DNA of 64,000 nt from Cylindrotheca closterium (Eukaryota > Bacillariophyta > Bacillariophyceae > Bacillariales > Bacillariaceae). This document shows positions 1-64,000 of this stretch, in pieces. Location of the stretch: assembly GCA_933822405.4 (NCBI GenBank), contig CAKOGP040002369.1, forward strand, positions 23,303-87,302, in the 5' to 3' direction. How positions within the stretch are numbered: the first letter of the stretch is position 1; the number at the start of each line of letters is the position of its first letter. Position numbers and translations under genes: made by a program. The notes under the pieces are model-generated. The model did not search any database. It was not told the DNA's origin and worked only from the letters and a program-made list of their open reading frames with translations.

Positions 1-93
1 ATATTCGTTGCACTCAAGGCAAAGGGGACAAAGTTACTATTTGATTCAAGGGCCCCAACTGATCAAGAACTCGCAAATTGCCCCCACATTGAT

Positions 94-1140
94 ATGACGA
101 GCAAAGTGCCTTGGAACCCAGGTACCGTACAACTTGGAAAAATCTCAACAGTCCACGAAGACCCAATAGATGACCCAAGATCCAACGAAGCTGAATTGAG
201 ACAATTGGATCCAATCATGCAGGGAATGAACGAATGGCGCACGGTACAGCAGACAATAGTCAATGGGGAGAGATTCTTCCAACAAGTTGGACGAATGGAC
301 GATGATGCACGATTTGCAGACGTACCTGTGAGGCCGTCCTTTGTATCCGCAGAACGACACACCAAAGCAACGGCAGAAAACCTATCTGAACGACTAGGAA
401 TCGGTTTGCACAGAGCACGCGCCACCTTGAGATCGACACTACAAAGGGGAACACGATCCGCCATACTACCACTGGCAAGGAGGTACTGAGCGGACCGCAT
501 GTTCCTAAGACCAAGACTGAAAGGCAAGTTCTCAACCAACACAGCCTATTTCAACCACAAGTCGATACGAGGCAACATCGCAAGCCAGATCTATTTCCAC
601 AAGAGCGGTTTCTACAGTTGCCATCATCTCTCAAAAGTGGACGACAAGCAAGTTGGGCCGACCCTCAAGAAATTCATAGCTGACTACGGTATACCAGAGC
701 ACCTCACGATGGACGGAGCAGCAGTACAAGTGGGACGCAACACGAGCTTTATGGAAACGATCAACAGAGCCGCGATTAACTACCACATCTCCAGACCATA
801 CCGACCGGAAGAAAACCCAGCCAAAGGGGGGATCAGAGAGCTCAAGCGACGATTCTACAGATTGATAGTCAAGCATGCGATACCAGAACGGCTATGGGAC
901 TTTGTGCTCGATTATGTGGTTGATACCATGAACATCACCGCCAACTACTCAAGATATTCTGACGGACGAGTACCGCTTGAAGTGATCACTGGACTTTACG
1001 ATTTATGGATGGGTATACTACCGCACAGACGGCGCCCTGGGGACAAACGAAATAGGACAATGGTTGGGAGTGTCACACAGGACGGGTCCGATGATGACGT
1101 ATTGGATATTACCGAGGAGTGGCCGCCCAATCTCAACTGA
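94..1140 (+). pseudogene. Copia GAG-pre-integrase and integrase core, broken
   Basis: Translation from 94 gives a GAG-pre-integrase-like stretch (residues around SAERHTKATAENLSERL) that runs into an RRY-stop-AD sequence. The TGA at 487-489 replaces a codon, probably Arg, in an otherwise continuous frame. From 499 the integrase core continues: the second catalytic Asp lies in TMDGA, and the catalytic Glu region is in NPAKGGIRELKRRF. After about 1010 the conserved continuation (IGQWLGVSHRTG) is found in another frame, so the run ending at 1140 is a frameshifted tail. The element's integrase is therefore not functional. Confidence 0.85.
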
Positions 1141-1149
1141 CACTGTCCA

Positions 1150-2050
1150 GAACATCACAGAAACAGAGAAACAGACCAACGTGGTCAAAGAACAAATGGC
1201 GTAATGGACAACTGATGTATCCAAAATCCTTGATGCAAGGACAGGAGACATCAGTTGGGGGAAAGATGAGATACCGCCACAATTGATGTTCGACTTCAGA
1301 TTGGAAGACGAAGAATTCAAATGCAACTTCAACAAGTTGATCAAGGCCGAAGATGTTGACGATGGTACGCTCCAGGGGACCACAGAGACTGACAACATTG
1401 ACGCACAGAACTACGTCAATATGGAGATTGGCCTAAGACGGGGACAAGAAGGGGAGTTGCAACGTGCAGTTGTACGCAGGAGACTCGTTGATGCAGAAGG
1501 AAACCCAATGGGTGTAGCAAACAACAACCAGTTACTTGACACGAGACAATACAAAGTCGAATACGAAGATGGAAGCACCAAAAACAAGTGGACGAACATG
1601 GACACAGACACTTACTAATGGAAGAGATCACGGAACATCGTTCTGATGAGAAGGCAGTAAAGATGAAAGATGCCTTTTATCCCCTCGCAAGTGGAGCGCA
1701 ACGAAGACGGCACACAACAGCAGGGTGGGACTTCTACGTTACTTGGAAAGGTGGTTCCTCAAATTGGATACCTCTGAAAGATATGAAGGAGTCTTTCCCG
1801 ATTGAAGTGGCCGTTTACGCGATAAGCAAGGGCATCCAAGACGAACCCGCTTTTGCATGGTGGATCCCCCACGTTGTTCGAAAGCGAAAGCGATTCCTTG
1901 GCAAAGTAAAATCGAAGTACTGGGAACGTACGCACAAGTACGGAATACGTATCCCAAAATCAATCAAAGAGGCCATCAAAATCGACAAAGCAAATTGGGA
2001 CACGTTATGGCAAGACTCAATTCAAATGGAGATGAAAAACAATCGAGTCG
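1150..2050 (+). pseudogene. Copia integrase-RT linker with chromodomain-like segment
   Basis: Two frames (1283-1618 and 1588-2103) carry the region between integrase and reverse transcriptase. It includes a QYKVEYEDGS motif and then GWDFYVTWKGG-SNWIPLKDMKES, followed by EPAFAWWIPHVVRKRKRF. The VTWKGG-x-NWIPLKD pattern has the spacing of a chromodomain (aromatic, WKG, W-x-P), although the first aromatic-cage strand is weak. The segment ends just before the RT domain. A TAA near 1616 and an overlapping frame change show decay. Confidence 0.6.
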
Positions 2051-2053
2051 CTT

Positions 2054-2740
2054 TTGAAGAAGCTGATGGGATACAAAAAGATCACGGGACACCTAGTATT
2101 TGACGTGAAACTAGGGGAAAACTTCCGAAGGAAAGCGAGGTACTGCGCTGATGGACACAAGACTGAAGCACCCGCAGCATTGACCTACAGTACGGTAGTG
2201 TCCCGCGATTCAGTTCGGATACTACTGATGATAGCAGCGCTAAACGGATTAGACTTGCAATGCGCGGATATTCAAAACGCATTCCTCACTGCACCAGCAA
2301 TCGAAAACTGCTACCTGGTAGCAGGACCCGAGTTTGGAGAAGAAGAAAGCAAAGTATTTATCGTAAGAAGAGCATTATATGGCTTAAAAAGTTCATCCAC
2401 AGTATTCAGATCACACCTGGCGGAGACTTTGGAGGATTACGGCTTCAGCTCGTCAACTGCCGACCCAGACGTTTGGGTGCGAGCGGCAGTGAAACCTGAC
2501 GGCGAGGAATACTACGAATACATCCTTTGCTACGTCGACGACATCCTATGTATGTCGATGAAAGCCAAAGAAGTGATGGAAGGAATTGGAAGGTATTCAA
2601 GTTCAAGAAAGGGAAGATCGAACCTCCAGAAAGCTACCTGGGAGCTAGGTTACGAAAGAAGACTTTGGATGGACACGACATGTGGACGATGTCAAGTTAT
2701 GACTACGTCGTGGCAGCAGTCAAAAACGTCAAGGAAACAT
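2054..2740 (+). pseudogene. Copia reverse transcriptase, broken
   Basis: The frame encodes RT motifs in order: KARYCADGHKTEA, the catalytic AD-IQNAFL block, the RRALYGLKSS block and the YVDD box at about 2530-2541 (CYVDDILCMS). After about 2590 the homologous C-terminal RT sequence (FKFKKGKIEPPESYLG) is in a different frame, so an indel separates the palm from the thumb/connection. Both YVDD aspartates are present, so the decay is by frame loss rather than loss of the active site. Confidence 0.88.
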
Positions 2741-3624
2741 TAAAGGACAGCCCAAAATGGAAAATGCCCAAGAATGCACCAACGCCGATGACTAGTGCCT
2801 ATGAACCGGAGATGGATGGATCAAGCGAATTAGGACGAGAAGACCATACCTACTTCCAAGAGTTGATTGGGATATTACGATGGGCGACAGAGATTGGACG
2901 AGTCGATATCTTACTGGAAGTATCACTCCTGAGCCAGTATCAAGCAGCTCCAAGGGAAGGACACATGGAACAAGCATTGAGGATATTTGCTTTCTTGGAT
3001 ACCTTCCCAAAATTGACCCTTTATTATGATTGGAGGACGCCAAACATAGACTATTCCAAGTTAAGATCCTCCAGGGAAGATTTCGAGGCATACTACCGAG
3101 ATGCGACGGAAGAGATGCCACACAACACACCCAAACCAAGGGGACGAAGTGTAGGAAGTACTGCATGGGTAGATGCTTCACATGGTGCCAATAAGAAAAC
3201 GCGGAAATCACATACAGGGTACATAATTTTCCTCAACCGGGCACCTATCTTTTGGCACAGCAAGCGACAGAATACGGTAGAAGCGAGTACTTTTGGTTCC
3301 GAATTCATTGCTTTGAAGTCATGCATCGAAGCGATCATGCATTTGAGATTCAAATTGAGGATGTTCGGAATACCTTTGGAAGAAGGACCATCGCACGTAT
3401 TCTGCGACAACAAGAGCGTGGTGACGAATTCAACAATGGTCGAATCCACTTTGAACAAGAAGCATAATTCGATCGCTTATCATTACACCAGGTGGAAGTG
3501 CCAACGTGGCTGCAGGAGTTGTCGACGTATCGTGGATTGCAGGAATGTTGAACTCGCTGATGCCTTCACGAAACGATTGACACTAGAAAGGAGAGGGCGA
3601 CTATTTGGGGAATGGACGTACTAG
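2590..3624 (+). pseudogene. Copia RT connection and RNase H domain
   Basis: The frame contains the RT connection (ELIGILRWATEIGRVDILLEVS) and then a copia-type RNase H: the first Asp in WVDASHG, the Glu in FGSEFIALKSC, the Asp in FCDNKSV, and the terminal LADAFTKRL typical of Ty1/copia polyprotein ends. The sequence near 3480-3540 (HYTRWKCQRGCRSC) departs from the usual form, suggesting a local compensated frameshift. The stop at 3622-3624 is close to the expected pol end. Confidence 0.87.
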
Positions 3625-3870
3625 ACGAGTTATCGGCGAACTGGATCCCAACGTTGGAACCCAATTCGAGGGGACCAAATGAAGGCTACCGTGCTATTGC
3701 ACACGCATGCAATGGTTCGTGTCCGTAAGTGAACGGGATCGGCCTTCGTGGAAGCCTGTCGATGAAACGACGATAACAACACTCTTTTTAAGAATACGAT
3801 TCGATCTACATTACTATCTTTAACATCTACTACTTCGTAAGTCAACACCCTCGTAATAACATAACGATTA

Positions 3871-4024
3871 CATATATATGTCTATATTTTGACAAAAAAA
3901 AATTTTAAAAAATAAAAAGAGTGGCAAAATGAACCTTCGAGAGTAGCTACCGTACTGTACCGTATAGGCGAATGAACCTACTAGTTAACCGGTGTCCCGA
4001 AATCGTATATTATAAAAAGATCGG
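3871..4024. other. Element-flanking A/T-rich spacer
   Basis: This stretch holds an A-rich run (3893-3921) and no convincing coding signal. It separates the copia remnant from a decayed DUF285 fragment. Confidence 0.4.
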
Positions 4025-4440
4025 ACTTCCTGCTCGACAGACAGCGATTCTGGTAGAAGGATGATGCTCCTTCAAGCATGAGGAACATATTCAGTATAGC
4101 AGAAACGTCTCAGGATGATTTGTCTGGATTGAAATCGGGTGCTTGGTAGAATATCGTATTCATGTTGTTCTTCGTCAGAGACAAAACATTCCATGGTGAC
4201 AAGTCATCAGTGAAGGATGATGCTTCTTTGAACATTCCATTCATGGACTTGACCGATGAAACTTCGCATGATGACAATTCTTGAATGAAGATGCGTTCGC
4301 GAACAATTGTATTCATGTTCGTCACAGAAGAAACGTCGCAGCATGATATGTTTTGGTTGAGTGAAGATGCATGGATGAACATTGCATTCATATCGAAACC
4401 TCCCATGATGACAAGTCTTGTCGATCAAGAAGACGCTGTA
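4025..4440 (-). pseudogene. Decayed DUF285 (BspA-like) repeat protein fragment
   Basis: On the minus strand the translation shows repeated units of the form MNxMF-x-ASSLNQNIS-x-DVSSVTNMN, the DUF285/BspA-like repeat found in secreted or surface proteins of protists and mycoplasmas. The repeats continue past a TGA at 4110-4112 that stands where the repeat has Trp (SSW-DVS). Further units (NMFLMLEGASSF) are recognisable beyond it before homology fades. No start codon or signal peptide is visible upstream. This is a pseudogene remnant; a functional gene is unlikely. Confidence 0.72.
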
Positions 4441-6116
4441 CACCCCATGGCTCGACTGGTATCAGCCCAAAGAACAATCAGTACGAGGACAAGGAAGCAG
4501 CTCAACATGTGCATGGCAGGCAGAAAAAGAAGAAGGATCATCCGACTCTTTCGAATACGGAAAGAGCTGTTAGAGTATTGTATTCATGTTTGCAAGCACT
4601 GCATGGCAATGAGTATGAGTCGGATTAGCTTTTATGTTCGGCCCCTCGAACGGACAGAACTCAATTCGAATGGTATGGAGGATCGATTCCAAAAATGAGA
4701 GAGGTAGTGATTGGTGAGAGTGAAGATCAGTTTGGGTCTTTCAATCGTCGGAGAAAACTCAAATTTGGAGAGCCACAGCACTTGATTTTCGGCCAACCCG
4801 ACGATGATTGTCCATGCTGAATGAGTGCCGAGGAGAAACAGACAAGCAAAGAAGGTGCCGAAGCCAAAGATGCTCAATCAGGAAAGTCGGAAATGATTCG
4901 CTATAATTTCAAGAAAGTAGAGCTTGTTTAGAAGTTGGAGGCACCGGGCAAGGCTGTCAATCGACCAAAAGTGATTCTTCAAAAGAGATGCACCGACTGC
5001 GGAATTGCATCTCCGAAATGAGCGGGAAGATCAGGCAGGGTCGGAGGAATAAGCCGAAAGAGATGTTGGGAGTATAGGTTCTTAATTGATACAGATGTGG
5101 TGCCGACAAATGAACTTTTGAAGACTTGTGATTCCGGGAGCGAATTGCGTTGAAAGACGCGGATGCCAGCTTACGTGAATTTCAAGATGAAAAGACGATG
5201 CTACAATATCATGCTGAAGGCAGGAGTACGGCTGGTTGTCAAGGAGAGCTTGGAGTCTATCGAACTTCGTCATTGAGGTTTGTTGTGATGTCTTGGACGA
5301 GTGGAACATCTTGCCCTTAGGGTTGAAGGATCGGACGAGTGGAACATCTTGCCCTTAGGGTTGAAGGATCCAGACAAGGACAAGTTCCCAGTGCCAAATA
5401 TATCCTGGGCTTACAGTATTGTTCCGTCACTATACGCATGTTCTACGAAATGCGAGAGATTTTGGTTGGGAACGTAACAGTATTGCGCACCGTACCAGGT
5501 ACGTGTAATGTAAGATCGGAACGCTCCATCGAGGTTCTGCTGAGAATAAGAGCGGTTCGTGCAGCAGACGCAGTGCATGATTCAGTTCCCTGGTCGGGAA
5601 GTTGGCATTCTCTGAACGATTGGACCCGCGTAGGCGGCTTTTGTGGAGGCGAAGATGAGCCTGAAGCTGCAAAGAGTTCAGAAAGATGCAGTGTTTTGTT
5701 CGCGATTCCAAAGTCAATAAGTATGTATAATATTTTTACAAAAATGCACAGCCACTTCTGAATTTCAATCTGCACAGAAACTTTATGAGCTTCGTATGTT
5801 CGCATCGGGGTCACATTTTCGTCAAAATTCATGTACCAAGTTTCTGATATATATGCATGGCAAAGTGGATGCGCTTGCAATGAGAGCGAATGACGGTGAC
5901 TGACGAGAAATATAATGGTGCTGTTTATCAGGAGATTATTATTCCTGCAGAACTGTAAGAACAGTATGTGACGTAAAATACCAAGCTATTAACACCTGAC
6001 TTGTGCTCTTCCCCTTCTTCCATTCTCGACAAGACTAACAGTAGTGAGGTGAAAGACAAAGCTACAATCACCTGTCATATACTCTTCTTCTCACAATTTT
6101 CTGCAAGAACTCAATC
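4441..6116. other. Gene-poor interval
   Basis: About 1.7 kb with only short, mutually overlapping open frames that show no family motif. A 38-bp direct duplication lies at 5295-5370. No RNA gene was recognised. The last 150 bp probably contain the promoter and 5' UTR of the gene starting at 6117. Confidence 0.4.
5295..5370. repeat. 38-bp tandem duplication
   Basis: The unit starting GGACGAGTGGAACATC and ending GTTGAAGGATC occurs twice back to back (5295-5332 and 5333-5370) with no mismatch that I see. It looks like a simple recent slippage or unequal-exchange duplication. Confidence 0.9.
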
Positions 6117-7212
6117 ATGCTTAATATCAATACCAACTTCCCTGGAGCAATGGACAACAAGCTACGCCTGACAGCAGGATGCTCTGAATCAAACTTCCAA
6201 CGGGAAGGTTGCCGCTGGATCGATCCATTCCCACTCACTCATGCGAAGAATCTGAGTTATCGAGATGACAAAGAGTTTGATTTGGGACCCCTTCTCGACT
6301 ATGTACCGTCCTCGACATTAGTTGATCAATCGTCTGAGAACATGCTCAAACGACCCATCATCCAGATCGAAGACAGTGACTACAAAAACCACAGCAGAGC
6401 AACTCGTTTCAAACGATATCGTACATGCAACGATGTCGCAATCAGTAGTGCTGCTGATGTGATCCCAGATGACTCAATCAGTGCTGCTGATGTGACCCCA
6501 GATGCTTCAATCGGTGCTGCTGATGTGTTGTTCCCAGATGTGGAAATCAGTGCCGCTGATGTCTTCCCAGATGTGGCAACAAGTGCTGCTTCTGCTGCTG
6601 CTGCTCATAATGTGACCCCAGAGGCGCAGGAATACCCCCGTTTTCGAAATTATCAAGAAGAGCAGTGGCAGAACCAATTCCAGGCTCTTTTGGAGTTCAA
6701 ACAGAAGCATGGACATTGCTGTGTTCCAAACAAACACGATGAAAATCCAGTTCTAGGACGATGGGTAAGTTCATAAAGCTTCTCTTTGGCATTATCAGAC
6801 GAGGACACCTAGCATCTAACACTTCATGATTATGCATCAGGTCAAGAGACAAAGATACCAACACAAGCTGCTCCAGCAGGGGAAGAAATCCACGCTGGTC
6901 CCTCACCGCGTCAAAGCATTGGAGGATGCTGGCTTCATCTGGGATTCTCATTCGGCTCTATGGGAAGAGCGGCTGAATGAACTCAAAGCTTATCGCCAAG
7001 TCCATGGCCACAGCAATGTACCGTCGACTTACACTGCAAATGCGCAGCTATCGACTTGGGTAAAATGCCAGCGCCGCCAGTACAAGTTATTCTTGGAGGG
7101 CGACCCGTCCTCCAACCTGACACCAGAGCGCATATCCGCTTTGAACCAGATCGGCTTTCAGTGGTGTGGACGGCTGGCCAGAAGGAAAAGTACAAGACCC
7201 TCGTACTATTAA
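6117..7212 (+). CDS. Helicase-associated (HA) domain protein, two exons
   Basis: CDS join(6117..6764,6841..7212), 339 residues. The 76-bp intron begins GTAAGT and ends CAG, and splicing restores LGRW-VKRQR, the core of a helicase-associated repeat (PF03457). Two or more HA repeats are visible: EEQWQNQFQALLEFKQKHGH-C-VP to the end of the first unit, then WEERLNELKAYRQVHGHSNVP-x-LSTWVKCQRRQYK with LTPERISALNQIGFQW. HA repeats are common stand-alone modules in diatom proteins, with a suggested nucleic-acid-binding role. No helicase motor is present. Residues about 108-165 hold imperfect SAADV-x-PD repeats. The exact function is unknown. Confidence 0.85.
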
Positions 7213-7376
7213 GTGCCAATTATATGCCACCACAAATGCACTTCTAAAAACCAAAGTGAAGATGCCGATTTTTCGATGATTTGTATCCTAATCCTAATAT
7301 AGGATAATACATATTATACTACATACTAATATTTTAATTGCTACCTATACACAAAATGGAGGACGAAGAGAGTAGA

Positions 7377-7743
7377 TTAGTTGTCGAATCTGTTACTGGG
7401 CAGCTGGTCTCCAGCAATGGCATAGAAAGATCTGCATTGCTTGGCAGCCGCAGACCCCACGAACAGAGATTTTGATTGAATCTTATGATGACAAGTCTTG
7501 ATTGAAAGATGATGCTTTGTAGAACATCCGGCACGTATCATAAGCAGAACAAATTTCCAAGATGATATGGCTTGATTGTTGAAAGACGATGCTCGATAGA
7601 ACAATCCATTCATTGTCCAAGAGAGAAGAAACATCCCATGACGATATGTTGTCTTGGTTAAAGGAAAATCCACGGCTGAACATGTTCCTCATTATCGGGG
7701 AATCTGTTGATAGGCAGCTGGTCTTGCTCTGCATCTTTAGCAT
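7377..7743 (-). pseudogene. Second decayed DUF285-like fragment
   Basis: Minus-strand translation gives MRNMFSRGFSFNQD, ISSWDVSSL, NGLFYRASSFNNQAISSW and MFYKASSFNQDLSS, clear DUF285-type repeats, but they fall in two frames (7483-7743 and 7377-7673). The block lies immediately downstream of the metallophosphoesterase stop on the same strand, with no start or signal sequence of its own. A segment of about 25 bp (gaccagctgcc...acagattc) occurs twice inside it. This is a pseudogene fragment. Confidence 0.7.
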
Positions 7744-7750
7744 CTAAATA

Positions 7751-9022
7751 TCATCGTATTTCCAAAACAATGCCATCCGCTCGGTAGTCTGGTTTGGGCC
7801 GACTCTGGTATCCCCTTTGATTGGATACCACTCGTACTAGTTTTTCGCTACTACCATTACCAGTACTGCTTGTTTCGTTTTGCGTCAATGCCAGATCAAA
7901 ATTGTAATGGGTATGTCCACAAGCCCATATGTCAATGGGAGAGTATGGATGGACCATCAAGGACTGGAGATCGGACGAAAAGCAGTGCGTCGAGTCCATG
8001 CCTTCGTATTGTGGTGCCGAGGTACCAATCATCAAGGGCGTGTGGTGCGTGAGCACAATAACCTTAGTCTGTTGTTCTTGGTGGTGGTGGTGTTGCCCTT
8101 GCTGTTGATGTTGTGCTCGTATCTTGTTTTGGTCATAAATGGTCTGTAATTGGGTTTGGAGCCAATTCAAATTGTCTCGATACCATTGCCGGGTTTCTGA
8201 GGCTCGGAGTAGGCGAGGGGCTGTTTCCGAAGGCGCGTGATTGTAACTTAATCGATAGTCATTGAGAAAGTGCTCGGCTTCTTCCAAGTAATTGTCGGGA
8301 ATGTCGGACCACAGTGTAGTGGCCAAGACCACAACGTTTCCATTCCACATGGGAATGACGGACTTTTCCAAATACTTCAAATTGGGTCTTTCCGAAGCTA
8401 CCTGTTGCAACCAGGCATCTTGTTCCGTCACACTGTAGTGAGTCCCACCATGGTTGTAGTATTCGTGATTTCCAGCTAGGAACCAAACCTCCTCAAACCG
8501 ATCGCATTGCGACAAGAGAAATTTCCGAAGCTGCTGAGTACAAGCATAGCCGACATCTCCTAATAGAGCCAAAATGGGAGCCTTGGGCTCAATGAGGAAG
8601 TTCAAGTCTTCGTCTTCACCAAAGAACTCAATGTGCAAGTCGGAAGCTATTTGAATTCGGACTGGTCCTGTCGAGTTGGTTACAGTAGCATAATTGTTCG
8701 ACTCCATTTGGATTATGTCAGTCTCAGGTTGCTTTGATGGTTTCTCTATTCTTGTTGACTCTATTGCCGCAGTCTTGACTTTTATTTCGCCTGAATTGGA
8801 AAGTTCACTGCTGTCCTGCTGAAACCCGCCATTCGACTTCATCAGATCAAAGAAGGCAAAGAAGAACAACGGAATCAAGAAGCCAATTGCAACGAGGACC
8901 TTCCAGATGTAATCTCTGTGCCCCGTCTGATTCTGGTTTCTCTCTTTCTTCTGGCCCTTGTTGTTTGCCCTTGTACTATCCGTTTCGGCAATGGTTTTAG
9001 GCTGCTTCGAAACCAAACTCAT
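7751..9022 (-). CDS. Membrane-anchored calcineurin-like metallophosphoesterase
   Basis: Uninterrupted 423-residue protein. A basic N-terminus precedes one hydrophobic segment (about residues 39-60), suggesting a type II signal anchor, then a low-complexity stem to about residue 118. The catalytic domain shows all metallophosphoesterase metal-ligand motifs in order: SDLH (D128, H130), GDVG (D156), GNHE (184-187), THH near residue 330 and GHTH near residue 375. These ligate a dinuclear metal centre that hydrolyses phosphoesters; the substrate is not predictable. Residues about 300-320 are Gln/His-rich. It is divergent from the plastid-protein gene at 9512. A broken relative of its C-terminus lies at 28418. 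Confidence 0.9.
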   Translation of the reverse strand: MSLVSKQPKTIAETDSTRANNKGQKKERNQNQTGHRDYIWKVLVAIGFLIPLFFFAFFDLMKSNGGFQQDSSELSNSGEIKVKTAAIESTRIEKPSKQPETDIIQMESNNYATVTNSTGPVRIQIASDLHIEFFGEDEDLNFLIEPKAPILALLGDVGYACTQQLRKFLLSQCDRFEEVWFLAGNHEYYNHGGTHYSVTEQDAWLQQVASERPNLKYLEKSVIPMWNGNVVVLATTLWSDIPDNYLEEAEHFLNDYRLSYNHAPSETAPRLLRASETRQWYRDNLNWLQTQLQTIYDQNKIRAQHQQQGQHHHHQEQQTKVIVLTHHTPLMIGTSAPQYEGMDSTHCFSSDLQSLMVHPYSPIDIWACGHTHYNFDLALTQNETSSTGNGSSEKLVRVVSNQRGYQSRPKPDYRADGIVLEIR

Positions 9023-9511
9023 GGCTTTACCAGTACCGGTACAACACGAAAGAAATAAACTGCGGCAAATAAAATCATCATGAGAGAGAGATATACCGAT
9101 TGGTAATATTGCGCTTTACGGTTAAAAACCAGTTGAGTTGGGAAGGGAGTTTCTGAAATGAGTCGTTGGACTGCTTTTCAGAAAAATCGTCGATCACAAA
9201 ATCACGATCGCGATGATTCAACAAAAGATGACTGACGTCATAGGATCCAAAGACGACGGACCAAGCCAGACACTAGCAGGAGTACGTGGAAGCAAATAGC
9301 AAATCTTGTGTTCAACTTTCCCGATGGATGCGTAGGAAACGTACGTGTTGAAGGGTGATGGGCAACAGGAACATCGGCCGGAGGAGTGCGTTTGAGGACC
9401 CTCCAACGATCCTAACTCCGTCATCACAGGTGCTCTCTTTCCTCTCCCTCTCTCTCTCGCTCTCTTTGGACACACCAACATCATCAACAAACCCCTCAAA
9501 CAAATAGAAAA
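9023..9511. promoter_or_regulatory. Bidirectional promoter interval with a CRE-type palindrome
   Basis: 489 bp between divergent genes. It contains TACCGGTA at 9034-9041, 11 bp upstream of the metallophosphoesterase ATG, and a perfect TGACGTCA at 9233-9240, 272 bp upstream of the plastid-protein ATG. A CT-rich tract at about 9436-9467 precedes the latter start. TGACGT-type elements mediate CO2/cAMP-responsive transcription in Phaeodactylum; that this copy is active is inference. Confidence 0.5.
9233..9240. promoter_or_regulatory. CRE-like site TGACGTCA
   Basis: Perfect 8-bp palindrome matching the consensus bound by bZIP factors. It lies 272 bp upstream of a plastid-targeted gene. Only the sequence match is seen; function is not shown. 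Confidence 0.4.
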
Positions 9512-11680
9512 ATGAAATTCTCTACCGTTGCTGTTTTGGCTGTCGTTGCCCCATTGGCTGCTGGATTTGCCCCAGCATCTCTCAATCAAAGACAATTCGC
9601 TTCCAAGAATGTGGCCTTTGCTCCTTCGGCTGGCCGTGTTGAGTCTAGCCAAGGACAATTGTCTATGGCCTCTTCTGATTACCTATTGTTGGATGATGAT
9701 GAGCCAAAGAAGGGAAAGAAGAAGGCCAAGGCTGCCCCTGCTCCAGCGCCTGTCCCAGCCCCAGCTCCAGCTCCTGTTGAGAAGCCAAAGTTCCAGAAGC
9801 GGGTCAAGGCCGAGAAGCCTGCCCCAGCACCACCAGCTCCTACACCACCAGAGCCAAAGAAGAAGGCACCAAAGGCAAAGGCTGTCCCAGCTCCTAAGCC
9901 AGAGCCAAAGAAGGTTGTCCCTCCTCCACCAGCTCCCAAGCCTGTTGCCAAGACGTCCTCTGGCGATTCCCCTGTCTTGGAGGGTGTTGCCTTGGGAGCC
10001 GCTCCTTTGATCGCCGTTCCCCTCGTCGCTTTGGGTGCCGGTCGCAACATCTTGTCTGCTACCAAGGAACGTCGTGAAAAGATCCAAGCCGAAATGGAGG
10101 AATACGAAGCCAAGGAAAAGGCCAAGGTCGCAGCCGAAGTTGATGGCAGTGGTCTTTTCAGTGCACTCGTAAGTTTTTCATCTACATGATGTGTCTACCA
10201 TCATGGTGACATTGATCAAAATGATGTTTTTGTAGCATCGTGTGTTGAGCTTTTGTCAAAATCTCACGCATTCACATTCGTTGTTCACCTTTCTCTCTCT
10301 CCTTCCCTGTTGTCGTTGTCGTCTTCTCTATATTACAAACAATATAGACCTTTTTGGGTGCCAGTGCTGGAGCCCTTGGATTGATCCTTTCTGGAGCCAC
10401 TTCTGGTCTTAGTGGACCTGCCATGCCCACTGCTTCCATCAGTCTCCCCGCGGGATCCAAGGCTGCCCCTGCTACCTCCACTGCTCCTCCCGCTGCCGTC
10501 AAGAGAATTGAAAAGAAGGCCAAGGCCAAGAAAGCCAAGTTGAGCAAGTCGGACTACGATCTTTCTTTGGAGGAAGAGGTCAAGGTCGCCGAGGCTGAGG
10601 CCAAGTCTACTGCCAAGGTAGGTCACTCATCGTTTTTTTTTTCCCTCCCTTCAACTTTCCACATATTGTTCAGATTTATTGTTTCTAATGTACTTTGTTG
10701 GTTCCTTCCTCTTTAAATAAAAAAAACGTTTAGGCTGCTGCCGCCGAGAAGGCCAAGGAAGCTACTGCCGATAAGGCTGCCGAAATTGCCGCCGAGGCTG
10801 AAGCCAAGGTACGTGGATGGATTGTCGTTGGATTGATTGGTGACTTTTGGCTGCATCGCTAACTTTCGTATGGTATCTGACTTGATCATTTTTTTTTTCT
10901 CCCCTTCCATTTTGTCATTATTTTCCTTCTCTCTTGTTCCATTACTATTAGGCTTCCGATGCCGAGAAGAAGGCCGCAGAAATCAAGGCCAAGGCGGATG
11001 CCGAGGAAAAGAAGGCCAAGGCTGCTGAAGAAAAGGCAGAAGCCAAGGCCGCCGCCGCCAAGGAAGCAAAGGCCAAGGCTGCTGCGGAAGCCGAAGCCAA
11101 GGCTGCTGAAGCTAAGGAAAAGGTCGCTGCGGAAGTCAAGGCCAAGGCTGATGCTGCCGAAAAGGCGGCTGCTTCTGCCGAGTCCAAGGCCGCTTCCGAA
11201 GCTGACAAAAAGCAAGAAGCCGCCCGTGTGGAAGAAGAAAAGGCTGCTGCCGCCGAGAAGGCCAAGGAAGCTGCCGCCGCCAAGGCCAAGATTGAGGAAG
11301 CTGAGCTCAAGAAGGTCAAGGCTGCCGAAGCAAAGGCTGAGGCCAAGCCCGCTGCCCCAGCCCCTGCTCCAAAGGCTGCTCCTGCTCCTGCCCCAGTCAA
11401 GGCCGCCCCTACCCCCGCACCCAAGCCAGCACCAAAGCCAGTGGCCACTCCTGCCGCTAAGGGAACTGCCCTTGGAGATGTTAAGGGAGACACTCCCGGA
11501 GGAAAGGTCCTTCCAAAGGAAGAGATCAACCCTGCGGTCCTTGACATCCTTAAGGTATGTTGTCGTTGTCGTTGTGGCTGGATTCCAAAATCGTTCGTTG
11601 CTTTTATAATGACCATGTACTCACCCTTCACTTCACTTTACTTTACTTCACCTTACTTTACTTTACAGAAATACAACTAA
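9512..11680 (+). CDS. Plastid-targeted Ala/Lys/Pro-rich protein, five exons
   Basis: CDS join(9512..10168,10348..10617,10734..10808,10952..11554,11669..11680), 538 residues; every junction is GT-AG and keeps phase 0. The N-terminus is a signal peptide (MKFSTVAVLAVVAPLAAG) followed at once by FAP, the diatom plastid cleavage context with Phe at +1. After a transit-like stretch come Lys/Ala/Pro-rich segments, a hydrophobic Gly/Ala segment (about residues 165-190), another in exon 2, and a long AEAKAAAEKAK-type helical region reminiscent of TolA. The last coding exon is only Lys-Tyr-Asn-stop. No enzyme motif is visible. A structural or scaffold role is possible but not established. Confidence 0.82.
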
Positions 11681-12109
11681 GCGGTTGTCTTATATGGCCA
11701 CTATTATTATCATTGATATGATGATGATGATTCTGGTTTCATCAAAACAACTGTTTGAAAGTGTTTGCGCAATGTATTCTTATCTTTATTATAATATCGT
11801 TTATATACCAGATTCTTCCCCCGCAACCACAAAATCCTTTGTACCGACCTTTTTTTCATTACCAGCTAATACTACGATCCTCGGTGCAGCTAATAGATTA
11901 TTAATTTTTTATTGAGAAAGAAAAACACACACACAACCTTTTCGTACAATTCTTGATATTTATCAAGTACAATAACTTTTGTCACAATGCTAATATTACA
12001 TACACAATGGAAGGATGCATTCATTCATTCATTCATTATCTTCCATTCGATTGATTCATTGATTGATTGATTCCATCCAAAAGACTATATAGACAGTGCA
12101 TCAACACTT
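11681..12109. other. Convergent 3' interval with microsatellite
   Basis: 429 bp between the 3' ends of two converging genes. It contains a CATT/GATT microsatellite at about 12018-12072 and A/T-rich stretches likely to hold polyadenylation sites. No gene is seen. Confidence 0.5.
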
Positions 12110-13522
12110 TTAACAATTGATGGTATCTTGATCTTCGTCGTCGTCCTCATCCCCATCATCACTGTCCGAAAATCCCGCAGAGTCCCTTTGTCGTTGCAAT
12201 TGTTCCTTTTGCTGTTGCTGCCGTTCTTGGCGTTCCTGTTGCGCTTGAGCAAATTGCAGTGCCTGTGCCGCCTTCCACCGAAAGGTGACGCTCAAACTGG
12301 AAAAGAAACAAATCCAAGCGGCAAAATACAAATTTGATCCTGGGACACCCTTGGGAGCTGCTCGAGCGGGCGCCAAAACATCGCTGCAGGGCAATAGTAC
12401 CATGTCCATTTCAGTAGTGTCGGCATTCCAGACATTGTAGGAAATGGTGCAGTTGAAGGAAGCCGTGGTGATCAAACTCTCGTCCATCACTTGATCCTCC
12501 TCCAAATCTTCTAATTCATTGTCGTTGGCTTCCGCCTCTCGTTGCAGCTGCAACAAATCCGTCAAAATGACCACGGCATTGGTACTCGCCGTTTCAAATT
12601 TGCACTGCGTTCCTGACAGGGTGGCCGCAATTCCTCGATCTTGCGTAATGAGCGCCAACCCAATGGTCCACAACAATATCAGAAAGAAACTACTGGACAA
12701 TTCCATCCATCCACCTTCTTCCACACTGGTAATAAAATTGTAATGCACCAATATAAAAAACGCGGAAATGACCGACGACACGAATCCCAAACCAATTCCA
12801 AAACTTGCATCGTCCAAATTTTGTTCTTCTAGATACACCAGCATGTCGACACTGGTAAAGAGGACCACAATGCTAAAGAACCAACAGGTATACCAGCTGG
12901 GTAAGGTCAGTGACAGTCCCGTCAATTCGGCCACACTCAATATATCTTTTGCCGACGACCATTCGTTGAGCAGATACCCGCTTGCCAGCAAGGACGCCCA
13001 CGCGCTGTAATAAATATTGTTGGCATTGTAGGCAATCCCATTGACATTGGTTTGATAGGCCGTTCCTATGGACCACCAAATGAGACACGCCATGAGAATA
13101 ACGCCTTCCAAAAATCCTTTCCTTGCCTTGTGAAAGACCCCGTGACACAACAATTTGGAACGATCCTGCAAGACCACCAAGGTCGAAAAACAAAAGGTCA
13201 TCATGCCAAATACCAGATCGACGCCCCACCGTTCCAAATCGTCTTTTGACAAGGTAGCAATGGACAAGAAATTAATGAGACTCGTGACACTTAACAGAAC
13301 GTAACCACTCCATCGTGGATTGTAGGAGGATTCGTCCTTGTTGTTGTTGTTGTTGTTGCTGTTGTTGGAATTGGAATTGGAATTGGACTTGTTTGTGGTG
13401 GTCGTAATGGTGTCATTTGCTGTTACTGTTGTCGTCGCGGTTACTTTCAGTCCATTGCTAACTCTGGAATCTCGCGACATGGCTCTAGGTGCAGGTAGGA
13501 CAAACAATGGCGATCGCAACAA
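12110..13522 (-). CDS. Multi-pass membrane protein of unknown function
   Basis: 470 residues without introns. After a Ser/Thr/Asn-rich N-terminus (about residues 20-70), hydrophobic segments occur near 73-90 (VLLSVTSLINFLSIAT), 103-120, 137-155, 168-182, 212-232, 241-262, 274-293 and 402-420, so roughly seven or eight membrane spans are likely. Conserved-looking features are WWSIGTAYQTN and GIAYNANN-x-YYSAW between spans. The C-terminus has a Gln/Arg/Glu-rich helix and an acidic tail (SDSDDGDEDDDEDQD). An alternative start is the Met 15 residues in (MSRDSRVS). I do not recognise a transporter or receptor signature. Confidence 0.75.
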   Translation of the reverse strand: MLRSPLFVLPAPRAMSRDSRVSNGLKVTATTTVTANDTITTTTNKSNSNSNSNNSNNNNNNKDESSYNPRWSGYVLLSVTSLINFLSIATLSKDDLERWGVDLVFGMMTFCFSTLVVLQDRSKLLCHGVFHKARKGFLEGVILMACLIWWSIGTAYQTNVNGIAYNANNIYYSAWASLLASGYLLNEWSSAKDILSVAELTGLSLTLPSWYTCWFFSIVVLFTSVDMLVYLEEQNLDDASFGIGLGFVSSVISAFFILVHYNFITSVEEGGWMELSSSFFLILLWTIGLALITQDRGIAATLSGTQCKFETASTNAVVILTDLLQLQREAEANDNELEDLEEDQVMDESLITTASFNCTISYNVWNADTTEMDMVLLPCSDVLAPARAAPKGVPGSNLYFAAWICFFSSLSVTFRWKAAQALQFAQAQQERQERQQQQKEQLQRQRDSAGFSDSDDGDEDDDEDQDTINC

Positions 13523-14178
13523 GTACGAAGGAGGAAGCTTATATTATTGACAGTACAAGTAGTGGCGGGTTCTGATCATGTATTTCAAATGGATCATACC
13601 GGTATATATCATCATCATCAAATCCATCGTGTTCGACTCCGCAGTGGTGGTTCGTTTCAAAATGTGTCCGTTTCCGAATGATATCCGACCGCCGTTTGAA
13701 AAACAACAATGACGGACATTATTTTTCCCTCCGCGCCAAAGACGGTCTCGTGTACAGTTTCTACGACCATTCGCCAAGAAGCCATTTTTGATACGACTTT
13801 GGTACGCTTGTTACGTGAGTTTCTACAGCACTTATCATACTTATATATATCGACACCCAGACACCGCCGACCTTATCTCTCGTGGAGCTTGGGCAAAAAG
13901 GTGGTACTGCAGCCAAAATTGGAAATTGGCCATGGAAAATTAAGTGAATCACATAAACACCAAACCAACACGACAGCAAGAACTACCATACACATACGCA
14001 CACCTGTCATATACAATCATCACTTTATCATTGACCACCAACTTGGAAGGAAATTTGATTGCAATTTGTGTGTGTTTTGGACGTGAAACCATTTTATAAA
14101 ACAAATTCACCGAATTGCCGAAATACGAACTCGGCTTCGTTGTGTGTGTGTGTTCTACAAAAGTCTCATCTCATCAGC
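13523..14178. promoter_or_regulatory. Bidirectional promoter interval
   Basis: 656 bp between the divergent membrane-protein and CHD genes. TACCGGTA occurs at 13597-13604, 75 bp upstream of the membrane-protein ATG. A TATATAT stretch lies near 13845-13850. No RNA gene or additional reading frame is convincing. Confidence 0.4.
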
Positions 14179-17100
14179 ATGCCACGACGATCCTCTCGCA
14201 AGGTAAATAGTATATTAGTGGCATTGCAAGGAATGCAACAAATGGCTTTTTGATTGCCTGCTTCTTGTTTCGAATGAATCATTTTTTTGAATTCCTTTTT
14301 ATCTCATCTCTTTATATGTATCATTTGCTTGCTTGCTTTCTTGCTTCCCTCCCTTTCTTCTATTGTGCTTGCTTTTCCATCCAATTCATGCATATACATA
14401 TATTTCAACAACATTGAATAATACAGGGACCCTCACCGTCCAAGAAACAACGCAAACGCAATGACAAGAACAACGACGATAACGATGACGATGATGATGA
14501 TACGGAACCCATGGAGGTGGACGAAGATTCCTACTCGGAACACAACGAGGAGGAGGAAGAACCAGAAGATGATGAGGACCTGGGCAGTGCCATTAACGAC
14601 GACGACAACGACGACGAAGTAGTTGTCGTCTCACGTCCCCGTCGGTCTCGATCCAATTCAAGATCTTCGGCTCGCACCAACCGGAAAAACTCGACTGACT
14701 CGCCACCAGAAGACCAAGAAGAAGAAGAAGAAGGAGACACCACTCGTCGCTCGCGTCGATCCACCAAATTTCAAAAGAGCATGAAGGATCCCGCCAGTGA
14801 TTCCGTCAAGGATCTATTTCAAGGCTCGGGGATTTCCGAAAAGATGAATACTGGCAATACTAGCAGTGACGACGAGGATTCGGACGCTGAGGACTCTCAA
14901 GATGAAGAACAAGAGGATAGCTCTGACGATGAGGATAAACAACCCATCTCGCGTACCGTGGCCAAATCCAAGGCAAAATCCAAGGCCAAGGCAAAATCCA
15001 AATCTGCTACTACTACTTCTACTACTACCAAATCTACCACCTCCACTACTACCAAGAAAAGCAGAAGCAATAGTAGTAGTAACAACAACAACAACAACAA
15101 AAACAAGAAAAAGGCCAAGGAAAAACCAAAAAGTCCCGGAAGACGGCACGCCCGAAACCGCAAGTCGATATCCCATCAAGAAGACTCTGATGACTCTATA
15201 GATGCCATGATGCTAATGAGCGATTATGACGAATCTTCCGAAGACGATGGCGACGGAGAAGAAGACATGAAGATTCAACGAATACTTGCTTCAAGAACCG
15301 AAACTCGCCGCAAGTGGCGAGAAATTGTCAGCCAAATGAACACGTCCGAAGTCACGGATGGCTCCAGATGGTTTCAAGAGTCATCTGTTCTAAGGGCCAA
15401 AGAAGAAGAAGAAGATGAAGACGATGATGAATTGTCACTCCACGAAGAACGATTTCTCGTCAAATGGTCCGGACTTTCGTATCTGCACTGTTCGTGGGAA
15501 ACCCAAAAGGATTTGCTCGAAGAAATTGACGGCGTCAAGACTTATTTGTCAAGCTTCTTTCGCAAGTCCACCAACGGAATACTCTTTTCGCAAGACGAAC
15601 GCAAGGATGGAGATTATTTTGATCCTGGATTGATTCAAATTGATCGTATCTTGTTTGTCGATTCCAATCCAAAGGAAAAGAATCGCAAACGCAATCCCAC
15701 CACTTGGCAGGAAGAAAAGGATTCCACTCCCAAAGATCGCGGGATTGTCTTGGACAAGGCTGATCCTGGATTTGAAGATGGGACGGGTCGGCAAATGCTC
15801 ATCAAGTGGGAGTCGGAAAACTATGCGGATTGCACCTTCGAATTCGAACGCGACTTGATGCTCGCCGAGATTGACTTGTCGGATGCTTTGGAGGCGTACT
15901 ACGAAAGAACCACCAAACCCACAAAGGCCCAATTGAAAACCAGCAAGTCGGCAAGTGACACGGCCATGCGCAAATCCTACAAATTGTTTGGTGATCAAAC
16001 CGACATGGCCGAAGGTCTGCGACAGGAACGGGTCCAACGCTTTCAAAACGATTTGGCCTCGCATACCTTTCGAAATGGGGGACAATTGCGGGATTATCAA
16101 AGTGAGGGAGTGACATGGTTCTTGGCCAACTGGGTCAATCGGCGGTCCTGCATCATGGCGGATGAAATGGGGCTGGGGAAGGTAAGACTATGCATGGACT
16201 CTATTGGCGGCTGATTTGTGGTGGGGCCATATGTCTCTCACACACATCACATCACTTCTTTTCAGACACTCCAAACGGCTGCCTTTGTCAATTTGTTGGT
16301 GGAGCGAATGAATCGACGGGGTCCCTTTTTGATTGTGGTGCCACTTTCGACCATTTCGCACTGGCAACGGGAATTTGTCGGTTGGACTGGTCTCAACACT
16401 ATCGTCTATCATGGATCCGCAGAAGACAGACATCAGATTCGAGAACAGGAATTTGCCTATCCACAAGACCGACCCGATCACATTTCCTCCAATGCCATTT
16501 ACTTGAACAAGTGCGCGGGGCACTTGCCGCAAACCAAGTCTGGAATGGGCGGACCTTGGATGGCGACGGTCGTCGTGACCACACCCGAAATGCTCGTGGC
16601 CGAAGATTGGGCCGAATTGGCGGCGGTCCGATGGGAAGTACTCGTGGTGGACGAAGCCCATCGACTCAAGAATCACAATTCCAAATTGGCGGTCAATCTG
16701 CGAAAGTCACAATTCCGATTCAATCACAAGATTCTCTTGACGGGAACGCCTATTCAAAATGATGTCAAGTAAGTTGATCTTGTTTTCATCCAGCAACACA
16801 TCACACGTTGTTTTGATTGTACGGTGTTTGTTGGGATCGTGCAGGAACTAATCCTTCTTTTCTTTTTTCTTTTTTCACAGAGAATTTTGGACGCTACTGA
16901 ATTTCATTGATCCCAAGAATTTCGATAGTCAAGAAGACTTTTTGGAAAAGTACGGAGACATCAAGAGTAAGGATCGCATCGATGAGCTGCACGAAAAGAT
17001 TCGACCATATATTCTGCGCCGACTCAAAGAGGATGTCGAGAAGAGTGTCCCTCCCAAGCAAGAGACACTGATTGAAGTCGAGTTGACCGTCCTTCAGAAG

Positions 17101-20100
17101 CAATACTATCGCGCGCTCTACGAAAAGAATGTCAAGTTCTTGCACAAGAACAAGAAGAAGGCACTGGACGGACCCAGTCTCAATAATCTTGCAATGCAGC
17201 TCCGAAAGTGTTGCAATCACGTCTTTTTACTAAATGGCGTGGAAGAAGAGGTCCGAGACCAACAACCCAAGAATGTGTTTGTGACTGAAGCTGATTTCTT
17301 GTCCAAGGGATCTGGAAAGTTCGTTCTGCTCGACAAGTTGCTACCGCGACTGAAGGAAAATGGTCATCGAGTCCTTTTGTTCTCTCAGTTCAAGATCATG
17401 CTGGATATTCTGGAGGACTACTTGCACCTTCGATCCATGAAGTTTGAACGCATCGATGGTTCCATCACTGGCCAAAAGCGTCAAGCAGCAATCGATCGGT
17501 TCCAAGATCAAGAGTCTAAGGATCCTCCTTTCATCATGTTGCTTTCCACCAGAGCTGGTGGTGTCGGAATCAACCTCACGGCTGCCGATACGTGCATCAT
17601 TTTCGATAGTGATTGGAATCCGCAGAATGACTTGCAAGCACAGGCTCGATGCCATCGTATCGGGCAAACCAAAAGCGTCAAGATCTATCGCTTACTCTCA
17701 CGCAAGACATATGAAATGCAAATGTTCCACATGAGTTCGCTGAAGATGGGGCTGGACCAAGCCGTCCTCAAGGGATTTGAAAGTGGAAACTCGGGAGAAG
17801 GTACCATGACCAAGGAAGAAGTCGAAAAATTACTGCGGCATGGTGCCTACGACATTTTCAATGAAGATAAGGCCGGCAGTGCCGAAGCAGAGTCGAATGA
17901 TTTTGTGGAGCAGGACATTGATTCCATTTTGGCACGCCGCAGTCGAACTGTTGTCCACGATAATACGGGAAGCGGAAGCGGGGCAGCCGGCGGAACCTTC
18001 TCGAAAGCAAGTTTCATTGCCAAGACGCCGAGTAAGAAGGGAGGCCAAGGTGGCGAAGATATTGATATTGAAGATCCCGAATTTTGGTCCAAGATGGTTG
18101 GCGAAGCGAAGGAGGAAGTTATGTCAGAGCTGAAACCAAGAAAACGAAGCAGACTCAACTATGCTGAGAGCAGTTACGATAGAAATTTCAAAGAGATTGT
18201 TGCCTATTCCGAGAGTGAAGGGGAGGATTCCGATGACGACACAGATGACGACGACGACGACTTTGGCAACGACACTGAACGTTCACGCTGGGGAGGGAAG
18301 AAGCCAGGAAACTGGACGCGGCAGCAAGCCGGAGATTTGCTGGAATGCATGGAGCAACATGGTTACAACAGCAACGCTTGGAACAAGTTCTCCGAAATGC
18401 TACCCAAGAACATCCTTGGCATGCTGAAAGACGATATCCAACGAATGTCGTGGTCACTTGTCCTTCTTGGAATAGCCGAAGTCTCTCATGATAGCGCTCT
18501 AATGTCAATGAAGCACGCTATCAGAAATAAAAAACGCCAACTAGAGAAAAAGGACGAGGTCGACGAAGCCGCGAAATCAGCCCCAGAACCAACTCCGGAA
18601 CCAACTCTTAGCGAAAGTGAAAAGAATGAAATCCTGGAGAACACATTCGCCAAGTTCTGGAAGTCAAACCACAAATGGGCAGGTCGTGCACTTGTTGATG
18701 CTGTCGAGTTTGCTACGGCCAATGCACCAAGACCGGATGATGTGTTGGACGACAAGGATGCAGTGGAGGAAGAATGTTCTGATCTCTTTTACAGTTCAGT
18801 CTGGCCTTCATTATCTGGCAGGGGCTGGAAGGAAGAAAATTCCGATTCTGGTACCAAATTTGTCTACAAAACAGCGGATAAGACCCACAAATTCAGCTCC
18901 CCATCTGCAGTTTTGAATGAGATTGTGCGGATACACCCAGAACTTGCCAAAATGGTTATCCCTGTTCTAAATTCCCTCGAGCAGAAGCGTCTGAATGAAA
19001 GTAGGCGAGCCGACGAAGACCGAGCAAAGTACACTGGATTGAACGATTCGAACATTGGATACAAGTCCTTGAAGGAGTTTCTTAGTCGCTATGCGACGCT
19101 GCAGCTGCTATCCGACCGGAAGAGACAGAAACGTTTGACCATTGGACGACGTTTCCTTGCCGCATGCAACTACAACCATATTGCATTGGCCCTTGTGAAT
19201 GGATCAATCTCCCCCGCAGGAGAGAGCTTGAAAGATCGTTTGAAGGTTGACGCCCGAGCTACTTTGCCACATCCACTATGGACTCCGGCTCACGATGTAG
19301 TCCTTGTTGAAGCAATTGCAAAGCACGGATGGGTTGATCGTGACCAAAGCTGGAAAGCAATAGCTAACGACCAAGAGATCAAATGGGGCTTTCCGTTCGG
19401 AGAAATGAAGGATAAGACCGCAGAAGTAATTGCTCACGAGGAATTTGAACATAAAAACGTTTGTCAAACAGCAACACGGGCGGCATCGTTTATTGATTTG
19501 TACTCAGAGATCATTGATGACCTGAAGGGGTGCAATCGAAATCTAATCATTGAGTCATACGGATTGAAGCGCAGTGAGGCCGAAGGGGAGTCTGGGGAAG
19601 AAGGCAAATGGGACGTTGCCGAAGATTTACTGCTCCAGGCAACAGCAGGCACCAAAGGGGGAACAAAGCCATCCGAACCTCTTGACTTGCCATCAAAGAA
19701 AGATCTATCGAGAAGAGCCAAGACTGTCTTGCAAAAGTCTATTGAGGCTCATGATTCCGGTCTGAATGCACCATCTGAGGATCCAAAAGATGACGAGCAG
19801 ACCTACGGTTACACTACTATCAATCAAGGCGACCCATGCTGCATTCTACTTGCTGAGATGTTGAGGGGGATTGCAAAAGGATCCGCTACGAAGCTGCCGA
19901 AGCAAACACGGTTGATGTTCTCTATCGCGCATGCAGAAGCTGTTGAACTTGAGAAAATGTTCTCGACTAGCAACAAGACAGCATCAAAGGCTCTTGAAAT
20001 GCGAAAGATCATCGGCCAGATTGAGGAATCACAGAGTCATATCTCGTCGGAAGCAGTGCCCAGCAAGAATATTCTTCGGGTCATGCTCCGTATGGAGCCG

Positions 20101-21825
20101 ACAACTGTGCGTAGTGGTAATGCGAAGACAGATGCGCTGTTTCCATCTACAGAATTGAAAGAGAAGGAAGGAAAACCAAAGGCAGAGGTAAAACGAGAAT
20201 CTCACCGTCGAGAAGATGGTGCGTTGGGGGAGAAAGCAATTGTCCGAGGCCTTAAGAAAGCATACGACAAGTGTGCCAGTGATGGCAATGATGGCTCTCC
20301 ATGCAAATTCACAAATACTGGAGACATTGAAGATGGTCTGCAATTAACGATGATTGAAACCATGATGCTTCTCACTTTCTGTTCAGAGGGCATCCCCTGG
20401 GAACTACCTGTTGATGCATTCGGAGGCTTCGAAACTTTCACGTGGAAATCGGTGGCATCATTGCTTGAGCACACCATCAAAGATTCCTTCCACTCGTCTA
20501 CGGAGAAGGTGAAGAAATGCAAAACCGCACTCGCCAAACTGAAGGGAACCGAGAAAGACGAGGAGACGGCGCAAGCCGTGAGGCGTCTTAAAGTAGCAGA
20601 AGCTGAAGCAGTCATGAAAGAAGAGGCCGCACAACACGCTGTTGATTATGCTGGAGACACCACACGGTTCGCGAGAAAGAGGTAAGTCGAAGCAACAATT
20701 TGTTGTACATCCGAACAAAGGAAGTCTAACTTTGAATCGTTTCCTTTCGGCCTTTAAATCCATAGTATCATGTTGTTGGAGAAAGTACGCAAATACGGAT
20801 TCGTCAACTACAACTACCCGGCGAAGTTCTCCAACAAAGTAGAGAATGGACTTGGAAACAAAGTCCAGACTTGGTTTGGAAAGGAACTCGCAAAACTTGC
20901 AGTGGCATGGGAGGTTGCAGATGATCTTGGTGGTACACGGCCCCTTACCACTCAAGACATGTTTGAGCAAAATAGCGAGGATGCCAAGAACGCCACGGTT
21001 GCCTCTTATTTTGACAAGAGAATGAGCCGGCAAATCGTTAGTCAGATCGCAATGCTTGCTAAGATTCGTTCACTTTGGTCCTCCAGCAAAGAAGAAGACC
21101 TGAGGGAGAAGGTTTCAAATGCTGCGAAATTGTCTCGTAAACATGAAGATGTATGGGAGAAAAAACCAGAATGGTGGGACGATTCTTCAGATCACAATTT
21201 CTTGATTCTAGATCGACTCTTCAAGCATGGCTTTTCCAATTTTGGAAACGACACTAGTGGTTTTGGACCTGATGATGCGGAAAGTTTGTCTCTCAAGCAG
21301 CTCAGTTTGACAAAATCAATCATCCAACAGCGAGCCAACCAATTGATCCGGGAAATGCACCAATCGGATGAAACAGAAGAAACGATGAAGATATTGCACG
21401 AACGCCGCAGGCGATCGTCAAGCAGCTACGATAAATCGCTGGTGGAATGTGGCAAGGGTAAGAGCAAGAGTATGAGCGCATCCAAAAAGGGCTCGGGTGC
21501 AAAACAACAAAACAAGACAATTCAGACTGGGCTGCACTCTTTTTTCAAGCAAACGAAGTCTGGGTCCAAGAAGCAAAGTGTTGTCGAAATTTTGGACGAT
21601 AATTCCGATTCCTCGAGAGAATCGGGAAAGCGCAAGGAAGCTGACGGATCTGATGAGGCATCATCGCCTTCCAAAAAGGCAAAAGTTGGTGGTGATGTTG
21701 AAGTCGTACGCGTGAAACCAGCCTTTGACGGAGCTGCTTCTGATTCCTTGGCTTCTTCCAACAGCGGTGCATTTCGAACTCGTGTCAATAGCCAAGGCGA
21801 AATAGAAGTTGTAAATGTGGAATAG
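14179..21825 (+). CDS. CHD-type SNF2 chromatin remodeller, five exons
   Basis: CDS join(14179..14202,14427..16181,16266..16768,16881..20681,20766..21825), 2380 residues; introns of 224, 84, 112 and 84 bp are all GT-AG and phase-consistent. After an acidic/Ser-rich N-terminus come two chromodomains (about 345-400, FLVKWSGLSYLHCSWE; about 420-505, MLIKWESENYADCTFE). The SNF2 ATPase follows: LRDYQSEGVTWFLANW, Walker A DEMGLGKT split by intron 2, DEAH in VVVDEAHRLKN, then the helicase C lobe ending ARCHRIGQTK-x-YRL (about 905-1047). SANT/Myb-like segments begin near 1238 and 1560. The C-terminus has a PIP box (QTGLHSFF, 2281-2288) and VVEIL and EVVNV SUMO-interacting-type motifs. It is expected to slide nucleosomes in the nucleus. 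Confidence 0.92.
21523..21546 (+). other. PCNA-interacting (PIP) box within the CHD protein
   Basis: Encodes Gln-Thr-Gly-Leu-His-Ser-Phe-Phe, an exact match to the canonical QxxLxxFF PIP box, in a basic, Ser/Lys-rich and probably disordered C-terminal tail. A VVEILDDNSD stretch, a SUMO-interacting-type motif with an acidic flank, follows about 12 residues later. Confidence 0.7.
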
Positions 21826-22085
21826 ATACCGGTATGCCGTGACTACCCCTGTAAACTAGAGTGTCTTCTACTGAAGTTGCAACTACTTTTTGTATTTGCA
21901 ACAGATGGCTGAGGTTTGCTTACTTCAGCTGCCTGCGCAAGTATTGTATGGTCTGGGATTGCTTGACACCAGAACTTTCTACTTCGAAATGTTGTAAGAC
22001 GATGACCCGAACGAGAGAACATAACTACTAGAATAGATTAGGCCCATATCAACATAGGACCTAAACCATCGGATTATAGTCAGCT

Positions 22086-23582
22086 TCAGTACAAAAAGTG
22101 ATCGGGACACACAGCATATGGGATCCCAGTTGGCAACGTATGGGTTCGCCCACGATCAGACCCAGCTGGACTACAGGAGGAACTGAACTCTTCTGGCCGA
22201 CCCATTCCAACGGCTGTAGTCAGCATGTCAATGAGTGCTTTCTGCTCAGCGGTTCCCTCCTTGAAATATTTGTGATGACCATAATTTGGCGAATATTGCG
22301 GTCCCATGACAGCACTCCGACACAATCTTAGGAACGGATTTGATTCATCATTATTGTACACCATTACCTCAGTCGTGCTCCACTCTGTGTCGAGTGCATT
22401 GTTGTCACTTGACTTCTCGTCCAGAACGTTGTAAAACGACCCTGTACTACGCATTCCAGTATAGATGGTGGCCAAAGATTGGTGCAATCGAATGACAACC
22501 GTCCTCCAATCCAACTCTTCGAGCTTGTCGCATATATTTTTGGCACGTTCCGGTGAAACAGGGCCACTTTCAATGCTGTGTTGACCATCGAAATTTTGCC
22601 ATTGAATTCTATGCACCTTTGTTTCTGTTGTTGTGGTAGCATCAAATGTTAAACGATATCGTACCGTAAATATGTCACAGTTGCCACCAGGGAATCTGTT
22701 TGCTGTTTTCCAATACACATCAATTCGAGTCCGACCACTGTTGGCATCAGTCAAACTGGATGGTATGGGTGGTCGAATCGTTTGAAGCATAGGCCGTGGT
22801 TCTGGTAATTCTTGTACTGTTGCTGCTGTTGTCCGAGCGTAGTTTTCGACGGATTCATTGTCGTCGACAAAGCACTTCGCCAAACCACCCCCATTCTCAT
22901 TATCGTTGGCAATGGCGTAGCAGATGTCCATTGAGTTGATATGTTTCCGACTATTGTCCATGGCTTGATTACCAGCCAGCTCCATCACTTCAGCAACCAA
23001 GTATTCTGCAACAGCTGTCAACATTACACCTGCCGATGGTTCCACCTCCATCGGCTCGATTCCATCGTCGTCGGCAACCTTCTGAACGTTTTCTTCGAGC
23101 TGTTGCTGAATCCGAGCGACAGGGAGAACCAACCCACATTTCTTATTGAGCTGAAGGTCGTCATCCGCCAATGTTTCGCTCATATCAGTATCTTCACAGG
23201 GTTCTTCCGCCGCATCCTTTACCAGGAGAGTCGTGTATCGGCGGCCGCCAGTCTCTTCATCGCAATCGTACATGTATTTTCGCATATCGATTGGCTCCAT
23301 ATATGCATATCCGTCTGATACGTTTTCTTCCATGTACGCCTTCAAGGCAGACCCGCTACATGATTTCCCCGTTCGCTCATTGTACTTGCTGGCAATATTA
23401 TCCCAGAGAAAGCCATACTCCAAGCTCTTGCTCGTCGTTTTCTGATGACGTTCCTCCTGTTTTGCTTCAAAACCATGGGGCAACTGAATCGAATCAAAAT
23501 CTTGTTCTTCCAACACTATCAGCCAATCCAGCAGAATTAATGAAATCTCTTCCTTGGTAAGTTCTAATGGGGGCGATGACAT
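22086..23582 (-). CDS. Protein with an embedded divergent histone H2A fold
   Basis: 498 residues, intronless, convergent with the CHD gene (260 bp apart). Residues about 147-235 align along the whole H2A histone fold: GLVLPVARIQQQLEE for alpha 1, an enlarged loop 1 of about 20 acidic residues, AVAEYLVAEVMELAGNQAMDN for alpha 2 (canonical [21 protein letters not shown]), then HINSMDICYAIANDNE for loop 2 and alpha 3. The H2A acidic-patch glutamates of alpha 2 are kept, and the later D-E-E cluster reads D-N-E. The Lys-rich tail is replaced by an acidic domain of about 145 residues, and a C-terminal region of about 260 residues (LHQSLATIYTGMRSTG) is unrecognised. It may act as a histone-like subunit or chaperone-type dimer partner; that is inference. 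Confidence 0.78.
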   Translation of the reverse strand: MSSPPLELTKEEISLILLDWLIVLEEQDFDSIQLPHGFEAKQEERHQKTTSKSLEYGFLWDNIASKYNERTGKSCSGSALKAYMEENVSDGYAYMEPIDMRKYMYDCDEETGGRRYTTLLVKDAAEEPCEDTDMSETLADDDLQLNKKCGLVLPVARIQQQLEENVQKVADDDGIEPMEVEPSAGVMLTAVAEYLVAEVMELAGNQAMDNSRKHINSMDICYAIANDNENGGGLAKCFVDDNESVENYARTTAATVQELPEPRPMLQTIRPPIPSSLTDANSGRTRIDVYWKTANRFPGGNCDIFTVRYRLTFDATTTTETKVHRIQWQNFDGQHSIESGPVSPERAKNICDKLEELDWRTVVIRLHQSLATIYTGMRSTGSFYNVLDEKSSDNNALDTEWSTTEVMVYNNDESNPFLRLCRSAVMGPQYSPNYGHHKYFKEGTAEQKALIDMLTTAVGMGRPEEFSSSCSPAGSDRGRTHTLPTGIPYAVCPDHFLY

Positions 23583-23881
23583 TATGTCTTCTTCAGCAGA
23601 TAGATACCGCCGGTAAAGGATACCACAGGTTATCGCGATGCAATGTGATACATATTATAATAATTTATTAGAAGATCCTCATCTCGCAGTGAAAGTTTGA
23701 TCTGACTCCTTCGATCGAAAGTAACTACATCTACCGGAAATGATGAGTTCAATCATTTGTATTGATTTCTATTTTGAAAAAGGAAATAATGCTATAGTGC
23801 TATTATTATGGATATGTGTGCCTTAGTAGCACGAAACATTGCCTTTTGCAAAAGCGACTTCTTTTCATTGAGGTCCCTCAC

Positions 23882-25159
23882 TTAGCTCCGATTCTCCAAG
23901 AGACGTTTCAACAAAGATCTATGTACCTTGATCCGTCGCTTCGTGTCAGCATCATCGTCACCGTGCATTCTTCGCCGAATCCTTAGTGCCTCTGCACTTA
24001 CAACAATAGCATCTTCCAACAACCCCATGTCAACTCTGACATCCGAAATATTCTCGAGCACAACTGCCATAGTGGTACAGAAATTAGAGGTTCCCAAGTA
24101 CAACTCTAGCGCCTCTTGGAAGAGTTGTTCTGCCTTTTCCAAATCGCCCTCCGCTTTCATAGCCAGTCCCTGTTCGTTCAGTGCTGCCACATTTTTCTCT
24201 AGTTCCAACACTTCAACAGCAAACACGAGCTCTTTTACGTTGCGATGATCATTGCCAAGCTCCTTTCGACGAATTTTGACGGCTTTCGCGTACGCCTCGA
24301 TAGCACGTTCTACCATCTCTTGTCGGACATATGCTTGTCCAAGCTGTTCATAGGTTTCTGCTGTTTTGGGGTGCATTTCACCTAGCGTTTCCATTTGTAT
24401 CACTAGTACTCTGTTGAACGCCTCCGTAGCAGCTACCAAGTTGCCCTGTACCTTTAGAGCTCTTGCTTGGTTGTTGAGCGCTGTTTCCAATATCGCTATG
24501 TCGAAGCCTTCCAGCTGTTGTAAATGATTGCATATTTCTATGCCTCTATCAAGCAACTGAAGCGCATCGTCCAACCTGTTTAGAAGAAAAAGCAGCTGTG
24601 CAATGCCATTATATGCAACTACAACGTCGGGGTGGTATTCTCCATGCATTTGGAGTATCGCCCCAAGTTGAAGTTTGTATATCTTGGTCGCTGCTGAATA
24701 CTTGCCTTGCTTTTTCAATGAATATGTAAGGCCTTGGTACAGTGTAATCAAATCATAATGATCATTTGGCAGAAGTTTGCGCTTGATATCCAAAGCTTCC
24801 CGGAACATTTCTTCGGCTTTTTCAAAATTGCCTTGCATTGCAAAGACACAGCCAATTGCCGCGTAGGTTTCAGATGTATCATTATGTTCTCCCAACTTTT
24901 CCATGCGTATCGCGAGGGCTCTATTCAGTTTCTCCAAGGCTTCATCTAGATTCCCTTGCTCCATCAGCGTGATTCCCATGCGAGTGAGTGTGAAGGCCAC
25001 AATGATATCATCATCTAAGTCTTCTGTTTGTATCGCTAACAGTCTTTCAAAAATCTCCTTGAGATCCACAGCCGAGTCTTGTTCATTGCCATCCATTGTT
25101 GCCTTTTTCGTTTTCTTTGAGATGACAATGATGCGTTGCCGTGAATATGTGCATCGCAT
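23882..25159 (-). CDS. Kinesin-light-chain-like TPR protein, copy 1
   Basis: Up to 425 residues of tandem tetratricopeptide repeats of the KLC/TPR_12 type with 42-residue spacing, for example GNLDEALEKLNRALAIRMEKLG, GNFEKAEEMFREALDIKRKLL and GMVERAIEAYAKAVKIRRKELG-like units. The likelier start is the internal Met at 25096 (MDGNEQDS), because the paralogue at 25889 begins with the matching MMEGKCQDS; the upstream 21 residues are basic and unlike it. No catalytic domain is present, so a protein-protein scaffold is likely. It ends HRSLLKRLLENRS, identical to copy 2. Confidence 0.85.
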   Translation of the reverse strand: MRCTYSRQRIIVISKKTKKATMDGNEQDSAVDLKEIFERLLAIQTEDLDDDIIVAFTLTRMGITLMEQGNLDEALEKLNRALAIRMEKLGEHNDTSETYAAIGCVFAMQGNFEKAEEMFREALDIKRKLLPNDHYDLITLYQGLTYSLKKQGKYSAATKIYKLQLGAILQMHGEYHPDVVVAYNGIAQLLFLLNRLDDALQLLDRGIEICNHLQQLEGFDIAILETALNNQARALKVQGNLVAATEAFNRVLVIQMETLGEMHPKTAETYEQLGQAYVRQEMVERAIEAYAKAVKIRRKELGNDHRNVKELVFAVEVLELEKNVAALNEQGLAMKAEGDLEKAEQLFQEALELYLGTSNFCTTMAVVLENISDVRVDMGLLEDAIVVSAEALRIRRRMHGDDDADTKRRIKVHRSLLKRLLENRS

Positions 25160-25888
25160 TCTTCATATTTCATGGGTTCGGAATGACGCGTTGGTAGGTT
25201 CATACCAATCTACACTATATACCTGTAGTATGCAACATGATGCTACACAGTACACGTATCATACCTTCCCACAAAAACTGTGACACATATAGAGCGAACA
25301 GTTGCAACTGACGCGAGTTGAGATATATAGTGCTGCGGTACCGATACCAGCCAGTAATATAATGCGCGTGTATATGGTGTAACGGCATCCGTATCCACAA
25401 CCGGGTTATATGGACACAGATACGAGTGAACGCAGACTTCTTTTTGGTTACTCTAGAGGTACAGTGTACGTACTGTAATATAATCTTTTTTGTATCCTAT
25501 TTTTATTACTTCTCCAAAAGAAAAACCGTCGCAACACTACAGAGCGAGTATTACCACAAGGGGGTGGAATCGTCATCATCGTCTACCGATATTGAATCGA
25601 TAATTTGTATCTATATTTGACAAGTAGTATTTTCATGTAGCAACCCTACCGGTATCCCTTCTTGCTGTATCAACTGCTATTTGTCAACCCTCAATGACCG
25701 CGTTGCGAGTTGAGTGCCAAAATCGAGCGCCTCCCTCACTGTGGAACATGTGCTCTGAAAAAGGTCCAAGCACAAAGAAAGCCCGATCACCTGGACCGAC
25801 CCAGCGCCATGAGTGCCTATTTCATTCTACCATCCAATTCAGAAAGTTGTTTGTACAACCAATACTCCATGAAACCCCTGTAACATAT
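25160..25888. other. Intergenic spacer between TPR paralogues
   Basis: 729 bp without a supported gene. It contains the copy 1 promoter, TACCGGTA at 25647-25654 and scattered short frames with no motif. Confidence 0.45.
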
Positions 25889-27142
25889 TTAGCTCCGATT
25901 CTCCAAGAGACGTTTCAACAATGACCTATGCGCTTCCGTACGTAGCCTCGTGCCAGCATCTTCGTCACCCAGCGTTCTTCGACGAATTTTGAGAGCTTCT
26001 GCACTCGTGGCTATGGCATCGTCCAGCATTCCCTGGTCAACTTTGACAGCCGAAAGATTCTCGAAGATTGCTGCCTTTTCCTTCAAAATTTCGTTCGCCT
26101 CTTGGAAGAGTTGTTCCGCCTTTTCAGAATCGCCTTCCGTTTGCATTGCCAATCCTTGATTTCTCAGTATTCTCTGATATTTCTCCCGCTGTAACAGTTC
26201 TCGGTTAAGCACAAGCTCTTTTGTGTTGGAATGGTCATCGCCAAGCTCCTTTCGACGAATATTAATGGCTTTCGCATACGACTCGATGGCACCTTCTATG
26301 ATGTCTTGTCGGATATATACTAGTGCGAGTTCTTCATAGGTTTCGGCTGTTTTGGGGTGCATTTCACCCACCGTTTCAATTCGAATCATTAGCACTTTGT
26401 TCCACGTCTCTGTGGCACCTTCGAGGTTGCCCTGTTGATTCTGTATTTTTGCTTTATGGCGGAATATTGAGCCCAATACCTTCATGTCGAAGTCTCCCAC
26501 CCGTTGTAAGCGACTGGAAATTTCGATGGATTTATCAAGCAACTGAACAGCATCGTCCAACCTATTTTGAAGTTTCAGTAGCATTGCAATGCCTTGATAT
26601 AAGTGTGCAACGCTGGGGTGAAACTCTCCATGAATTTGTAGTATCGCCGCAAGTTGGACTTTGTATACCTTGATTGCTTCTGAAAACTTGCCTTGGTTAC
26701 TCAATGAGAGCGCTTCACGTTCGTAAAGTCCCGTCACTTCAATATGATCATTTGGAAGAATTTCGCGCTTGATATCTAGAGCTTCGCGGAACATTTCTTT
26801 GGCTTGTTCATGTTCGCCTTGTCTCTGAAAGGTAATGCCAATTTCCTCGTAGGAATCGGCAGTATCACAATGTCTTCCCAATTTTTTCACACGTATCGCA
26901 AGTGATCTGTTGAGTTTCTCAAAGGCTTCATTGAAATCTCCTTCCTCCCTTAGAATGGACCCAATGTACATCAGTGTCTTAGCCACAGCAATATCATCTT
27001 CACCTAGGTCTTCCGTTTGTATCTCCAACACTGTCTCCAAAGTCTCTCTTGCTTTTCGAGAGTTTCCTTCTTCAAACTGATAGATATGGCACTTGTTCAT
27101 AAGCTCCTGGATTACCGAGTCTTGACATTTTCCCTCCATCAT
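25889..27142 (-). CDS. Kinesin-light-chain-like TPR protein, copy 2
   Basis: 417 residues, the same repeat order and length as copy 1, with recognisable equivalents throughout (KLGRHCDTADSYEEIG, EMFREALDIKREILPNDH, AILQIHGEFHPSV, TVGEMHPKTAETYEELA). The C-terminal 13 residues are the same as in copy 1. It is a tandem duplicate that has diverged moderately. The adjacent start choices are Met1 or Met2 (MMEGK). It is probably a cytosolic scaffold; no partner can be named. Confidence 0.85.
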   Translation of the reverse strand: MMEGKCQDSVIQELMNKCHIYQFEEGNSRKARETLETVLEIQTEDLGEDDIAVAKTLMYIGSILREEGDFNEAFEKLNRSLAIRVKKLGRHCDTADSYEEIGITFQRQGEHEQAKEMFREALDIKREILPNDHIEVTGLYEREALSLSNQGKFSEAIKVYKVQLAAILQIHGEFHPSVAHLYQGIAMLLKLQNRLDDAVQLLDKSIEISSRLQRVGDFDMKVLGSIFRHKAKIQNQQGNLEGATETWNKVLMIRIETVGEMHPKTAETYEELALVYIRQDIIEGAIESYAKAINIRRKELGDDHSNTKELVLNRELLQREKYQRILRNQGLAMQTEGDSEKAEQLFQEANEILKEKAAIFENLSAVKVDQGMLDDAIATSAEALKIRRRTLGDEDAGTRLRTEAHRSLLKRLLENRS

Positions 27143-27409
27143 TTCCCTTTCTGTAGAGTCAGTGAATCTAGTGTGCTGCCTTCTTCTTGTTTGAGATGAT
27201 GGTGCGCATATCTACTATCATTATTGTACTGGAGCGGCCTGAAATGGCAGGCTTGCTGGGAATGTCCTCAGCGATGTCGTATAGATTGCCTATCAAGGAT
27301 GACGGAAGCTGACTTGCCGGTGACAGACTCTGCGCAATGCAGAGCTTGGGCTTCGCTGAAAACGAGCCTGCCTAAAGATTCATTTCATTCGTGGACGTTC
27401 CGTTGAAAT

Positions 27410-27492
27410 GGGTGAACTTCGTCGGACACTTCGTCGGACCGACGAAACTTCGTCGGATCCGACGAAACTTCGTCGGACCCGACGAAACTTGG
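27410..27492. repeat. CGTCGGA/TCCGACG palindromic repeat cluster A
   Basis: Alternating CTTCGTCGGA and TCCGACGAAA blocks repeat with a period near 22 bp. They include a perfect 18-bp palindrome TTCGTCGGATCCGACGAA centred on a GGATCC. Confidence 0.85.
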
Positions 27493-27749
27493 TCGCATTA
27501 GAAACAGGGTAGATTATTTTTAAACCTCTTGATCGGATTAATCCTAAATCTATTACTCAACTGAGTACAATTCGTGGTTGACGTTTGAATTTCTGAAAGC
27601 ATGCAACATGTCTGTAGCAGGTGGTATTAAAATACCGTTTTTTGCCGTTGTTGCTTGTCATTCTTCTTGGACCAGCTTGCGTGCAACGGTATGCCAACCA
27701 TAGAATTCATTTAGAATTTTACACGATTCTTGCGAGCTCCGAAACCAGT

Positions 27750-27885
27750 TTCGTCCATTTTGTCCATTTCGTCCATTTCGACGAAGAATAGTCGGACTCC
27801 GACGAGAATAGTCGGACTCCGACGAGAATAGTCGGACTCGACGAAGGGTCGACTATTTTCGTCCATTTGGACGAAGGTTCAACGG
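27750..27885. repeat. GTCGGACTCCGAC repeat cluster B
   Basis: A unit of about 20 bp, AGTCGGACTCCGACGAGAAT, repeats two to three times next to TTCGTCCATTT repeats; the cluster ends with an inverted TCGTCCATTTGGACGA. It shares the GTCGGA core with cluster A, 300 bp away. Confidence 0.8.
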
Positions 27886-28417
27886 TTCGGAAGCATTTAA
27901 AAAAGGCACGCACGCCGAGTAGTTTTGAAAAGAAAGACGCGCCAGTCAACCAAACTTGTGTAAAAAATTGAAGACTATGCTATTCCCATCATTTTGTCCG
28001 AACGACACCCCCGAAAAGCTGACTCGGCGCGTGTAGGTCCAGTTACAGGCCGCTCCTGTATATCATCGTATTTTTACATGTCGTGTGTCGTGTGTTGTGA
28101 TGATGACCCGTGTGATATTGTGATTATGACTGACTGACTCGCGCGACGCAGCATAATATGTCCGTTTGAAAAATGTCCGACAATAAAATCGCCTCACATT
28201 TTATATTACAATCCGAGGAAGAAATGGTGAAGAAAGTAACACCCCAGGACCAGGAGAACCCATCATCCTTGTCGCCATCTGTAGCCTATTACGGCTCCTG
28301 ACTCGTTTGCAAAGAGGAAAAGGATATATATGTGTATTATATTGTGTCCAGAATGTACTCATCCACACTCTCCCCTTGACACCACCACGTGGGCTTAATT
28401 GTAGGCCTACTAGACGA

Positions 28418-28579
28418 GGACACACCCAGTACAATTTTGATTTGGCATTGCTTGGCGCAAAGCAAAAGAAGCAGTATGATGGTATACTAATATACTAATG
28501 ATAATAATAATGGCAGAAAACTGGTGCGAGTGATGTCCAATCAACGGGGATATCGGATGGCATTGTTTTTGAAATATGA
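28418..28579 (+). pseudogene. C-terminal scrap of a metallophosphoesterase gene
   Basis: Plus-strand translation gives GHTQYNFDLAL, then RKLVRVMSNQRGY, then, after a frame change, DGIVFEI-stop. These match in order the C-terminus of the enzyme at 7751-9022 (GHTHYNFDLAL, EKLVRVVSNQRGY, DGIVLEIR). The metal-ligand motif has His changed to Gln, there is a gap with an indel between blocks, and no upstream domain is present. It is a clear truncated pseudogene copy, probably from a related gene. Confidence 0.82.
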
Positions 28580-28957
28580 TGATATTTGCAGAGAAAGACA
28601 CATTCTTCTTCCCAACACTTGTCGCATGTGCAATAATACACTCAACTTGTGGTTACTATACCGGTACTAGAAATCATCGCATATTTGTTACTGTAGTGCA
28701 CAAGTTGCTGTATTGGAATATAGTCAATTACAGCATACCAATTTTCTTAAATGAATCATTATTAAATTTCTAGACTCGGACAAAACTTGAGCCATCTCCT
28801 TCTTCACATGAGTCTTTTTATCTTGGTCTCAAAGTATGAGAAAAAAGATGTTAGAGTGAGACAGAGAGCAACAGGCAAGGTACGAGGATGACCAATGAAA
28901 GGAAAACCTCCCAGTGAGGATTTCCGCTCCATCCGGAGGTTGGTTGGGAGGTTTGTG
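28580..28957. other. Short intergenic spacer
   Basis: 378 bp with no supported gene. TACCGGTA lies at 28659-28666. Confidence 0.4.
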
Positions 28958-30439
28958 TCATGGATGATGTGCCATGGTTGGTCCAGAGATTGCTGAGGGG
29001 CTTGGTGTCGGAGTGGTGGTCTCCAAGAGTTCCTGCAAAAGTAATCCTGGTGAGTCTTCATATCATACAAACGTGGCAAGCAAGCTCGAACAGCTTGTAC
29101 TTACATTCAAGTTGTAAATGGAAACAGAATCTGATCTCCAATCCCCAACTGCAAGCGTAAATCCATCGCTGGATAGTGAAACTAGATGGCCACCGAAGCT
29201 GCCGATGATGCCACCTAGTTCTAGCCAAGTACCATCCGCCAATATGTACACCTGTGGAGCGACCCTGTCGGATCCCAACGCAAGAACAGAACCAGAAGAT
29301 GATAGGGAAACAGATTCTCCAGAATAGATTTGTCCCCCTAAGTCTTTTAAGGTTTGGCCAACTTGGATCCACTCAGCATCCTTCCACTCAAACACTTGCA
29401 CTCGTTTGTTTATTCCAACTGCGACAATGTTCCCATCGCCAGAGAGAGCCACCGAAACCCCGGTAAAGTAAGAACCGAAACCGACGTCTATACTACATCG
29501 AGGCCGCGCTTTGCCCAACTTTCCCCGCTCCACTCAAACACTCGTACAAACCAAAGGGCGCCAATTGCAACAACCAACCCATCTTCCGAAAGTGCAATAT
29601 CACTGGGCGTTTTTCCCCCACTTATTGATTCTCTATCAATATTGGCTCCCAATTTTAGAAATGATGAACCATTCCATTCGTAGACTCGACCATAACCAGC
29701 ATTACGACGAGTATTCAACCGATCTCCAATAGCCACCCTCGATCCATCCTTGGAAAGCGATACGGAATAGCCGAATATACTATCCACTACTTCACCGGGA
29801 ATCACACCCAGAAGTCCCCAAGCCTCATTCACCATCTCGTAGACAGATACGCTTCCTACATTTCCGGAACTTATTGCACCAATTGCCACTCGATTTCCAT
29901 CCCCGGAAAGGGAGATAGCATGGCCAAAGTCACCTCCTAATGAGTTTCCAAACAAGGTAAGGTTGGTCAATTCGTTCGAAGGTGATGCACTCGAACCCTG
30001 CTCCTTGCGGAAGAATCGAACACTTCCGTTTCGGATATCGCCACTGTTGAAATTGCGATCGTTGCCAATGAAGGGGGGCTAACCATAGTCATTTGCAGCA
30101 AGAAAGGTACCATCTCCGGATAGGGAATAGGACGAGCTGTCGGCGGTCAGTTGAAAGGTAGCGGCAAGGTCCCACGCAGATGGAATCATTATCTTGCAAT
30201 AATAACTGGCGGGTGGAAGTAGCAACTTGTGGAAAGTCCTCACTGCTTACCCTAACTTCTTGGTTCGCAAAAGCATCAGGAGGAGGCTTGTCGTTGCTGG
30301 TTAAGCCAATGATACTTCCTTGGTTCTCGTTTCCTGCCCATTGACGAAGAGACAAGGATTGAGACCGGACGACTTGAGCAAGGGAATAAAGGAGCACCAA
30401 GGCCAAGCTCGCTACTACATTCGTGAAGGTTGGTACCAT
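28958..30439 (-). pseudogene. Broken secreted FG-GAP/beta-propeller-like protein gene
   Basis: Minus strand. It opens with a signal peptide (MVPTFTNVVASLALVLLYSLAQVVRS). Then come propeller-type repeats with the pattern G-x-SVSLS-x-DG-x-VAIG: SLSGDGTFLAAND, AISLSGDGNRVAIGA, SVSLSKDGSRVAIGD, ALSEDGLVVAIGA, VALSGDGNIVAVGI and LVSLSSDGFTLAVGD. Frame changes occur near 30195 and 29510, and an in-frame TAG lies near 30080. A last intron with perfect GTAAGT and TTGCAG signals (29033-29104, 72 bp) leads to a Thr/Pro-rich terminal exon ending at 28958. The preserved intron suggests recent inactivation. Assembly errors could mimic the three breaks. Confidence 0.75.
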
Positions 30440-30997
30440 TTTAAAGTATCGGTATACTATATAGCGAATGTGCCTAATCTAATCCACGAATTGTGAAGCG
30501 CAATTATTCTGTATACCCATCATACATATATAAGCGCGTTGTCAATGAGTCTATATATTATCTCATCTCGTCGGCGGAATAAAGGCGAATGTCACGCCTA
30601 ACAAAGTACTTTCATTGCGGGGCTTTATCGTGTTTGACAATGTCATACAGTCTATATCATATGATTTACATACTGTACCTGGTACCTGGTACCGGTAGCA
30701 GAAAGAGCTTTTATGTGCTCGAGTACGGGACGGATTACTCACTCACAAAGATTGCGTTGATGGTATTTCGGCGACGAAAGATTATATCCGCTGTGGTCCT
30801 TGCATTGATTGGTACCTTGTAATATACCCCTCAGCTGCTGAGCATTTGTTTCATCAACAATATGTACAAGCAGAACACGTCATATAAGCAATCATCATTT
30901 CGTTGCAATGGCAGCTTTGGGCCCCCTTCGTTATTGGGCGCAACCCAACTAAGGCTCTTTGTTTGCATAGGGACGAATCCACTTATACCTCGCATAT
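30440..30997. other. Intergenic spacer
   Basis: 558 bp, no supported gene. It contains a GGTACC-rich stretch (30676-30697) with TACCGGTA at 30690-30697. Confidence 0.4.
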
Positions 30998-32216
30998 CTA
31001 ACTCCGACTCTCCAAGAGGCGTCTTAGTAGAGATCTATGCGTTGTCATGCGTAGCTTCGTGTCAGCATGTTGGTCACCAAACCTTCTTCGACGAATCTTG
31101 AGGTCGCCTGCGCTTGCAGCAATGGCGTCTTCCAGCAACCCTTGATCAACTTTGAGAGCCGACAGGTTCTCGTAGACTGCTGCTGCATTGGGACTGATAG
31201 AAGAAAGATCCTTGTAATTATCCAACGCCTCTTGGAAGAGCTGTATTGCTTTCTCCGAATCCCCTTCTGCTTTCATTGCCAGTCCTTGTTCGTTCAGTGT
31301 CCTCAGACTATAATCTCACACCACTTCAAGGAGGTGCACAAGCTCTTTTGTGTGGGGATGATTGTTTCCAATCTGTTTTCGATAAAGATTGATAGCTTTC
31401 GAAAACCACCTAATGGCATCTTCTATCATATGCTGTCCGAAGTATGCGTGTTCTAAATTTTCATAAATCGCTGCGGTTGTCGCGTTCATTTTTATCATTA
31501 GTGCCTTGTTCAAAATCTCCGTGGCAGCTTCGAGGTTGCTTTGCTCCATTAGTATGCTTGCTTTATTGTTGAGCGTTTTTCCAAATATAATTGCGTCTAG
31601 CTCTCCCAACTGTTCCAATCGATTGCAAATTTCGATGGCCCTATCAAACATCTGAATCGCGTCATCTGGCCTATTTTGACGCATCAATAACCCTGCAATG
31701 CCATTATATGCAAGCACAACATCGGGGTGATATTCTCCATGCATTTCTAGCAGTGACGCAAGCTGGAGTTTTTGTATCTTGGTTGCTTCTGAAAATTGCC
31801 TTGCTTTTCAATTGAATCGGCCAAATGATGGTTCAGAGCCATTACTTCAGAATGATTCCTTGGCAGAACTGCAAGCTTAATATCAAGCGCTTTCCAGAAT
31901 AGCTCTTTAGCCTTTTCGAACTTCCCTTGCTCCTGAATGACAAAGCCAATGATTCGATATGTTTCCGCAGTATCGCGATGTCTTCCCAATTTGAAATTTG
32001 TTCACACGTATCACGAGTGCTCTGGAAAGGTTTCTAAAAGGCTTCGTGGCAAATCCCTTGCAACGCCAGAATATTTCCCATTTTATGGAGTGTCCAGGCC
32101 ACATCAACAGAATCTTGACCCATGTTTCTCGTTTGTATCTCCAATACTTTCTCCAAAGTCTCCTTTTCCTTGACATGGTTTTGTTGTTCACAAATACTAG
32201 ACTCGGGCATTGTCAA
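30998..32216 (-). pseudogene. Kinesin-light-chain-like TPR protein, copy 3, decayed
   Basis: The minus-strand sequence follows the two intact paralogues from the N-terminal KEKETLEKVLEIQT block to the C-terminal HRSLLRRLLESRS. The frame changes near 32040, near 31990 and near 31746, and an in-frame TGA stands at 31316-31318 (EVV-stop-DYSLRTLNEQG). Repeat units such as LEMHGEYHPDVVLAYNGIAG and QGLLEDAIAASAGDLKIRRR are well kept, so inactivation looks fairly recent. Confidence 0.85.
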
Positions 32217-32827
32217 GCAGTTCCTTCATCAAGTATTGCTCATTGCCTCCGATTATTTTCGATTCTGCAGTAGAATATATATCTCTAGTCTCGTCCCCCC
32301 TCATCCTTATTCTTTGCGATGATATACTGCATGATGATGATACAAGGAGAGGGCGGTGACAAAATTCAAAATACTGATGATGTGCAACTTTTTCAAAATA
32401 TTTGAACGTTAAATGTGCGTGAGCCTAACGACCCGAACTGTTGTTCGTTTGAAAAATGTCCGACAAAATAACAACGTATCAGAAGAATAAGCGAATAATG
32501 ATGAATGGAAAGGTGAAGGTGAAGCTATAGCCTATCATGAGGAGCAAAGCATTCACCTGTGCCTCTGGTTGTAATCTATTACCATGGTTGATCCTTATTT
32601 TGCTTACGTGCAGGGAGGACAAAGAATCTGAAAACTGATGTGCTGACATTAATGAAATTGCGTGTTCTTTCGTGTCATCGCAAAACCGAACACCAAAAAG
32701 ACGACGAGAACCCCCTTGGATGGATCTCATCATGCGCAACGAGATCCCCTCGTTCCTCATAAAAAGAAGTTTAGAAACGAACAGTAGAACAAACAAGCAA
32801 AACCTTACACAAGAAAAACCATCATCC
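32217..32827. other. Intergenic spacer and 5' region of the repeat-protein gene
   Basis: 611 bp. The open frame runs upstream from 32828 to 32672, but its translation is unlike a pre-sequence and is taken as 5' UTR. The 21-bp block shared with 28163 lies at 32446-32466. Confidence 0.45.
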
Positions 32828-33733
32828 ATGAATACTCTTGCCATCCTCTCCAGACGGGCTGCATTGACAGTCGCCAGAACACAATCCCAGTCCTCCTGCG
32901 TCCCTCGCATGATTCCTCGTATGCTCCTGAGTACTAGTACTGCTGCCGCCGCACCACCACAACCCTTTGCCGTCGAATCTCCCGAAGGACCTTCGGATTT
33001 GGAACGTGCCGACAACCTTGATTGGGACGAATTCGCCGTCGACTATGAGATCATGTCGGGGCACAACATCAAAATCAAGGAAGATCGAGCCGCTGCGGCC
33101 ATGAGGGGTCGTACTGCTGCACCACAACCCTTTGCAGTCGAATCTCCCGAAGGACCTTCCGATTTGGAACGGGCCGAGAATCTCGACTGGTATGAATTTG
33201 CCGTCGACTATGAAATCATGTCGGGGCATAATATCAAAATCAAGGAAGGTCGAGCGGATGCCGCCAAGACTTTTGCGGTCGAGTCCCCCGATGGTACCAC
33301 AGATGCCGAAATGATGGACACGGCCCAATGGGACGAGCAAGCCATTGAGCGAGAGCTCAAGTCTGGGCTTGCTTCTGAAATCATACGAGACCGTAAAGAA
33401 GCAGCCAAGGTGTTTGCAGTTGAATCTCCCGAAGGTCCTTCGGATTTGGAACGTGCTGACAACCTTGACTGGGACGAATTCGCCGTCGACTATGAAATCA
33501 TGTCGGGGCACAACATCAAGATCAAGGAAGGTCGAGCAGCTGCTGCCAAGGTTTTGGCAGTGGATGCTCCGGATGGAACTCCAGATGCGGAACTGGCGGA
33601 CATTGCCCAATGGGACGAAGCAGTGATCGACTATGCGGCAGAACATGAAGATTTGGCGGAAGTTCATCGCATTCACAAGCTTGAACAAGATGTCCGCAGA
33701 GAGACAGCTCTGGATGCCGAGCGCATTTGGTAA
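32828..33733 (+). CDS. Putative mitochondrial protein of five 47-residue repeats
   Basis: 301 residues from the chosen start (MNTLAILSRRAALTVARTQ), whose Arg/Ala/Leu/Ser-rich first 35 residues resemble a mitochondrial pre-sequence. A Met 52 codons upstream (32672) is in frame but adds a non-targeting stretch. The mature part is five tandem repeats starting at 32966, 33131, 33272, 33413 and 33554. Each opens F/L-AV-ES/DA-P-DG or EG and carries an acidic W-x-E-x-A-V/I-D/E motif. Units 1, 2 and 4 are almost identical (SDLERADNLDWDEFAVDYEI); units 3 and 5 are divergent (DAE-x-DxAQWDE). I do not recognise a named family. Confidence 0.72.
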   Translation: MNTLAILSRRAALTVARTQSQSSCVPRMIPRMLLSTSTAAAAPPQPFAVESPEGPSDLERADNLDWDEFAVDYEIMSGHNIKIKEDRAAAAMRGRTAAPQPFAVESPEGPSDLERAENLDWYEFAVDYEIMSGHNIKIKEGRADAAKTFAVESPDGTTDAEMMDTAQWDEQAIERELKSGLASEIIRDRKEAAKVFAVESPEGPSDLERADNLDWDEFAVDYEIMSGHNIKIKEGRAAAAKVLAVDAPDGTPDAELADIAQWDEAVIDYAAEHEDLAEVHRIHKLEQDVRRETALDAERIW

Positions 33734-34056
33734 TAATCAAGAGCAAGACACATGATGAACCAACACACAGCACACAGCTGCTGTACGCATCAATCTCATC
33801 TATCCACTTGTCGGAGCCCCGACGACTTGACTCTTTGACGTGTATAGGGCCAGTCAGTCTCGTGTCGACATGCACGCTTCATTGCATGTCCCATACATAT
33901 ATACCATACACCCATGAATGCACACATACATAGATATCATGTCAAGACATTATCAGACAAAGTAAAAAAACCAAACACACTATAGGCTTGACCGAATCAA
34001 TCAAAATAAACCACTGTTAAACTATGATACCGTATGGCTGATTACAATCTTTTAAA
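33734..34056. other. Convergent 3' spacer
   Basis: 323 bp between converging genes, A/T-rich at the end. Nothing else is recognised. Confidence 0.4.
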
Positions 34057-35417
34057 TCATGATCCCTGATCCAATTGTTTCAGCGCCGCCGACAACCAGT
34101 CGGGTCCTGAGGTGTCCGCCGGATACAGTAGGACGGATTCACCCTCTTGTTCTTGGAGGGTAAATCCACAGACCATCATTAATTCTACGGCACCCTCCAC
34201 ATCCACAAGGGCCGCCTTGATTTTGGGATTGGCCAATCGGACCTTGCGGAATTTGGCCGAATCCTCGCCTGGTTTTTGCCCCTTGGTAGTGGCATTGATC
34301 AGCAATTTTTTCATAATATTAAGACTGGAAGACAAGACGGCTTGGTCCGCAGTCGCCGATACCATGGTGGCTTTGGCTTGTTGAAATTCCAAGGGCAATT
34401 CTTCGTCATTGTCGTCGTCTGCTGCTGCCGTGGTGGCATCCCGCGGAGGAGCCACGCTGGGCAAATGATCTCCTGCCGTACCAGCATTCATGGTCCCATG
34501 TTGGACCGCCGTTGTGGCGTTACGAGCTTGTCCAGCGGTGGATCGAGAAATTTCGTAGGGATTGTATCCCAATTGAGCTGCCACTTGGGCTTCATTCTGT
34601 TTGGCAGCCTCTGCGGCCAATCGAGAGGCTTCCGATTTGGGTTCTTGACTGCTGGGATTCAATTGTTGTTCTAACTGTTGTTGTTCCAATATTTGCTGTT
34701 GTTTGGCCAATGTACTCTTGGTGACTTGCTTCATTGGTTTGGATTTGATCTTGTGGGCTTTTTCTCGGGCTTCAGCAGCTGCAATGACGGCCTTGCGACG
34801 GGCTTCGGCGTCCGCCGATTTGCCAGCCCCACTACTCCTAGCAGCAGCCTGCTTCTTTTCCAAAGAAGTGGAAATGCGGCGAACTTCCAGTTCTGCAAGC
34901 GTCAATTATTGTGGTAAAAGTGAAAAAGAAAGAGTCGCAATAAGTATAAGTCAAATTTCATGATGCTTCATCATTCCGATTCAATACGAGTTTTGGTACA
35001 TGGATTACTGCAGAGAGAGCACCATACATCCAAACGCAAGAAACAAGAATGCAGTCAAAACTCACCAATTGGTCGTTGGTCGGATCTTGCCATGTCCAAA
35101 AACATATCGTACATGATCTCTTCTTGTCCATTGCTTCCGGCAAAGCACAAGATATCACCTCGCAACATTCCAGCCTTCTCCGCTTGTCCACCAGGAACTA
35201 TTTCGTGTACAATGGCTGTCTTTTCCGAATTGGATCGCTTTTCCACCCGGACACCCAAGGGACCTGGCTCGGGAAGCGAAATGGAGTGGACCGTGCCTGG
35301 TTGGGAACCTCCCAAGGCTTGGCCACCGCCGTGGAATTTCTTTTGTCCTCCAAACATGTTGCCTAGTGGATTCGGCTTCTTTTTATCGTCCTTGAAAATA
35401 TTGTCCAAGAATCCCAT
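34057..35417 (-). CDS. PDZ-PUB domain protein, two exons
   Basis: CDS complement(join(34057..34892,35066..35417)), 395 residues. The 173-bp intron (GTGAGT to GCAG) joins QRPI to ELEVRRIS in phase. Exon 1 (about residues 35-115) is a PDZ domain: PLGVRVEKR, AIVHEIVPGGQAEKAGMLRGDIL and MYDMFLDMARS. The middle is Ala/Gln/Lys-rich and probably helical or disordered. The C-terminal 95 residues form a PUB/PUG domain (LNIMKKLLINATTKG, FRKVRLANPKI, AVELMMVCGFTLQE). PUB domains bind the C-terminus of Cdc48/p97, so this is likely a Cdc48 adaptor that selects clients or membranes through its PDZ module. That role is inference. Confidence 0.88.
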
Positions 35418-36089
35418 TTTGAGAATATGCTTGCTTGCTTGCTTGCTTGATGGATGGATGGATGGATTGATTTTGTGTGCCGATTGAGTGAATGCGAGAT
35501 GCGTCGCTTTGCTTTTGGTTTTGGTTTTGCTTTTGCTTTGCTTATATATCGATACTGATCCTTGTTGGACTGCTGGCTTTTCCTCGCGACTCGATAGAAT
35601 GAATCAATTTCCAGCTTTTGGAAATGTGTCTTGCAATATTAAACTACGTTCGATGGTTTCCACCGCTGAATGGCACAAGTGTTTTGCAATGCCAGAAACA
35701 AGAGTGAAAAGATTTGATTTTTCTTCTTTCGGTTGCGTTCTTTCGATTGGTTCGACTAGTATACCGGAAATACGACTTCTTCGATTCTAAAATATTGCGA
35801 TATTATCTGTATACCGGTACACGTGTACCGGTATATATGTTGTAGTGTAACTGTTTGTTGCTCTCACGCATTACGTCCAAATACCGAAATGGAGTTGTAG
35901 TAGGGAGAATCATTCCCGCGAATTGCATTTGAATATCTCTTGCTTGCGCAAGCTTGAATATGAATCCTACATTTTCTACTGCAATGACTACCGGTATAAA
36001 TAAGAGAAAACCCACAAGGCATCTCATTCATCGTCACCGCATTATTGCCACATTACATACGAAAGAGTGCAAGCATAGCAAAAGATAAT
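35418..36089. other. Intergenic spacer with GCTT/GGAT microsatellites
   Basis: 672 bp. Tetranucleotide runs at 35429-35467 lie in the 5' UTR of the PDZ-PUB gene. Three TACCGGTA palindromes (35812, 35826, 35989) are present. No gene is seen. Confidence 0.45.
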
Positions 36090-37625
36090 GTCAGTTCGGC
36101 ACCAACATCAAGGGAAAAGAAGTTCCAAGAAATGTTCAAATACTGACATTCAATCGAGGCATTCAGGTTTTACCTATTATTGAGTTGTGCTCCGGCTGTA
36201 GTAGGTTTTTGCAGGAAGTAACTCTGCCTGAAGGATTGATCGAGATTGGTATTCGGGAATTTGCTAGCTGCACAAGGCTGCTGGAAATCAAGATTTGTAG
36301 CACGGTAGAATGTATTGGGTATAGTTCATTTTTGGATTGCCACCAGCTGAAGAAAGTATAATTTGAAAAGTCATCGACTTCGCCCCAACATGATCATCTA
36401 ACAACAATCGGTATCTTGGCTTTCTCTTCGTGTAATTGATTGCAAAGAATCAGGCTCCCTTTGTCTGTGAACACGGTTGACTCGTGTGGCTTTATGCTTT
36501 GCAGGGCTTTGGAAGTTGACCTCTCGGCGACGTCCATCGTAGAGATTCTCGGTGCGGAGTTCTTTGGTGTAGTCGTGTTTCCTTGCAAACCGTAAGCCTA
36601 CCAAAATCGTTGGCGCATATTCGGAACGAAGCATCCTTTGACTGCACTTGCTTGGCCACAGTCATAATTCCCCTGGATTCACAGCGGATCAAGATTGAAA
36701 GCGAATGAATCCTTTCAAGGCTGCAACTCTCTTGCAAACCTACCTATGTAGCTGCTCCAAAGCCAAGCCAAGCTCTTTTGAAGAATTCACGATACCGAAA
36801 GATCGCTTCTGTGAACGGGCAGATCATATTATAACCGATTTGGTAGCCAGACGAGACAGAAAAAATTCTACGTTTCGTGGACTTGGATTCCAAAAAGCTC
36901 GAGTCTGCCGCATCTACGGGAACCGTGAACTGATTTTTCTTATCTCGCAAAGGATGCATCAGTACGGGATTGGGCACAGACAAAATGGAAAGACGGATTG
37001 GGTACCAACCGTTTCGTTGGGGGCATCGACAAATCAAATGGTTCCAAAGCACAAAATAAACTAGATTCGGAAGCCTCATCGCGAAAAAACAAAGTGTTGG
37101 AGGCGTTCGCAGATACCAACGTTGGAATCTTCAGGGTTGTCCGAATGAATCGATTCTACAAGTGGAGCTACTGGCAGTTTTTGTGTGTGGCCATTTACAA
37201 AACGAATGGTGTACTGGAGGCAAATGTCAAGACAATTGGTAGGACTGAAGGTATAAAGACTTGTGGCACTCAGTCTTTTATTAAAATACCATTATCGAAT
37301 AGCGTTGGGATGTTCTGATGAGCAACATCATGGTATTCAATGTTAGCGCTATTGCATGTTCCTTCTTCTTTTTCATCAGAACCATGCAGTATTCGAAAAT
37401 CAACCGGGATCGAAAGTAAACAATGTTTTGCTTCAAAAAGCTCCTCAAAAGTGGATGGTTGATCGTCTAGAACGTTGGGGTGCGAAATCTTGGATAGAAG
37501 ACAAGCAAAGTAGGGTACAAGCTATTCTCGCTGAAGACGCCATGAAGCATATTTCATATTTGCACGCTACAAATGTATGGAAGCCACATCGATCTTGGAA
37601 CTGGCCTTGTGGAAAGGTAATTTGA
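36090..37625 (+). pseudogene. Decayed LRR_5 (BspA-type leucine-rich repeat) gene
   Basis: Plus-strand translation gives KGKEVPRNVQILTF, then EVTLPEGLIEIGIREFASC, LLEIKICSTVECIG and LDCHQLKKV-stop. Next, in other frames, come RIRLPLSVNTVDSCGFMLC, ALEVDLSATSIVEILG, and SLPKSLAHIRNEASFDC with LATVIIPLD. These follow the LRR_5 consensus L-x-EV-x-LPEGL-x-IG-x-AF-x-C-x-L. Homology then fades; near 37440-37570 a WMVDRLERWGAKSWIEDKQSR block may be the old C-terminus. Several stops and frame changes show a pseudogene. Confidence 0.7.
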
Positions 37626-38579
37626 AGAGCGGACGGAGCAATGATGGTGCCAAGCGACGGGCGCTAGATCGAGAAGAGTGCCGCCGGTGTGTCTGCAGAT
37701 TGGACTTTGTGATTCCGAGTGTAGTAATGTCCTTGGGAATCCCAACAGGAGCTTGATATCAATTTGATTAACTTGTGCAAGATACCATTGGTCATCAACC
37801 AAATTGCAAAGATTATAGTATCGATCTAGACCGTACGGTAGTTTCCTACCATATATCATCATTGCCATAGGAGCGGAGTAGTCATACCGGTAGTTAGTGA
37901 ATTACGTTCGTTTTCGATTGGTTCGAGTGCGACCCCTTTGACTACAACTTCTCCGTATCGCGTAGTGATCATAATGCCAAGGACAGTTTCAGAGGAAATG
38001 AGAGAGGAGGCAATATCCAGATATTGCAAAAAAGAGAGCGAGTATGTTGAACGATGGTGGTAATGTGATCTTTGTCATTTTCTCTTAAAAGTATAAAAGG
38101 TAATAAGCGTACCTACGGTAAGCAGAATCATCATCGTGAATTGATTCATTCGACTTCTGTGACGAACACACAGGTGAAAACTTGAATTGTTCTCTCTAGT
38201 ACATTTTCTACTGCAATGATCTACATAGGACACGTCTCACAGAATAGAACGTAGTAGGAGTTGTGTGAGGCATCACCCGAACATCATGAAAAGTACGCAT
38301 ACAGGAAAGAGTGAATCGGGAGAGAGATAAAGTTGAAAGTGGCATCAAAGCGTAGCGATTTGTCCTTTTAATTCCTGCTAAAGTAGATACCTGATTCCCT
38401 TTCCATTTTGATTGCAAGAACAAGGTACAATTCCTTATCATTTTGTCCATTATTGTTTTCATCTCCTCCTATATTTGTTCTAAACAATCATATTCTTTTT
38501 CCATATGTTTATTTTATTTCCACAGACCAACCTACAGTATCTTTTTAAAAGGCACATACAAATCACAAACAGCAAAAAG
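37626..38579. other. Intergenic spacer and BSD gene 5' region
   Basis: 954 bp. TACCGGTA lies at 37885-37892. A polypyrimidine-CACAG at 38508-38525 looks like a 3' splice site, so the BSD gene may have a 5' UTR intron. No other gene is seen. Confidence 0.4.
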
Positions 38580-40613
38580 ATGTGGGCAGCTCTCAAAGCC
38601 GACATGACCGAGTTTGTCACGACCGTCAAGGCCGAGACGACGGAAACTTTGACTGCTTTGGATCAAGGTTTGGACGATGTGAACGATGAGCATAATGACG
38701 CGAGTGGTGCCATGATTGATTTGGGAACTGGCATGGCCATTGACAATGATGATGATGATAATAAGAATGCTGCACCTGTTCCTGTTCCGAAACAGCCTCC
38801 TTCCAAGGAAGAAATCCTGGAATACTTGTATTCCTGTGAGCCTGTCTTTCGGGATCCCCTGACGGAACACGAAGAAGAAGCCATGAATGAGTTCCAACTA
38901 GACGAAAAGACCCAAGAGATAACCAAATTGTTGGAAGAGCATCCTGAAACGCTTCGAGCGACCTTTGAACAATTGACAAGTGAAGTGGAGTATGCTGACT
39001 TTTGGAATCGGTATTATTGCCGATTGAGTGAAGAAAACCTAGAAGAAACATTTGCCAATTATTACATCGAGGAAAATGAGGCTACTGGACCATCTGCCTT
39101 GAGCAGTGTTACCAACTTTTTGGGAGGTGCCGTAGCCAGACTCGTTGAAGAAGGAGAAGAAGTTCAGAATCGTTCGGGAGGAGCCTCTGCCAAGAGTGCA
39201 CTAGGGTTCTTAACACGAGGTGGACGTCCGCCCTTTGTACTCAATACAGCTGTCAGTAGCGATGATGACGAAGAGTATGAAGGAGAACAACAACAAGATT
39301 CTTTTGAGGATGAAGAAGACTTTGGCTGGGGAGAAGATAGTGAGGAAGAGGAAGAGGATGACGACGAAAATGAAGGTGATTATGATGGTGGTGGCGAAGT
39401 TGTAGAGTTCAAGGATACCGAAAAGGAAGACCTTAAGCAAAAGCTTGCACAAGCCATGGAAGAAAGACATCAATTGCAAAAGACTATTGAAATGCAGACG
39501 GCCGAGATTAAAGAACTCAAGGTCAAAGAGGCTGAGGACGACAAGGGACATGCTTCGGCAACAGCCGAAGAGGCAGCAGCACCCGCGGATGCCGCCTTGA
39601 AACAAGAGCTGGATGCTCTCAAAATGGAGCTATTCGAAAAGGAGTCCGAGTTGGCTGGTTTGAAACTGAAAATGGACGACAACAACATGGAACATCAACA
39701 TCAGAGCGAAGAAATCTCGGAAGAAATGCAGGTACACTTGAACGAAAAGGACGGAAAAATTGCTAGTTTGGAAGCACAATTAAACTCGTTCCAGGAAAAT
39801 GCTTCCAACGCCAATGATGCCCTCCTGGCTCAAACCAAGCAAGAAAATGAAGAACTACAGAAATCTATGAACGACTTTGTTCATCGGTGGCAAGATCAAG
39901 AAGCAAAAAATACTGCATCCGCACAAGCCCTCGAAAAGTCGCAAGCGGAAAACGAGGAACTCGGTGAGGAAGTTCAGTCACTCAAGGACCAACTCGCGGC
40001 CCTACAAAAAGACTTGCAGATTGCTAATTCCGCAGCAGCTGTTGCTGCATCTTCTCAAGGAGATGATACTGGCAATAATGCTCTACAAGAAGAGCTGCTT
40101 CAAGCCAAACAGCAAGTCTCCACTTTGCAACAAGAGGCGTCCAGTGTCAAGAGTCAACTGGAGGGATTGCAAAAGGAGAACCAAGAACTTGTCAGCCAAT
40201 TGCAGGCGTCCCAATCCAAGGAACAAGATCTAATCAAGAATTTGGATCAAGCGAAGGCACTGCTACAACAAGCCGCAAACGATGCTGCGGGCATGGACAC
40301 GTTGACACAGGATAAGGAAGCACTGGCTGCAGAATTGCAAGCAGAAAAGGTCAGGCAAGCTAGTTTGCAAGAGGAATTGCAATCCACAAAGGCCTTACTT
40401 TTGCAAACCCAAGTCGAATTGGAGAATGCCAAGACACAGCAGCAAACCCAATCTGAATTATTGGAGACCAAGACACACTCGTCTGCTGGATCACAGTCGA
40501 CAGGAATCAAAGTACCTGAGCCAGCAGCATTGGTACCAGATGTTGGTGATGATGGTGGTGGTGGTGACGAGGATGTCGAAGCCGATGCTGACGATTGGGG
40601 TGATGATTGGTAA
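38580..40613 (+). CDS. BSD-domain coiled-coil protein
   Basis: 677 residues from MWAALKADMTEFVTTVKAET; the Met 25 codons upstream (38505) spans a likely 3' splice site and is not preferred. Residues about 75-160 hold a BSD domain: EYLYSCEPVFRDPLT, LLEEHPETLRATFEQL, then VEYADFWNRYYCR with the diagnostic FW pair. Acidic segments (225-290) precede a long heptad coiled coil (about 290-630, KQKLAQAMEERHQLQKTIE and onward), and the end is DDWGDDW. BSD proteins of this form (SYAP1/DOS2-like) are cytoplasmic or membrane-associated adaptors; the role here is unknown. Confidence 0.85.
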   Translation: MWAALKADMTEFVTTVKAETTETLTALDQGLDDVNDEHNDASGAMIDLGTGMAIDNDDDDNKNAAPVPVPKQPPSKEEILEYLYSCEPVFRDPLTEHEEEAMNEFQLDEKTQEITKLLEEHPETLRATFEQLTSEVEYADFWNRYYCRLSEENLEETFANYYIEENEATGPSALSSVTNFLGGAVARLVEEGEEVQNRSGGASAKSALGFLTRGGRPPFVLNTAVSSDDDEEYEGEQQQDSFEDEEDFGWGEDSEEEEEDDDENEGDYDGGGEVVEFKDTEKEDLKQKLAQAMEERHQLQKTIEMQTAEIKELKVKEAEDDKGHASATAEEAAAPADAALKQELDALKMELFEKESELAGLKLKMDDNNMEHQHQSEEISEEMQVHLNEKDGKIASLEAQLNSFQENASNANDALLAQTKQENEELQKSMNDFVHRWQDQEAKNTASAQALEKSQAENEELGEEVQSLKDQLAALQKDLQIANSAAAVAASSQGDDTGNNALQEELLQAKQQVSTLQQEASSVKSQLEGLQKENQELVSQLQASQSKEQDLIKNLDQAKALLQQAANDAAGMDTLTQDKEALAAELQAEKVRQASLQEELQSTKALLLQTQVELENAKTQQQTQSELLETKTHSSAGSQSTGIKVPEPAALVPDVGDDGGGGDEDVEADADDWGDDW

Positions 40614-40783
40614 AAGCGCACAAGCAAATATCCTAAGTGGCATGTCACTTTGATCTTGGTTCCACACAGAAATTAGAATCTATTATATAAAAGATACATA
40701 TTATATTTTCCCTTCTTCCCCCTTGTCCTTTGTTCAATGTATTGTTGTCAGGGGAAGAACCGATGAATGAAACAACCCTTCAT

Positions 40784-43765
40784 TCATGGGTCTTTCTTCA
40801 TCATAAGCTGCTCTATCTCGGATGCTTGGCGAGCCTTGATTTCTTGCAATGCTCCGACCCTTCTTTTCAATTGGGCGAGCTCCGTGTCCTTTTCGAGGAT
40901 TTGGCTATCCTTTTCCTGCAGCTCATTATTCATTTGGAGGAGATGCTCGCGTAGTTCTTCATCTCCGGCAACACCCGCTTCGGGGTCGAATCTGCGCGAA
41001 TTTGCCGGCAGTGGGTCAGTACTGCTAGGTTCAGCACCAGCACCAGCATCCTTGACCCACAAGCCTACGGACGACTTTGGATGCATGGGAGTCAGTCCGC
41101 CGTGTTCTTGTTTGCGTTCGCTGCCATCCAGAGATTCATCGTCTGAATTGTTCTCATAGATAACAGGTGGTTTCCATGGTATGGACGGCATCTCATCTGC
41201 CATGGTTGTAGATTCCGTGTGGTTCAACGAGTATTGAAACGACGATGAGAGGCTTGGCTTCTGAGCGGTCGGTGAATTCACTCTAGCCTGCTGGTGAATT
41301 TGGCTGGTAGCAGCCGAGTAGTTGGCACGGCCTCGGTTTTGTTGCTGTTGGATGGTTTCCGATGGCATTACCATTTTTGGGACAAGGTAGATCATGAGGG
41401 CAACAATAATGTCCAAACTCAGCAAGTAGCTGGTAGCTATGGAACTCGTGTAAGCATCGTCGTCAAAGACCAGCGAGACAATAACCCGGAGCGCCAAAAA
41501 GATAAAGTGGGAGTAAATCATCATCCCCAAACTCTTGGATTCATTGAACTCGGCCTGAACATTCCTCGACTGGAATGCCAACACTGAGCACCACAAAATG
41601 AGAATACTCTCCCAAATTAGATAGATGATATTCCAATATGGGGAACTGGAACGACAGCCAAAGTGGGACGTAACAGTGGTTCGGTCATCTTCTAGTTTTC
41701 GAACTTCTGTAGCTTTGGAGGGATCTACTGCCGTCCACACGATCAAGTACAACGCCACAATCCCAGACAATACCAGCAGACTTGTATACAGCTGCTGTCT
41801 ATTGATTTGCACTCGACGCATCTTCTTCGAAGCCTTCATTAAATGGTTCAAGGCAGTCACTTTGATAATCAGTGGTACCAGCTCAAAAGTGTATCCCAGG
41901 CTCACCAGCCATACTCTCGTCATGCAGATGGTGTCGTCTGGCTCGATCCCATTCATAATGGCTCCAATCGCCACAAGAAATAGACCGAAGAGCATGACAA
42001 AGATGAACCGCACCTGAGAATACACAAAGACAGCTGCTTTGCGTTTCTTGAAGGAGACAGCTGAGCAAACAACGATATAGGCAAGGGTTATGAACCCAAG
42101 AATATATGCTGCAATCGTGACAGTCTGTGCGTAGTCTTCGCGAGAGCGAAAGACTTTGGGGTGATTCGGCGGCATTAAACTCTTGAGGTAGTCGGTATTG
42201 TTGGCCACCCAACTACAGACAGCCTCTCGTGCTGCATATCCATTTCTTCCATTGGCCACAAAGTGCCCCAACATTTCGTTGATTTCCAACTGATCCATGT
42301 TAAAATTCTGAATAAAGCTGTATGCTGGACTTTGGTCCACCAATGCGGCCTCCAATGTACTGTCTCGTAAGGATCTGGCAATGACCTTTTTTGTAACATG
42401 AGCCCCATTGTCACAGGATCCAACCTCGGTTCCTCGCCTCACCATAGGATCCGCACTGCATCTGTCGGCGACACTCAATCGCTCTTCCTTGCACTGCAGT
42501 GAAGCGGGAGGTAGATAGATTCTGGTAAATTCAAAATCGGTATTCCGGAATACTTCCACAACGGCATCCGGCTCAAACCAATGCATGATTACGTGCGATT
42601 TGGTGGCATTGGCGGCATTCCAAATTTGAATCATTTCCCCATAGCCGTATCCCCCATTGACATGATTGGGTCCACTCGACTTGAGTGCCATCTTCAACCA
42701 AAAGGCCTGTCCTTCCAAAAAGGTACTCCAGTCGCAGGGTGGTGCCACGGCATGACCTGTGCAGGTATCGTTCTGTGCGCCAGTGCATATGTTCTCAGCC
42801 GTGGCTCGAAAATGACCAATGTATCCTTCCCTTGAAAAGTATTTTCCCATGTCGGCTTCATTTGGATATCGATCCGCGATACCGTCCGGAACAGTGCAAT
42901 TGTTCAACGAAACCTCATGGCAGTAATCAGCCCAAGTGGTGGGTCGTTTGAAGATTTCGGCCAACAGTTGTCGGTTTTGCGATAGTCCGTGATAGGTGAC
43001 CGCAAAGGGATATTGTTGGGCTGTAAATTTTGGCAAAAACAAAGAATCCTTTCCAATTTGACCATTGCCATCCAAATAATCCAATTGTCCATCTTCGTAC
43101 TCCTTGTTCAGAATGTCTGCCTGACTGACCCAGGCATCCGGCAGGACATGAACACAATCTTCCTCGGTCTGCAGACAATCTCCATTCAATTCATTAGCCT
43201 TTCGCAATCCATCCCAGGAATATCCGACCGGAGAATACAACAACTTATTGTCAATGTTGTAAAAACTAGCGTCCTTGGTATCGCTCCCCAATCCAACCTT
43301 GACAGGGACATCCAATAATTCCATGAGGCTAATCTGCAAAATCCAGCTAAAGAATATGGCCACTTCCCAATTCTGATAATGCACTCTGACTTCTGGATAA
43401 TTCAACTGAGATGTCCGGCAATTGATGTCTTCAGCGGTAGTATCATCATCAGAATTGCACAGCCGAGTTTGTGGTGGTTCGTGATCATCGTTTTCCAACA
43501 CCATCATTCGTTTCAGACATCCTTCGGTGAATGGATTGCTGCACATGCCGGAAGGGAGGCACGTCGAGCCAGAGCGATAGAGGGCTTCACAATCACGATC
43601 CGATAGACAATTCGACTGTGCAGTTGCTACTGGGATCGCAGTGAGGATTTGCATCACTGCCACCACCATGAGGATGCATTTGTAGATGAATCCTTTACCA
43701 CGATGAGGAGGGATCATGGTGACCCTGCTTCGTCTCATCGCCCTCCAGGAGATGTCTTTGATCAA
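40784..43765 (-). CDS. Class C GPCR with OpuAC/ProX-like ectodomain, copy 1
   Basis: 993 residues; the likelier start is Met17 (43717), directly before a signal peptide. Order: Cys-rich module (about 52-84, CLSDRDC to MCSNPFTEGCL); OpuAC-like ectodomain (about 120-530) with VRVHYQNWEVAIFFSWIL, DAWVSQ, LPKFTA, MIQIWNAANATKSHV and the C-terminal NMDQLEINEMLGHF and AAREAVCSWVANN. The 7TM domain follows (about 545-800), with class C marks: TM3 Cys plus WLVSLGYTFE-x-PLIIK, the loop 2 Cys, and AFQSRNVQAEFNESKSLGMM. The tail is Ser/Pro-rich with a coiled coil (about 930-990). N-glycosylation sites (NCT, NDT) support an extracellular ectodomain. It is probably a G-protein-coupled chemoreceptor. Confidence 0.85.
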   Translation of the reverse strand: MIKDISWRAMRRSRVTMIPPHRGKGFIYKCILMVVAVMQILTAIPVATAQSNCLSDRDCEALYRSGSTCLPSGMCSNPFTEGCLKRMMVLENDDHEPPQTRLCNSDDDTTAEDINCRTSQLNYPEVRVHYQNWEVAIFFSWILQISLMELLDVPVKVGLGSDTKDASFYNIDNKLLYSPVGYSWDGLRKANELNGDCLQTEEDCVHVLPDAWVSQADILNKEYEDGQLDYLDGNGQIGKDSLFLPKFTAQQYPFAVTYHGLSQNRQLLAEIFKRPTTWADYCHEVSLNNCTVPDGIADRYPNEADMGKYFSREGYIGHFRATAENICTGAQNDTCTGHAVAPPCDWSTFLEGQAFWLKMALKSSGPNHVNGGYGYGEMIQIWNAANATKSHVIMHWFEPDAVVEVFRNTDFEFTRIYLPPASLQCKEERLSVADRCSADPMVRRGTEVGSCDNGAHVTKKVIARSLRDSTLEAALVDQSPAYSFIQNFNMDQLEINEMLGHFVANGRNGYAAREAVCSWVANNTDYLKSLMPPNHPKVFRSREDYAQTVTIAAYILGFITLAYIVVCSAVSFKKRKAAVFVYSQVRFIFVMLFGLFLVAIGAIMNGIEPDDTICMTRVWLVSLGYTFELVPLIIKVTALNHLMKASKKMRRVQINRQQLYTSLLVLSGIVALYLIVWTAVDPSKATEVRKLEDDRTTVTSHFGCRSSSPYWNIIYLIWESILILWCSVLAFQSRNVQAEFNESKSLGMMIYSHFIFLALRVIVSLVFDDDAYTSSIATSYLLSLDIIVALMIYLVPKMVMPSETIQQQQNRGRANYSAATSQIHQQARVNSPTAQKPSLSSSFQYSLNHTESTTMADEMPSIPWKPPVIYENNSDDESLDGSERKQEHGGLTPMHPKSSVGLWVKDAGAGAEPSSTDPLPANSRRFDPEAGVAGDEELREHLLQMNNELQEKDSQILEKDTELAQLKRRVGALQEIKARQASEIEQLMMKKDP

Positions 43766-44630
43766 TGTACAGTACTGTATTTGGCTTGTACTTCAATCTA
43801 TACTGGTTCCGAAAGTTCAAAGTTACGTTACAGGGTGCTGCTTTTTCTTTGGTATTGGTGAAACACGGCTTCCGCAGTATTCTCTTGTTTGTGGTGAAGG
43901 TTGGGTCTTTTCCTACTCCAATAGCAAGGGCGAAGAACTCGGCGATAGCGCAATATCATATTTTATATAATGCAATTGTAGAATTCAAAAAACCTGCATA
44001 TTCCACGAGCTTCTAAGAACAGAGCATGACCGTAAGTGCCGAGACCATTTGGACCTTCTGTGGTCTTTCAACAAACTATATATATTATATGTAAAATATC
44101 CCTAATAAGTGTGGCGAATTCATAATCCTTTTCTGTTTACACTTCATTTTTAATGATCACAGGAGGTCGTTTCTGTCGTAAGTATGTTTATTTTATACCG
44201 AGTTATTGTACCGAGTTCGAAACTAAAGACTAACCTAGTTGCATTTCTTTTCAAGAAAAATGCGAAATTCAAAATATCATCACACCAGAAACTAGAGAGG
44301 CGACACGTTGCTTCAAAGAAAGGACAAGTCTCTGCCTTTGTTTCGGTCATTCACCACTCTTCCATTGTTATCGGCATCATCCTTTCAGCTTAGATTCAGT
44401 CCAACCGCAAAATTAGCCAACTTGTCCACACGACCATACGTTTCAGAATAGCATCCTCTTCTGCCAATCATCTTGGTGCACAACGAATCGCTCAGGTTCA
44501 CAAATTACTCAACGGTTTGGAGACTGGTGATCCCAATTCGTTTGAAGATGACATTCATCCAGACCGATATATTCAACAAAATCCTCAAACTGACAAGCAA
44601 GTGATTAATGTCTTAATGTTGCTTGTTGCT
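43766..44630. other. Receptor 1-2 spacer
   Basis: 865 bp containing the copy 1 promoter. From about 44420 to 44600 the plus strand has a coding-like stretch (described separately). No other gene is seen. Confidence 0.4.
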
Positions 44631-44640
44631 TCATGTATTC
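44420..44640 (+). pseudogene. Possible SnoaL/NTF2-like fragment
   Basis: Plus-strand translation contains IAQVHKLLNGLETGDP, then IHPDRYIQQNPQTDK, a pattern like SnoaL-like polyketide cyclase family N-termini (a gap, then YIQHNP). It lacks the rest of the domain and is overlapped by the 3' end of receptor copy 2. This is a weak call; a chance match is possible. Confidence 0.25.
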
Positions 44641-47552
44641 ATAACAGACAGCCTTTGTATTTCTTCTTCTTGAGCCGTTTGAGTGTCCTGCAAGAACAGT
44701 ATCATTTGTTGAAGATCTTCGTTCTCTTCGTCTTTTCGAACCAATGATTTCTTTAGTTGCCAAATTTGTTGCTTGAGCGCAGCCATTGCTTGACCATTGT
44801 CTGTTGCTGGTGTGGGCTTGTGATTGTTGACCTGCTGCTTGCGTTGTTGGGTGGCAACAATCGGAGAGCCACCATTAGATGTATTCAAAGACTCAGTGCT
44901 GCCACCAGTCGCCCAGTGACTCACGGAAGATCTCGGGTGCATTTGATTCAAGGCAGCCTGTTTTCCATGGAGACCATTGCCGCCCGATGGAGACTTTGGG
45001 TTTGCCTTACTTTCTTCCCCGCCAGCAGCATGTGATTCTGTCTCCTCTGCTCCAGACAACATTGAAATGCGATCCATTCCCGAGAAAGAAGACATAGAAG
45101 CAGTTGCCCCAGAAGTGAATCTTTGAGGCTTCTCGGTGATCGGTACTAGAGGCATATTTGTGCCAACAACAGCTTGAAAAGAACCGCTGAAGGAAAGGCG
45201 CGAGCGGCTTCCAAGCTCTTGTATGGAGCAGCCACTTGACACCATCTTTGGTACAAGATATATCGTAATGGCTGCGATGATATCGACACTCAGTAGAACA
45301 CTGGTGGCGAGTGATCTTGTGTGGTCCTCACCTTCAAACACGACGGATACCATCACGCGAATCATCAAAAAGACAAAGTGCGAGTAGCTCATCATTCCCA
45401 GGCTCGTGGATTCGTTGAATTCACCTTCGATGTGGCGAGTCTGAAATGCGACAGCCGATGCCCACAAAACCAGCATACCCTCCCACACAATGTATGCAGT
45501 ATGCCAGTATTGAGACTCGGAACGACAGCCAAAATGTGACGTGACAGTAATCGAATCCGGTTCTTGCGTCCAGATTTCGGTAGACTTGGGAGGGTCCACC
45601 GCCATCCAGATGATCAAGTAGAATCCAAGAAGCAAAGACAGTATCATCACACTCGTGTACAGTTGACTGGGATTGATTTTCACCCGACGCCTTTGTTGCG
45701 ACGCCTTCATTGAGCCATTCAATGCCGTTACCTTGACAATCAGCGCCACCAACTGGAAGGTGTACCCCAAGCTGACTAGCCCTATTCGCGAACAGCATAT
45801 CACGTCGTCTGGTTCCATTCCATGCAAGATCGCTCCTACTGCAACCAGCAATAAGCCAAAGAGTATCACGAAAACAAACTGAGCTTGTGCATACACAAAC
45901 ACGGCTGTTTTCCGTTTTCGGAAGGTGATCGTAGTGGAAAGGAGTATGTACACCAGGGCGACGAAGCCTAAAGAATAAGCAAGAATCGTCGCAATCTCTT
46001 CATGCTCATCACGAGACTGAAAAACCTTTGGGTGATTCGGCGGCATCAGACGTTGGAGGTATTCGGTGTTGTTTGCTATCCAGGTACAAACTGCTTCTCG
46101 TGCAGCATACCCTGTTCTGCCCCCGGCCCCGTAGTGGCTCAGCATTTCGTTGATGTGTAGTTGATCAATATTGAAATTTTGAATGAAGGAATATGCTGGA
46201 CTTTGTTCAGCGGGAGGCAATGCCAGTGTGGAGTCCCTAAGTGATATCGCAATTGCCTTCTTTGTAATATGAGCTGAGTTGTCGCATGCGCCCGCCATCG
46301 TTCCTCGTCGGACAACTGGATCCTCGCTGCATCTTTCTTCAGTCGTCGGCCGAGCTGCTTCGCACTGAAGAGATGGAGTTGGTAAGTAAACCTTTGTAAA
46401 TTCTGCGCCCGTATTGCGATAGACTTCGACCACTGTGTCAGGTTCAGCCCATTGCATCATCACATCTGACTGTGTAGCATTGGCTGCATTCCATATCTGA
46501 ATCATTTCAGAATACGTGTAGCCCCCATTCACATAGCTTGGTCCGCTTGATTTGAGGGCAAGATCGAGCCAGTAAGTCTGTGTCTCGATGAAGGTGCTCC
46601 AGGTACACGGTGGAGCCACTACGTGGCCAGTGCAAGTATTGTTGTTGACTACACCAGTACAGTTATTTTCAGCAGTGGCTCGAAAATGTCCAATGTATCC
46701 GCTAGCAAAGTATTTACCCGCATCGTCTTGGTTTGGATACATCTCCGCTACACCGTCCGGAACAGTACAGTTGTTTGGCGAAACCTCATTGCAGTAATCT
46801 CCCCACGCTGTCGGCCGCTTGAATATTTCAGCAACCCGATGATGGTTTTGTGATAATCCCAAGTGGGTGACAGTGAAGGGATATCGCACTGCAGTATATT
46901 TCGGAACCCACCACGATAGTTTCTCAACTTGTCCATTGCCATCAGAATTGTCCAACTGGCCATCGGCGTATTCCTTCGCCATGACATCAACCTGAGACGC
47001 CCAGACATCAGTGATAAGATTGACACAGTCCTCGTCAGTGAGGAGACAATTTCCACCGAGTTCATTTGCCTTTCGAATGCCGTCCCAAGAATAGCTTGTG
47101 GACGAAAATGGCAGATTATTTTCAATATGGTAAAAACTTGATTCTTGTGTGTCCCTCCCTACTCCAATTGTGACAGGAACATCCAGAAACTCCATCAGAG
47201 ATATCTGTATGATCCAACTAAAGAATATAGCAGCTTCCCAATCCTGGTTGTGAATTCGGATCTCTGGGTAGTTCAAAGGTGACGTTCGGCAATTGCGCTC
47301 TTCAGCAGTATCATCATCTGAATTGCACAACCGTATTCGTTGGTCTTCCGATTGTGGCTTCATACTTTTTAAGCATCCGTCAATGAATGGGTTACTGCAT
47401 TGTCCAGAGGCAAGACAAGTCGAGCCTTGTCGATAAAGGGCAGCACAATCAATATCTGAAACACATTCTCTTTGGGCATTCGCCTTGTGTGACAGGAAGT
47501 GTATTATCATGAAGATGAGAAATGGTGGAATTATACAACGATTTGGATTCAT
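44631..47552 (-). CDS. Class C GPCR with OpuAC/ProX-like ectodomain, copy 2
   Basis: 973 residues with the same order as copy 1. The signal peptide (FLIFMIIHFLSHKANAQ) is followed by CVSDIDC to GQCSNPFIDGCL. The OpuAC-like ectodomain has the best family match here: IRIHNQDWEAAIFFSWII, ITDVWASQ, WWVPKYTA (bacterial consensus VPKYVA), MIQIWNAANATQSDVMMQW and NIDQLHINEMLSHY. The 7TM region keeps the TM3 Cys with LVSLGYTFQLVALIVK, the loop 2 Cys (HFGCRSESQYW) and AFQTRHIEGEFNESTSLGMM. A coiled coil (ALKQQIWQLKKSLVRKDEE) ends the protein. It is a tandem paralogue 865 bp from copy 1, with its own promoter region. Confidence 0.85.
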   Translation of the reverse strand: MNPNRCIIPPFLIFMIIHFLSHKANAQRECVSDIDCAALYRQGSTCLASGQCSNPFIDGCLKSMKPQSEDQRIRLCNSDDDTAEERNCRTSPLNYPEIRIHNQDWEAAIFFSWIIQISLMEFLDVPVTIGVGRDTQESSFYHIENNLPFSSTSYSWDGIRKANELGGNCLLTDEDCVNLITDVWASQVDVMAKEYADGQLDNSDGNGQVEKLSWWVPKYTAVRYPFTVTHLGLSQNHHRVAEIFKRPTAWGDYCNEVSPNNCTVPDGVAEMYPNQDDAGKYFASGYIGHFRATAENNCTGVVNNNTCTGHVVAPPCTWSTFIETQTYWLDLALKSSGPSYVNGGYTYSEMIQIWNAANATQSDVMMQWAEPDTVVEVYRNTGAEFTKVYLPTPSLQCEAARPTTEERCSEDPVVRRGTMAGACDNSAHITKKAIAISLRDSTLALPPAEQSPAYSFIQNFNIDQLHINEMLSHYGAGGRTGYAAREAVCTWIANNTEYLQRLMPPNHPKVFQSRDEHEEIATILAYSLGFVALVYILLSTTITFRKRKTAVFVYAQAQFVFVILFGLLLVAVGAILHGMEPDDVICCSRIGLVSLGYTFQLVALIVKVTALNGSMKASQQRRRVKINPSQLYTSVMILSLLLGFYLIIWMAVDPPKSTEIWTQEPDSITVTSHFGCRSESQYWHTAYIVWEGMLVLWASAVAFQTRHIEGEFNESTSLGMMSYSHFVFLMIRVMVSVVFEGEDHTRSLATSVLLSVDIIAAITIYLVPKMVSSGCSIQELGSRSRLSFSGSFQAVVGTNMPLVPITEKPQRFTSGATASMSSFSGMDRISMLSGAEETESHAAGGEESKANPKSPSGGNGLHGKQAALNQMHPRSSVSHWATGGSTESLNTSNGGSPIVATQQRKQQVNNHKPTPATDNGQAMAALKQQIWQLKKSLVRKDEENEDLQQMILFLQDTQTAQEEEIQRLSVMNT

Positions 47553-48060
47553 CGTTGTTCTTGAGTCCTCGTTTTTGGTCCCTTGTTCACAGCAAATGAA
47601 AGCGATGTCCCTTCAATTCACGTCTTTCCCTTGCTGCTATTGGCACGGGTGCTTGTTCTGATAGTCACAAGAAACAACTACCGCTACGATTATTAATACT
47701 ATCTGGTCACTTCAAAGTTCAAAAATCGAGAGGTTCGACACCAGTACGATACTTGTATATCGAGTACCGGTAGGTTCTTTTCTTCCGCGAGCATAACACA
47801 CCCAATCAATATTAGAAACCTAATGGTCGCATTTTCGAGATTATGACCGTAATAAGGCCAGACGCGATTTGATTTAGCGCACAGTCACATTTCCATATCG
47901 ACATGTGACATTCCCTCGATCATTTTCCCGTTTGATCCACCGCATGATCATTTGACTTCCGGTAGTCTACTGCTTCTTTGATCTTTCCAATAGTACTAGA
48001 GGACGACAGCCTGAAATTTATGAAATTTCAATAACAATACATATCATAAACTGTTTATTA
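47553..48060. other. Receptor 2-3 spacer
   Basis: 508 bp, with TACCGGTA at 47765-47772, 213 bp upstream of the copy 2 ATG. No gene is seen. Confidence 0.4.
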
Positions 48061-50958
48061 TCATTGACCTTCCATCGTTTCACTATTGTCAGGGTTTTCA
48101 AGCTTGTCTTCGCCCCCAACGGCTTCCACTAGCCTTTCACTATTGTTAGGCTTTTCAAGCTTGTCGTTGCCCCCAACGGCTTCGACAAGCTTCCCAATCT
48201 TCGACTCTTGTCGGTCTCGAGTCTTTTGTACTTTATCAAGGGCCTCTTTCAGTTCTTTGAGCTCTTTGTCCTTCATGACAAGCTTCTCCTTCAGCTCTTC
48301 ATTGTCAACGTCAGTTTTGAATGTCACTCTCCGTGGTCCAATTGGCACAGATTTGGAAATTGCCCTTGGCGCATCGCGGGCCTTGGTCCAATACGGACTC
48401 GTATCATTCGCATGGTTGCCTTCGTCGGAATCTCCCTTCGAAGAGGACGTCGATTTTTCAAAGTCATCGTCATCTGATTGTTCTTCGATACCTGACATCT
48501 TTTCTATACCTGACATTGAAGATCGGCTCCTCTTGGCTTCTTGTTCCAAATCTCTAGTCGCACTAGATAGGTGTGTACTGGTTCGTCGCCTCTGCACTTC
48601 TCGGATCGTATCAGGCGGCATTACCATCTTTGGTAGTAGATAGATAGTAACTGCTATGGTGAGGTCCAAACTCAAGAGATAGCTGTGGGCCAGTGAATTT
48701 GTGTAGACGTCGTTTTCGAATATCACAGACACAATGATTCGTAGTATGGTAAAAACAAAGTGAGAGTAAACCATCATTCCCAAACTCTTGGACTCGTTGA
48801 ACTCTTGCTTTGCATTGCGTGATTGAAAGGCCAGCGCAGAACACCACAAAATTAGAACACCTTCCCACAAAGTATAGGCTGTCCCCCAATACTCAGACTC
48901 GGAACGACAACCCCAGTGTGAGGAAATAGTAATCGAATCCTCTTCCAATCTTCGAACTTCTGTAGCCTTTGCCGGGTCTACGACAGTCCATACTAGCAAA
49001 TAAATCGCCACAATTCCAGATAAGACAAGAACAGTGGAATAGAGGTGCATCATATTGATGTTCACTCTGCGCATTCTCCGTGATGCGCTCATCAAACGAT
49101 TCAGAGCCGTCACTTTGATAATCAAAGGTACGAGCTCAAAGGTGTAACCCAAGCTCACGAGCCACACTCGCGCCATGCAAATTGTATCATTCGGTTCGAT
49201 TGCATGCAAGATGGAGCCAATGGCTACCAAGGTGAGTCCAAAGAGGACCACGAAAATGAATTGGACTTGTGAGTATACAAATACTGCAGCCTTTCGTTTC
49301 TTGACCGTGATTGCCGTCGAAATCAAAATGTACACCAACGCAAGTGTCGCCACAATGTATGCCACCACAGACACCGTCTCACTGTAATCATCCCTAGACT
49401 GAAAGGCTCTTGGGTGATTGGGCGGAATGAAACTCTCGAGATAGTCGGTATTGTTGGCAATCCATCCACAAACCGCTTCTCTGGCGGCATATCCAGTTCC
49501 ACCATGGTTCACAAAATGCTGCAAAATGGTCGAGACCTCCAACTCGTCAATGGCAAAATTTCGAATAAAGCTGTAGGCTGGACTTTCGTCTTCTGGGGAT
49601 TGCTCCAATGTAGAGTCTCTCAGGGAAATAGCAATTGCCTTTTTGGTCACGTGCGGTTGGTTATCGCACGAGCCTTCTTTCGGTCCCAACCTCTTGATGG
49701 GGTTCGCGTCGCATTTGTCTTCTGGGAGCGCCCTTGCTTCCAAGCACTGAATCGATGGACTTGGCAAATGGACCTTAGTAAAGGCAGCATCCGTATTTCG
49801 AAACATTTCCAAAATAGAATCTGGTTCGTACCACCACATAATCACATCGGATTTTGTGGCATTGGCGGCATTCCAGATTTGGATCATTTCGGAATAGGTA
49901 TAGGCACGATTAACCAAGTTCCCACTGGACATCAATGCAATGTTGTTCCAATACGCCTGTGATTCTACAAAGGTACTCCAGGTGCAAGGTGCCCCAGTAA
50001 TGTGACCGGTGCAGGTGTTGTTATTGGCTACACAGTCGTTTTCTTCCGTGGCTCGAAAGTGCCCAATATATCCGCTAGCAAAGTACTTTGACATGTCTTC
50101 TTCCGCAGGATAAAATGCAGCGAATTCATCGGGTGTGGTGCAGTTGTTGAGGGAAACTTCATGGCAGTAGTCCGCCCAAGTGGTGGGTCTTTTGAACACC
50201 TCTGCTAATCGATGGCGATCTTGTGACAACCCCATGTGAGTGATAGCGAATGGATGTCGAGCCGCCGTAAAGTTGGGAATCCACCAACCAACCTTTCCAA
50301 CCTGTCCATTCCCACCCAAATAATCCAACTGACCGTTGTCGTATTCTTCTTGATATTTTTTCTGTTGGCCCAACCAGACATCAGGAATGACATGGGCACA
50401 ATCTTCATCCGTCAATAAACAGTTGCCTCCCAATTCGTTTGCCTTTTGTAGAGCATCCCAAGCGTAACTCGTTTTGGAATACGGAACATCATTTTCAATA
50501 TGATAAAAGCTGGACTTTATTGTATCATCCCCCAATCCCACAGTGACAGGCACGTCCAACAATTCCATGAGGCTCACTTGAAGGATCCAGCTGAAGAATA
50601 TTGCCACAACCCAGTCCTGATTGTGGACTCGGATCTCTGGATAATTAAAGGGTGAAAGTCGGCAATGGCTTGCATCTGCGTCGTCCGAGTTGCAGTGTCG
50701 TTTCTGATGATTTTTTGCCGAGTTCATTTTTTTCAGACATCCATCCATAAAGGGATTGCTGCACTGACCAGTGAGCAAACAGGTCGATCCTTCGCCATAG
50801 AATTCTATACATTCAGTGTCAGTCCAGCATTCTGCGGGTACTGCGGTCACCACACACGGTAATATTCCAAGCAGCAGTGTGATTGATTTTACTATTGACA
50901 TTTTCATTGACCTTGACCTTGACCTTATTGCTGGTGTTCTAGAATGTCCACGCGTCAT
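48061..50958 (-). CDS. Class C GPCR with OpuAC/ProX-like ectodomain, copy 3
   Basis: 965 residues; Met18 (50907, MKMSIVKSITLLLGILP) is the likelier start, since it begins the signal peptide. The layout matches the other copies: CWTDTEC to GQCSNPFMDGCL, IRVHNQDWVVAIFFSWIL, IPDVWLGQ, WWIPNFTA, MIQIWNAANATKSDVIMWWYEPD, AIDELEVSTILQHF and ARVWLVSLGYTFELVPLIIK. The tail has a coiled coil (LKEKLVMKDKELKELKEAL) followed by two copies of a motif LVEAVGG-x-DKLE-x-P-x-NSE, a very recent internal duplication. The ectodomain has several N-glycosylation sites. Same inferred role as copies 1 and 2. Confidence 0.85.
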   Translation of the reverse strand: MTRGHSRTPAIRSRSRSMKMSIVKSITLLLGILPCVVTAVPAECWTDTECIEFYGEGSTCLLTGQCSNPFMDGCLKKMNSAKNHQKRHCNSDDADASHCRLSPFNYPEIRVHNQDWVVAIFFSWILQVSLMELLDVPVTVGLGDDTIKSSFYHIENDVPYSKTSYAWDALQKANELGGNCLLTDEDCAHVIPDVWLGQQKKYQEEYDNGQLDYLGGNGQVGKVGWWIPNFTAARHPFAITHMGLSQDRHRLAEVFKRPTTWADYCHEVSLNNCTTPDEFAAFYPAEEDMSKYFASGYIGHFRATEENDCVANNNTCTGHITGAPCTWSTFVESQAYWNNIALMSSGNLVNRAYTYSEMIQIWNAANATKSDVIMWWYEPDSILEMFRNTDAAFTKVHLPSPSIQCLEARALPEDKCDANPIKRLGPKEGSCDNQPHVTKKAIAISLRDSTLEQSPEDESPAYSFIRNFAIDELEVSTILQHFVNHGGTGYAAREAVCGWIANNTDYLESFIPPNHPRAFQSRDDYSETVSVVAYIVATLALVYILISTAITVKKRKAAVFVYSQVQFIFVVLFGLTLVAIGSILHAIEPNDTICMARVWLVSLGYTFELVPLIIKVTALNRLMSASRRMRRVNINMMHLYSTVLVLSGIVAIYLLVWTVVDPAKATEVRRLEEDSITISSHWGCRSESEYWGTAYTLWEGVLILWCSALAFQSRNAKQEFNESKSLGMMVYSHFVFTILRIIVSVIFENDVYTNSLAHSYLLSLDLTIAVTIYLLPKMVMPPDTIREVQRRRTSTHLSSATRDLEQEAKRSRSSMSGIEKMSGIEEQSDDDDFEKSTSSSKGDSDEGNHANDTSPYWTKARDAPRAISKSVPIGPRRVTFKTDVDNEELKEKLVMKDKELKELKEALDKVQKTRDRQESKIGKLVEAVGGNDKLEKPNNSERLVEAVGGEDKLENPDNSETMEGQ

Positions 50959-52099
50959 GTTGAAAATGCTGAGGATGCTGAGGATGGATATTGGAGTTAT
51001 TCGTTACTCTGGTTATGATTTTGTTTGTTACCACTGACCACGGGTATGGTGGTACCTTGTAATGTGTGAGTGCTTACCGGCGGTACAGCAGGGATCCGAA
51101 CAAAGCAACAATGGAGCCGAAAGCCTTACACTTAAATAAAATAAACCCAGTTCGTTTACTTACTGGTTCATTCCGGGACCTCGCACCCAAAAGGAAAGCG
51201 AAACTTATTGTTCCTTGTACTCGTACATCTGTACCACGTACCGGTACCGGACCAAAACGAACCACCAAATGTAATCAATAATCGAAACAATTAAGCAATT
51301 CGATGTGACATGTGAGACAAAAGCGCTCCAGTCATTCGTCGTTCTTTTCTGCATTTAAAACAAAAAGCCTTTTGTCTTCTGTTGCTCCACCACCAATGTA
51401 AGACTATTTACGATCAAATACTGTAAGTTCTCGAAACAGCATACTCACGCCATGCCACACGCAATACCATGATTTCATCAAACAGTACTACCGGTACCGG
51501 TACACGTACCTGTACCTGTTTTATCGCACCGGTACGAGTACCGGCGCTGGTACCAGTACCTGGTACGAGTACGGTATCCAGCATTCAGCATTGCCCGAAT
51601 TCTCCTCTTTCTTCCTTTCATTCCAAAGAATTCCTCTTCCCAGGACACATCTGTGCTGTTATGTTCTTTTTCATCGCTTGGCAGCACTTCATCAATAGAC
51701 TACAATCATACAAAGCCATAGGACTACAATGCTCATTTTATAAAATAATATAGAATCGTAATAAAAGTTAGAGTCTTTGTTCTCCATCACCAGAGCTGGT
51801 AATTCTTGTATGAGGCCATGACCTCATTGCATTTTCGGACGGTCGTCCGGTTCGTCGTTTGTCGTTTCACCAATTGACTGCCATTTCTACCGGTAACATT
51901 CCACTTGACATTCCAATACTACTTCTGGTTCTGGCGGCAGACTTGTCTACGAGCTTGTCTACGAGCTTGTCTTCACCAAACAACCAAATCAGTGTGATTG
52001 GTTGCTCTGGTAATATAATAATGCCCAAGGCGGATGGTTTCTCCAAAACCGAGCCATCCATGTCATGCATGGCTCCTCCTCTTTCGCCTGTCTTCACTA
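50959..52099. other. Receptor 3-4 spacer with CCGGTAC-rich tract
   Basis: 1141 bp without a supported gene. A tract at 51210-51570 is dense in GGTAC/ACCGG words, with TACCGGTA at 51239, 51489 and 51495; another copy is at 51888. A CGAGCTTGTCTA direct repeat lies near 51949-51972. Confidence 0.5.
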
Positions 52100-54886
52100 C
52101 TATGAGGATTCATCATTGCTCGTTGCTTCGTCCAAGTGACCCGATCGCGAGGATTCCTCGATTCCACTCAGAGGCCGATCCATGGAATGTTGTCGGACAG
52201 TATCAATTTCGGAAGTGGTCTTGAAACTGACCCGTCTTATGTATTTACTTTGGTCACTGGTACCAAAGGATCCCGACATTTCCTCATCGGTACTTTCGGG
52301 TATGCTATCAAAGCTCTTTCGCTTGTTTTGTTGATCATCAAAGTAGGAAAAGGTCGAGTGCGACTTAGGCAGTTGCTTGGATGGAAGAAAAGCCTTGGAG
52401 ACACTTGAATTGTTGGAGTTGGGGTTGGACTTGTTGGTGAGATTGAGGCCAGTCACAGAGGTGGTGGATCCCTCTCTTCGGAAAGATGAGGCTGTGATTT
52501 GGAATCTTGTGTTCTCATTACTAGCAGGTTTGTGTAACTGCTTGTGTCCCTTCACCCACTTGGGAAGGAGATAGATGGTCAAGGCGGAAATAACATCCAA
52601 ACTGAGCAACAAACTAGTCGCCACAGCATTGGTATTGGGTTCTTCATCAAATGTCAGGTAGACAATGACTCGAAGGGCCGCAAAGACAAAGTGGGAGTAA
52701 ATCATGGTTCCAACCGCTCGTGATTCGTTGAATTCAGCCTTGACTCCTCTCGATTGAAAGGCAAGTACAAAGGCCCAGAGAATTAAAAATCCCTCCCAAA
52801 AGTGATAGCCCGTTACCCAAAACGTATCCTCGGAAGAACAAGTAGCTTGAGCCGAAACGGTCCTGCCATCGTCGACCAAAATGCGAAACATTTCTGGTCT
52901 GGGAGGATCCATAAAGGTCCATACCAACAAAAAGATGGTCACAAAGGATGCCAAGGCAGCTACTTGCAAGTACAAGGTTCGTGGCTTGATGCGCACCCGT
53001 CGCATTCTTCTAGAAGCTCTCATCAATTGATTAATCGCCGAAACCTTGATGATCAAGGGTCCCAACAAACAAGTGTACCCCAGATTGACAAACCAAACTT
53101 GCGCAAGGCAAGTGGTATTGTCGGGTGTGAGGGCGGCATGCATGATGGAGCTCAAGGCCACGAGAAGCAGCCCAAAGAGCATGATAAAGACGAATTGGAC
53201 TTGGGCAAAGACCATGATGCGGGCTTTGCGGTAATGGTAAGTGACCAAAAAGGAGATCAAGACATAGATTGCGGCAAAGATCCCTACTCCTTGCGCCACA
53301 GTTTTGAGATTTCGTTGTGTCTCGGATTCATTGCGGAGTGTCCGAGGATATCCCACGGGTTTGAACTTGCCCAAGACGTCCATGTTGTTTTGGACCCACT
53401 CGCAGACGGATTCTCGAGCGGATTGCCCCGTCTTGCCCTTTTTGACATAGTCTCGCAACACCACGGCCAGGTCCAAATCATCAATGTTAAAATTGCGAAT
53501 GGCGTAGTATCCAGGAGATTGGTCCACTTCCGGGGTGGCCCGCGTCGAGTCTCTGAGAGAAGAAGCAATCGCCTTTTTGGTAGTGTGTCCAATATTATCA
53601 CAGGATCCTTCCTTGGAGCCTCTTCGTGTCATCGTATCCGCGCTGCAGCGATCGTCCGGAGTCACCCGGGATTCCCGACATTCGACCGACGGACTGGGCA
53701 AATGGACCTTGGTAAATTCGTAGTCGGTCCCCCGAAAGGCTTCTAGGAGTGGATCTGGTTCGTACCACCACATCATGACGTGCTCGTTGGTAGCATTGGC
53801 GGCATCCCAAACTTGGAGCATCTGACTATAGGTATAGCCCGAGTTGACGGTAGCTGTTCCAGAGGATGCCAAGGGAATGTCATTCCAGTAGGTTTGGGCG
53901 TCCAAAAAGGTACTCCAGGTACAAGGAGCATTGACTATGTGTCCAGTACAAGTGCTGTTGCCAAATTCGTTCAGAATGGTACAGTTGGATTCTTGAGTAT
54001 GCCGAAAGTGACCAATGTAATTGCCATTCGGAGCAAAGTAACTAGCCTTTTCGGAATCGGTGACAGGATACCTTGAGGCAATTCCATCGGGTTGCGAACA
54101 ATTCATTGTCGAAACCTCGTGACAATAATCTTGCCAACTGGTGGGTCGCTTGAAGATGTCTGCCAATTCTTGTCTCCTTCCGTCCATTCCCACATAGGTA
54201 ATGGTAAAGGGATGTTCTTGGGCCGTCTTTTTCGGCACGTACCACGAAATTTTCCCCACCTGTCCATTGCCATCCAAATAATCAATGTCTCCATCATCAA
54301 AATGACCCAAGAGTGTATCCTTTTGTCCCAACCAGACATCTGGAATCACATGGACACAATCTTCTTCTGTCAATGAACAATCTCCTCCGAGCTCATTGGC
54401 TTTGACCAATGCGTCAAAGGAATACGAGCGTCTACTCAATGGTAACCCAGTGTCCGTGCTGTAAAAGCTGGACTGGAATGTATCGTCCCCCAACCCGACG
54501 GATGCAGGAACCTCTAGAAACTCGGTCAAGTAAATTTGCATAATCCATGACAAGAAAATGGCCACTTCCCAATCTTGATTGTGAACGCGGATTTCGGGAT
54601 ATTGGAATTCGGCAATCCGACAGGTTTGTTCCATTCCATTTTTGGTTTCGTGGTTGCCTAACCTCAAATCATCGGCATTGCAGACTCTCATTTTGTGTTT
54701 GTCCGAGTCAAAGCTGTGCAGACATCCCGAGACATATGGATTGCTGCAGACTCCCGCCACGGTGCATTTGGAATTAGGATGATAGATGGCGCTACAATCG
54801 TAATCCGAAATGCATTCAGAAGAGGCTTGCTCAAGGAGTAGAACGAAAAGCAGCAACAGGACAGAAATGGCTTTTTGGAACACCAT
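52100..54886 (-). CDS. Class C GPCR with OpuAC/ProX-like ectodomain, copy 4 (divergent)
   Basis: 928 residues. Signal peptide AISVLLLLFVLLLEQASS, Cys module CISDYDC to GVCSNPYVSGCL, ectodomain IRVHNQDWEVAIFLSWIM, IPDVWLGQ, WYVPKKTA and MLQVWDAANATNEHVMMWWYEPD, then NIDDLDLAVVLRDYV with SARESVCEWVQNN. The 7TM part keeps the TM3 Cys with WFVNLGYTCLLGPLIIK, the loop 2 Cys, and AFQSRGVKAEFNESRAVGTM. It differs in having a Ser/Asn-rich cytoplasmic tail and, unlike the other three, no clear coiled coil. It is the most divergent of the four and may pair with a coiled-coil copy or act alone. Confidence 0.84.
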   Translation of the reverse strand: MVFQKAISVLLLLFVLLLEQASSECISDYDCSAIYHPNSKCTVAGVCSNPYVSGCLHSFDSDKHKMRVCNADDLRLGNHETKNGMEQTCRIAEFQYPEIRVHNQDWEVAIFLSWIMQIYLTEFLEVPASVGLGDDTFQSSFYSTDTGLPLSRRSYSFDALVKANELGGDCSLTEEDCVHVIPDVWLGQKDTLLGHFDDGDIDYLDGNGQVGKISWYVPKKTAQEHPFTITYVGMDGRRQELADIFKRPTSWQDYCHEVSTMNCSQPDGIASRYPVTDSEKASYFAPNGNYIGHFRHTQESNCTILNEFGNSTCTGHIVNAPCTWSTFLDAQTYWNDIPLASSGTATVNSGYTYSQMLQVWDAANATNEHVMMWWYEPDPLLEAFRGTDYEFTKVHLPSPSVECRESRVTPDDRCSADTMTRRGSKEGSCDNIGHTTKKAIASSLRDSTRATPEVDQSPGYYAIRNFNIDDLDLAVVLRDYVKKGKTGQSARESVCEWVQNNMDVLGKFKPVGYPRTLRNESETQRNLKTVAQGVGIFAAIYVLISFLVTYHYRKARIMVFAQVQFVFIMLFGLLLVALSSIMHAALTPDNTTCLAQVWFVNLGYTCLLGPLIIKVSAINQLMRASRRMRRVRIKPRTLYLQVAALASFVTIFLLVWTFMDPPRPEMFRILVDDGRTVSAQATCSSEDTFWVTGYHFWEGFLILWAFVLAFQSRGVKAEFNESRAVGTMIYSHFVFAALRVIVYLTFDEEPNTNAVATSLLLSLDVISALTIYLLPKWVKGHKQLHKPASNENTRFQITASSFRREGSTTSVTGLNLTNKSNPNSNNSSVSKAFLPSKQLPKSHSTFSYFDDQQNKRKSFDSIPESTDEEMSGSFGTSDQSKYIRRVSFKTTSEIDTVRQHSMDRPLSGIEESSRSGHLDEATSNDESS

Positions 54887-55609
54887 TTTGTTGGTTTTGT
54901 GCTTGAAGGTGAGGCTACCGGTATGATGATAACGTTGAAACTTTCACAGTCAACCTTCGTTGTCTTGTTCGTTTGTATTAATAAACGGTAGTGCTTTGTA
55001 TCTTATAGCTTGTTGGTTGCTTGTTGCTTGTTGCTTGGGATCTTCTCCAGACGCTGTCACTTCTCACTGACTCAATTTGTTTACCCCCATGCAACTTTTT
55101 GCTGCTCGCGACAACATCTGTGAACACACGGCGAATTTCCTTCTCGATTTTTTTAATCAGAGCGGTATTGGAAACTGTTTATGGTATTACGATTTACTTA
55201 TCACTATGTCACTTAGGACAAAGCAGAATCATTTATACGTCACTTCTGTCTATGGACCACAATGTTAATCCCGCATGTCAATTCGGATTATTTTTATTTT
55301 GCCTTCTCCTCGCTCGTGTGACCCAATTCGCGCTTATAAAATGTTCCGCACCCAGAACGGCACTTGATGTTCTCGGTTCGCTTTTATTGATAGCCGCATG
55401 GTCGCGGTCTGTCCGTAGTTGTAATCTGAAGTGTCCGATATGCCTACGTATTGAATGTTGCACGTGTCCGTGGCACCGGACAGCTACCATTCACATCCCT
55501 CCTGTATTTCCTTCATTCTGAATTCCTGCCATCATTTTCAAACCTGCCATTATGAGACACTACATTGATTCATTCATTGTCGAAATAATGCACCACAATT
55601 GCATGCAGC
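54887..55609. other. Divergent promoter interval, receptor 4 and SIR2 gene
   Basis: 723 bp. TACCGGTA at 54916-54923 lies 30 bp upstream of the receptor copy 4 ATG. A GTTGCTT repeat lies at 55009-55036. No gene is convincing. Confidence 0.4.
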
Positions 55610-57832
55610 ATGATAAAAATACCCTCCAAACGAACCAGTAGTAACAAAGCAAAAGATCTCGCGGAAAGCGGAGTAGCCACCGTCTTGTCTGTGGATCAAT
55701 GGAAGGCCACTCCCGATTCCAAATGCGATTGTCCCAAGGATGAAACAGTGAGTGTCAACTTTATTTGCATGCATCCCGATGGTGCTGATGGAGATGATGA
55801 TAGTGATAAGGCACCACCACCTCAAACACCTCAAACCGACACACCTGGCCTGGCCCAAGCTGCCCGTTATCAAGAAATCTTTCTCGACAAGGTTGGCATG
55901 CTGTATGCCGTTCAAGACGCTGCCTCACGTCACGTCTTGGACGATCGGTTTGACAGTTTTTTGAGTGACGGTGAAAAACAACTCAAGGATTCTTTGTTGA
56001 CGTTCCTGAAAAAGGCAAGTCCAAAAGCCAAGGCAACCCATGCCTTTTCGTATTTGGAAAAACTCCTGAAGACCAAAATGGGGTATCAGGACATGATGGG
56101 ACGTGGTGCGACTCGTACGGCCGCCAAGAGACTTTCCTACTTTTGGAAACCAAAAAAGGAATCAACTACAACCCTGCCAACCACGACGACAGAAAAAGCG
56201 ACAACATCAACACCAACATCAACAGCAACATCATCACAACAACCGTCTCGTCCATTGCCCACCACTGCAAACAAGTCAAGCACACCACCATCACAACAGC
56301 AGTCACCTAAGGCACCAAATCCAGGTCACGTCTTTGTGTGCAATTCCTCGGTGTGCGACATTCAGTGCGATGCCTTTTTGTGTCCTGGCCATATATCTCG
56401 CAAGAAGGAAAACATATCGGGAAGCATCTTTCATCAATGGTACAAGGGTTCTCTTGCGGCGGAACTCATGCGAAAGGCAAAAGGCATGGACGAATTTCAA
56501 CAACGACAACAACAAAGACGAGTTGGCACTCATCAGAAACTGCAACAACATCAAGGTTATGATCGAGTCGTGACCATTCAGGAATGGCCACAAGATAGTG
56601 ATGCTTTCGATTTGCCTCTGTTGATTGCTGGAGAAGTATCTTTGGAGTCGCAATTGCATGCCTACAATTTGGCTTGCGATAAAAGTGAACGAGCAACAAA
56701 TACTGAGGACCTACCACCAGATGACTTTCGAGTCGAATTTTTGCTGGAAACAGTCCGCCAATTCCTAGAGTTGGCATCGACTCTCGTTCAACAACAAGGC
56801 ACGAAAAAACCAAATGTCCATCGAGAACGTTATTTGCTGGCGGTTCCCATATTGGGAACGGGTGGAGGCTACGCTGGGGACATGACGGGACAGATTGTGT
56901 ACAAGTTGCTGGAAATGGTCACCAATTTTGTTGCCTCCAGCACTCCTAATATGGATGTGGTGGTGGTCACGGTCGACGATGCCACCTATGCTCACGCCCA
57001 AGTCATTCGAAAGAATCAACTCGGCGAGTCATCCGGAAGGTATCCTTGCTTTGCAGCCTTGTCCAAAAGTCAAAATGACTATGCTGCTCAATTGGCCAGT
57101 TTGGCAGAAGGTCGACATTTGGCACTCTTTGTGGGTGCTGGGGTTAGCATTGGATCTGGTTTGCCCAGCTGGTTTGGTTTACTGAACTTGGTAGAAGATG
57201 CCTTTACTCCCACTGGAAACTCGTCAGAACGAAGCGTGGGAGACGATTGCGACTGGGATCCATTGGCCATGGCCCAAGTATTGAAAGACTGGTGCGACAC
57301 CAAGCCGGATCGGAATGGAGTGCAACAGTCATTGAAGAAACGAGTCTGTCAGTGCTTGCAAGACAATGGCCGCACGCTCGGACTCTTGCTATGTTTGCTC
57401 ATGTCACTCCCCTTTCATTCCATGGTGACTCAAAATTACGATACTCTGATTGAACAAGCCTGTCAAAAGTGGAGTCTTGCCGCAATCAGGCATGGACCAC
57501 TCACTGGAAACACTACGAAACGCAACTTGAGTGTGATTCCCTATCGTCCCCAACGCAAAGCTCACTATTGGCTGTTGAAGATGCACGGATGCGTATCTCG
57601 GCCGGAAGATATTATATTGACCGAAGACGACTATGCTCAGTATTCTACCTCGTCCAAAGCCCGCGCGTTGGATGGGTTGGTCCAAGCGAGTTTACTCACC
57701 AAACACTTCTTGTTTGTGGGCTTTAGCTTGACAGATCCCAACTATTTGCGGATCATAGATCAAGTGAGAGAAGCGCTGTATCGGGATGATCCATCGTACC
57801 ATGACAGTCGCGATGATGATTCTTCACAATGA
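55610..57832 (+). CDS. Macro-like/SIR2-like fusion protein (putative NADase)
   Basis: 740 residues, intronless. After a unique N-terminal region and a Thr/Ser/Gln-rich linker (about 160-235), residues about 239-485 look macro-domain-like: VCNSSVCDIQCDAFLCPG at the start and VPILGTGGGYAGDMTGQ with VVVVTVDDATYAHA near the end. Residues about 503-725 are SIR2-like: LFVGAGVSIGSGLPSW, VTQNYDTLIE (605), MHGCVSRPEDIILTEDDY (657) and FLFVGFSLTDPNY (701). The Asn and His that serve catalysis in SIR2 NADases are present, and the Cys4 zinc module of deacetylase sirtuins is not seen. NAD+ cleavage regulated by a nucleotide-binding macro-like domain is a reasonable inference. Confidence 0.82.
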   Translation: MIKIPSKRTSSNKAKDLAESGVATVLSVDQWKATPDSKCDCPKDETVSVNFICMHPDGADGDDDSDKAPPPQTPQTDTPGLAQAARYQEIFLDKVGMLYAVQDAASRHVLDDRFDSFLSDGEKQLKDSLLTFLKKASPKAKATHAFSYLEKLLKTKMGYQDMMGRGATRTAAKRLSYFWKPKKESTTTLPTTTTEKATTSTPTSTATSSQQPSRPLPTTANKSSTPPSQQQSPKAPNPGHVFVCNSSVCDIQCDAFLCPGHISRKKENISGSIFHQWYKGSLAAELMRKAKGMDEFQQRQQQRRVGTHQKLQQHQGYDRVVTIQEWPQDSDAFDLPLLIAGEVSLESQLHAYNLACDKSERATNTEDLPPDDFRVEFLLETVRQFLELASTLVQQQGTKKPNVHRERYLLAVPILGTGGGYAGDMTGQIVYKLLEMVTNFVASSTPNMDVVVVTVDDATYAHAQVIRKNQLGESSGRYPCFAALSKSQNDYAAQLASLAEGRHLALFVGAGVSIGSGLPSWFGLLNLVEDAFTPTGNSSERSVGDDCDWDPLAMAQVLKDWCDTKPDRNGVQQSLKKRVCQCLQDNGRTLGLLLCLLMSLPFHSMVTQNYDTLIEQACQKWSLAAIRHGPLTGNTTKRNLSVIPYRPQRKAHYWLLKMHGCVSRPEDIILTEDDYAQYSTSSKARALDGLVQASLLTKHFLFVGFSLTDPNYLRIIDQVREALYRDDPSYHDSRDDDSSQ

Positions 57833-58078
57833 TTATGATTTATGACCCGAAGTTGGAGGTGCGCAACATGTAAGTGACACAAATGATGCCCACCACTACC
57901 ACAAACAGACATAGAAATAAATGGTGGTAGCAACACATAGAATAATAGGTGACACAGAGAGTTTGCAATCATTTCATTCTTCCCGTTGTTGCATTCCATA
58001 TTCACAATGCTAGAGCTTGTTTCGTTTGTTTGTTTGTTTGGATTGTTTGCTTCCCTACTAGTATTATTATTAAAATGT

Positions 58079-58513
58079 TTACATGCGGAACTTTCCCAAA
58101 ATATGCAGTAGTACAACGACACCGACAAAGGAAAGGGATGCAACCAAGACAGTAGTAGGTCCCACTTGTAGACCAGGTGAATCATCGGTATAAAATTGCA
58201 GAATGTTGTTACCGGCTCCGGCGGGGCGACCACCACCAGCACCGGCTCCAGCACCGGCTCGGGCTGCTGCGCGTCGTTGAGTTGCCTATAGATAGTGGAG
58301 ACGAATAGAGGGAAATGGTGAGCATTGGTATCATGGAATTGGTGGTAGAGAACATTCATCTTGTTGCATCCAATACAAATGGAAATCGAAAGAGCAAATC
58401 GTGTAGTCCAAAGCATTCCGATAATCCAAATTGGAGCAGATGTTGGAGCGATTTCAACAATTACGGGAGTCCCAGTAGCAACATTTATGCACAGTGGCGG
58501 CGGCGTTCCCCAT
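58079..58513 (-). CDS. Sec61 beta subunit, two exons
   Basis: CDS complement(join(58079..58285,58493..58513)), 75 residues. Exon 2 encodes QRRAAARAGAGAGAGGG, then NNILQFYTDDSPGLQVGPTT, then a single C-terminal membrane helix (VLVASLSFVGVVVLLHILGKF), an unmistakable Sec61 beta/Sbh1 tail-anchored protein of the ER translocon. Exon 1 is inferred: MGNAAAT followed by GT, with a 207-bp intron ending CTATAG, gives MGNAAATATQRRAA, like other stramenopile N-termini. The first exon is less certain than the second. Confidence 0.85.
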
Positions 58514-59309
58514 TTTGCCTCCAAGCAATCTCCAAAAGGCAAAGGATCGCTCTTGCCAACTGCATGCTCGGTCATTTTTGAAACTTGTCACTCCAAAAAT
58601 CCATCCAATCAAAGGTTGTTGCATTGGAAAGTTTCCCATTGGAACCACCATTTAAATGCCGCCCATTCAAAGACGCTGCAATTGCCGATAATAAAAGTCT
58701 CACCATTGTCTAATATAAAGTATCTCTTTCAAACAAGCACTTGTTTCATTTGATGGTGGTGATGGACTTGGTCAGCTCCAAACCTTGCTTCTTGGGACGC
58801 CTCTTGGTAGGAAGCCACGTAGCACTCTATTGTGCGGCTGCAAAGAGATCAAAGCAGTCAACAGTACCCGGATATTGCATCGGAGTTAGTCGGTGGGGTC
58901 GACACTTTCAAACTCCGCTCCGAAACGAAGAAACGAAACTCCAACATTATCACGCCCGTATCATCTTACTGCAGTGGATCAATCAGTGAACCGTGTATAC
59001 TCACAATGCCCAACTTTGTGAGACGCCCACAACCATGACGTCTCCCTCTCAATTATGCCATGTACCACTTCTTTGAGACTCATTGAACCCATAACGATGA
59101 GACTCACACAAGTCAGTTGTCCCTCTTTCTACCGAAAGCATGAAGGAGTGGTTGCAATCCACAGCTATACTGTCCATTCCACCAAGCAGGAGAGGGACAA
59201 AGAGTAGATAGCTCGAGGCACAATGGACTTCCTCCAACTTGGATCATAATTTGCATCTTGTCTGCATCTTGTCTCATCATTCATAGCACTACAGAACTTC
59301 AAGACAGAC
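58514..59309. other. Intergenic promoter region
   Basis: 796 bp between divergent genes. The short frames here show no family motif, and no RNA gene is recognised. Confidence 0.4.
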
Positions 59310-61756
59310 ATGAGTAATCCATCAACCAACAACATTGTTACCATACCAGAATCACCTCCTCCTCCACTTCCTCTGATGCGACAATATTCGAATCCGAAAA
59401 ATCACCTGGATGGTAGCAAGTGTCGTCGTCATCGTCATCACTCATCGGCTGATGGCAGCAGCAACAACAACAACAAGTACACGACACCATCTCGCTTGGT
59501 AGTAACAACAGCTAGGTCGCCCATGCCAGAAGCCCGCCAAGATGCTTCGTCGTCCTATGAAATTCGGACTCCTCCTCCTCCGCAAGAACATCGGTCCTTG
59601 GTATCCAAAGATTCTCATGTAGCAGCATCCTTGAGGCAACCCCTGTCGTGGTCTCCTCATCATCAGCAGCATCATCAGCACCAAGACGTTTCAAAATCAG
59701 GATCCATCGATATCACGTCAGCATCTCCACTCGATGGGGTAAGTTTTTCTACAACGTGGTCAACTGTTCCATTTATGTATTACAGCTTGACATTTCTCAC
59801 CTAACACATACTATAATAGTGGCCACAACGAAGTCCCATGGAGCACGATGACGATGCCGATGTGGCCTCCTTTGCCTTGTTTACTCAATCCTTTGATACC
59901 ATTTCGGAGAGTGGACATTACTTTCGAGAGGCAGATGCTACCGCCACAACAACAGCAACAACAACCACGCAAGGAGATTTGCTGCCTCGCAAGTTGGATC
60001 TCAAGCCTCGAAGCAACCATGGTGGTCATCATCAGAAGCCGCATGCCAAGGAGGATGCTTTGGTGGGAAATCTCTCACCAATTCAGTTGGGACCGGAGGA
60101 AAGTACTCCACCACCAGCAAGAGCCAAACGATCAGCGCCACCTCAAGTCCATTACCCCCATCAGCAGTACCACCCTCATCCACAGCCGCCATTTGATCCG
60201 TATCATGGTTATCCACCTCCTCCACACCCGGATCAACCGCCGACACCCTATTACCAGTACGATGGGACACTGCCACCCCCACCGCCGCCACTAGGTTTCG
60301 ACGAAGGCTATGGGTATTCTCCTCCTCCTCCTCCAGGATATGATCCACGAGGTCCTCCTCCCCCACCCACTGCTGGGCACTATCCACCACCACACCCACC
60401 ACCACATGTTGCCACGATGCAACGATCCAATCCCTTTTATGTCTTGCGGACGGCCCACCGGGCATTCTTGGGATGTTCTTATTTGCTGCCTTGTTTGGAA
60501 AATCGAGAAGTCATTCCCATTCATTTGGGAGCGCACTCGAGTTTTCGATTGCTCCAGGATCCAACCTGCATTCCAGATGCCCATGAAGTCATTGTGGCCA
60601 AGCAACGGGTGGAAACGGCCATTTGCACGTTCGGTGGCCAGCTGTCATCCGCTGTGGTGCAAAAGGATGCCATTTTTCGTCGACGCCTTGCAAGTAATAA
60701 ATCGAGTTGGAAGAAGCTGTACGACGATCGGTTTCATGGACGATATGTGGTCAAGCCAACCCACATTGATTGGCGCCTGGAAGAGAATCCACCGGTCCAT
60801 TACGAGCGAAATGCTGCTGCTGCTGCTGCCAAAGCAAATCGCCAATTGGCAAGTGGCAATCCAAGTGGCAATCCAAGTGGAAATGCCAATGGCGACTGCG
60901 AAATGGAGGAAGACAATGCAGACTCTATGGTGTCGGTGGTTACCCTGGAGAATAATCAACAAAAGATGAAATATCGGTACGTTTGTTTGTATTGGGTCTC
61001 ATTGCCAAATGGCCATGATTATGATGCTGCAACTCTAATTCATTTTTCTTTCCCTTCCATAGATGCAAACTTTGTGGCCAGTTGAAGCAGAATCACAGTT
61101 GTCCATATCAACAGTCGCTCCAGAGAAGCATTGGAATCAATGTGTATCCCGCCGTCAATGCCTTTACGGCCAGGGAGCCGGGTCGTTTGACCAAGTCACT
61201 GTCGGAAATGAACAATTTTGTTTCCTATGAATCATCAAGCCAGAATGCTGGTGTTCCAAAGTCGTTTCCCTCTTCCTCCTATGTGACTCCGGAAACCAAG
61301 GCTCGAGACATTCATTCATCGCCGTCCTCGTTGACGACTGTGGACAGTATGGAAGGAAAGGAGGATGGCAGTACACCAGTTTCCAGTCGCATCAAGTCGT
61401 CCAAGAGACGCGACGCGAAGCCCTTTGTCAAGACGTTGACGCTTCGGCAAGAACACTTTCGTGCCGTGACGCCCATGGCGAGTGAGGGAGGTTGCGACTA
61501 CCAGTATCCACATGTGCCACTTAGCTTTCGGGAGCGAAAGCGTTTGAGCGACACATTATTTTTCTTGTCAAAGGAGATTCCGGACATGACAGTGCCGGTC
61601 GCGTCTCTCTTGCGGACAGCGAGGAGCAGGAACGAATGGGACTTGTGCGTCGCCGAGCTCTTGACGCAAATTGTTGTTGGGCTTTACTGCCGAGAAGGGG
61701 ACCATCGATTGGATGGCTTGCAAGATTACCTTTTACGATTGGGAGTAGCATGTTGA
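59310..61756 (+). CDS. Unrecognised zinc-motif protein, copy A, three exons
   Basis: CDS join(59310..59738,59820..60976,61063..61756), 759 residues; both introns (81 and 86 bp) are GT-AG and in phase. The N-terminal half is Pro/His/Ser-rich and low complexity. A conserved block follows (about 345-460: NPFYVLRTAHRAFLGCSYLL, VETAICTFGG, DDRFHGRYV). Exon 3 opens with CKLCGQLKQNHSC, a C-x2-C-x6-H-x-C metal-binding pattern, then SIGINVYPAVNAFTAREPG. The C-terminal 75 residues (SFRERKRLSDTLFFLSKEIP, EWDLCVAELLTQIVVGL) form a helical domain shared with copy B. I do not recognise the family. A nuclear DNA- or RNA-binding role is possible but unproven. Confidence 0.82.
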
Positions 61757-61902
61757 AAGTGAACAGTATATCATATATGTATAAATGTAGTACCTATTTT
61801 ACAATCATCAAAAGTCTAGAGTACATCTCTACTTTGTGTAAATATATTTTTATATTGAAGCATCCATGGACATCATGAAAGTGTCTCTTCAATATTATTC
61901 GT

Positions 61903-64000
61903 CTAACACGAAATACCGAGGGTCAAGAGATAGCGTCGTAGACCCTCGAATCGGTTGTCCCCATCCGAACAGTTGGCCACAATGACAACCTGTGTCATTA
62001 GTTCAGCCACTGCCAAATCCCACATGTCCCTTTCTCTTGCTTCACGCAATACTGCGGCACATTCGTCAGTGAGTTGAGGAACTTCCTTCGAAAGTGAAAA
62101 CAAGTTATCACTGAGTCGTTTGCGCTGTGCGTATGGAAGAGGAAGAGCCGGATATGTAAATGCTTCTGTTCGGGAAAGCTTCTTAGAAGCTGCGATTATT
62201 CGGAATTGTTCGGGCTTGAGATCCGCAGATTCGACAAAGAGAAGATCGCCTTGTTCCTCCCCATTCATCTGAGAGTGTGAGCGCTTCTTCATTGCCGATC
62301 CTGGTGCAGTGCCAGCCATGTATCGTTGGGTTGATCTAGTACCTCGTCTGGCAATAGAACCAGGAGTTCGAGTTCTCTGCGGTGTGCTCGTTGTGATTGA
62401 AGTGATTGGAGAATGAAGTCCTCTACTGCCATTGTGCAATGACTCGGGTGTCACTTGGGCCGAGCTTGGACCGACAGCGGGGGGATGACGCATACGGTCG
62501 GGGGTGGGCCGGTTGGGAGAATTTTCGGTAGACGAAATAGATTCTCCCGAACCAATGAAATTGTTCATTTCGGACAAGGCAGGTGCTATAACACCAGGTT
62601 CCGTCGACGTGAATGCATTGACCGCAGGGTACACCTGGATACCAATGCTTCTAGCGAGTGACTGTTGGTAAGGACAAGTGTGGTTCTGCTTTGGCTGCCC
62701 ACACAGTTTGCATCGGTAACGCATTTTCGGTTGATCTGATTGCGAGCCATCGTTTTCTTCTCCCTTCTCGTCTGATTCATCGTTTGGATCTTCTGAATCA
62801 CCGTGGTCCTGCTTGATTGGATTTCCTTCGCTGTCCATCATAATTTCACCATTGCCACCCTCCGATTCATTCCTCATGGCCAATTCATCATCCTCGTCGT
62901 CCTTCATGGATGTCGCTGCCTCAATCGGTGGATCCTCTTCAAACTCCCACGACAAGCGGTTGTCATTCTCGTAGTATCTTCCAGGCAAAGCTTCATCATA
63001 CTTGGACTTGGGGCGAGAATTGTACCCATTGGCAGGCGAGGTCGTGGATGACGATGGGGTGACAGTAGCTGTTTCCGTCGTCTTTTCACGGAAGATAGAC
63101 TGGGTCGTCATTGGAGCTGATTTCTGTAGTGCTCGATCTCCAATAAACGTTCCTCCAAAGGCACAGACAGCGGAAGCCACACGTCTCGATGCGATTGCAG
63201 CATCATGTGGTGATGGATCTCCAAATGGCTGTAAAGGGTAACAAGCGTGTGAGTAAGATGAATGCTTGAAGGAACAATCGCAATCAATGTGATGTAGTAA
63301 GATACTTACTGAACGAGATTGGCGTTTGGGTGTATCATCAGGGTCCTTCTTCATATCTCCAGGCGTCTCCAATAGTGCTGCTTTAAGTCCAGGCAACAAA
63401 AAGGAGCACTCTTTGAAGGCATCTTTGTTTCGCTTCAAGAAAGCATAGAACAGTGGGCTTCCGTCTGGATTCTCCATGATTCCCCCACTTGAATGGTTCA
63501 TTGGTGGATTCGGAATGTGTGGTCCTCCGTGCATGCTGCGGTCTTCAAGTGGTCGTTGTTTGGTCTTTGGCGATCCTCCTCCGGAATAAGATTGGTACAT
63601 GTTGAGCACTTGGGATGGACTGGAAGATCCAGTTTGCTCGCCTCCGAGAAGCATCATGTTGCCACCTCGGGACGGTGGGCCATTGCCAAAAGAATTACTG
63701 GGGCTCATGCCAAAGGTACCATTGAGAACACCCGAACTAGATCCTCCCAAGAGCTGTTGAGTAATCGAATTGCCTCCCGAAGATGACAGTTGCAGATCTG
63801 GACCCTTTTCGTTGTCGTCGGACCCAAGGCCTCCACCAAAGGAAGAGGATTGTAGGGCAGAATCCAGTGGACCGCCCACATTGAAAAATCCGGTGCCATC
63901 GCCAAGGCTATCAAACGATTGGTTGAAGAGTGAAAACGATGGCGCCATGTCAAGGGAGTTTGTAGGTTGAGGTGTTCCTTGCGGGTTGCTCTTGGGACTT
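61903..64000 (-). CDS. Unrecognised zinc-motif protein, copy B, 5' partial
   Basis: CDS complement(join(61903..63228,63310..>64000)). It is the paralogue of copy A, tail to tail with 146 bp between stops. The open frame continues upstream of the Met at 63948 to the window edge, so the true start is outside. Shared blocks: FSLFNQSFDSLG (copy A FALFTQSFDTIS), AFKECSFLLPGL, VASAVCAFGG, RCKLCGQPKQNHTC, SIGIQVYPAVNAFTSTEPG and YAQRKRLSDNLFSLSKEVPQ. An 81-bp intron with GTAAGT/TTACAG signals (63229-63309) is itself open and in frame. The intron that splits the zinc motif in copy A is absent here. The acidic middle (SDEKGEENDGSQSDQ) replaces copy A's linker. Confidence 0.82.
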   Translation of the reverse strand, partial: SPKSNPQGTPQPTNSLDMAPSFSLFNQSFDSLGDGTGFFNVGGPLDSALQSSSFGGGLGSDDNEKGPDLQLSSSGGNSITQQLLGGSSSGVLNGTFGMSPSNSFGNGPPSRGGNMMLLGGEQTGSSSPSQVLNMYQSYSGGGSPKTKQRPLEDRSMHGGPHIPNPPMNHSSGGIMENPDGSPLFYAFLKRNKDAFKECSFLLPGLKAALLETPGDMKKDPDDTPKRQSRSVSILLHHIDCDCSFKHSSYSHACYPLQPFGDPSPHDAAIASRRVASAVCAFGGTFIGDRALQKSAPMTTQSIFREKTTETATVTPSSSTTSPANGYNSRPKSKYDEALPGRYYENDNRLSWEFEEDPPIEAATSMKDDEDDELAMRNESEGGNGEIMMDSEGNPIKQDHGDSEDPNDESDEKGEENDGSQSDQPKMRYRCKLCGQPKQNHTCPYQQSLARSIGIQVYPAVNAFTSTEPGVIAPALSEMNNFIGSGESISSTENSPNRPTPDRMRHPPAVGPSSAQVTPESLHNGSRGLHSPITSITTSTPQRTRTPGSIARRGTRSTQRYMAGTAPGSAMKKRSHSQMNGEEQGDLLFVESADLKPEQFRIIAASKKLSRTEAFTYPALPLPYAQRKRLSDNLFSLSKEVPQLTDECAAVLREARERDMWDLAVAELMTQVVIVANCSDGDNRFEGLRRYLLTLGISC

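Follow-up and report, generated by a model that had tools for sequence, protein, structure and literature searches.

Four neighbouring genes of the diatom Cylindrotheca closterium encode class C GPCRs whose ectodomain, based on a structure prediction and on profile comparison, has the OpuAC/ProX-class fold of bacterial osmolyte-binding proteins in front of a GABA-B-like 7TM. We consider it probable that these tandem genes encode chemoreceptors in which a small onium compound is clamped by an aromatic cage and closure of the domain is passed to the 7TM and on to a G protein. All coordinates given here are positions in the window, i.e. the 64,000-nt stretch of contig CAKOGP040002369.1 that was analysed.

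Receptor genes and their surroundings

The four genes lie on the minus strand, each as one uninterrupted ORF (Table 1). A Pfam scan placed a class C 7TM (PF00003) at the C-terminal side of all four proteins (E 5.9e-36 to 1.2e-32) and the nearest family profile was that of the GABA-B receptors, in agreement with the original prediction of a GABA-B-like 7TM in each. The motifs L[VL]PK, with the TM7 PK motif, and [IV]KV[TS]A[LI]N, with the TM3 Lys, were found in all four; a PK motif in TM7 and a basic residue in TM3 are marks of class C (PMC3727952). As in class C GPCRs, the 7TM is preceded by a large domain (∼410 residues). The Pfam scan listed neither NCD3G between ectodomain and 7TM nor, at E≤1, ANF_receptor (PF01094) in any of the four.

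Table 1. Positions of the four receptor genes and their domains in the window.
Feature	Positions	Strand	Description
Class C GPCR 1 (P0001)	40784..43738	-	Uninterrupted ORF, 984 aa; OpuAC-class ectodomain, 7TM and C-terminal tail; PF00003 E 5.9e-36
Receptor 1 ectodomain, residues 113-525	42164..43402	-	Alignment mapped to coordinates; cage W124, W203, W337, F388; pocket D231, H386
Receptor 1 7TM, residues 536-788	41375..42133	-	Pfam 7tm_3
Class C GPCR 2 (P0002)	44631..47552	-	Uninterrupted ORF, 973 aa; PF00003 E 1.2e-32
Receptor 2 ectodomain, residues 94-506	46035..47273	-	Alignment; cage W105, W184, W318; fourth position A369; Q367
Receptor 2 7TM, residues 522-769	45246..45989	-	Pfam 7tm_3
Class C GPCR 3 (P0003)	48061..50958	-	Uninterrupted ORF, 965 aa; protein used for structure model; PF00003 E 2.3e-35
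Receptor 3 ectodomain, residues 105-514	49417..50646	-	Cage W116, W195, W327, Y377; W375
Receptor 3 7TM, residues 524-777	48628..49389	-	
Class C GPCR 4 (P0004)	52100..54886	-	Uninterrupted ORF, 928 aa; PF00003 E 2.1e-34
Receptor 4 ectodomain, residues 95-512	53351..54604	-	Alignment; cage W106, W185, W324, Y375; W373
Receptor 4 7TM, residues 533-776	52559..53290	-	Pfam 7tm_3

A Cys-rich N-terminal segment (CSNPF-x2-GCL ... CNSDD; residues 42-100 of receptor 3 and their equivalents) is conserved ahead of the binding domain. Weak Pfam resemblances, perhaps of this segment, were recorded to EB in 3 and to Nodulin_late in 5 of 56 family members (E≤0.1). Elsewhere in the window, two adjoining TPR-repeat genes of similar length on the minus strand (23882-25159 and 25889-27142) apparently form another tandem pair, and the plus strand at 55610-57832 encodes a protein of 740 aa whose C-terminal part is a SIR2-like domain (PF13289, E 2.8e-24). 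Also on the plus strand, an ORF with a chromodomain and the start of a SNF2 domain (14511-16214) is followed by the next long ORF with Helicase_C (17194-20685); the two probably belong to a single remodeller gene with introns.

Fold of the ectodomain

The AlphaFold2 model of receptor 3, the one receptor of the four that was modelled, had a pLDDT of 94.1 over residues 25-800 and of 94.9 over the ∼410-residue ectodomain. In a structure search the predicted ectodomain was a two-lobed OpuAC/ProX-class fold; its best matches were binding proteins for small onium compounds, with DmpX and TmoX level and ProX little behind, and type I flytraps were absent among the matches listed. The model is thus an OpuAC/ProX-class binding protein, in line with the type II binding-protein fold originally proposed, and the profile comparisons below agree with it. 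If correct, it would mean that a class C GPCR can be built with a binding-protein fold that is not the customary type I flytrap.

Pfam by itself gave a different picture. A match to OpuAC (PF04069) had been claimed for all four proteins; at E≤1 it was listed only in P0004 (E 0.23, 11.5 bits vs a cut-off of 21.2), the Pfam scan put none of the four above the cut-off and a profile search of the genome with PF04069 returned no match, so that an OpuAC identity taken straight from Pfam was dropped. Among relatives, the cut-off was exceeded in P0025, P0158 and P0192 (scanned singly), and E≤0.1 was reached in 12 of the 56 family members scanned, the four receptors included.

An ectodomain profile built from 13 cores had DmpX as its sole match at E≤10 among 177,635 PDB sequences (E 0.0016; best single stretch 0.14). 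A comparison set was formed from DmpX and 28 relatives taken from genomes, and HHalign, given 119 ectodomain rows of which it kept 107, aligned them to 28 of these 29 sequences with a probability of 97.1 over 259 columns and an E-value of 6.7e-11 that, like all HHalign E-values here, refers to a one-to-one comparison rather than a database search. Controls scored 0.1-0.9, whether the profile was column-shuffled (five replicates), reversed, or replaced by that of the 7TM or of the N-terminal segment. Against single sequences the probability was 94.2 for DmpX, 83.4 for TmoX and 0.1 for E. coli ProX. Twenty loci were further taken from a TmoX search of nine bacterial genomes, with the open frame at each picked by blastp against TmoX; 16 scored 74.9-96.2 (among them L047 86.7, L048 92.0, L051 94.7 and L062 90.6), one scored 61.3 (L063) and three scored 0.3-2.0 (L064 0.3, L065 1.0, L059 2.0). 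HHalign, then, detects no relation of the ectodomain to E. coli ProX or to 3 of the 20 bacterial relatives, and by sequence the domain leans towards the marine members of the class, DmpX and TmoX. An ectodomain-only profile search of 5.8 billion proteins yielded 101 proteins at E≤10, among which no bacterium was named, most rows being without an organism name; the bacterial link therefore rests on the structure and on the HHalign and PDB profile comparisons.

Putative aromatic cage and pocket residues

In DmpX the sulfonium of DMSP is caged by Trp35, Trp84, Trp152 and Trp202 (PMC10030565), and the TmoX pocket comprises Trp55, Trp102, Trp177 and Trp222 with Glu131, Phe106 and Phe220 (PMC8918994, numbering checked). 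Mapped by sequence alignment rather than by superposed coordinates, W116, W195, W327 and Y377 of receptor 3 align with the four cage Trp of both proteins. The spacing W152-P204 in DmpX equals W327-P379 in receptor 3 (52 residues), and the PDB profile alignment pairs them so; one HHalign alignment (119 rows) instead pairs W261 of receptor 3 (RPTTW) with W152. Since 116 of 119 family rows likewise have Trp at W261, a Trp stands at the W152 position on either alignment.

Across the 120 family rows the cage positions were aromatic in 96/96, 106/110, 117/119 and 113/120 of those having a residue there. All four were aromatic in 86 of the 95 rows complete at the four positions, and the other nine had three. 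Chance estimates for four aromatic columns were 1.8e-5 (406 columns, 28 aromatic) and 1.7e-4 (163 conserved columns, 20 aromatic), both optimistic because the alignments themselves favour the pairing of aromatic residues. By alignment, a putative cage for an onium group is complete in P0001, P0003 and P0004, and three of its four positions are aromatic in P0002, so the suggested check for a loss of cage residues was passed by three receptors and in part by receptor 2. The Trp residues originally listed as invariant fared unevenly. Those of NQDW and VW are present in all four receptors; WWVP varies (LFLP in receptor 1, WWIP in receptor 3, WYVP in receptor 4), and of MWWYEPD, which reads HWFEPD in receptor 1 and QWAEPD in receptor 2, only the second Trp is invariant. 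Missing from that list was the Trp of PC-x-W (W327 of receptor 3), the third of the cage, which is invariant in all four.

We propose that each receptor consists of the short Cys-rich N-terminal segment, a two-lobed OpuAC/DmpX/TmoX-class domain joined directly to the GABA-B-like 7TM, and a cytoplasmic tail. The ligand would be a small zwitterion with a quaternary ammonium or sulfonium group, such as DMSP, glycine betaine or a related compound, held between the lobes by the cage (in receptor 3 by W116, W195, W327 and Y377), and lobe closure would be transmitted through the short link to the 7TM, with output via a G protein or, as we infer from relatives, a fused effector. By analogy with the bacterial proteins, betaine, DMSP or another osmolyte is a plausible candidate ligand.

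The second shell does not follow either bacterial protein. DmpX also contacts DMSP through Thr64 and Ala153 on the carboxylate, Glu113 via water and Tyr200 on the sulfur, and mutation of Tyr200 abolishes DMSP binding (PMC10030565), while Glu131 of TmoX binds the N-oxide of TMAO (PMC8918994). The Tyr200 position is H, Q, W and W in receptors 1-4 and Tyr in 7 of 120 family rows; the Glu131 position is D, L, V and I, acidic only in receptor 1. This Glu113/Glu131 position, residue 223 in receptor 3, is most commonly Q (18), I (17), E (17), L (16), V (10), D (7) or N (7) across the family. Thr64 was without a confident counterpart in the alignments with the receptors. A DmpX-like, DMSP-specific assignment was dropped as Tyr200 is not kept, and a TmoX-like, TMAO-specific one as Glu131 is not kept.

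These differences from DmpX and TmoX, along with a large Cys-rich insert ahead of W327, lend some weight to a rather less likely reading, namely that fold and aromatic pocket were kept while the ligand class changed to an amine, a cyclic dipeptide or another pheromone-like signal. Sensors of the same fold bind nicotine, acetylcholine, cytisine and serotonin, judged by their structure titles, and guanylate cyclases, which some relatives of the receptors carry (see below), are reported to be involved in diatom sex pheromone responses. Against a changed ligand class stand the near invariance of the three cage Trp and the best structure matches, which are binding proteins for small onium compounds.

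The paralogues share the three cage Trp and differ around the fourth position. Residues 375-377 (receptor 3 numbering) read W-W-Y in receptors 3 and 4 and in P0006, P0019 and P0023, grouped with them; H-W-F, with Asp at 223, in receptor 1, P0012, P0014 and P0016; Q-W-A in receptor 2 and P0009; and Q-W-N in P0021. A tree built from 110 of the 120 sequences sets each receptor of the four among partners of its own that come from other sources, and therefore the four-way split probably predates the species. Pocket divergence compared with all 410 ectodomain columns gave P values of 0.07, 0.03, 0.04 and 0.43 in four overlapping, uncorrected tests, weakly above background; the differing pockets suggest different ligands for the paralogues. 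One subunit of the GABA-B receptor no longer binds a small molecule, and the Ala or Asn at the fourth cage position of receptor 2, P0009 and P0021 could be taken to mean that in some members, most likely receptor 2, the ectodomain serves structure or dimerisation and no longer binds a small molecule. We regard this as improbable, given that receptor 2 keeps the other three cage Trp and that its pocket residues are mostly kept, without drift, in its two closest relatives.

Relatives and comparison with known systems

Family rows that name an organism are diatoms (Cylindrotheca, Nitzschia, Seminavis, Amphora, Epithemia, Odontella, Thalassiosira and Bacillariaceae), many rows being without a name. 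In P0056, P0071 and P0099 the same ectodomain and 7TM are followed in one chain by a guanylate cyclase and a cyclic-nucleotide phosphodiesterase, so that enzymes for making and degrading its messenger sit on the receptor itself; P0085, P0108 and P0110 have the same Pfam set (precomputed). P0071 is probably the gene at G000:C403:253144-255627 of the C. closterium genome itself. In P0047 (scanned), and by precomputed Pfam in P0049 and P0068, the receptor unit is followed by the inositol-phosphatase-like Exo_endo_phos2 and C2. The same unit with Exo_endo_phos2 occurs in the C. closterium genome (L006:1375-5430, G000:C179), where C2 is just under the cut-off and the available stretch ends inside the gene. 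One match to G-alpha in the genome exceeded the cut-off (E 2.2e-91), with one stop, perhaps an intron, within the matched stretch. Many further class C 7TM proteins of the genome resemble the query in the 7TM only and may carry ectodomains of other kinds. In P0160, sourced from ENA, part of the ectodomain described here is fused to a PrmA-type methyltransferase; the protein may be a gene-model artefact.

Tentatively, and with less confidence than for the four genes, we suggest a whole diatom GPCR family for onium osmolytes built on a DmpX/TmoX-type domain, with pocket codes that differ between tandem paralogues and effectors in one chain in some members. Two other readings appear remote. The receptors could be of the usual GABA-B/glutamate type, their ectodomain a type I Venus flytrap like those described earlier in diatoms; the GABA-B-like 7TM and a 2013 diatom survey that gives class C receptors PBP1-type N-termini (PMC3727952) speak for this, and the predicted structure of receptor 3 speaks against it. 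Scavenging or transport, with osmolytes captured by the ectodomain and a 7TM that does not signal, recalls the transporter subunits that are the domain's closest relatives, but fits very poorly with fusion to a class C 7TM bearing the TM3 Lys and TM7 PK motifs, rather than to ABC parts, and with the cyclase and phosphatase effectors of relatives.

Much of the exchange between phytoplankton and bacteria runs through DMSP, betaines and methylated amines. Bacterial binding proteins for these compounds are known (PMC10030565, PMC8918994). The open-access literature searched yielded no eukaryotic receptor for any of them and no report of the diatom OpuAC-head receptors described here. We consider the receptors strong candidates for diatom sensing of sea-water solutes such as DMSP, TMAO and glycine betaine. 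If so, a dominant phytoplankton group would read its neighbours' organosulfur and methylated-amine signals through them. Should the pocket work as it looks, diatom osmolyte sensing would be directly testable with four soluble ectodomains and commercial ligands, and the relatives offer natural one-chain receptor-cyclase-phosphodiesterase fusions.

The pairing of OpuAC with a class C 7TM is already in print. Krishnan 2012 (PMC3251606) reported OpuAC with 7tm_3 in six proteins from the fungus Allomyces macrogynus that are putative class C receptors, as well as other non-flytrap binding domains in fungal receptors. The Allomyces proteins are alike to the diatom receptors by description, with the same reported domain pair, and differ in being fungal; their OpuAC was called from Pfam and checked by RPS-BLAST at E 0.1, in a domain section that holds no structure or pocket analysis. 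Port 2013 (PMC3727952), which is not among the open-access papers containing both OpuAC and diatom, placed diatom class C GPCRs basal to GABA-B and described their N-termini as PBP1 or sugar-transporter-like, unlike the OpuAC-class heads found here. What appears to be new is therefore the OpuAC-class head on class C GPCRs in diatoms, with a DmpX/TmoX-like pocket as judged by alignment.

Among the bacterial proteins, DmpX of Roseovarius nubinhibens (PDB 7YLE, PMC10030565) is 17% identical to the diatom domain, and its Tyr200 and Glu113 are not conserved in the diatom receptors. In TmoX of Ruegeria pomeroyi (PDB 4XZ6, PMC8918994) the difference lies at Glu131, an aliphatic residue in three receptors and Asp in receptor 1. 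As to the glycine betaine-binding ProX/OpuAC proteins (PDB 1R9L, 3L6H), HHalign detected no relation of the ectodomain profile to the single E. coli ProX sequence. DmpX is a transporter subunit and OpuAC/ProX-class proteins serve ABC importers, whereas the diatom domains carry a Cys-rich insert and are fused to a 7TM.
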